A stretch of 32,471 nt of DNA, taken from Desulfuromonadales bacterium. Its GTDB lineage: Bacteria > Desulfobacterota > Desulfuromonadia > Desulfuromonadales > BM103. The position numbers and the translations under genes are program-made. The notes under the pieces were generated by a model, which saw nothing but the letters and a program-made list of their open reading frames with translations, was not told the DNA's origin and searched no databases. Position 1 is the first letter of the stretch. Each line of letters begins with the position of its first letter. Below are positions 1 to 32,471 of the stretch, in pieces. The DNA lies in assembly GCA_027065695.1 (NCBI GenBank), contig JAMONP010000051.1, positions 1-32,471 of the forward strand, given 5' to 3'.

Positions 1-38
1 GTCAGGAGTAAAGCCATAATGATAATGAATCTTTTCAT
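1..38 (-). CDS. Start of a secreted or membrane protein (partial, runs off window)
   Basis: An ATG at 36-38 (minus strand) shares bases with the TGA stop (35-37) of the upstream PEGA/FGE-fold gene in an ATGA overlap. The first twelve codons read M-K-R-F-I-I-I-M-A-L-L-L, a typical signal-peptide or signal-anchor start with a basic n-region and hydrophobic core. The overlap implies translational coupling and membership of the same envelope operon. Nothing can be said about function because the remainder lies outside the window. Confidence 0.6.
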   Translation of the reverse strand, partial: MKRFIIIMALLL

Positions 39-2500
39 TTTGCATACCTCGCAATGCGGAAGCCAATATCGTTGGCTGGTTCGCGACTGTAACGGCGATA
101 ACTGAAGCGTAGTTCGGTAATACTCGCATTGCGCCAGCTCGAACCCCGGACTACATGATGGTTGCCGACTGCAGGACCCATAGGGTCGGCTGCACCTTTG
201 TTGCTGGCAGGATTGGCAGCATAATAATCATGGCACCATTCCGCAACATTGCCGCCGAGGTCATAAACCCCCACTGGATTTGCCTGAAAAGAACCGGTCG
301 GTGCGCTCGCAGCAAAACCATCGTTATAATCTTTGATCACTACAGGCAGGAGATGACGGGCCGACTCGTCGGCAAAGTTCCCCGTTTTCATTTTCGGTGG
401 GTATTTTCCAGACCAGGGATAGCGGACCCGCTGCTTTCTCTTGGCCATGCGGGCGGTGAAAGCCCATTCCGCCTCGGTGGGCAGGCGATAGCCGGGGGCT
501 GCTTCATTACCTGTGACCATGGCCCCGTTCTCCTCCCGGTAGAAAGGTGGCAGGCCATCTTTCCTGCTGAGCCAGTTGAGGAAACGCGCGGCATCATCCC
601 AGGTGACATTGACCACCGGGTGGGAATCAATCTCAAGGGATTGGTTGCCAGACATGCCGGAAGAGTGTTGCGCCTGGAAGAGTCGATACTCCGCATTGGT
701 TACCTCTCGTGCAGAGATATAGAAGCTACGCTTCATGATAACTTTGCGTTCGCCTTCGTTGGCGCGCCGTCCCGCCTCTTTCCTGGAGGCTCCCATCAGA
801 AAAGGCTGCGGTGAGATCAGGATCATTTTCTGGCCGAGGCCCGTGGTTTTGGTGGAACCGGGCCTGGCGGCGGCTGGTTTAGCAGCTGTTACCGCTTGAC
901 CAGTCGTCTGTTTGTGTTGCAAGTCGATTTCTATACGTTGACTGTAGCCGGTTTTGGGTGTCACCGTTCTGGTCACATTGCCATAGCCTTTGGCCTTCAT
1001 TTCGATGGTGTGTTTCCTGGTCGTGAGCCGGAACCGGCCCGTGGCCAGCTTTTGTTTTTTGCCGTCAATATAAAGCGTTGCTGCTGCCGGAGTTCCGGTA
1101 ATGAAGACCGTCCCGTATTCTGGCTTGAGCTTGACACTGAGTTTACGTTCTTCGCCAGGTTCAAGTTTCAGCTTGCGATTTGTCGGTAGGTGACCAGGCA
1201 GGGTTAAGCGAAGATTGTGCTCGCTTCCAGACGGCATGGTGATCGAGAGTGGCGTCAGTCCCTTGTAAGCACCGTCGAGAGTTACCGTACCCCCGATCGG
1301 GGTCGATGTGATGGCAATCGTTGCTGGTGCAGGCTCAAGTCGATAAACGCCAGGAGCCAGATCCTGTCCCGCCTCGACGGCAAGTTCGGCTTCGAGCGCA
1401 GAGAAATTTTCTTTGCTGAAGACCAGTTGGTGTTCTCCCGCAGTCAGCTCCAGTTCAAGAGGGGTCACCCCCTGCTCTTCGCCGTCGACAGTGAGGGCTG
1501 CTCCCTGCGGTTCTGTCTGTAGTGTGATTGTGGCCCAGGCTGGCTCCAGCTCGACTTGTAAAGCCAGCTTTTTACCAAAGCCTTCGACCTCGATAGTCCT
1601 TTCGACAGGCAGGTAACGTTTATGTGTAAAACTAATGACACGGTTGCCAGCCGGGATTTCAACCCCCGCCAGTGGTGTCTCACCGACAGAGATACCGTCG
1701 ATCAGCACGGTCACGCCGACAGGTGTACTGGTCAGGTCGATCAGACCTGGCAACTTCTCCATGGTGAAGCTGTAGTTACTGCCACTGTTGGTGATTTCGA
1801 CCTCTTCTTTGAGAGGACGGTAGCCGTTCTTTTCGGCATGGAGAGTATAGCTTCCGGAAAGTCCCAGGTAATTGTCACCAAAGGGCAGTACTGGCGGGAA
1901 ACCGGACACGGAGATGCTGTCCGGAGCCGGCGTTACCGTGACTGCGAGAGGGTTGGCCAGGAGCACGAAAGCGGCAGCGATTAAAAGCAGCGCAAACAGG
2001 ACGATGGCCATGGTGCGGGCTCTGCCGCCACCCGATCTGGGGGTCTCCATGACCGGTTGGAGGTACTCACCAGTGGCATTCTTCTGGCGCTCTTCTTGCG
2101 GATCTGGTGGTGGCTCGACAGGGGGGGCGAGGGGGGGCTGCAACACCTTTGCCGAGGTTTTGGAAATCCGGATCTCCACGCGCTGTCCGGAAAGATGCCA
2201 ATGGATTATGGCGTCACCGATACGGGTAGTGTCGCCTGCTTTCAACCAGACCGAACCGGTGACCGGTTGGTCATTGTGATAGACGACACCTGCCTGATTG
2301 TCGTCAGCAGGTTGCAGGAAGAGGTGGTTGCGGGACTCTGCCACGTAAGCGACGATCCCCCTTTCACCACCCAGGTCTCCATCCGAGGGGTTCTCCAGAT
2401 GGATGTGGGCTGTCTCATCCATACCGATGAGCAGCGGCAGGCTGGACTCATCAAGCCTGCGGATCTCATCTGCAGCATATATTTCAATCAGACGGTTCAA
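35..2500 (-). CDS. FHA-like / TM / PEGA-repeat / FGE-fold (SUMF1-type) envelope protein
   Basis: This 821-residue multidomain protein is probably anchored in the inner membrane. Residues 1-112 look like a divergent FHA domain (L-P-L-L-I-G near 21, then a GD..RIGDAIIHW strand near 89-101). A Pro-rich linker follows, with a single TM helix at about 164-182. Four to five PEGA repeats span about 186-528, with recurring 'STPxGxxVxxDGxxxGxTPL' patterns at 257, 328, 398 and 469. Residues 557-821 form a formylglycine-generating-enzyme/C-type-lectin fold ending in GFRIARYAK. The conserved FGE cysteine pair is absent: the stretch 784-804 (VVRGSSWRN..., FSYRRYS) has no Cys. It is therefore probably a binding module, not an oxidase. 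The start is a TTG overlapping the stop of the upstream gene, preceded by GAGGA at six bases. The cytoplasmic FHA-like and periplasmic PEGA/FGE parts suggest a scaffold or sensor role, which is inference. Confidence 0.75.
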   Translation of the reverse strand: MNRLIEIYAADEIRRLDESSLPLLIGMDETAHIHLENPSDGDLGGERGIVAYVAESRNHLFLQPADDNQAGVVYHNDQPVTGSVWLKAGDTTRIGDAIIHWHLSGQRVEIRISKTSAKVLQPPLAPPVEPPPDPQEERQKNATGEYLQPVMETPRSGGGRARTMAIVLFALLLIAAAFVLLANPLAVTVTPAPDSISVSGFPPVLPFGDNYLGLSGSYTLHAEKNGYRPLKEEVEITNSGSNYSFTMEKLPGLIDLTSTPVGVTVLIDGISVGETPLAGVEIPAGNRVISFTHKRYLPVERTIEVEGFGKKLALQVELEPAWATITLQTEPQGAALTVDGEEQGVTPLELELTAGEHQLVFSKENFSALEAELAVEAGQDLAPGVYRLEPAPATIAITSTPIGGTVTLDGAYKGLTPLSITMPSGSEHNLRLTLPGHLPTNRKLKLEPGEERKLSVKLKPEYGTVFITGTPAAATLYIDGKKQKLATGRFRLTTRKHTIEMKAKGYGNVTRTVTPKTGYSQRIEIDLQHKQTTGQAVTAAKPAAARPGSTKTTGLGQKMILISPQPFLMGASRKEAGRRANEGERKVIMKRSFYISAREVTNAEYRLFQAQHSSGMSGNQSLEIDSHPVVNVTWDDAARFLNWLSRKDGLPPFYREENGAMVTGNEAAPGYRLPTEAEWAFTARMAKRKQRVRYPWSGKYPPKMKTGNFADESARHLLPVVIKDYNDGFAASAPTGSFQANPVGVYDLGGNVAEWCHDYYAANPASNKGAADPMGPAVGNHHVVRGSSWRNASITELRFSYRRYSREPANDIGFRIARYAK

Positions 2501-4023
2501 ATCTGTTCCTCGCAGCGCAGGGTGAACACCAGCTTGCCAGATGCCGGTCTGACTTTAAGCGTCTGCCGTATATCCCGGTAACCATTACGGCTGCCGGTGG
2601 CCGTATAATCACCTGTGCGCAGGATGAGTTTTTTCTCCTGAAAAGTCCCCAGGCGTCCGACATGATAGACCATTATATCAGTCAGACCGTCCGAGAGGAT
2701 CACGACCTCAACCTCAATCTCTGCCTCGGTGACCAAGCGCTCAAGCTGGCTGATCTGCGATGCGAGGATTGCTCCGCGAGGGGTCACCCCCGAGGCATAG
2801 GCGAGAGCCTGACGAGCCTCCTCCAAGGGGCCATCTTCAAACAAGCGCTCAGGCTTTGCCAGGATGGTCTTGAGACGACGGTCCAGGGTAACTCTCAGGC
2901 TTACCCTCTCCTGACAGATGGTAGCAAAGGCCGCGTGTGAGTCGAGGGAGAGGGCCTCTTCACAGCTTTTCAACGCATCAGACCAGCGCTCTTCTTTTTC
3001 CAGACGTTCTCCCTGCTGTCGCAGTGTAGTCAATCTGCCGGCAAGCTGAGTCCGGGCAAGTTGTTGTTTGAGGTCGCGGACGGCACGGTCACCTGGCCTG
3101 ATCGACTCTGCTTTCTGCAGGGCCTTTCTGGCTGCCGACGGTCTATTCTCTGCCACTGCTTGCAGGGCACGGCTCATCGCCTGTTGAAAAACTCTTTCGG
3201 CGATCTTTGCGCGGACTCTGGCAAGAGCCTCCTGCGCCGGTACGAAGTCTGGATCGAGGGCTACAGCTTCAGTGAAGGCTGGCATTGCTCCGTCAGGGTC
3301 TCCGGCTTTCTCCATGGCTAATCCGTCCTGCAGAAAACGTAGAACGATGGGGAGTTGCTCTGCCCGGCGGGCACCGGTTGTCGCCCTTTCATCATCAGCA
3401 TCAAGAGCAAGGGCTTGTTGAAAGTGACTGGCAGCGGCCTCTGGGTCACCTTGTTCGAGTGCCAGTAAGCCGTCGGCAACGGCTTGTTCGAGCAGGGTCT
3501 CTTTTGAGGCCATGAGATCATCCAGCTTCTCAATTGCGTCTTCACAGGATTTTCTGGCAGCAAGGTACTGCTGATCACCCAGAAGACGGTCGCACTCCCT
3601 GGCCAGCAAGACGGCTCCAGCATAGATATCACCACCCCAGGCGGCTATATTCACCGCCTCAGCTTCTGCTTGTTTCTGTAACCACACCCCGAACAATTGA
3701 TTGATCTCCTCGGCGGAATCATCATTAAAGGCCATCTGTCCTTGTGTCGGGGCCTGTTCCTGTGGTGAGGGTTGCGCGATAACCTTGCTGGTCTCCTGTT
3801 GCTCTGTTTGCTGAACGACAGTTGGCTTGTCCTGGCGCAGAGGCAGGAAGAGAACCAATAACGCAATGACAATCAGCAATAGGCCGCAGGTCAGTATCAG
3901 CACTGGGGTGGTGCGGGACTGTCCCGCTGGCTTTTCTCCTGCCGTTGCATCGGGAGGGATCATTTGCGGTGGGCTCTTCGGCAGATTACCGCCATTTTTT
4001 TGAGAACGATGGTCTTCTGTCAT
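2497..4023 (-). CDS. Membrane-anchored TPR-like protein with C-terminal PEGA-like domain
   Basis: This 508-residue protein has a hydrophilic Pro/Gln-rich N-terminus, one TM helix at about 40-61, and then a long helical periplasmic region. Residues about 115-420 contain TPR-like repeats, for example near 190-215 (ALEQGDPEAAASHFQQALAL) and 235-260 (AGDPDGAMPAFTEAVALDPD). The last 75 residues form a PEGA-like beta domain (GDYTATGSRNGYRDIRQTLKV). The ATG has AAGG eight bases upstream. The 3' end overlaps the TTG start of the 821-residue protein, and the start lies 9 bp after the lipoprotein stop, so the three are one operon. TPR plus PEGA suggests protein-protein scaffolding at the envelope. The specific function is not recognised. 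Confidence 0.75.
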   Translation of the reverse strand: MTEDHRSQKNGGNLPKSPPQMIPPDATAGEKPAGQSRTTPVLILTCGLLLIVIALLVLFLPLRQDKPTVVQQTEQQETSKVIAQPSPQEQAPTQGQMAFNDDSAEEINQLFGVWLQKQAEAEAVNIAAWGGDIYAGAVLLARECDRLLGDQQYLAARKSCEDAIEKLDDLMASKETLLEQAVADGLLALEQGDPEAAASHFQQALALDADDERATTGARRAEQLPIVLRFLQDGLAMEKAGDPDGAMPAFTEAVALDPDFVPAQEALARVRAKIAERVFQQAMSRALQAVAENRPSAARKALQKAESIRPGDRAVRDLKQQLARTQLAGRLTTLRQQGERLEKEERWSDALKSCEEALSLDSHAAFATICQERVSLRVTLDRRLKTILAKPERLFEDGPLEEARQALAYASGVTPRGAILASQISQLERLVTEAEIEVEVVILSDGLTDIMVYHVGRLGTFQEKKLILRTGDYTATGSRNGYRDIRQTLKVRPASGKLVFTLRCEEQI

Positions 4024-4032
4024 TAGCAGACC

Positions 4033-5256
4033 TTACCTGGTTCCAGAGGAGGGTTCTGTTGGCTGGTTTGCATCATTTTCATCTGAATCAAGTGGCAACC
4101 CAGTCTCCGAAGCGTAGATGTCTCGTAGCATCTCACGCCATTTCTGATACTGCTCTTCGGCCGATCCAGTGAGCCTGACGGTTTCGCCGACCACCTCCAC
4201 GACCAGAGGCTTCGCTTCAGATGTGAAGGATATATTGAGCTCTTCGATCACATCCTTGTGGATCTTGCTCTCCTCTTTTTTCTGGAAACCACTGTATATT
4301 GTCGCGGCACCAGCAGCGACCAGCACTCCAGGAAGGTTAGAATGGGAGACGCTGTTATTGCCGCTACTGAGAAAAACACCCCCGGTAACCACAGCGAGGC
4401 CAAACAGTTGGCGGGTCAGAGCCTGTTTTTCAACTTCCTTCAGTGCGGCGAGTTCCTCGCTGTAGAGTTTTCTCCAGTCCGTGTAGGGTTGCCATAGATC
4501 ATTGTAATAAACCTCGTAATAGCTGTTTATGGTGTCGATCAGCATGTCGTCACGCACCTGGACGGCACGCACCCGCTTGAGCATGGGGTCATCCTCATCC
4601 GGCAGTCTGAGCACCGAATAACGGCCATCCTCGTCGCGGGAAATGTACCCGGCAAAAGCATCTGCCGCCATATCCTGGGCGACGCGGAGTTCGGAGGTCT
4701 GCTGAATGTTGAGGATCTCTTCGGCGGATAGTTTGCTTCGACGTTCTACCAAGTCGTTGGCGATGGTGTTGTAAAGGTCCTGGAAAGGGTCTTTTTCGCC
4801 AGCTGAGAGACCGTAGTAATCTGATGGTTTGAGGGTTTTGGAATAGGACTTCTCAAACCATTGAATTCCACGGGAATCATAGGCTTCGATATTGAGGCTT
4901 AAGCGCTCACCATCAGAGTGGGTGATGGTTCCGTGGACCTGGACATGGGCGTCGCTCTCCGCCGGGACGACTCGCACTGCGCCCCAGTACCCGGTTTTCT
5001 GCATGGTGTATTTGAGGTGGATCGGTATGTAGCGCTCCTCCGCCTGACGGATCTCCTCAGACAAACCCAGCTTGCGGATTTCCTTGTCCGTCAATTTCTT
5101 TGAATCGAAAACGACGATCGCTACATCAAACAATTCCGAGCTATCGAGTTCTTGCGTCGCAACTATTGGCTTCACACCGTCAGGGATCTGACCCCTCAAG
5201 GCGGCGCAGCCAGAAAGCATCATGAGTGCTGCAAGCAGCAAAAAAAATCGGTTCAT
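4033..5256 (-). CDS. Outer-membrane-type lipoprotein, unknown family
   Basis: This 407-residue protein has a clear lipoprotein signal peptide: a basic start, a Leu/Ala-rich core and the lipobox L-S-G-C with Cys17. Ala follows the Cys, so it lacks the Asp+2 inner-membrane retention signal and is expected in the outer membrane. Residues 30-180 form a mixed alpha/beta domain. Residues about 285-330 are Gly/Ala/Val-rich (VVTGGVFLSSG, GVLVAAGAATIYSG), resembling an amphipathic or membrane-associated hairpin. The C-terminus is acidic and disordered. The SD is GGAG nine bases before the ATG, just inside the edge of the adjacent palindromic repeat. I do not recognise the family. Its place between the Gly-rich secreted protein and the TPR/PEGA protein suggests the four work together at the envelope. 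Confidence 0.75.
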   Translation of the reverse strand: MNRFFLLLAALMMLSGCAALRGQIPDGVKPIVATQELDSSELFDVAIVVFDSKKLTDKEIRKLGLSEEIRQAEERYIPIHLKYTMQKTGYWGAVRVVPAESDAHVQVHGTITHSDGERLSLNIEAYDSRGIQWFEKSYSKTLKPSDYYGLSAGEKDPFQDLYNTIANDLVERRSKLSAEEILNIQQTSELRVAQDMAADAFAGYISRDEDGRYSVLRLPDEDDPMLKRVRAVQVRDDMLIDTINSYYEVYYNDLWQPYTDWRKLYSEELAALKEVEKQALTRQLFGLAVVTGGVFLSSGNNSVSHSNLPGVLVAAGAATIYSGFQKKEESKIHKDVIEELNISFTSEAKPLVVEVVGETVRLTGSAEEQYQKWREMLRDIYASETGLPLDSDENDANQPTEPSSGTR

Positions 5257-5273
5257 TTTCAGTTACTCCGTCC

Positions 5274-5438
5274 TAGGAGCCTATCCGACAATCCATGCTC
5301 GGCTGCAAACCCAGCTGTTTGGCCCATATTTCAGCTCCTTTTCGACCAATAGCTATGGCTATTACTCTCAAACGAGCCAAAAGCTGTTCTCAGACTTCTG
5401 GGTTTTCGCTTCGACCCTTATTGTCGGACAGGCTCCTA
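5274..5438. repeat. Long-hairpin palindromic repeat (MITE-like), copy A
   Basis: The element is about 165 bp with terminal inverted repeats TAGGAGCCTATCCGACAAT (left) and its complement with one change (right). The whole element folds into an imperfect hairpin: the arms match again around ACCCAG and meet at AATAGC-tatg-type loop bases (AATAGC/GCTATT around 5346-5362). A second copy in opposite orientation is at 10347-10510. It has no coding potential beyond chance ORFs. It lies between the Gly-rich protein gene and the lipoprotein gene, and its right terminus supplies the TAG stop of the upstream gene. Confidence 0.85.
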
Positions 5439-6347
5439 CTTGCTTACACCCTTGTATTTCCAGTATTCCTCCCAGAGTTTATTCTTCAACTCAGGGTCAG
5501 GTTCTTTTTCGGCCGCTTCACGCAGTTGTCGAGCAACGATATCGTCATCCTGCGGTGGTGGCAGTTTGCCACCGGGGGCACCGTATTTTGAATGGTCGAC
5601 AGCGGCATTTCCCTCTCCGGCTTTACTCTGTGTACCGGGCTCAGCTCCAGATTGACCGGCTTGGCCTTCAGGTCTGCCGTCAGCAACAGCATCGCCTTTG
5701 GTATCTGCACCCTGTCCTCCCATTTCCCCGGAACCGGTCTCGCCTGTTGCACCTGAGGCTCCGTCACCACCGCTCGTACCGGCCTGACCGGAGACACCGG
5801 ATTCCCTCTGGCTGGGGACTCTGGCGGCAACCTTGGCCTCTTCCTTCAGGAGCATTTCGTCGAAGTCACCCAGAGCCGCGAGGAAGTCTCCGTCTAGCTC
5901 CGCAGTCTTTTCGGCCTGGGTCCTGGTGTCTAGTGGTTCTGACCCGGTAGTGTAAAATACGGCATCTCCTGAGAGGGTAGATGGTTCCTGGGTATCGGTC
6001 ATCACCGGGCCTGTGGGACACGGTAGCCCCTCCAGTGCGACCACGCCACCCTGTTCGGTGAGTTCTTGGCAGTAGTTGATAATCCGGGTATTGAGGTAGA
6101 CGATGAAGTCTTTGTAATCATCCACCTCTTTGGTCGTTGAAGAAAGTCCTTCGAGTTCGTGCAAAGCTGTTGTTCGGGCGCTGTCGAGAGCAAGGATGCT
6201 GTTGTGGATGGAATTTAACCGGTCCTGCTCGATGGCGTAGAGCTGTGATGCTGTGAGGATAAGGATGGTGACAAAGCAGAGGCTCTGAACGAGGGTTACT
6301 CGAAACGGCGAAGAGAGCTTAAACGCGCTGTTTACGACTGTACTCAT
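5436..6347 (-). CDS. Secreted or membrane-anchored Gly-rich protein, first gene of envelope operon
   Basis: This protein has about 303 residues from the ATG at 6345-6347. A GTG six bases upstream is also in frame, but it lies only three bases from the AGG that best serves the ATG. Residues about 16-38 form a signal anchor or peptide (VTLVQSLCFVTILILTASQL then YAIEQ). A helical segment with Cys residues near 92 and 107 follows. Residues about 180-265 are low-complexity Gly/Ser/Ala/Glu/Gln (GQAGTSGGDGASGATGE), a disordered linker. The C-terminus is charged and helical (EKEPDPELKNKLWEEYWKYK). The stop codon lies inside the terminal repeat of the palindromic element, so an original C-terminus may have been lost. 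Family and function are not recognised. It is the promoter-proximal gene of the TPR/PEGA/FGE operon. Confidence 0.65.
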   Translation of the reverse strand: MSTVVNSAFKLSSPFRVTLVQSLCFVTILILTASQLYAIEQDRLNSIHNSILALDSARTTALHELEGLSSTTKEVDDYKDFIVYLNTRIINYCQELTEQGGVVALEGLPCPTGPVMTDTQEPSTLSGDAVFYTTGSEPLDTRTQAEKTAELDGDFLAALGDFDEMLLKEEAKVAARVPSQRESGVSGQAGTSGGDGASGATGETGSGEMGGQGADTKGDAVADGRPEGQAGQSGAEPGTQSKAGEGNAAVDHSKYGAPGGKLPPPQDDDIVARQLREAAEKEPDPELKNKLWEEYWKYKGVSK

Positions 6348-6370
6348 AAGCACTGACCTATCTGAAGCAG

Positions 6371-6406
6371 TAAAAATGCTGTCTTGTCATGCAACAGAGA
6401 CAAGAC
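6371..6406 (-). promoter_or_regulatory. Terminator-like leader hairpin (candidate attenuator)
   Basis: On the minus strand a perfect 8-bp stem, GTCTTGTC/GACAAGAC (6399-6406 with 6381-6388), encloses a 10-base loop. It is followed four bases later by TTTTT (6372-6376). It sits between the predicted TATAAT promoter and the ATG at 6347. This is a candidate intrinsic terminator or attenuator in the leader of the envelope operon. No alternative antiterminator fold was worked out. Confidence 0.45.
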
Positions 6407-6430
6407 GCTGAAATCATTCCTGTATCAAGC

Positions 6431-6459
6431 ATTATAACAGCTGTCTTTGGCAAAATGAA
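6431..6459 (-). promoter_or_regulatory. Candidate sigma70 promoter of envelope operon
   Basis: A perfect -10 TATAAT (complement of 6431-6436) is spaced 17 bp from a weak -35 TTCATT (6454-6459). The predicted start near 6424 gives a leader of about 75 nt carrying the hairpin at 6371-6406. The -10 is convincing and the -35 is poor. Confidence 0.4.
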
Positions 6460-6725
6460 CAAACACTAGAAAAGATTATTCGAAGGGTTGTCTTAATTGC
6501 CGGATAGATTTAACGAATCACGGGTCGTGGGTATGCATTCCAAGGCATGCTGGATGTAGGCGGGCACGTTGTTCACGTGTGCCGAAAAATTCACACCAAA
6601 ACCTGCTAACGGGGTACTGTAAATCTTAAGGATATGTCGGAATGAGTTGCAAGATGATTTACAAGAAGCTCTTCCGGGGGAGGAGGTTTCCATTTTTCGT
6701 GACTTATAATGGTTCGATATTTAGC
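6460..6725. other. Intergenic stretch with no supported gene
   Basis: About 270 bp lie between the envelope operon promoter and the small ORF at 6726. A 66-codon minus-strand frame (6493-6693) has no recognisable family resemblance, no good ribosome site and a Ser/Cys/Asn-heavy composition, so I do not call it. I see no RNA gene or repeat here. Confidence 0.5.
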
Positions 6726-6929
6726 TTATAAAGTAGCTCTGCGATCGGCAAATAGAGGATAATTATGTTTTTTATCTAAGTCTCTCAGTTGATCTTTGCC
6801 AATAACAACCCAACCATTCGCTCGCTTGAATGCAGAGACTCTGTCCAGTGATAGAAAAAGGTTAAAAGATTTCCTGCCCATCATGCAGACAGCACCATCT
6901 TTCAGTTCCACATTTACCCTTAATGGCAT
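6726..6929 (-). CDS. Small conserved-looking protein, unknown
   Basis: This 67-residue protein has balanced composition and an alternating hydrophobic pattern expected of a small beta-rich fold: VNVELKDGAVCMMGRKSF, then LFLSLDRVSAFKRANGWVVIG. It ends in a basic tail (PLFADRR). A good ribosome site, GAGGG, lies six bases before the ATG at 6927-6929. It stands alone, with about 240 bp of apparently noncoding sequence (6930-7168) on its upstream side holding only the terminator of the next operon. The pattern 'FKRANGWVVIGKDQLRD' reads like a real protein. I cannot name a family, and function is unknown. Confidence 0.5.
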   Translation of the reverse strand: MPLRVNVELKDGAVCMMGRKSFNLFLSLDRVSAFKRANGWVVIGKDQLRDLDKKHNYPLFADRRATL

Positions 6930-6999
6930 TATAGCCCTCGGTTAAATAAAAGGTTTTTTACAAACCATCATCCATTAGCATACTATCAGTCTACATGAT

Positions 7000-7030
7000 A
7001 AAATGAAAATGACCACCCGTTTTCAGGTGG
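7000..7030 (-). terminator. Candidate intrinsic terminator after the ATP-grasp gene
   Basis: The stem CCACC/GGTGG (7013-7017 with 7026-7030) encloses an eight-base loop and, on the minus strand, is followed by ATTTTCATTTT. It lies about 140 bp beyond the stop of the ATP-grasp gene (7169). The U-tract is interrupted, so efficiency is uncertain. Confidence 0.45.
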
Positions 7031-7168
7031 CCATAATTATGTGAATTAAACGATCTCTCAAATACCTCTATCAATAAGCAGCCGATTTTCTTGTCGGAGG
7101 TTGTGGTTTCTAGGACAGTTCAAGTCTTAACCTATTTGCAAAGGGAACCGGTCCATACCTCCCGCACC

Positions 7169-8506
7169 TCAGCTTTGGTACTGTTGACATCGCGCATATT
7201 CCTGAACAGGATCAAGGTCTGACTGTTCTGGAGACCAATCCCTCTTAACCCCGAGCTCTTGCAATGACATCTCGAGCATGTGAAGCTGATCCATATCTTC
7301 GGCTAAGATGATTACAGCAAAGTATCCGGTACGCGATAAGTCTTCGCAGTTGAATGGAAAAACGGAATTTAATTTACTGCCGTCGTAAAGGATGGAATTG
7401 ATCCGCTTACGCAATTCGATAAAGGTACAAGGTTCTGTCTTGATTTTGATGAACTTCCAGAGGGGCACAGCCCCCAGCAACTCTTCAATATTATGAACGA
7501 TGATGTTCACATAGGAAGAGCCATTGAAACGGGCATTATTCTCAACCGGGAAGATTCCTTCCTCGGCAGCAATATAATCGAAACCGGTTACTCCGCGATA
7601 TCCAGCCTTAGCCATCTCGGTTACGATTTTCAGCGATGTCTGCTTGACAGCGTCAAAAATTTGCGGTGAAGGACCATTCCCCTTCAAACTACCGATATGT
7701 ACCATGCCTCGCTCACAGACTTGCTCAATCATACCGATATGGGTGATTTTTCCATCTCGATCGACAACCCATTGGTCATTCGGCGTGGAGGTGACATTCA
7801 AGAACGGTTCAATGAGAATGACCCTCTCACCACTTAAGGCAATAGTTTGGTAGAGTTCGGCAAGATCATCCCCTTTAGTCTTGTATAATGACATGCCAGC
7901 CTCACCCAGGGTGCCACGGATGATGACAGTGTCGTGGGTTGAGCGATAGCGTTCAACGGTAATCTTCATCTGCCGGAAATTGTTACTATTTTTCGGCTTC
8001 ATTATGAAGGAAGTGCCATCGACAACCGGCACCTGCAGTTTCTGACATAACGTCTTAAAGATCGCCTTGTCGTTATGTTTCAGCGTATCAGCTTCCGTAG
8101 CGCCGAAAAGATCAGCACCAAGAGCTGTGGCCGCTGCGGCTTCCATTTGCGTCGAAAACCAAGGAACGTAGACAGGTTTTCTGCCCATTTCGTTGATCAC
8201 CTTTTTAACCGGTTCCGGATTTTTCGCAATCAGTTCTGAGAGTGTCTCGCCACCAGGCGGCATGTTGTATGCGACGACATGGTCAGATCCCAATCTATGC
8301 GAGCGCAGCCAGCGGTGATAGTCCTGATCCAGTTTGCCACGTAAAACCACCAGATCATCAGCACATGCCGATGCCAAGGCGCGGTCACATTTTGAAGTGA
8401 CTGTGGCATCACGACGTGGAAACTGAGAAAAGTTATCGGCGGCATAAACGACCAGTTCGTCTTTGTTGTCTGAAATTGTGGTTCTTATGGGGTGCAGGTC
8501 TGTCAC
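7169..8506 (-). CDS. ATP-grasp ligase (PGM1-like peptide/amino-acid ligase type)
   Basis: This 445-residue protein has a Rossmann-like pre-ATP-grasp region (about 15-130) and an ATP-grasp core (about 145-360). Signs of the core are MKPKNSNNFRQM, the hydrophobic ILIEPFL segment, and the C-terminal metal/nucleotide site GFDYIAAEEGIFPVENNARF, where the acidic and Asn residues bind Mg-ATP. The start is GTG with GGAG seven bases upstream. ATP-grasp enzymes of this group join a carboxylate to an amine through an acyl phosphate. Its position downstream of a nucleotidyltransferase, a PLP enzyme and a CDP-alcohol phosphatidyltransferase suggests that it adds an amino acid or carboxylate to an amino headgroup or its precursor. 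The family call is good. The substrate is inference. Confidence 0.7.
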   Translation of the reverse strand: MTDLHPIRTTISDNKDELVVYAADNFSQFPRRDATVTSKCDRALASACADDLVVLRGKLDQDYHRWLRSHRLGSDHVVAYNMPPGGETLSELIAKNPEPVKKVINEMGRKPVYVPWFSTQMEAAAATALGADLFGATEADTLKHNDKAIFKTLCQKLQVPVVDGTSFIMKPKNSNNFRQMKITVERYRSTHDTVIIRGTLGEAGMSLYKTKGDDLAELYQTIALSGERVILIEPFLNVTSTPNDQWVVDRDGKITHIGMIEQVCERGMVHIGSLKGNGPSPQIFDAVKQTSLKIVTEMAKAGYRGVTGFDYIAAEEGIFPVENNARFNGSSYVNIIVHNIEELLGAVPLWKFIKIKTEPCTFIELRKRINSILYDGSKLNSVFPFNCEDLSRTGYFAVIILAEDMDQLHMLEMSLQELGVKRDWSPEQSDLDPVQEYARCQQYQS

Positions 8507-8564
8507 TTAAGGACTCCGGTTGAGAATAGATTTCCATTGGGGAAGCCTTGCGGTTTGTGCCTGG

Positions 8565-9212
8565 TTAACCGGCAGGACAGAGCAACTTCCAGGTATAGAT
8601 CAGAGTCAGCACCAGCGTGTAAGCGGTGATGGCGTAATACCAGCGGCCAGCAAATTTAGGGGTCTTGATCGGGGCCACGTTGAGGGCGGCCAGAATCATC
8701 AGTAGAGAGTAGAGGACAGGGCCGAAAACCGCAGGACTGAGCAGACCGTCAAAGAGGAACAGAAAGGTCAGGATAATAACATTGTTGTCGAGCGCCAACC
8801 CCCAGTAGGTTGATTTATCCACTAAGCCGAAGACATTAAAATAGCTTAGCCGGATAACGCCAATGGCGACAATGATAAAGGCTCCAGGGATGTACCAGGG
8901 GCTGAAGTTGCCATAGCTTAACAGGATAACAGCGGGACAGATACCGAAGCTGACAATATCGATCAGCGAGTCGAGCTGGCCGCCAAACTCTCCCTGTTCC
9001 TTGGTTCGACCTTTCATGCGACGGGCAATAATACCATCACTCCAGTCAAAAAAGACCGCCCAGAGCAAGCCGATCATCGCAGCTGGAAAGTTACCCAGAA
9101 AAGCGAAATAGATGCCGAGGATTGCAGCAAAAAGTCCGGCCAACGAACAGATGTTTGGCAGATCCTTCGCGTAGCAAAGTATGGCTTTGGGCGTCGCTGG
9201 AAGTTCACTCAT
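8565..9212 (-). CDS. CDP-alcohol phosphatidyltransferase (PssA-like)
   Basis: This 215-residue integral membrane protein has about six hydrophobic helices. It carries the family signature D..DG..AR (about 56-63) followed by G..LDSLIDIVSFG (78-91), whose aspartates bind the metal and CDP-alcohol. The LDSLIDIVSFG segment resembles phosphatidylserine synthase. The spacer between AR and the conserved G is 12 residues, where I recall eight as typical, so there is a four-residue insertion (RMKGRTKEQGEF). The enzyme transfers a phospho-alcohol from a CDP-activated donor. Its ATG overlaps the stop of the aminotransferase gene (ATGA), so the two are translationally coupled. With the cytidylyltransferase-like gene upstream it probably installs an unusual amino-containing headgroup on a lipid or polymer. 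Confidence 0.85.
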   Translation of the reverse strand: MSELPATPKAILCYAKDLPNICSLAGLFAAILGIYFAFLGNFPAAMIGLLWAVFFDWSDGIIARRMKGRTKEQGEFGGQLDSLIDIVSFGICPAVILLSYGNFSPWYIPGAFIIVAIGVIRLSYFNVFGLVDKSTYWGLALDNNVIILTFLFLFDGLLSPAVFGPVLYSLLMILAALNVAPIKTPKFAGRWYYAITAYTLVLTLIYTWKLLCPAG

Positions 9213-10321
9213 GATGTTTTCTTTGAATCGACAATCTCAGCTAAGGCCCTAGACACAACGCTGTTTTCGGTCTGGGTGCGGCTGGCAATACGGATGTAAC
9301 GGTCAGATTCAGGCATGGTCTTGCCCTGACAGTGCTTGATGTAAATATTGTGCTCTACAAACAATCTGCGCGCTACTTCCGGGCCGGAAGGAGCATGGTC
9401 GGGAAGACGGCAGAAGATATAGTTGGCATCAGGTCGATAGACTGTCAGACCACTGATGCCACAGAGGTCCTGATAGAATTGATCTCGATCCGCTCGTACC
9501 AGGTCGCAGCTGGCAAGGAACTCCTGCTGGTATTCGGGAGCATGAACCAGAAAAGTTTCAGCAAAGCCGTTGAGGTTCCAGATATGCAGCCCTCGGCGAA
9601 CCTGGTCGGCAAAGAGGGCGTTGGCGGTCAGCATGTAGCCGATGCGCAGGCCGCAGATACCGTAAGCTTTGCTCATACTCTTGAAGATCGCAAGATTCGG
9701 ATAGCTGGCGATATCACTTTCCAGGGTTTCCTGGTCACGATTGCTGGCAAAATCGATAAAAGATTCATCGACGATAAGCATGCAGTCATGCGCGGCCAGT
9801 TTGTCCAGTAGGCGGATCAGGTTGGCTTTAGGCACCAGCAGCGAAGTCGGATTGTTTGGCGACACTACCACTGCAACGTCGGCCTTGCAGCGGATAGCTT
9901 CGGCTGCAAATTTATCCACGTTCAGTTGGAAAGATGGAGCATCAAGCACAAATTCAATGACGTTTTCAGTCGGTGCAGCATTAGCATATTCGTTGAACGA
10001 TGGCACCGGAACAATAAGCTTCTTGGCGAGATGACCGGAAACGATCTTAATCAGCTCTGCCGCTCCATTGCCCACCACAACCCGTTCCGCCGGTTGATCA
10101 ATCAGAGTGCCCACTAACCCGGCCAGGACATTCTGAGCCACGGGGTAGTTCAACACCAATTCATGAATCTGGCTAGTCAGCTGTTGGAAAAAACGCTCTG
10201 GCGGAAAATAAAGATTATAAAGGTAGGCGTGATCGATAAAATCATGACGCCAATAACCGCCATGCTGGCATTCAATGGCTTCGAATTGCTGCTCTTTGGC
10301 AGCATGATCCTGATCTGTCAT
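9209..10321 (-). CDS. HisC/CobD-like class I/II PLP aminotransferase or decarboxylase
   Basis: This 370-residue fold-type-I PLP enzyme shows VGNGAAELI (PLP phosphate region), VVSPNNPTS (about 162-170), LIVDESFIDFA (PLP-pyridine Asp) and the Schiff-base lysine in SMSKAYGICGLRIGY. The nearest relatives are histidinol-phosphate aminotransferase and threonine-phosphate decarboxylase (CobD). Its N-terminal segment HGGYWRHDFIDHAYLYNLYF resembles the junction of two-domain proteins I recall in which a nucleotidyltransferase is fused upstream of this same PLP domain. Here that domain is a separate gene at 10558-11460. Context suggests that it makes a phospho-amino-alcohol or aminophosphonate that is then cytidylylated. 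The exact reaction (transamination or decarboxylation) is not decided by sequence. The ATG has only a distant AAGG. Confidence 0.75.
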   Translation of the reverse strand: MTDQDHAAKEQQFEAIECQHGGYWRHDFIDHAYLYNLYFPPERFFQQLTSQIHELVLNYPVAQNVLAGLVGTLIDQPAERVVVGNGAAELIKIVSGHLAKKLIVPVPSFNEYANAAPTENVIEFVLDAPSFQLNVDKFAAEAIRCKADVAVVVSPNNPTSLLVPKANLIRLLDKLAAHDCMLIVDESFIDFASNRDQETLESDIASYPNLAIFKSMSKAYGICGLRIGYMLTANALFADQVRRGLHIWNLNGFAETFLVHAPEYQQEFLASCDLVRADRDQFYQDLCGISGLTVYRPDANYIFCRLPDHAPSGPEVARRLFVEHNIYIKHCQGKTMPESDRYIRIASRTQTENSVVSRALAEIVDSKKTS

Positions 10322-10346
10322 ATGTTTTGTTGCCTTCGTTAAATGC

Positions 10347-10510
10347 TAGGAGCTTGTTCGACAATAAAGGTCGAAGCGAAAATCCAGAAGTTTGAGAACA
10401 GATTTTAGCTCGTTTGAGAGTAATAGCCATAGCTATTGGTCGAAAAGGAGCTGAAATATGGACCAAACTTCTGGATTTGCAGCCGATCATGGATTGTCGG
10501 ACAAGCTCCT
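10347..10510. repeat. Long-hairpin palindromic repeat (MITE-like), copy B
   Basis: The element is about 164 bp and is the reverse complement of copy A at 5274-5438, with roughly 85-90% identity by eye. Terminal arms are GGAGCTTGTTCGACAAT and, on the other strand, GGAGCTTGTCCGACAAT. The central loop region AATAGC-CATA-GCTATT is identical in both copies. It lies in the gap between the nucleotidyltransferase gene and the PLP-enzyme gene, 26 bp from the start codon of the latter. Confidence 0.85.
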
Positions 10511-10557
10511 GGCAGAAATGAATCTTTGGATCAAATTTCATGTCCTGAAAGGGCTGG

Positions 10558-11460
10558 TCAATCAGATGCCAATAATAGTGAGAAGGGTGCCGGCTGATTT
10601 CCCCCAATAACGGTTTTTTTTATCTCTGTCATATTCCGAGCGACAATCGGAGCAACCTTCTGAACCAGAGGCTGAAATTGCTGCGTGACAACCTTGATTG
10701 GTGATGGCACGGGGAACATTTTCTCAGCCGCGCTCAGGTCCTCCAGGGTGTCAATCTCATACCAGCGATTGGCGTCAAAGAAGACCGGCGCAAAGGTGAG
10801 GTTCTTCTCAGCGACCAGCTCGGCGAAAACAGACTCGTAATATCCCTTCACCTTCTTGGCGGAAATGTGCCGATCCAGTCGTTCCCAGATCGATTGCCAA
10901 GTGCTGCAGGAGAAGCTGTAGATGTTTACGGTCTTGAAATGATCGGCGTCATTGCGGTTAACCGCGCCGAGCCAAAGGGCATCAAGCTGTTGCCGCTTAT
11001 TGAGTGTCACAGTCGTACCGTTCATCCACGGCAGCCGTTTTGAGACAGCAATCCGGTCTGGTTGGAGCATCGGCTTAAGCAGTTCGGAGTGAAACACCAG
11101 ATCGCTTTCAATTAGAAGAAAAGGTTCGTCAATCACCTTTCCAGCAAGCCATAACGAATAGATGTTATTGGTTGTTTTATATCGCGGGCTGGCGACATAG
11201 GTGATTTCAATGCCAGCATACCGGCTACCGAGATAGTCCTGAACAACATCTGACAGGTGACCTACGACCACAACCAAACGTTTGAACCCGTGACTGCGCA
11301 GGGAACGAATCAACCTTTCAAGGATTGGGATTCCATTGACTTCGACAAGGCATTTGGGTGTTGAGTCTGTTAATGGAGAGAGTCGACTTCCCGTGCCAGC
11401 GGCCAAGAGCAAGGCAGTTCTCACCGGGGTACCATCATCTAAATGGTCACTATAATGCAT
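10558..11460 (-). CDS. Nucleotidyltransferase (phosphocholine/phosphonate cytidylyltransferase type)
   Basis: This 300-residue protein has the nucleotide-binding loop LLLAAGTGSRLSPLTDSTPK (about 16-36). It also has ESDLVFH (metal-binding Asp), WMNGTTVTL, and RWYEIDTLEDLSAAEKMF, a hallmark of LicC/PntC-like enzymes that activate a phospho-amino-alcohol or phosphonate with CTP. It is shaped like the N-terminal half of nucleotidyltransferase-aminotransferase fusion proteins. Its last 45 residues after EKMF (PVPSPIKVVTQQFQPLVQKV...) have no obvious counterpart there. The start is ATG with GGAG six bases upstream. It is the first gene of a four-gene cluster with the PLP enzyme, the CDP-alcohol transferase and the ATP-grasp ligase. 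CTP use and substrate are inferred. Confidence 0.75.
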   Translation of the reverse strand: MHYSDHLDDGTPVRTALLLAAGTGSRLSPLTDSTPKCLVEVNGIPILERLIRSLRSHGFKRLVVVVGHLSDVVQDYLGSRYAGIEITYVASPRYKTTNNIYSLWLAGKVIDEPFLLIESDLVFHSELLKPMLQPDRIAVSKRLPWMNGTTVTLNKRQQLDALWLGAVNRNDADHFKTVNIYSFSCSTWQSIWERLDRHISAKKVKGYYESVFAELVAEKNLTFAPVFFDANRWYEIDTLEDLSAAEKMFPVPSPIKVVTQQFQPLVQKVAPIVARNMTEIKKTVIGGNQPAPFSLLLASD

Positions 11461-11836
11461 TTAAAACTCCAGATATTGCCTGAAGTAAACAGGGAAAAGG
11501 GGGAGCCATGTCCCGGTGTAGCTACCGTCACTTTTGTGCGGAGAAGAAACAACTGTCAGGAGCTTGCACGCAGACCAATAAGCTACGTTATTACGAGTGC
11601 GCGAAAGAGCCTGTGCGTGGTTTTAAATGGTTTAAAAGGTGTGCTTTTCGTGGTGGGGGTTGTCGATGTCGGGGCAGGGTAAGGGTACTCCACAACAACC
11701 AATACCAATAGATCAAGATATAATATTTCTTCCACAATAGTCAAGCTTATTAAAACAAAACCGTTTTCGGGTGGCCATGTCTTAAGATGCCTGCCTCATG
11801 TCAAGTTTGTGCCGCTTCTTCATTGATGACCTATAA
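11461..11836. other. Intergenic stretch, no supported gene
   Basis: About 375 bp lie between the nucleotidyltransferase start and the tautomerase stop. Two overlapping plus-strand frames of 67-79 codons here are Arg/Cys-rich and unlike real proteins. The only recognisable item is a weak terminator-like motif at 11745-11770 (minus strand): CCG-AAAA-CGG followed by TTTTGTTTT. It shares an 18-base motif with the terminator near 7018. The promoter of the lipid-headgroup cluster should lie here, but I see no convincing -35/-10 pair. Confidence 0.4.
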
Positions 11837-12040
11837 TTACTGCCCGACCTGACGTCTGACAGTCACTGTTTCCCCAGCAATCCCCCAATTGTCAGTTTCG
11901 ACTTCGTCGATAACGACCACTGTGGTTGCGGGGTTCTTGCCAAGCACATCGACAAGCAAGTCTGTTGCTCCTTTGATCAATCTTGCTTTTTGTTCAGTGG
12001 TTACACCTTCTTTGGTGATTTTGATATTAATATACGGCAT
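11837..12040 (-). CDS. 4-oxalocrotonate tautomerase family protein
   Basis: This 67-residue protein has the usual length for the family and a Pro directly after the initiator Met. That Pro becomes the catalytic N-terminal base once Met is removed. The beta-alpha-beta pattern is typical: PYINIKIT, a helix with TTEQKARLIKGATDLLV, then ATTVVVIDEVETDNWGIAGETV. The family catalyses keto-enol tautomerisation or dehalogenation, usually as a hexamer in the cytoplasm. The natural substrate cannot be read from sequence. An SD of AAGGA lies eight bases upstream. It is the last gene of the dapF operon, 11 bp after darP, and is followed by a weak terminator. Confidence 0.85.
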   Translation of the reverse strand: MPYINIKITKEGVTTEQKARLIKGATDLLVDVLGKNPATTVVVIDEVETDNWGIAGETVTVRRQVGQ

Positions 12041-12051
12041 GATAAAGTTCC

Positions 12052-12582
12052 TTAAGTTGAGGTTTCCAGGTCACGTGCTTCCTCCGCCTTACGTAACCGA
12101 CGAAAAATCTCCCGGGCTGCCTTCTTGTCGCCGAAATCATGAACCGAACTGGCCAGTCGGGTGAGTTTGCGGTGATCAAGGAATGGATAGGCAGACCTAA
12201 CCTCGGCCAATGCCGCTTCGAAGGTTTTTGCAGCACAGAGTCGATCACGCAGATCTTCAAGATGATGAAAGGCCATGGCCTCCTGGCGATCGCTGACGGC
12301 CTGCCCATCGAGAGCGGCTTCAATTGCTTCACGTTGTTCTTCGTTGCTGCGCAGAAAACCTGCCAGGTGTTTGATCTGACGCTTGCGCGAGCTGTGGCCG
12401 CGGGTATTGCGGGCCAGTTCGATCTCTTTGGTAAGCTCCGGTTCTTGCGGGAGTTTGGCGAGTTCCGTATCGGAGAGCTCTGTCAGGCGTTGAGCCAGAA
12501 GTTCCACTGCTTTGGCTTCGCGTTTTTTGGTGCTGCGACCGCGACCCAGGGAGCGGTATTCTTCGTCGTTATTGTTTTGCAT
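12052..12582 (-). CDS. darP: Ribosome biogenesis factor YjgA/DarP (DUF615)
   Basis: This 176-residue, highly charged, all-helical protein matches the DUF615/YjgA family in length and pattern: a basic N-terminal SLGRGRSTKKREAKAVELL, LPQEPELTKEIELARN, SSRKRQIKHLAGFLR, then a C-terminal helical part with AYPFLDHRKLTRL and ALREIFRRLR-like heptads. YjgA (DarP) associates with 50S precursors during late ribosome assembly in E. coli. The ATG overlaps the TGA of dtd by one base (TGATG), indicating translational coupling. The symbol rests on family recognition only. Confidence 0.8.
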   Translation of the reverse strand: MQNNNDEEYRSLGRGRSTKKREAKAVELLAQRLTELSDTELAKLPQEPELTKEIELARNTRGHSSRKRQIKHLAGFLRSNEEQREAIEAALDGQAVSDRQEAMAFHHLEDLRDRLCAAKTFEAALAEVRSAYPFLDHRKLTRLASSVHDFGDKKAAREIFRRLRKAEEARDLETST

Positions 12583-13031
12583 CAGAACTGCTTTCTGCTG
12601 TCGAGCATTATGGTTACTGGACCGTCGTTGATCAGAGCTACCTGCATATCGGCCCTGAACACCCCGGTAGCGATTGTGATCCCCCGACTACGCAGGGCAT
12701 CGACATATTCTTGGTAAAGTGTATCAGCGAGTTCCGGAGGCGCAGCGTCGCTGAACCCCGGACGCCGTCCCTTGCGACAATCGCCTAGCAGGGTGAATTG
12801 AGAGACCACCAGGATGCCGCCGCCGATATCCTCGACTGATCGGTTCATCTTGCCATCGTCGTCTGCAAAGATACGCAGACCAGCCGTTTTGTCGGCGAGG
12901 TAGACAACATCTTTTGAGGTGTCTCCATGTGCGACACCGAGTAGGACCATCAGACCTTGATCGATGGCACCAACCGTCTCCTTTGCAACGATCACAGAGG
13001 CCTGGCTGACCCGTTGAATTACGGCCCTCAT
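12582..13031 (-). CDS. dtd: D-aminoacyl-tRNA deacylase
   Basis: This 149-residue protein is full length for DTD. It begins [13 protein letters not shown] and carries the two active-site motifs SQFTLLGD (77-84) and NDGPVTI (135-141), the latter being the GlyxPro chiral-proofreading loop supplied across the dimer. It removes D-amino acids, and glycine mischarged on tRNA-Ala, from tRNAs in the cytoplasm. The start overlaps the nfo stop by four bases (ATGA) and the end overlaps darP by one base, so it lies in the middle of a tightly coupled operon. Confidence 0.95.
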
Positions 13032-13873
13032 TCGGCAAGTTCTCGTAGCAGCGTCAGATTGACAAGGTCCATCTCGTCTTGATCACCTTTGGGGGTTTCC
13101 AGAACCATGGGAATTCCAAAGAAGCGTTGATCCTGCATCAGGCAGCTAAAGCCGATACGGCCAATGGTCCCCTGACCGATGTGGGCATGACGGTCAACTT
13201 TACTGCCGCACGGCTTGAGTGAGTCGTTAAGATGGAAGGCCTTGATCTTCTCAAGGCCAACCAGTCGATCGAATTCAGTCATCGTCTGTGCATAGCCCTC
13301 TTTGGTGGAGAGGTCGTAACCGGCAGCATGGGCATGGCAGGTGTCGAAGCAGACGCCGAATCTTTGCTCATCAAAACCCTCCAGCAACGCCCCCAGATGG
13401 GCAAAGTCGCCGCCGAGATAGCTGCCTTGCCCGGCGGTGTTTTCCAGTAGCAAACGGACCTCCTGTGGGGTCTCTGCAAGAATTTCACGGAAGGCCTGGC
13501 GTATACGTTCCAGCCCGGCCTCTTCGCCAGTTCCAAGGTGTGCTCCAGGATGCATGACCAGGTCAGTGACGCCGATCTGCGCACAGCGAAGTAGTTCGTC
13601 GCGCAGGGCGTTTTTAGATTTCTTCCAGACAACTTCTTTCGGTGAAGCCAGGTTGATCAGGTAGGCGTCGTGAGCCATGACCGGCCCGATCCCGCTCTCT
13701 TGCCAAGCCTGACGAAAAGCCGAGGCTTCTGCATCCGAAAGCGGTTTGGCCTGCCAGCGACTGGCGTTCTTAGTGAAAATCTGCAACGCTGTGCAACCGC
13801 TTTCAATGCCGTGCGCAAAGGCTCTGTCGAGACCACCGGCAACTGAGACATGTGCTCCGAGCAGACGGTTCAT
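13028..13873 (-). CDS. nfo: Endonuclease IV (AP endonuclease)
   Basis: This 281-residue TIM-barrel nuclease of the Nfo family has all the trinuclear-zinc motifs: LGAHVS near the start, VMHPGAH (105-111), [29 protein letters not shown]...DRHAHIGQG, and LETPKG near the C-terminus. It cleaves DNA 5' to abasic sites and some oxidised bases in base-excision repair. The length is standard. The start codon overlaps the stop of the HAD phosphatase (ATGA) and the end overlaps dtd, so it is translated as part of the dapF-HAD-nfo-dtd-darP operon. Confidence 0.95.
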
Positions 13874-14508
13874 GAGGCTTTCTCCCAGAAACTCAGGCCG
13901 CTGTGAATCTGGCGGGCATTATCAAGATGGACATCAACGAAATCAGGTGTGTGACCGTCACCCACCAGGATGGTGCCCATGCCGAGTTTCTTGGCGGTCT
14001 GCAGGTTGTCGCGCGAGTCCTCAATCATAATACAACGATCAGCTTTTGAACCAAGCTTGGCAAGTACCGCGTGGTATGGTTCAGGGTAGGGTTTCGGCTG
14101 GTAGGCTGCGATGCGGATGTCGTAGACTTTTTCGAACATATCCTGAATGCCGAGGGCCGACAGGACCCGATCGGCATGGCAGATCGAACCATTGGTGAAA
14201 ACCGCCTTGCGTTGTGGCAGATTGGCCAGGGTTTCGCGTAGGACAAGGTCGGGGGTGAGCCGGGAGCATACGTCGATATCATGGACGTAAAGCAGATAGT
14301 CTTCCGGGTCGACGTCATGATGGCGGATCAGGCCTTGCAGGGTGACGCCGTACAGGCTCCAGTACTTGCGTCGTAAGGTGTCAACTTCCGGTGCCGGAAT
14401 GCCAGCAATCTCAATCATGTAGCGATTGATGCGCACATCGATGAGGTTGAAAAGCTGCTTCTCTGCGGGGTAGAGGGTGTTGTCGAGATCGAAAATTAAA
14501 ATGTCCAT
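13870..14508 (-). CDS. HAD-family pyrimidine 5'-nucleotidase-like phosphatase
   Basis: This protein has about 212 residues from ATG 14506-14508 (MDILIFDLDNTLYP). The frame is open for 11 more codons upstream, but those codons read through the terminal repeat of an adjacent palindromic element, so the internal ATG is preferred. The HAD motifs are DLDNT (nucleophile and general acid Asp), VFTNG, and IEDSRDNLQTAKKLGM with QPKPYPEPYH before it. The SDT1/YjjG-like layout with a helical cap after motif I (ELYPAEKQLFNLI-type) points to a nucleotide or related phosphomonoesterase. The precise substrate is unknown. The 3' end overlaps nfo by four bases. Confidence 0.8.
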   Translation of the reverse strand: MDILIFDLDNTLYPAEKQLFNLIDVRINRYMIEIAGIPAPEVDTLRRKYWSLYGVTLQGLIRHHDVDPEDYLLYVHDIDVCSRLTPDLVLRETLANLPQRKAVFTNGSICHADRVLSALGIQDMFEKVYDIRIAAYQPKPYPEPYHAVLAKLGSKADRCIMIEDSRDNLQTAKKLGMGTILVGDGHTPDFVDVHLDNARQIHSGLSFWEKAS

Positions 14509-14516
14509 GATTATTC

Positions 14517-14658
14517 TTACCACGAAGAACACGAAGGGCACGAAAAATATTTAAGGTTGAACCATAAGAAATAGAAGCAATTGACCTGTCAGATCACTCT
14601 GAAATTTTTGTTAAATAAGATGTTGATCTCTTCGCGAGCTTCGTGTCCTTCGTGGTAA
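14517..14658. repeat. Palindrome-ended short repeat (CCACGAAG family)
   Basis: The element is about 142 bp bounded by 20-bp inverted repeats that match at 19 positions: TTACCACGAAGAACACGAAG (14517-14536) and, complemented, TTACCACGAAGGACACGAAG (14639-14658). Tandem CACGAAG units are visible inside the left end. Elements with this CTTCGTGTCCTTCGTGGT end are common in environmental genomes, as I recall. It fills the dapF-HAD gap and its left end abuts the HAD ribosome site. Confidence 0.75.
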
Positions 14659-14668
14659 ATAGCCTTTC

Positions 14669-15508
14669 TTACCTTGGAATATATTCGCCGGAGAAAACTT
14701 CCACCGCCGGGCCGGTCATAAAGACATCATTCTCGCCGTCCCACTCCATCTCCAGATCACCACCGGTCAGGTGGTTGAGCAGCTTGCCCCTGGTGCGGCC
14801 GGTCAGTACGCCAGCGACCGTGACTGCTGAGGAGCCGGTACCACAGGCTAGGGTTTCTCCTGCGCCACGCTCCCAAGTACGTTGCCGGACTTCATTCAGC
14901 GAGATAATTTCGACAAATTCCACATTAATACGCCTGGGGAAGAGTTTGTGGTTTTCAATCGCGTAGCCGTAGCGTTTTACTGGAAAGTTGGCGACATCAT
15001 CCACATAGATAACACAGTGTGGGTTGCCCATGGAGACGCAAGTGATCTGGAAGCTGCGGTCGAGTACCTCAAGATTCATATTGATGACCTGCTCATTGGC
15101 CGGGCCGACCATCGGCAGGTCGGCGCGGGTTAAGCGTGGCGGTCCCATGTTGACCATGACCTTGTCGATATGTTCCCGCTCATTGGGATACATCGTCAGC
15201 GGCAGGACGCCCGCACCGGTCTCGATGGTAATCTCGGTGCGATCCACCAGGCCATGGTCGAAAGCATATTTAGCGACACAACGGATGCCGTTGCCACACA
15301 TCTCTGCCTCACTGCCATCAGCGTTAAACATACGCATCTTGACGTCGGCTTTTTTCGACGGCCCGATCAGAATCATGCCGTCGCCACCAACGCCGAAGTT
15401 GCGGTCACTGATTTCGCGCGCCAGGCTCTCGGGATCTTCGACAGTCTGCCGGAAGCAGTCAATGTAGACGTAGTCGTTGCCGGCACCGTGCATTTTGACG
15501 AATTTCAT
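14669..15508 (-). CDS. dapF: Diaminopimelate epimerase
   Basis: This protein has 279 residues from ATG 15506-15508 (MKFVKMHGAGNDYVYID). An in-frame GTG four codons upstream overlaps the strong GGTGAGGG ribosome site, so the ATG is preferred. The catalytic cysteine pair is present: AEMCGNGIRC (Cys71) and LACGTGSSA (Cys222). FGVGGDGMI and MGNPHCVIYVDD are further family motifs. The enzyme interconverts LL- and meso-diaminopimelate in the cytoplasm, the penultimate step to lysine and the source of meso-DAP for peptidoglycan. It is the first gene of the housekeeping operon, under the promoter at 15590-15618. Lysine is thus made here, while the neighbouring island appears to degrade a lysine-derived compound. 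Confidence 0.95.
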   Translation of the reverse strand: MKFVKMHGAGNDYVYIDCFRQTVEDPESLAREISDRNFGVGGDGMILIGPSKKADVKMRMFNADGSEAEMCGNGIRCVAKYAFDHGLVDRTEITIETGAGVLPLTMYPNEREHIDKVMVNMGPPRLTRADLPMVGPANEQVINMNLEVLDRSFQITCVSMGNPHCVIYVDDVANFPVKRYGYAIENHKLFPRRINVEFVEIISLNEVRQRTWERGAGETLACGTGSSAVTVAGVLTGRTRGKLLNHLTGGDLEMEWDGENDVFMTGPAVEVFSGEYIPR

Positions 15509-15589
15509 AGTTGCCCTCACCTGGTAGCCAGATCATTTATAATCCGACAGGCTGTAGGAATTTTACAACGTTGAATTGCGGATTCAGCT

Positions 15590-15618
15590 ATTATAGGGGG
15601 AAAGGTTTTCTGTCACAA
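15590..15618 (-). promoter_or_regulatory. Sigma70-type promoter of dapF operon
   Basis: The -10 is a perfect TATAAT (complement of 15590-15595) and the -35 is TTGTGA (15613-15618), with a 17-bp spacer. The predicted start is near 15583, about 75 nt before the dapF ATG. Confidence 0.6.
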
Positions 15619-15751
15619 CTGGCTGTTGCTGATATTCTTTACATTGCTATGTTTATCTGCAAAGTCCAAGTGAGGGAGAAGTCTATGCCAGCTGTCAAAA
15701 AGGGTTATTGATACCAGTCAAGATGAATAAAGCGCAGAATATAAGAGTTTC

Positions 15752-16393
15752 CTAAACAGATACACCCAGAAATTTTTGCCTGATACGTTCAATATGCTTA
15801 TTCAGTAATTCACGCCTCAAGACCCCAAGTTTCCCCTCCGAGCTCTCCAATACCGCAATTGTCTGGCCAATTTCGTCAGAAACTGATCGAACTTCCTCCT
15901 TCCAGTCGCCTTTGTCGAGGACAGCACACCACAACCTTACAGTAAGATCATAAAGGTCTTCAGAGATGTTCTTAAGAACAGGATTATTGGTACTGTCATT
16001 AAGAATTGTCCTGAATTCTCGATCAATTGCCATCAGTGCTGCCTTGTCTTTAGTTGCAAACAGATTTTCGCATTGTTTCTGCAATGTGACCAATCTCTGG
16101 AGATGTTCTTCAGATACATGTTCTGTAGCCAGTTTACCGACCATTTCTTCAATACCCAAGCGCACCTGAAACGTATTCATAACCTGTTGAAATTCCATTT
16201 CAGCAACCATGGTTCCGGTCCGAGGCAAAACCCGAACCAGGTGATCCCACTCCAGTCGATTCAGCACTTCACGTAGCGGTGTGCGGCTGACTCCAAATTC
16301 CTTTGCCAGAACTTTTTCATTTAATATACGACCAGGAGCGTAATCCAAACATAAAATCCGCCTCTTGATGGTCTGATAGATATCGTAATTCAT
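15752..16393 (-). CDS. GntR-family transcriptional regulator (FCD/FadR-VanR subgroup)
   Basis: This 213-residue protein has an N-terminal winged helix-turn-helix (about 5-65) with the GntR signature GRILNEKVLAKEFGVSRTPLREVLNRLE. A C-terminal all-helical FCD ligand domain follows, with R..IE at 78-83 and D..FR at 124-128 (DREFRTIL). FCD domains usually bind an organic or amino acid through a metal. It is the last gene after the LIV transporter and racemase on the same strand, so it probably controls uptake and breakdown of the transported compound. A candidate target is the palindrome TGGTATACCA in the amaA promoter (25192-25201). A single GGTATA half-site 60 bp upstream of its own start (16454-16459) could mediate autoregulation, but it may be chance. 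Confidence 0.85.
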   Translation of the reverse strand: MNYDIYQTIKRRILCLDYAPGRILNEKVLAKEFGVSRTPLREVLNRLEWDHLVRVLPRTGTMVAEMEFQQVMNTFQVRLGIEEMVGKLATEHVSEEHLQRLVTLQKQCENLFATKDKAALMAIDREFRTILNDSTNNPVLKNISEDLYDLTVRLWCAVLDKGDWKEEVRSVSDEIGQTIAVLESSEGKLGVLRRELLNKHIERIRQKFLGVSV

Positions 16394-16541
16394 AAGAAAG
16401 AATAGCGGCCTTTTCTCTGTAGTTCACTGTTAGTATTTAATAATGATGGCTTAGGTATATCAGCAAGGAACGTTATTATCAAGGTCAGCTTAAAATCTGT
16501 CAGTAAAAGCTTTGGATAAGCAAACAACGCCACCGTCACGC

Positions 16542-17282
16542 TTAAACGTATCCTTGATAAGAACGTTGTTCCAGGGCCGTAAAGACATGACTAATCATCG
16601 TGTTGAAATCAAAAACTGGCAACCCGACCGCCGCTTGTATTGCATAAGCATAGGGGGGCATGTTGGAGCATTCAAGCAATATTGCCTTAATAGATGAATC
16701 ACTGGCGACTAGTTTTCTGGCTTGCCCGACAATCTCGTTCCTGGCGATATCGGTGTCCAGCACACCGGTTTCAGTTATAAAAGCACCGTAGAAGTTCTCC
16801 GTCTCCTCCATGCCTAGAACCGCCACCGTTGATTTGTCAATTCCGGCAGCATGGAAGTGTCTTTCGGTCAGATTCTGCCCTTGGGCGGTCAGGATCCCAA
16901 CCTTTTCGTCCTTACGCAACATTCTATGGATGAACGGCACCTGCAGAATGCTGGAGAGCATAACAGGCACCGGCAGAGCCTCAGCCAGTTGATCTTGAAA
17001 CAGGGCCATAAATCCACAGTCACTGGTTATTGCCCTGGCACCTTGCTGAACCAGTTCCAATCCGGCTTCAATGAACGGTTGCACCAATTCAGGATCCCGC
17101 TCAAAAATCAAGCGGTGCGAGGACGCCGCCTCAACGGTTTTGTAGATAACCGGGAAAGGGTACGACGTTGCATTTGCCACATCTCCCGGGGCAAGAGGGA
17201 GCATTGCGTCCAATAACAGAATGCCAATTGCGTGCCCTGCACTGTATTGTCCTTTTCTAGCCTGATAAATCATGTTCGCCAT
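16542..17282 (-). CDS. Asp/Glu/hydantoin racemase superfamily protein
   Basis: This 246-residue cytoplasmic protein has the two-cysteine active site of the PLP-independent racemase superfamily: ITSDCGFM (about Cys89) and LLECSNMPPYA (about Cys204). GILTAQG lies between them and FDFNTMISHVF near the end. Family members racemise aspartate, glutamate or hydantoins, or act as maleate isomerases, using the Cys pair as acid and base. It follows the LIV binding-protein gene and precedes the GntR regulator. A racemase here would let both enantiomers of an imported amino acid (for example D- and L-pipecolate or 2-aminoadipate) enter one pathway, which is inference. The SD is weak (AAAGG). Confidence 0.75.
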   Translation of the reverse strand: MANMIYQARKGQYSAGHAIGILLLDAMLPLAPGDVANATSYPFPVIYKTVEAASSHRLIFERDPELVQPFIEAGLELVQQGARAITSDCGFMALFQDQLAEALPVPVMLSSILQVPFIHRMLRKDEKVGILTAQGQNLTERHFHAAGIDKSTVAVLGMEETENFYGAFITETGVLDTDIARNEIVGQARKLVASDSSIKAILLECSNMPPYAYAIQAAVGLPVFDFNTMISHVFTALEQRSYQGYV

Positions 17283-17312
17283 TACCTTTTGACAGCTCGA
17301 ATCCAGTGCCAG

Positions 17313-17331
17313 CCCCCTGTTAACCAGGGGG
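17313..17331 (-). promoter_or_regulatory. Intercistronic stem-loop between binding-protein and racemase genes
   Basis: A perfect 7-bp GC-rich stem CCCCCTG/CAGGGGG encloses a five-base loop, 16 bp beyond the binding-protein stop. No T-run follows on the minus strand, so it is not a standard terminator. Stable hairpins after a periplasmic binding-protein gene often protect its mRNA and raise its level over downstream genes. Confidence 0.5.
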
Positions 17332-17346
17332 ACTGACCCAGCCGTA

Positions 17347-18507
17347 TTATTTGTCTTTCAGAGTCTCTTTATATTTATTTGCAGAGACCGTCACAAAAGC
17401 AAATTTTTCGGAATCACCATTTTTGTCAAATGTGTACAGGGCACTATAAATGCCACCCTTTGCTTCTACGTTCTGAATCCCTTTGATGAACTCTTCGCGT
17501 GTCTTTGCACCATTTTCGATGATTTTTCTGGTCACTTGAACGGCATCATAGCCGAAGATCGCCGCATTTGGTGCCACGGGCTTACCGGTTCTCTTTTTCC
17601 ATTGATCATTTAAATACTGTGCCTGAGGTGTCGATGAGTCGATGTCATCACTGATGACCAGGTAAACATTATCGACATTACCTGCAAGCTCAAAAAATTT
17701 GGGGTCAGTTAAGGCTTCAACCCCCAGGATGGGGATATCCCAGCCCATTTCCCGTGCCTGCCGGACAATCAGGCCACCTTCATTGTAGGTCACGAACAGC
17801 ACCAGAATATCGGGCTTTTTGCTTTTGGCCCGGGTCAAGACAGACTTAAAGTCAACATCCTGGCCCGCAGTAATGACATCTTGTGAAACTACTTTAATAC
17901 CGTACTCTTTTTCAACTTCGAGTAACGTCTGGTTTAGCTGCTGACCGTAATCCTGGTTTTCTGAAATAACCGCAACGGTCTTCTTGCCCATTTCTTTGCT
18001 GACAGATTTTGCGACAGCATCAGCAATGGTTTTTGTGGTAAACGGAAGTCTTGCGATGGTATCAAATCCCTGGGCGGTGATCGAACTGGCGTTTGAGTAG
18101 GTAATTACATTCGCTATACGATACCGATAAAATACTGGGTTGGCTGCCAGGGCTGAAGAACTCATAGACGGCCCCATCACGGCCAGATAATCACCTGAAG
18201 CGACTTTCTTGGCCACGCTTGCTGCCTCACGCGCATCACCTCTGTCATCAAAAAAATCGAGCTCAAGTTTGTACCCTTTCAAAGGCCCTGCTTGAATTCC
18301 ACCCATATTGTTGATTTGTTCGATAGCAATCTCCTGGCCAATCTTATCTCCAGAACCGTAATTGCCATATTTACCCGTCACCGCATCGTACCCGGCAAGC
18401 TTAATTAGCTTACCCTTGTGATCAACACCGTCTCCAGCATGACCAATTGAGACCAGTAAAAACACACAACAAACCACTCCTGCACACATCATCGCAAACT
18501 TCCGCAT
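17347..18507 (-). CDS. LIV-type ABC transporter periplasmic amino-acid-binding protein
   Basis: This protein has 386 residues from ATG 18505-18507, which has a strong AAGGAGA seven bases upstream. The frame stays open 21 codons further up but without a signal peptide in phase. Residues 1-25 are a signal peptide (MRKFAMMC...SIGHA, cleavage before GDG). The mature protein is a type I periplasmic binding fold (Peripla_BP_6): GQEIAIEQINNMGGI, LDFFDDRGDAREAASVAKK, AVMGPSMSSSALA, SYS-like ITYSNASS, and AVISENQDYGQQ. Ligands in this family are branched-chain amino acids, polar amino acids, amides or urea. The context favours a lysine-related cyclic or acidic amino acid. It lies 153 bp after livF and belongs to the same operon. 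Confidence 0.9.
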   Translation of the reverse strand: MRKFAMMCAGVVCCVFLLVSIGHAGDGVDHKGKLIKLAGYDAVTGKYGNYGSGDKIGQEIAIEQINNMGGIQAGPLKGYKLELDFFDDRGDAREAASVAKKVASGDYLAVMGPSMSSSALAANPVFYRYRIANVITYSNASSITAQGFDTIARLPFTTKTIADAVAKSVSKEMGKKTVAVISENQDYGQQLNQTLLEVEKEYGIKVVSQDVITAGQDVDFKSVLTRAKSKKPDILVLFVTYNEGGLIVRQAREMGWDIPILGVEALTDPKFFELAGNVDNVYLVISDDIDSSTPQAQYLNDQWKKRTGKPVAPNAAIFGYDAVQVTRKIIENGAKTREEFIKGIQNVEAKGGIYSALYTFDKNGDSEKFAFVTVSANKYKETLKDK

Positions 18508-18660
18508 CGTAGATCTCCTTTTTTGATTATGAATACAACCTGTGAACATACGTTCAGCCATCTGCCACAATCATTGAATTAACCATTAACCTTTTAATCC
18601 TCTCGATTCGAGCAATATGACCACCACTAATCCCTGGTTTCAGCTTCAAACGAACAGTTA

Positions 18661-19371
18661 TTACGATACCTCGCCGAGGTAACACTTGATCACTTCCTCT
18701 GACTTCATTAGCTCCTCAGCCCGGCCATTTATTGCAACGACGCCACATTCCAGCACATAGGCCCGGTTTGCAATGGCCAACGTTTTATGGACATTCTGTT
18801 CAACCAGCAAGATAGAAGTGCCAGCTGCATTTAATTCCTGAACGATATTGTAAATTTCCTGGACCAGAATTGGCGCCAATCCCATGGCAGGTTCGTCAAG
18901 CAGCAGCAGCGATGGTCGAGACATTAAACCTCTGGCAATTGCTAACATCTGCTGTTCACCCCCGCTGAGGGTTCCGGCCCTCTGGTTGCGTCGCTCACCC
19001 AGAACCGGGAAGATATCGAAATAACGCTCAATATCTTTTTTCACTCCGGCCTTGTCCTTTCTGGTAAAAGCCCCCATTTCCAGATTTGTCATAACCGTTG
19101 CCATGGGGAACACGCGTCGCCCTTCGGGGACATGGGCCATGCCCGCAATCACAATCCGATCCGTACGTACCCCGTTCAGCGGCTTTCCCCTAAAGGTTAC
19201 ACTGCCACTGGTTGGCTTTAACATTCCCGAAATAACTTTCAAAAAGGTGCTCTTTCCAGCGCCATTTGCCCCAAGTAAGGCAACAATTTCACCTTCCTTA
19301 ATTTTCAATGAAACACCATGAAGGGCTTTGACCTTTCCATATTGAGCATGGATATCCTCGACTACTAACAT
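18661..19371 (-). CDS. livF: LIV-type ABC transporter ATPase (LivF)
   Basis: This 236-residue cytoplasmic ATPase has Walker A GANGAGKST, signature LSGGEQQ, Walker B LLLLDEPAMGLAP and the switch His region LVEQN. HVPEGRRVFP is characteristic of LivF. It pairs with LivG to energise uptake through LivH-LivM. The ATG has GGAGG seven bases upstream and overlaps the end of livG by seven bases. The symbol denotes subfamily; substrate specificity is set by the binding protein. Confidence 0.93.
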   Translation of the reverse strand: MLVVEDIHAQYGKVKALHGVSLKIKEGEIVALLGANGAGKSTFLKVISGMLKPTSGSVTFRGKPLNGVRTDRIVIAGMAHVPEGRRVFPMATVMTNLEMGAFTRKDKAGVKKDIERYFDIFPVLGERRNQRAGTLSGGEQQMLAIARGLMSRPSLLLLDEPAMGLAPILVQEIYNIVQELNAAGTSILLVEQNVHKTLAIANRAYVLECGVVAINGRAEELMKSEEVIKCYLGEVS

Positions 19372-20138
19372 CTCTCTGCCTCCTGTTCGCCGAGATAAAC
19401 CTTCTGTACTTCCAAATCATTTCTGATCTCTTCTGGAGTTCCTTCCCGAAATTTGGCCCCTGCGGTCATCACGATGATTCGGTCACTTACCGTCATCATA
19501 AAGCGCATGTTGTGCTCGATAACCACGATGGTATTTCCTTCGTTGCGCAGCTTTTTTACGAAATCGGCGAGCGTGTCCATTTCCATCGAGTTCATCCCGG
19601 CGCATGGTTCATCCAGAATCAGCAATTGCGGATCAGAAGCCAGCGCTCGACAAATTTCCAGGATACGCTGCTCGCCATACGCCAGGTTTTTCGCCAGGGT
19701 TTCTTTCTTCTCTTCAAGCCCTACATTCTTCAGTAAAGCAATAACCTTCTCGTAAGCCTGGTGCTCTATCTTCCTGGATCTCAATGGACGTAAGAAAATG
19801 TGGTGAAATGGATTGTCAATTCTACAGTGAGCACCGATCAAGACATTTTCCAAGACACTGATATTGGAAAAAACTCTTAAGTTCTGGAAGGTTCTGGAAA
19901 TTCCCTGTTTGGCAATTTTGTAAGCAGGAAGACCGGTGATTTCTTTGTCCTGGAAAAACACCTGACCACTGCTTGGCTTATAGATCCCGGTCAAAGCATT
20001 GATGAAGCTGGTTTTGCCAGCACCGTTCGGCCCAATGATTCCTAGAATCTCATTGTTATTAACGGTCATGCAGACCTGATTAACCGCAACCAAACCACCG
20101 AACCGTTTTGTCACATCTCGTGTCTCTAAAATTGGCAC
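19365..20138 (-). CDS. livG: LIV-type ABC transporter ATPase (LivG)
   Basis: This 257-residue ATPase has Walker A GPNGAGKTS, the LivG-typical FQNLRVFSNISVLENVLIG, signature LAYGEQRILEICRAL and Walker B LLILDEPCAGMNSME. The switch segment is IEHNMRFMM. The start is GTG (20136-20138) with GGGAG about eight bases upstream. It is the partner of LivF in the heterodimeric ATPase. It lies 17 bp after livM and overlaps livF, consistent with one transcript. Confidence 0.93.
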   Translation of the reverse strand: MPILETRDVTKRFGGLVAVNQVCMTVNNNEILGIIGPNGAGKTSFINALTGIYKPSSGQVFFQDKEITGLPAYKIAKQGISRTFQNLRVFSNISVLENVLIGAHCRIDNPFHHIFLRPLRSRKIEHQAYEKVIALLKNVGLEEKKETLAKNLAYGEQRILEICRALASDPQLLILDEPCAGMNSMEMDTLADFVKKLRNEGNTIVVIEHNMRFMMTVSDRIIVMTAGAKFREGTPEEIRNDLEVQKVYLGEQEAERC

Positions 20139-20155
20139 CGTTACGACTCCCGTTT

Positions 20156-21103
20156 TTAATTTTTAAAGGAAGAGGAACCAAAGATTCCCTGAGGCCGGAT
20201 AAGCAATACCAGAATCATGATGAGGCCAATAATTAACATGCGGTATTCAGCGGTACTTCGGAATACCTCAGTTGCAACTGTCATGACAGCTACGCCAGCC
20301 AGAGGCGCAAACAGATTCCGGCCCATCCCGCCGACAATGACCATAATTATCATCAGGCAGGACTCTTCCAGGCGGAAGTTAGAGGGTGTCACCGCCGTTT
20401 GATAAACGGCCAGAAAACTACCGGCCATGCCGGCATAGAGACAACCGATACTGAAGGCCATAATCTTATATATAGAGGTGTTGATTCCCATTGTGTCTGC
20501 GGCCAGTTCATCCTCTCGAATAGCGATGAATGCACGGCCGTAGCGGGTCTTTGTGATTGCTCTGAGAGTCAGGTAGGTAAAGGTGAGGATGCCAAGTCCG
20601 AGATAATAGAAGTGCGTTTCCGTAACAATCTGGAGGCCGAAGATTTTCGGGATCGGAATGCCGACGATGCCCATGGCCCCACGAGTAAATTCAATCCATG
20701 AAGTTGCCACCAGGCGAAAAATTTCCCCGAAGGCCAGAGTGATCAAACAGAAGTAATCTCCCCTGACTTTTCGTGTTGGCAGCGCAATGATGATACCGGC
20801 AATCATGGCCAAAACTGCAGAGGCACAAAATGCCGCCACAAAGCCGAAACCAAACCTTGTCATCAGAATTGCGGTTGTATAGGCTCCGATGCCGTAAAAA
20901 GCAGCATGTCCCAGCGACAGCAGGCCGGTAAAGCCGAGAATCAGATTCAATCCCATACAGAGAATCGCATAGATGATCATCAGATTAAAAATACTGAGAA
21001 TATAGATATCGGTAACGAAGGTTGGGGTCAGCAACAGGCAGATAGTCAACCCGCCAAACAACAGCCCTCTGCCCATTTTCGATTCGAAAAAACTCATGTC
21101 CAT
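20156..21103 (-). CDS. livM: LIV-type ABC transporter permease (LivM)
   Basis: This 315-residue inner-membrane permease has eight to nine hydrophobic helices. Family motifs are LNLILGFTGLLSLGHAAFYGIGAY (about 52-75), the cytoplasmic coupling loop TKTRYGRAFIAIREDELAADTMGI, and AGMAGSFLAVYQ. It is translated from ATG 21101-21103 with GGGAGA eight bases upstream; a second ATG two codons later is possible. It forms the channel with LivH. Confidence 0.93.
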   Translation of the reverse strand: MDMSFFESKMGRGLLFGGLTICLLLTPTFVTDIYILSIFNLMIIYAILCMGLNLILGFTGLLSLGHAAFYGIGAYTTAILMTRFGFGFVAAFCASAVLAMIAGIIIALPTRKVRGDYFCLITLAFGEIFRLVATSWIEFTRGAMGIVGIPIPKIFGLQIVTETHFYYLGLGILTFTYLTLRAITKTRYGRAFIAIREDELAADTMGINTSIYKIMAFSIGCLYAGMAGSFLAVYQTAVTPSNFRLEESCLMIIMVIVGGMGRNLFAPLAGVAVMTVATEVFRSTAEYRMLIIGLIMILVLLIRPQGIFGSSSFKN

Positions 21104-21167
21104 TGGTGCTTTTCTCCCTCAGGTATTGATTGTCACTTCTGTATATCCCGCTCTGGAAGTCAAAGCG

Positions 21168-22043
21168 TCAAACTTTGGTCTGGTCACTATTGCCAAGGAT
21201 CCCGGTTGGCTTGACTAACAGCATGATAATCAGAAGTGAGTACAACAGCGGATCTCGATATGAGCTGGATACGTAGACGCCAATTAAATTCTCCGAGAGG
21301 CCGAGAATCATTCCACCCAGCAACGCCCCACCCAAGCTGCCGATGCCGCCAATAACTGCCGCAGTGAAAGCAATGAGAGTTCCTCGAAAACCCATACCCA
21401 AGGAGACCGCATTATAAGCGCTCGAATAGAGGACTCCGCCAACAACACCGAGAACCCCACCCATAAAGTAGACGGAAGAAACGACTCGATTGATAGGAAT
21501 CCCCATCAAGCTCGCGGCATCCATATCCTGTGAGACGCAATCGATAGCTTTTCCATAACGGCTGTAGCGCATAAACAGGATCAGCACAGCGATACAAAGA
21601 ACCGCCACAAAGAGCGTGATGATATGGGTTACAGATACCTGCAGGCCTAATAGAGTTACAAACTTGGACTCAACAATCGATGGGAAGGACATGACCTGGT
21701 TACCCCATTGCAATTCTGAAATATTCTGGACAACGTAGGCTGCCCCCAAAGCGGTAATCATTGAAATCAGCCGATGTTGGGGCGCGCGTAATCTCCTGTA
21801 GACCAGCAACTCCACCAAAAAAGCCAAGCCACCACCAGCAATCGCTGCAATCAGGATTGCCAGCACGGGGTGAATGTTGTACTTCGCCAGCAGGGTTAAA
21901 CAGATCAGTGTGCCAAAGATATAGGTGTCTCCGTGCGCGAAGTTCATCAACTTGAGAATGCCGAAAACCATACTGTAGCCTACGGTAACTAACGCATATA
22001 CAGCGCCCACCATAACGCCGACCAATATCACTTCACCAAGCAT
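21168..22043 (-). CDS. livH: LIV-type ABC transporter permease (LivH)
   Basis: This 291-residue inner-membrane permease has about eight helices. LivH features are GAVYALVTVGYSMVFGILKLMNFAHG near the N-terminus, the coupling loop SRYGKAIDCVSQDMDAASLMGI, and GGIGSLGGALLGGM. The SD AAGGAGA lies about nine bases before the ATG. It is the first gene of the livHMGF-binding protein-racemase-gntR transcription unit. About 150 bp of noncoding sequence separates it from the terminator of the amaAB operon, and its promoter should lie there, but I could not pick a convincing one. Confidence 0.93.
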   Translation of the reverse strand: MLGEVILVGVMVGAVYALVTVGYSMVFGILKLMNFAHGDTYIFGTLICLTLLAKYNIHPVLAILIAAIAGGGLAFLVELLVYRRLRAPQHRLISMITALGAAYVVQNISELQWGNQVMSFPSIVESKFVTLLGLQVSVTHIITLFVAVLCIAVLILFMRYSRYGKAIDCVSQDMDAASLMGIPINRVVSSVYFMGGVLGVVGGVLYSSAYNAVSLGMGFRGTLIAFTAAVIGGIGSLGGALLGGMILGLSENLIGVYVSSSYRDPLLYSLLIIMLLVKPTGILGNSDQTKV

Positions 22044-22194
22044 CGAATGTTATCTCCTTGAGTACTTTAGTTCTGCTACCGTCAATTGTGAGGGGTCTAC
22101 TGAAAGTCTTATGGCAATATCAAAATCAGCATCTATGCCATCCACCAGATCCCGTTCTGTAACGCGTTTAAAATAACAACGTTCTATAATTTAA

Positions 22195-22239
22195 AAAATA
22201 TGTTTTAAAGGGGCTGATCCACATATGAGAACCAGCCCC
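22195..22239 (-). terminator. Intrinsic terminator of the amaA-amaB operon
   Basis: On the minus strand a perfect 7-bp stem GGGGCTG/CAGCCCC (22233-22239 with 22210-22216) is followed by TTTAAAACATATTTTTT. It starts 14 bp after the aldehyde dehydrogenase stop. It separates amaAB from the LIV operon on the same strand. Confidence 0.75.
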
Positions 22240-22252
22240 AGATTTATTAGCT

Positions 22253-23785
22253 TCAGATGTCGAACTTGATTCCCTGAGCCAGCGGCAGGGTCTTGCCGTA
22301 GTTAATGGTATTGGTTTGCCGGCGCATATATGCCTTCCATGCATCGGAGCCAGATTCGCGGCCGCCGCCGGTCTCTTTTTCACCACCAAAAGCGCCGCCA
22401 ATCTCGGCACCAGAGGTGCCGATATTGACGTTTGCGATACCGCAATCGGAGCCGATACAGGACAGAAATGCTTCGGCTTCCAGTAAGTTTTGGGTGAAAA
22501 CAGCAGAAGAGAGCCCCTGCACAACGCCATTGTGCAGCGCTATGGCATTGTCAATTTCACCTTGATACCTGATCAGATACAGAATCGGGGCAAAGGTTTC
22601 TTCCTGGACTATTTCGTAACTGTTCTCTGCTTCTACCACCGCCGGTATGATATAGCAGCCCGATTCGTAATCTTTTCCTTCAAGAAGATCGCCGCCATAA
22701 ATGACTTTTCCACCCTCTTCTTCAGCACGCACCAGTGCTCTTTTGAAGTCTCCGACAGCACTTTTGTCAATCAGCGGGCCAACGTGATTGTTTTCATCAA
22801 GGGGATCACCGATCTTCAGGCCACTATAAGCTTTGACAATAGTTTCTTTGACTTTGTCGTAGATCGATTCGTGAACAATAAGGCGTCGAGTTGACGTACA
22901 GCGTTGACCGGCAGTACCAACGGCACCAAAAACGATAGCGGGCAGCGCCATTTTCATGTCAGCATTGGGGGTGAGAATAATAGCGTTATTACCGCCGAGT
23001 TCGAGAATCGCTTTGCCAAATCGTCGGGCTATGACCTGAGCCCCATGACGACCTACTTCCGTGGAGCCGGTGATCGAGATTAGAGGAATCCTTTTATCGT
23101 TGAGCAGCTTTTCACCAACAGAAGACCCGCGACCGACGATGAGGTTGAACAGTCCTTCAGGAAGGTCGTTGGTTTTGATAACATCAGCCAGAATATTCTG
23201 TACGGCAATAGCCGTCAGGGGAACCTTGGATGAAGGCTTCCACAGATTAGTGTTGCCGCATACGGCTGCAATCATGGCATTCCACGACCAGACAGCTACT
23301 GGAAAATTGAAGGCGCTGATGGTGCCGACGACTCCTAAAGGGTGGTACTGGTCATACATGCGATGAAAATCACGCTCGGACGTCATGGTGTTGCCGTAAA
23401 GCTGACGGGACTGACCGACCGCAAAATCACAGATGTCGATCATTTCTTGAACTTCGCCCTTGCCTTCCTGCAGAGATTTACCCATTTCGTAGGATACAAG
23501 AGTTCCGAGAGCGTCTTTATGTTTGCGTAACTCTAGCCCGATCTGGCGGACAATCTCTCCTCGCTTGGGGGCCGGAACCATACGCCACTGCCTGAAAGCA
23601 GCGTCTGCTTTGGCAACGATATTTTCATAGTCTTGCTCTGAGGCAAGATAAACACTGGCAATCGGTTTGCCATCAACGGGGGAAACGATATTCAACTCAC
23701 CCTGGTCGGTTGTTGCATTCCACTCAATTCCAGTAGATGCACCAAGATTTTTTTCTTTAATACCAAGCTCTTTCAGAAAATCCAC
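22253..23785 (-). CDS. amaB: Aminoadipate-semialdehyde / piperideine-6-carboxylate dehydrogenase (ALDH7 family)
   Basis: This 510-residue NAD(P)-dependent aldehyde dehydrogenase has catalytic Cys296 in [12 protein letters not shown], Glu262 in [21 protein letters not shown] for cofactor binding and ITGSTEVG. The C-terminal stretch [32 protein letters not shown] is characteristic of the ALDH7/antiquitin group. That group oxidises L-2-aminoadipate semialdehyde, in equilibrium with piperideine-6-carboxylate, to L-2-aminoadipate. The start is GTG with GGAGA about eight bases upstream. It lies 42 bp after the AmaA-like oxidase, the same order as amaA-amaB in Pseudomonas putida as I recall. Family assignment is strong. 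The symbol is by analogy. Confidence 0.82.
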
Positions 23786-23827
23786 AATTTATTCTCCTTT
23801 ATCTCATGATCTATTAGTTATCGAGAC

Positions 23828-25108
23828 TTATAAACGGCGTTGCGCAAAATGGTAAAGCCGTGCGCCGGTTTCATAGAAAAGTCCACGCAGTTGCCTGGTC
23901 TTAATTTTACTTTGTTGCGTTAATGGTAAGGGGATGCACTCGGGTGATTCGGTTTGGGTATATTCGGCTAAAAGTTTACCGAATATCGTTCCCGGGCCAA
24001 TGCCTCTACCGTTGTAACTGGTTACAGTGATCATGCTTTTGTCGAGTATATGAAACCTGGGCACATTGTCGGTTGTCATTCTGATAATGCCATCCCAGGC
24101 GTGCTCCAACTCTATAGCGCCGATCTGCGGAAACACTTTTTTCACCGAGCGCAATGTCCAGTTTTTATGGAGGCTATAAGCTCCATGCCTTGCCTGCCCG
24201 ACGCTGCCAACGATAAGACGTCCCGCATTATCGAGTCGGTAAGAAGAAAGGATTAAATTGGTATCCCACGCCGGTTGCTGGCCGGGAAGTATGGTTTTAC
24301 GTACCGCTTCGGGCAACGGCGGGGTGGAAAACTGAAAGTAATTAAACGGTAGCATCGATTTTTTCTGGTCTTTAAATGCGTAGTCTGGATATCCCTGCAC
24401 GGTGAGGATAACGAACTTTGCTACGACAACACCCTTTGGTGTTTTCAACCGCCAATGATCACCATCACGCTTGCATGATATGACCGGAGAGTCGGTGTGC
24501 AGTTTTGCCCCGGCTTTTTTTGCAATTTCAGCGAGTCCATATGCATAGGCTAAAGGTTGAATTCTGCCGGCTCTTTTGTCCCACAATGCGCCATGAAACG
24601 CATTGCTGCCGATCATTGGCGCTGCTTTTTCACGACTCAGCAGAGTAACGGGAGCATTGCGCTGTTGCCACTGCTCTTCGCGTTGTTGCAAGGCCTTGTA
24701 GCCTGCCGGTGAGTGTGCACAATGGAGCGTTCCCTCACGCACAGCTTCACATTCGATGCCATGCTTATTGATAAGTTCAAACACAAGATCAGGAGAAGCA
24801 CCGAGGACTTCAAGAACGCGTTCTCCGTACTCGGGGCCCATTATTTCCACGACCTCGTCAGGCATAAGCCAAAGACCCGCATTGACCAGGCCTACATTAC
24901 GTCCGGAACCACCGTAACCGATGCTTTTTGCTTCAAGCAAGGTTACGTCAGTTCCTGCCTCTGCTAAATGCAATGCCGCTGACAGTCCGGTATAGCCGCC
25001 GCCAACAACAGCCACGTCAGTTTTATGTTCTCCTTCTACGGGAAATAGCGCCGGGTGAGGCGGGGCAGTTATTGACCACACTCCATGGCTCTCTGTCGAA
25101 TTATGCAT
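23828..25108 (-). CDS. amaA: FAD-dependent amine oxidoreductase, L-pipecolate oxidase (AmaA-like)
   Basis: This 426-residue DAO-family flavoprotein has the dinucleotide-binding motif VAVVGGGYTGLSAALHLAEAG (start near 32) and TLLEAKSIGYGGSGRNVGLVN, which contacts FAD. EGTLHCAHS and the C-terminal SYNGRGIGPGTIFGKLLAEY are further features. By memory the GRNVGLVNAG, EGTLHxAH, SYNGRG and terminal LYE.G..LYHxxQ blocks match P. putida AmaA. AmaA oxidises L-pipecolate to piperideine-6-carboxylate and passes electrons to the respiratory chain. Related gamma-glutamylputrescine oxidases remain an alternative, but the directly following ALDH7 gene favours pipecolate. It has its own promoter and operator at 25192-25244. 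Confidence 0.75.
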   Translation of the reverse strand: MHNSTESHGVWSITAPPHPALFPVEGEHKTDVAVVGGGYTGLSAALHLAEAGTDVTLLEAKSIGYGGSGRNVGLVNAGLWLMPDEVVEIMGPEYGERVLEVLGASPDLVFELINKHGIECEAVREGTLHCAHSPAGYKALQQREEQWQQRNAPVTLLSREKAAPMIGSNAFHGALWDKRAGRIQPLAYAYGLAEIAKKAGAKLHTDSPVISCKRDGDHWRLKTPKGVVVAKFVILTVQGYPDYAFKDQKKSMLPFNYFQFSTPPLPEAVRKTILPGQQPAWDTNLILSSYRLDNAGRLIVGSVGQARHGAYSLHKNWTLRSVKKVFPQIGAIELEHAWDGIIRMTTDNVPRFHILDKSMITVTSYNGRGIGPGTIFGKLLAEYTQTESPECIPLPLTQQSKIKTRQLRGLFYETGARLYHFAQRRL

Positions 25109-25191
25109 AGCTCATTTCCTCTGTCTTCGCTTGTCTGGTTCCGCATTGTCAAAACCAGCGCAGCGTTAATGGTCTTCAGTCGTTACATCAG

Positions 25192-25223
25192 TGGTATACC
25201 AATGATGTGATCAAATATATACC
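25192..25223. promoter_or_regulatory. Candidate GntR/FCD operator in amaA promoter
   Basis: A perfect 10-bp palindrome, TGGTATACCA (25192-25201), lies just downstream of the predicted amaA transcription start. A further TATACC half-site (25218-25223) overlaps the -10. GGTATA repeats and TGGTATACCA-like palindromes are typical binding sites of FCD-type GntR repressors such as NanR. The GntR gene at 15752 is the obvious candidate regulator. The remaining sequence of this gap, 25245-25416, shows no gene or repeat. Confidence 0.5.
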
Positions 25224-25244
25224 GCTGGGATTACTGTGTGTCAA
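25216..25244 (-). promoter_or_regulatory. Sigma70-type promoter of amaA-amaB
   Basis: On the minus strand the -35 is TTGACA (25239-25244) and the -10 is TATATA (25216-25221), with an exact 17-bp spacer. The predicted start near 25209 gives a leader of about 100 nt. The palindromic operator sits at about +8 to +17. Confidence 0.6.
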
Positions 25245-25416
25245 GGGTTTTTTGTAACGGTGTTTTGTTTGAGTGGCAGGGCTTGAAAGGTGGAAGTCTG
25301 CAGGGGGGGATACTGTCACCTGTTTGTGATTGGTGGGTCGCACGACAGTTTTATGGCGGGGCTGTTGAGCCGTGGCATAAATATGGATTACAAAGCAAAG
25401 AGATTGACTCTGATTG

Positions 25417-26313
25417 TCATTCCTGAAAGTTTTTCACTTCATCGAGTAACCATTTCCTGAAGCAGGTCAAGGCATTGCTGACGGGTTTGTCCTCCGGGTA
25501 GACCAGGTAGTAGGCTTCGGCAGATTTTACCGGCAGATCGAAGGCAATGACCAGTTCTTTACGCTGCAGTTCTTTGGAAATCAAAAAGCGCGGAATAAGG
25601 GCTACGCCCAGTCCGGCGCAGGCGGCGCTGATCAAAATCGAAAAATGTTCATAGCGCGAACCTTGCATGGTGTTGAAATTGGCGAGCCCTGCGCATGCAA
25701 ACCAGTTACGCCAGGCATCTGGCCGTGAAGTCAGGTGTAATAACGAACAATTCAATATTGCATCAACTGTCGTCAGCTTTGCTGTTGCAATATGGTTAGG
25801 TTTGCAAACAACAATCAGATCCTCTTTGAACAGGTAGTCTGCAACAGTGCCGGGCCAGGACGGCTGGCCAAAATGAATTGCTGCATCAAATGGTGTATCT
25901 CGAAACAAAAACATGACAGAGCGGGCCGCTGTATTGATCGTCATGTTGGGTTGTTGGTTATAAAAACTGTTAATTCGAGGGATCAACCATTGTGAACAGA
26001 ATGTCGGAAGCACTGCGAGTTCCAGGATTTCCTTTGAGCCTCCATACGCCATAATGTTGAGCATGTCCTGTTCCATTTGCTCAAGGGTTTTTCTGACCTG
26101 CTTACTGTACAGTGCTCCAGCTTTGGTTAAGATCACGCGTTTTTTCAGGCGATTGAATAGTTTGATCCCCAGTTGCTCTTCGAGGGCGGCAATCTGTTTC
26201 GAGATGGCACTTTCAGTAAGGGCCAATTCAGCGGCTGCACTGGTGAAATTCTGGTGTCTGGCTGCGGCTTCAAGAGCAATCAGGGCACTACGACTCGGAA
26301 CTGTTCTTCTCAT
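25417..26313 (-). CDS. LysR-type transcriptional regulator (GcvA-like)
   Basis: This 298-residue protein has an N-terminal winged HTH (residues about 5-65: FTSAAAELALTESAISKQIAALEEQLGIKLFNR) and a two-lobe periplasmic-binding-like effector domain (about 90-290). The sequence resembles the GcvA branch (SRSALIALEAAARHQNF; DAAIHFGQPSWPG). It is divergent from the aminomutase-pcaIJ operon across 311 bp and upstream on the same strand as amaA. It is thus well placed to activate the aminomutase operon in response to 2-aminoadipate or a related intermediate. The effector is inference. Confidence 0.9.
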   Translation of the reverse strand: MRRTVPSRSALIALEAAARHQNFTSAAAELALTESAISKQIAALEEQLGIKLFNRLKKRVILTKAGALYSKQVRKTLEQMEQDMLNIMAYGGSKEILELAVLPTFCSQWLIPRINSFYNQQPNMTINTAARSVMFLFRDTPFDAAIHFGQPSWPGTVADYLFKEDLIVVCKPNHIATAKLTTVDAILNCSLLHLTSRPDAWRNWFACAGLANFNTMQGSRYEHFSILISAACAGLGVALIPRFLISKELQRKELVIAFDLPVKSAEAYYLVYPEDKPVSNALTCFRKWLLDEVKNFQE

Positions 26314-26624
26314 GAAATTAACTCCAGAAGTAAAAGCTCAGTATTGGCGTTTGCGAGAATTTTGTTTCTCTTTGTATGGTCATTATCACGCAGATTATGG
26401 GAGCATCTGGTTTTAACCAGGCAAGGCAGATCGGCTGGTCCGATTATTCATTTTGCCAAATCTATTCCTAAAAGTCATCAACTCATGTTTTAATATCGTT
26501 TTACAAGGTTGTTTTGACATAGGTACATTATCGCTTCGTGTATTTGAAATCGATGGCCGCTTGTGTTGGCAAGCAGATCATTATTCTGGTAATAAAAGCT
26601 TAAGCCACCGACAGGAGCAAAAGT
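26314..26624. promoter_or_regulatory. Divergent lysR / aminomutase control region
   Basis: This 311-bp noncoding stretch has a TTGACA at 26514-26519 (plus strand) that could be a -35, but the best TG-TATTT -10 lies 19-20 bp away, so the promoter may need an activator. The inverted repeat at 26407-26420 is the best operator candidate. AGGAG at 26613-26617 is the ribosome site of the aminomutase, seven bases from its ATG. Confidence 0.4.
26407..26420. promoter_or_regulatory. Inverted repeat, candidate LysR operator
   Basis: CTGGTT-TT-AACCAG is a perfect 6+6 inverted repeat in the lysR/aminomutase divergent gap, about 95 bp from the lysR start. LysR proteins bind dyads in such gaps. This one is not of exact T-N11-A form, so the assignment is tentative. 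Confidence 0.35.
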
Positions 26625-28223
26625 ATGGCCGCATTGAGCGAAGCAGTTCAACCTGAATTTGGGAATAAGCCTCATCTTGTTGTTGGCTCATCAAACTTCG
26701 AGGCGATGATGAGTCGCTATCAGTTTTCTGAGGAAACCAGAAGCATCATCAATGACGAAAAGCTGCTGCCAGCCAGTTTGCTGAGTCGTTTACAGGCTGC
26801 TTATCCGCAGCATTCAGGCCTGCTGGAAACCAAGCCGTTTTTGTTCAAGGTTGGCACCAATTATTCCGGGCTCGAAGGTTTTCGGCGCGTTTGTGAAATC
26901 CTTGAAACAAACAGCATCAATCTGAGTAAAATCAAGGAACGTGAATTTTACATCGAAGTTTATCGCTTTCTGGCCACCAGCCATTCCCTGAACAGCGTCA
27001 ACTGGGACAATTATGAGACCGATTCGGTTTATCAACTGGTCTTACCCCAACCGGGGATGATCGATGCAGAGCCGACCAGGGCGTATGTTGAGGCCAATAC
27101 AGAAGCAGAAAGAGCCCGGATTGTTGCCGCATATACAGAGAAGACCAACCCCCATGATGGTAACCAGCAGCTCAACAAACCCTGGTTTGAGAATGACCAG
27201 GGTGAGGTCGAATTCCTTGAGGGCAGCCAGCATAAATATCCGCAGTGCCAGTTGATCTTCGATACCTCGACGCAGAACTGTTTTTCCTTCTGTACCTACT
27301 GTTTCCGTCATGCCCAGGTTCGCGGTGATGAAGACATGTTCCTGCAAAAAGACATCACCCAACTGCACCGCTATCTCAAAAAACATCCTGAAGTCACCGA
27401 TTTGCTGATTACCGGCGGTGATGGTGGTTTTATGCCAGCCAACCGTTTTGGCCAATATATCAAGCCGATTATTGAGGACCCGGAACTGGTGCATATTCGC
27501 ACTATCCGTCTTGGCTCACGGGCCTTGACCTTTCAGCCCGAAATGATCCTGAGTCCTAAGTACGACAAGATGCTGGAGCATTTTGATCTGCTCTATGAAA
27601 ATGGTATCCAGATGGCCTGGATGGCGCATTTTTCCACTCCACGAGAACTGTTGAACCCAAGAACCATTGCTGCAATCCGGAGGCTGAAAGCTCACGGCGT
27701 GATGGTGCGTAGTCAGAGTCCGATCATGAACCATATCAGCCTGTTCACCGACGATAGCGGTCAGGTTGATATTGACAGGTCGGCCCAGAACTGGATTGAT
27801 CTGGCCAATGTTCTGGCGATGCTGGGAGTCGGTTTTCACTCCATGTATGCGGCTCGCCCGACCGGGGAACATCACTATTTTGCCGCACCACTGGCGGATA
27901 TTGAACGGGTGTTCAGTCAGATTTACAATTCCCTTTCCTCGATTAATCGTCCGTCACGGCATATCTCAATGACGATTTCAGCGGGCAAGTTGGCCATTTT
28001 GGGAACTTCGGTTATCGACGGGGAAAAATGTTTCGCCTTGCAGTTTACTGAAGGGAGAAATATGAAATGGATGGATCGAGTCTTTCACGCCAAATATGAT
28101 GAAAAGAAGAATAAAATTGATCTGCTGCTGCCATTTGATACCGAAAAATATTTCTTTGAGGATGAACTCAAGGAGATTGAAGAAGCTCTGGCCGAAGCAT
28201 TGCGTAAACGTCTGTTGAATTGA
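26625..28223 (+). CDS. KamA-family radical SAM / PLP aminomutase, predicted 2-aminoadipate 2,3-aminomutase
   Basis: This 532-residue protein is longer than classical lysine 2,3-aminomutase (about 416) because of an N-terminal extension of over 100 residues. The radical SAM cluster motif is CX3CX2C at Cys219, Cys223 and Cys226 (NCFSFCTYCFRH). GGD (264-266) and RTIRLGSRALTF (292-303) match the KamA barrel. Lys455 in ISAGK aligns with the PLP-binding lysine (Lys337 of clostridial LAM, motif PGGGGK). Counting back without gaps, the two LAM aspartates that hold the substrate epsilon-amine (Asp293, Asp330) fall on Arg411 and Ser448. Glutamate 2,3-aminomutase has Lys and Asn there. A positive residue implies a side-chain carboxylate. 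With amaAB making 2-aminoadipate and pcaIJF downstream, 2-aminoadipate to 3-aminoadipate is the best prediction. Glutamate is the main alternative. Confidence 0.75.
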   Translation: MAALSEAVQPEFGNKPHLVVGSSNFEAMMSRYQFSEETRSIINDEKLLPASLLSRLQAAYPQHSGLLETKPFLFKVGTNYSGLEGFRRVCEILETNSINLSKIKEREFYIEVYRFLATSHSLNSVNWDNYETDSVYQLVLPQPGMIDAEPTRAYVEANTEAERARIVAAYTEKTNPHDGNQQLNKPWFENDQGEVEFLEGSQHKYPQCQLIFDTSTQNCFSFCTYCFRHAQVRGDEDMFLQKDITQLHRYLKKHPEVTDLLITGGDGGFMPANRFGQYIKPIIEDPELVHIRTIRLGSRALTFQPEMILSPKYDKMLEHFDLLYENGIQMAWMAHFSTPRELLNPRTIAAIRRLKAHGVMVRSQSPIMNHISLFTDDSGQVDIDRSAQNWIDLANVLAMLGVGFHSMYAARPTGEHHYFAAPLADIERVFSQIYNSLSSINRPSRHISMTISAGKLAILGTSVIDGEKCFALQFTEGRNMKWMDRVFHAKYDEKKNKIDLLLPFDTEKYFFEDELKEIEEALAEALRKRLLN

Positions 28224-28235
28224 CAGGGAGTGACA

Positions 28236-28946
28236 ATGATTGACAAGCGTATAGCTTCACTTGCCGAGGCGGTTGCGGACATTTTTGATGGTGCCACTGT
28301 CATGATCGGCGGTTTCGGCGAAGCTGGAAGTCCCATCGAACTGATTCACGCCCTGATCGACCAGGGAGCTGGGAATCTGACGGTTGTCAACAACAACACC
28401 GGCAGCGGCCATGTGGGTCTGGCGGCGCTGATCGAAAACGGTCAGGTACGCAAGATGATCTGTTCCTACCCGCGTACGCTCGGTTCCAAGGTCTTTCCGG
28501 AACTGTATCGTAGCGGCAAAATAAAGCTCGATCTGGTGCCGCAGGGGACTCTGGCTGAGCGGATTCGTGCTGGAGGGGCTGGTATCCCGGCCTTCTACAC
28601 CCCCACTTCAGTCGGCACTCCTTTGGCTGAGGGCAAGGAACAACGTAACTTCGCTGGTCGTGATTATGTCATGGAGCACGGCTTGAAAGCTGACTTCGCG
28701 TTGATCAAGTGCCAGCAGGCCGATTGCCATGGCAACTTGGTCTACAATAAGACTGCTCGTAACTTTGCTCCAATTATGGCGATGGCCGCCAAGACAACCA
28801 TCGTCCAGACCAATGCCCAGGTTGAGTTGGGGGCCCTTGATCCGGAAGTGGTGGTTACTCCCGGAATCTTCGTCGACCGTATTGTCACTGTTTCTGATCC
28901 TGCTCAGGAATCAAAACTGGTTGCCGAGGGGAGGCGTTATCCGTGA
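28236..28946 (+). CDS. pcaI: 3-oxoadipate CoA-transferase, subunit A (PcaI)
   Basis: This protein has 236 residues from ATG 28236-28238 with GGGAG five bases upstream; an in-frame GTG two codons earlier overlaps that site and is not chosen. It is a family I CoA-transferase alpha subunit: VMIGGFGEAGSP near 25, NNTGSGHVGLAAL, LVPQGTLAERIRAGGAGIPAFYTP and NFAPIMAMAAKTTI. The pattern closely matches PcaI rather than acetoacetate (AtoD/ScoA) subunits, as far as I can recall. With PcaJ it transfers CoA from succinyl-CoA to 3-oxoadipate. It starts 12 bp after the aminomutase stop and overlaps pcaJ by four bases. Confidence 0.82.
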   Translation: MIDKRIASLAEAVADIFDGATVMIGGFGEAGSPIELIHALIDQGAGNLTVVNNNTGSGHVGLAALIENGQVRKMICSYPRTLGSKVFPELYRSGKIKLDLVPQGTLAERIRAGGAGIPAFYTPTSVGTPLAEGKEQRNFAGRDYVMEHGLKADFALIKCQQADCHGNLVYNKTARNFAPIMAMAAKTTIVQTNAQVELGALDPEVVVTPGIFVDRIVTVSDPAQESKLVAEGRRYP

Positions 28947-29617
28947 CAACAGAAAATGCGCAGAAATTGGGTTGGAACCGCGAAGAGATGGCCAGGCGAA
29001 CTGCTCTGGATATTGCCGATGGATCCTACGTCAATCTGGGCATCGGCATCCCCGAAAAAGTGGCCCAATATGTTCCCGTTGGCCGTGAAGTGATCTATCA
29101 TACCGAAAACGGTCTGCTCGGTATGGGCCCCGCGCCAATAGCAGGTCAGGAAGATCCTGAACTGATCAACGCTGGTAAAAAAGCGGTTACGGCTCTGCCC
29201 GGTGCATCCTTCTTTCACCATGCTGACAGCTTCGCCATGATTCGTGGCCAACATATCGATATCTGTGTGCTGGGGGCGATGCAAATATCCGAACAGGGTG
29301 ATCTGGCCAACTGGTCGACCGGTGAGCCTGATGCTATCCCCGCAGTGGGTGGGGCCATGGATCTGGTTGCCGGGGTAAAAACTATCTATGTTATTACTCA
29401 GCACTGTACCAAAGATGGCACCCCAAAGCTGGTGGAGTCCTGCAGTTACCCACTGACAGGCAGAGCAGTAGTCAGTCGCGTCTACAGTGACCTGGCGGTC
29501 ATCGATGTCACCCCGGAGGGTTTTCAGGTTGTTGAACTGGCCCCGGGGGTCAGCTTCGATTACCTCCGGCAGAGAACTGCTGGCAAGTTACAGGCTGGTC
29601 GGCAAAAAGGCAGTTGA
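28943..29617 (+). CDS. pcaJ: 3-oxoadipate CoA-transferase, subunit B (PcaJ)
   Basis: This 224-residue protein starts at GTG 28943-28945, which overlaps the pcaI stop (GTGA), with GAGGGGAGG upstream. The catalytic glutamate is Glu55 in HTENGLLGMGP, which forms the glutamyl-CoA thioester. YVNLGIGIPEKVA, SFFHHADSFAMIRG, DLANWSTGE..AIPAVGGAMDL and CSYPLTGRAVVSRVYSDLAV match PcaJ. Together with PcaI it makes 3-oxoadipyl-CoA. No aromatic ring-cleavage genes are present in the window, so its substrate probably comes from the neighbouring aminotransferase and not from protocatechuate. Confidence 0.82.
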   Translation: MTTENAQKLGWNREEMARRTALDIADGSYVNLGIGIPEKVAQYVPVGREVIYHTENGLLGMGPAPIAGQEDPELINAGKKAVTALPGASFFHHADSFAMIRGQHIDICVLGAMQISEQGDLANWSTGEPDAIPAVGGAMDLVAGVKTIYVITQHCTKDGTPKLVESCSYPLTGRAVVSRVYSDLAVIDVTPEGFQVVELAPGVSFDYLRQRTAGKLQAGRQKGS

Positions 29618-29672
29618 TAGCATCAGTCAGCTCATTGTTCATATTCTCTTATAAGATCAAAAGGGTTAGACC

Positions 29673-31010
29673 ATGAAACACCAGCAGACTGCGCTGCCAA
29701 CCGAATGCTCTCGAAGTGCCAAACTCTTTCAACGTGGGTGCAAGGTTATGCCGGGTGGTGTTAGTCGCAACACCGTACTGCGCTCACCGCATCCTCTTTA
29801 TGCCAAACAGGGTGCAGGCTGTTATGTCACTGATATTGAAGGGGTACAGCGGATCGATTTTGCCAATAACATGGCCTCGCTGATTCATGGTCATGCTCAT
29901 CCCGAGATTGTCGCGGCGGTTAGCGCACAGTTGCAAAAAGGCACCGCATTCACATTGGCGACCGAGGCAGAAGTGTCCTATGCCGAACATTTGTGTGGTC
30001 GTAGCAGCAGCTTCGAGAAAATCCGTTTTGTCAACTCCGGCACTGAAGCGGTGATGAGTTGTCTGAAAGCCGCCCGCGCCTACACAGGTCGCCCCAAGAT
30101 TGCCAAGGTGGAAGGCGCTTATCATGGTCTTTACGATTATGCTGAGGTCAGTCAGACTGCTAGCCCGTCAAACTGGGGGAACGTAGAAAGCCCCGCCAGT
30201 GTACCAGTGGCTTATGGGACTCCTGCTTCTGCCTTGAGTGACGTTATTATTATCCCCTTCAATGATCCCGAACGGGCGCTAGAGATTCTGGATCGGCACG
30301 CGACTGAACTGGCTTGTGTAATGATTGATCTGCTGCCACACCGGGTCGGTTTGATCCCAGCGTCGCTTGACTTTATGCAGGCCCTTTATCAATGGACCCG
30401 TAATAATCACGCCCTGCTGGTCTGCGATGAAGTCATCACTTTTCGTTCCAATTACGGCGGTGCCCAAGAATGGTACGGGGTGAGCCCGGATCTGACCGCC
30501 ATGGGTAAAATGATCGGCGGCGGTTTTCCGGTTGGTGCCCTGGCTGGGCGTAAAGAGGTGATGGAGGTGATGAATCCTCTGGCCGACAAAGTTCTTTTTC
30601 CCCATTCGGGGACTTTCTCCGCCAATCCCATTACCATGACCGCCGGACTGGTGGCGATGGAACTCTTTGATCAAGCCGCAGTTGAACAAATCAATACTTT
30701 GGCCGAGCGAGCCCGTGAGCAGATTTCCGAAGCGATCAGAATTGCAGATATTCCGGCTTGTGTCACCGGTGGTGGCTCGATGTTCCGCGTGCATATGAAA
30801 CCGGTCGCACCCAAAAATTACCGTGAAGCTTTTATGGATGAAGAAGAAACTCAGCTGATCAAGGGGCTGCTTGATCACCTCTTCGATAACGGACTGATGA
30901 TGATCAATACCTGCTCCGGCGTTCTCTCTACGCCGATGACCGGGAAGGAAATAGACCGCCTCACAGAAGTTATGCTGAGTGGTTTCCGTAAGCTAAAAAA
31001 AATGCTATAA
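29673..31010 (+). CDS. Class III PLP aminotransferase (GSA-aminomutase-like), predicted 3-aminoadipate aminotransferase
   Basis: This 445-residue fold-type-I enzyme of the class III/glutamate-1-semialdehyde-aminomutase-like group has PMPGG-like VMPGGVSRNTVL at the N-terminus and NNMASLIHGHAHP. Other motifs are NSGTEAVMSCLKAARA (121-136), PLP-ring Asp252 in VCDEVITFR and the Schiff-base Lys279 in AMGKMIGGGFPVGALAG. This group includes beta-amino-acid aminotransferases, for example beta-phenylalanine aminotransferase. It is the expected chemistry for turning 3-aminoadipate into 3-oxoadipate between the aminomutase and PcaIJ. True hemL is unlikely because of the catabolic context. It lies 55 bp after pcaJ. 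Confidence 0.75.
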   Translation: MKHQQTALPTECSRSAKLFQRGCKVMPGGVSRNTVLRSPHPLYAKQGAGCYVTDIEGVQRIDFANNMASLIHGHAHPEIVAAVSAQLQKGTAFTLATEAEVSYAEHLCGRSSSFEKIRFVNSGTEAVMSCLKAARAYTGRPKIAKVEGAYHGLYDYAEVSQTASPSNWGNVESPASVPVAYGTPASALSDVIIIPFNDPERALEILDRHATELACVMIDLLPHRVGLIPASLDFMQALYQWTRNNHALLVCDEVITFRSNYGGAQEWYGVSPDLTAMGKMIGGGFPVGALAGRKEVMEVMNPLADKVLFPHSGTFSANPITMTAGLVAMELFDQAAVEQINTLAERAREQISEAIRIADIPACVTGGGSMFRVHMKPVAPKNYREAFMDEEETQLIKGLLDHLFDNGLMMINTCSGVLSTPMTGKEIDRLTEVMLSGFRKLKKML

Positions 31011-31013
31011 ATT

Positions 31014-31144
31014 GGGGCTCTTACAAAACTCCGCAAAGTCCATTTATCGCCATTCCCGCGAAGGCGGGAATCCAGGGGTTTCCAGGGCTTGTCAAAAAAA
31101 TGGACCCACGCATTCGCGAGGATGACGACTTTTGCAAGAGGCTC
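31014..31144. repeat. Palindromic short repeat (ATTCCCGC-type) inside the pca operon
   Basis: The element is about 130 bp. It has imperfect terminal inverted repeats (GGGCTCTTACAAAA at the left; complement GAGCCTCTTGCAAAA at the right) and an internal perfect 8-bp hairpin ATTCCCGC-GAAG-GCGGGAAT (31052-31071). The right half carries a decayed inverted copy (CGCATTCGCGAGGATGACG). Repeats with the CGTCATTCCCGCGAA core are widespread in proteobacteria, as I recall. It separates the aminotransferase from pcaF and could form a strong structure in the transcript. Confidence 0.75.
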
Positions 31145-31182
31145 GATTTAAATCAATTTCTGTCCACAGTGAGGTGTAATCC

Positions 31183-32382
31183 ATGAATGAAGTATTTATT
31201 TGCGATGCGATCCGTACGCCGATCGGATGTTATGGTGGTTCTCTTTCTGCAGTTCGCACAGATGACCTGGCGGTTGTCCCGCTTAAAGCGTTGATGGCAC
31301 GTAACCCTGAAGTTGACTGGCAAGCGGTAGATGATGTCATCCTCGGTTGTGCCAATCAGGCCGGTGAAGATAACCGCAATGTGGCACGTATGGCCTTGTT
31401 ACTGGCAGGCTTGCCCAAAGAAGTGACTGGCAGCACGCTCAATCGCCTCTGCGGTTCCGGTATGAACGCTGTCGGTAGTGCTGCTCAAGCGATCAAGGCC
31501 GGGGATGCCGAGTTGATGATTGCCGGTGGGGTGGAAAGTATGTCCCGTGCCCCTTTTGTTATGGGCAAGGCGACCGCTGCCTTTTCACGCACCGCCGAAA
31601 TCTTTGATACCACCATCGGCTGGCGTTTTGTCAACCCACAACTGAATGCCCTTTATGGTACTGATTCGATGCCGGAAACTGCTGAAAACCTGGCTCGCGA
31701 ATTCAGTATCAGCCGGGAGGATCAGGACCGCTTCGCACTCTGGAGTCAACTTAAAGCGGCGGCGGCTCAGGAGGACGGTCGACTGGCCGAAGAAATCGTT
31801 GCGGTAAGTGTCCCCCAGCGAAAAAGAGATCCTTTAATCGTTGAGAAAGATGAACATCCTCGAGCCAGTTCTCTGGAAAAATTGACTAAACTCAGGACGA
31901 TGTTCCCTGAAGGGGCGATTACTGCGGGTAATGCCTCGGGGATCAATGACGGGGCGGCGGCCTTGCTGCTCGCAACCGAACCGGCGGCTACACGGCATGG
32001 ACTTACGCCCAAGGCGCGAGTGCTCGGTATGGCTACCGCCGGGGTGCCACCGCGCATTATGGGAATAGGACCGGTACCGGCGACGAACAAGTTGCTTGAA
32101 CGCCTGGGACTGACCCTGAATGATTTTGACATTCTCGAGTTTAACGAAGCCTTTGCCGTGCAGTCACTGGCCTGTACCCGGCAACTCGGCCTGGCTGATG
32201 ACGACCCGCGGATCAATCAGCAGGGTGGAGCAATCGCCCTGGGGCATCCGCTGGGAATGAGTGGTGCCCGCCTGATAACGACAGCCCTCTATCAACTTCA
32301 TCGAACTGGTGGGAAGCGGGCACTCTGTACCATGTGCATCGGTGTGGGCCAGGGGATCGCGCTGGTCATAGAGCGGGTTTAA
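31183..32382 (+). CDS. pcaF: 3-oxoadipyl-CoA thiolase (PcaF)
   Basis: This 399-residue thiolase has active-site Cys90 (LNRLCGSGMNAVG), His355 (GGAIALGHPLGMSGAR) and Cys385 (TMCIGVGQG). The blocks GCANQAGEDNRNVARMALLL and DTTIGWRFVNP are hallmarks of PcaF/PaaJ-type beta-ketoadipyl-CoA thiolases and differ from acetoacetyl-CoA thiolases. It cleaves 3-oxoadipyl-CoA with CoA to succinyl-CoA and acetyl-CoA. The ATG has GAGGTG six bases upstream. It is separated from the aminotransferase by a 130-bp repeat but is on the same strand and completes the predicted pathway. The remaining 89 bp of the window downstream show no gene. Confidence 0.88.
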   Translation: MNEVFICDAIRTPIGCYGGSLSAVRTDDLAVVPLKALMARNPEVDWQAVDDVILGCANQAGEDNRNVARMALLLAGLPKEVTGSTLNRLCGSGMNAVGSAAQAIKAGDAELMIAGGVESMSRAPFVMGKATAAFSRTAEIFDTTIGWRFVNPQLNALYGTDSMPETAENLAREFSISREDQDRFALWSQLKAAAAQEDGRLAEEIVAVSVPQRKRDPLIVEKDEHPRASSLEKLTKLRTMFPEGAITAGNASGINDGAAALLLATEPAATRHGLTPKARVLGMATAGVPPRIMGIGPVPATNKLLERLGLTLNDFDILEFNEAFAVQSLACTRQLGLADDDPRINQQGGAIALGHPLGMSGARLITTALYQLHRTGGKRALCTMCIGVGQGIALVIERV

Positions 32383-32471
32383 GGGGGCAAAACGGTACTC
32401 GACATACTGCGTTAAACTGTGGAGTTGATTATAGACGAGCAGGATTGGGTGCCGGGAGTGAACATCGCTCC

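Follow-up and report, generated by a model that had tools for sequence, protein, structure and literature searches.

The closest described enzyme is lysine 2,3-aminomutase (LAM; AblA/KamA), with a solved structure from Clostridium subterminale (PDB 2a5h). LAM cleaves S-adenosylmethionine (SAM), binds its substrate as a pyridoxal phosphate (PLP) aldimine and shifts the amino group through an azacyclopropyl radical. Its Arg134 presumably binds the substrate carboxylate, and Asp293 and Asp330 are taken here to be the residues that bind the lysine amine. In glutamate 2,3-aminomutase (GAM; TIGR04368), Lys332 and Asn369 are presumed to be the counterparts of these two aspartates, according to an earlier note on this DNA. 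Regarding lysine breakdown, eleven routes are known according to PMC5653290 (2017), and nearly all of them terminate at glutaryl-CoA. The pipecolate routes of Pseudomonas putida (AmaA/AmaB) and Phaeobacter inhibens lead from pipecolate to 2-aminoadipate, as is also proposed here. In lysine fermentation, the HemL-like class III beta-transaminase Kat acts on a beta-amino acyl-CoA, according to PMC3149608.

The window, i.e., the whole 32,471-nucleotide stretch of Desulfuromonadales DNA analysed here, encodes a protein related to LAM, with the following features:

26625..28223, + strand: KamX (name coined here), a KamA-fold radical SAM/PLP protein of 532 aa, proposed L-2-aminoadipate 2,3-aminomutase
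27279..27302, + strand: codons of the CxxxCxxC [4Fe-4S]/SAM motif (C219-F-S-F-C223-T-Y-C226)
27855..27857, + strand: codon of Arg411, which takes the position of LAM Asp293 (alignments, conservation)
27966..27968, + strand: codon of Ser448, which takes the position of LAM Asp330 (alignments, conservation)
27987..27989, + strand: codon of Lys455, which takes the position of the LAM PLP lysine Lys337 (alignments, conservation)

The gene is a single uninterrupted frame from the ATG at 26625 to the stop codon at 28223, with a ribosome-binding-like AGGAG immediately 5' of the ATG. The cluster motif CFSFCTYC and the PLP-lysine motif TISAGK (T450-I-S-A-G-K455) described in the earlier note were both present in the protein. 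KamX and LAM have in common the fold, the CxxxCxxC motif, Arg134 and the PLP lysine. In contrast, Asp293/Asp330 are replaced by Arg/Ser and PGGGGK by TISAGK, the N-terminus of KamX is longer and the identity is 17%. The same note had put this N-terminal extension at more than 100 residues; an extension was found, but its length is about 65 to 95 residues, since the first cluster cysteine lies at position 219 in KamX versus 125 in LAM. The structural alignment with LAM begins at residue 68 of the KamX model.

An AlphaFold2 model built with 30 relatives (mean pLDDT 87.3, pTM 0.89) matched LAM 2a5h with a Z score of 28.6 (3.0 Å over 322 residues, model residues 68–481, 17% identity). The second-best solved structure reached a Z score of 11.8, and nothing besides LAM stood out. 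Likewise, LAM 2a5h was the sole match up to E 0.1 in a PDB sequence search (E 1.3e-10). The predicted fold of KamX is that of a KamA-type radical SAM aminomutase, with the CxxxCxxC motif and the PLP lysine aligned to the LAM positions. The best NCBIfam score, for the KamA family (TIGR00238), was 63.6 bits and below the cut-off of 199.2, and the scores for lysine 2,3-aminomutase (TIGR03820, 58 bits; cut-off 525.4), GAM (53.7 bits; cut-off 650), arginine 2,3-aminomutase (TIGR04468, 59.8 bits; cut-off 600) and EpmB (TIGR03821, 42.6 bits; cut-off 369.3) were also below the respective cut-offs. No Pfam family was detected in KamX at E ≤ 0.001, KamX was absent from the PF04055 list of radical SAM proteins in the window's own genome, and PADLOC gave no match.

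In phylogenetic trees, the 23 rows of the KamX clade were set apart from all others by a branch supported at 100/100, in agreement with the separate clade that had been claimed. The trees took in LAM, GAM-like sequences and two further groups, and one of them also included EpmB, which lay apart from KamX, and two other KamA-like proteins of the same genome; arginine 2,3-aminomutase was absent from the trees. Because the trees warned of joined long branches and two groups shifted, only the KamX clade, and not the deep order of clades, was used. A sister clade of approximately 434–472 aa (L068–L070 and L110–L112), of which L068–L070 grouped with KamX at 100/99 with 31%–32% identity, had Arg at the place of residue 411 in all six members compared and Ser (four) or Val (two) at that of residue 448. 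The sister clade thus shares the Arg with KamX but has a shorter N-terminus and other neighbours. Phage relatives were distant, with 25% identity in the five listed of nine records.

Several members of these outlying groups showed features of their own. The sister-clade proteins on plasmids (L110:7881-9260, L111:7833-9137 and L112:7866-9182) are annotated as lysine 2,3-aminomutase and carry the Arg; L110 and L111 adjoin NRPS genes, L112 adjoins other biosynthetic genes, and all three are probably not lysine enzymes. Partial texts on cystobactamid and on the phaseolotoxin region, consulted for related enzymes, contained nothing bearing on KamX. In L090 (9663-11081 and 11426-13128), a sister-clade KamA-like protein with the same Arg/Ser pocket adjoins cmoB and cmoA, the genes of tRNA uridine-5-oxyacetate synthesis. 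A further KamA-like group (L071–L076; 373–524 aa as called) had CRPT at the place of Asp293 and a one-residue gap at that of Asp330. Among the GAM-like sequences, that at L078:1486-4101 (- strand) is in one frame with an N-terminal part of approximately 440 aa that appeared ATP-grasp-like by eye, and a protein resembling this part is encoded next to a GAM-like sequence at L096:7759-10707.

A MAFFT L-INS-i alignment of 51 KamX-clade members with LAM, GAM-like and other sequences placed Arg411 on Asp293, Ser448 on Asp330 and Lys455 on Lys337 of PDB chain 2a5h, as well as Arg228 on LAM Arg134 and C219/223/226 on C125/129/132. An independent profile–profile alignment of KamX and LAM gave the identical register (100% probability, 320 columns). 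The assignment of Arg411 and Ser448 to the two aspartate positions, originally made from an ungapped count, was thereby reproduced by both methods, leaving KamX with no acidic residue at either place. Across 69 loci, Arg411 and Lys455 were kept in all 69 and position 448 was Ser in 52 and Thr in 17; Arg228 and the three cluster cysteines were invariant in 68 of 68, the remaining locus being too short. These loci represent 58 distinct ones (the window, 56 relatives and L104) and eleven repeats, ten of which were shown to be duplicates, and the eleventh, L109, is part of the L055 contig. Elsewhere, the two positions were Asp/Asp in ten LAM-type rows, Asp/Glu in Escherichia coli EpmB and Lys/Thr in two near-GAM sequences, L077 (632 bits) and L078 (608 bits; GAM cut-off 650).

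Changes in the same sense at both positions in two separate lineages, KamX and near-GAM, argue for a side-chain carboxylate, and the KamX pocket, as judged from the alignments, is predicted to suit a substrate of this kind. These residues also bear on whether KamX could act on lysine, as a 2,3-aminomutase whose pocket is atypical. The LAM fold common to both (Z 28.6) and the annotation of the distant plasmid relatives would be in line with such an activity; however, both acidic residues that presumably bind the amine are replaced, one of them by an invariant Arg, the score of 58 bits compares with a cut-off of 525.4, and the downstream steps described below do not suit beta-lysine. The pocket and the neighbours together led us to rule out lysine as the substrate, the residual probability being close to negligible.

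An Arg and Ser pocket would suit glutamate as well. As a glutamate 2,3-aminomutase, KamX would form 3-aminoglutarate (beta-glutamate), as an osmolyte or for breakdown, and L077 and L078, which are near-GAM sequences, likewise combine a basic and a small polar residue at the two places. A review (PMC11284099) presents the radical SAM enzyme IdnL4 as probably serving incednine biosynthesis as a glutamate 2,3-aminomutase, with no in vitro activity seen yet. Against glutamate stand the 53.7 bits of KamX relative to the GAM cut-off of 650, its separate branch and the occurrence of PcaF and AmaB among the neighbouring genes, which are as follows:

28230..28946, + strand: 3-oxoacid CoA-transferase subunit A (TIGR02429, 351.5 bits; cut-off 128.5)
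28943..29617, + strand: 3-oxoacid CoA-transferase subunit B (TIGR02428, 296.3 bits; cut-off 243.55)
29673..31010, + strand: HemL-like class III aminotransferase (PF00202), proposed 3-aminoadipate transaminase
31183..32382, + strand: PcaF, 3-oxoadipyl-CoA thiolase (TIGR02430, 690 bits, above the cut-off of 597)
25417..26313, - strand: divergent LysR-type regulator
23828..25108, - strand: AmaA-like FAD oxidoreductase, proposed L-pipecolate oxidase (NF050086, 458.6 bits, below the cut-off of 600)
22253..23785, - strand: AmaB, L-piperidine-6-carboxylate / 2-aminoadipate semialdehyde dehydrogenase (NF050084, 807.6 bits, above the cut-off of 730)
17347..22043, - strand: branched-chain-amino-acid-type ABC transporter, with two permeases (PF02653 twice), two ATPases (PF00005 twice) and a binding protein
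16542..17282, - strand: Asp/Glu/hydantoin racemase-family protein (PF01177, NF005679)
15752..16393, - strand: GntR-family regulator (PF00392, PF07729)
14669-15520: diaminopimelate epimerase (PF01678)

The NF050086 score of the AmaA-like protein, though below the cut-off, was far above that of the next family. The CoA-transferase families TIGR02429 and TIGR02428 do not separate 3-oxoadipate from acetoacetate. The aminotransferase was below every cut-off among the 25 NCBIfam families listed of the 67 matched; its PDB relatives include the beta-transaminases 2yku and 6iz9 and the beta-phenylalanine aminotransferase 4ao9, but other solved relatives (6k8h, ForI and HemL) scored higher. From its position, the ABC transporter is possibly the importer of the substrate, and the racemase-family protein possibly acts on pipecolate or lysine. 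In the window's genome, PcaF was found over its cut-off once and PcaD not at all, with four weak matches; an aromatic (protocatechuate) source of 3-oxoadipate was considered for this genome and found to be unsupported, given the lack of PcaD over the cut-off.

The context of PcaF and AmaB, on which the earlier note did not draw, fits a C6 rather than a C5 acid, which favours 2-aminoadipate over glutamate as the substrate. 2-Aminoadipate matches lysine in chain length and carries a carboxylate at C6. We therefore propose, with a probability of roughly 0.78, that KamX is a radical SAM, PLP-dependent L-2-aminoadipate 2,3-aminomutase, a prediction made from sequence comparison and gene context.

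A contig scan yielded 56 relatives of KamX in several phyla. Going by record titles, they come from Desulfuromonadales, other Deltaproteobacteria, Gammaproteobacteria, Alphaproteobacteria, Acidobacteria, Bacteroidetes, Ignavibacterium, Melioribacteraceae, Planctomycetes, Sumerlaeaceae, Eisenbacteria and one Actinobacteria bin. On the same strand and within 7 kb downstream of KamX, CatA was present at 40 of 51 loci, CatB at 35 of 46, the aminotransferase at 35 of 44 and the thiolase at 26 of 42, and all four at 26 of 42, where the denominators include only loci with enough sequence. The order of CoA-transferase A/B, class III aminotransferase and PcaF thiolase after KamX recurred in distant phyla. 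All 19 thiolases tested (one from the window, the others from 18 of the 31 relatives with a thiolase) matched pcaF at E ≤ 1e-180; this set excluded the thiolase of L043, which lies on the opposite strand and is just 52% identical. Loci without adjoining downstream genes were mostly those of Colwellia, with a few others. The aminotransferase and thiolase of L026 and L030 were located approximately 6.5–9 kb further on and on the opposite strand, the aminotransferase of L038 precedes KamX, and L041 has the order KamX, aminotransferase, AmaB and a saccharopine-dehydrogenase-like gene. In a Desulfuromonadales bin (L055:5063-6765), KamX is split over two frames with the neighbour order intact, reflecting either an assembly error or decay.

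The link to 2-aminoadipate was further examined through the distribution of AmaB. Among 277 genomes of the window's class, KamX was found in 13, AmaB in 28 and both in 12 (Fisher p 1.1e-12, with genomes treated as independent, which they are not). The 13th KamX genome (locus L014), 71% complete, has KamX on a contig that starts inside an AmaB gene. At the search thresholds, neither gene was found in the ten remaining genomes of the window's genus. This distribution is consistent with a KamX–AmaB island gained or lost as a unit. Within 11 kb of KamX, AmaB was encoded at 8 of the 56 loci, a saccharopine-dehydrogenase-like protein at five and AmaA at none, many of these stretches being short.

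At E ≤ 1e-150, AmaB was detected in 25 of 50 carrier genomes; it was not found in the other 25, which included all nine Colwellia and L014, whose AmaB gene is cut by the contig end. The carriers without AmaB may use another dehydrogenase, may be incomplete or may use KamX on another acid. This absence from half of the carriers counts against the universality of the 2-aminoadipate link and is the main gap in the argument; it also favours glutamate, which we nevertheless regard as an improbable substrate. Regarding genes that might feed AmaB, a saccharopine-dehydrogenase-family gene was present within 7 kb on the AmaB contig in 8 of the 25 AmaB-bearing carriers, and lysine 6-aminotransferase adjoined AmaB in two. 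Only genes on the AmaB contig were counted because proteins with the Pfam domain Sacchrp_dh_C, found in 36 of 50 carriers, are of several kinds. The saccharopine-dehydrogenase-like protein of L011 had no match in the window's genome, in a search run without a control genome. Lysine 6-aminotransferase was considered as an explanation of the AmaB-less carriers, but it fails for most of them, since it occurred in only 4 of 50 carriers, just one of which (G280) was without AmaB.

From the gene identities, gene order, residues and co-occurrence observed, we infer the following scheme for 2-aminoadipate as the substrate. In the window's genome, 2-aminoadipate would arise from L-pipecolate through AmaA and AmaB, via 2-aminoadipate semialdehyde. 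The scheme also allows L-lysine as the source of the semialdehyde, and in some other genomes, saccharopine-dehydrogenase-like or lysine 6-aminotransferase genes would feed AmaB. As in LAM, the [4Fe-4S] cluster of KamX would cleave SAM to a 5'-deoxyadenosyl radical, with the substrate held as a PLP aldimine and Lys455 holding PLP when the site is empty. The amino group would then shift from C2 to C3 via an azacyclopropyl radical to give 3-aminoadipate. Arg411 and Ser448 would hold the C6 carboxylate where the two aspartates of LAM hold the C6 ammonium of lysine, i.e., a charge swap with the chain length unchanged. From 3-aminoadipate, the class III aminotransferase would produce 3-oxoadipate, and the CoA-transferase would form 3-oxoadipyl-CoA with CoA from succinyl-CoA, the donor in the PcaIJ reaction. 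Finally, PcaF would yield succinyl-CoA and acetyl-CoA.

Because aminomutases, transaminases, CoA-transferases and thiolases are reversible, the same genes could in principle run from succinyl-CoA and acetyl-CoA to 2-aminoadipate and hence to lysine precursors. However, AmaB oxidation is one-way in practice, AmaA, AmaB and the transporter point to breakdown, and the diaminopimelate epimerase gene (14669-15520) suggests the usual lysine route, making the reverse direction very improbable. The breakdown scheme probably represents a lysine and pipecolate route of several phyla, in which KamX and transamination lead into the lower beta-ketoadipate pathway and the six carbons end as succinyl-CoA and acetyl-CoA, passing beyond 2-aminoadipate without 2-oxoadipate, glutaryl-CoA, decarboxylation or a need for oxygen. 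In contrast to the routes covered in PMC5653290, 2-aminoadipate here would bypass both 2-oxoadipate and glutaryl-CoA. Lysine fermentation with Kat, as presented in PMC3149608, likewise begins with a 2,3-aminomutase and later uses a HemL-like enzyme, a CoA-transferase and a thiolase, but starts from lysine and depends on a 5,6-aminomutase as well as on Kce, a cleavage enzyme; moreover, Kat acts on a CoA ester, whereas transamination would precede CoA transfer in the KamX scheme.

No paper on an aminoadipate aminomutase or a 3-aminoadipate route was found in a library of open-licence literature, although one may be in print elsewhere; the proposed route seems to be undescribed. In the portions available of two further papers, 3-aminoadipate was named only within a title in the reference list (PMC9854754) and nothing on the proposed route appeared (PMC9309667). 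A 3-aminoadipate name also turned up in a paper on meteorite amino acids. The clade, the predicted substrate and the predicted pathway are new here, whereas the LAM fold and presumably the LAM mechanism are known. If correct, our reading would add a new substrate for radical SAM aminomutases, reached by a clean switch through a charge swap at two known positions. For sediment Desulfuromonadales, marine gammaproteobacteria and other carriers, it would also provide an entry of lysine and pipecolate carbon into the beta-ketoadipate pathway, and it would correct the annotation of a protein that the Pfam and NCBIfam models all miss.

A separate part of the window (7169-11460) contains four - strand genes, which encode a 445-aa protein that matched no Pfam (E ≤ 1e-6) or NCBIfam family, a CDP-alcohol phosphatidyltransferase near archaetidylserine synthase, a CobD/HisC-like PLP enzyme and a sugar-1-phosphate-type nucleotidyltransferase. 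The region has the appearance of a locus that makes an unusual phospholipid head group. An inverted repeat (5275-5438 / 10347-10510; 164-nt arms, 91% complementary, 4.9 kb apart) encloses three of the four genes, wholly or for the most part.
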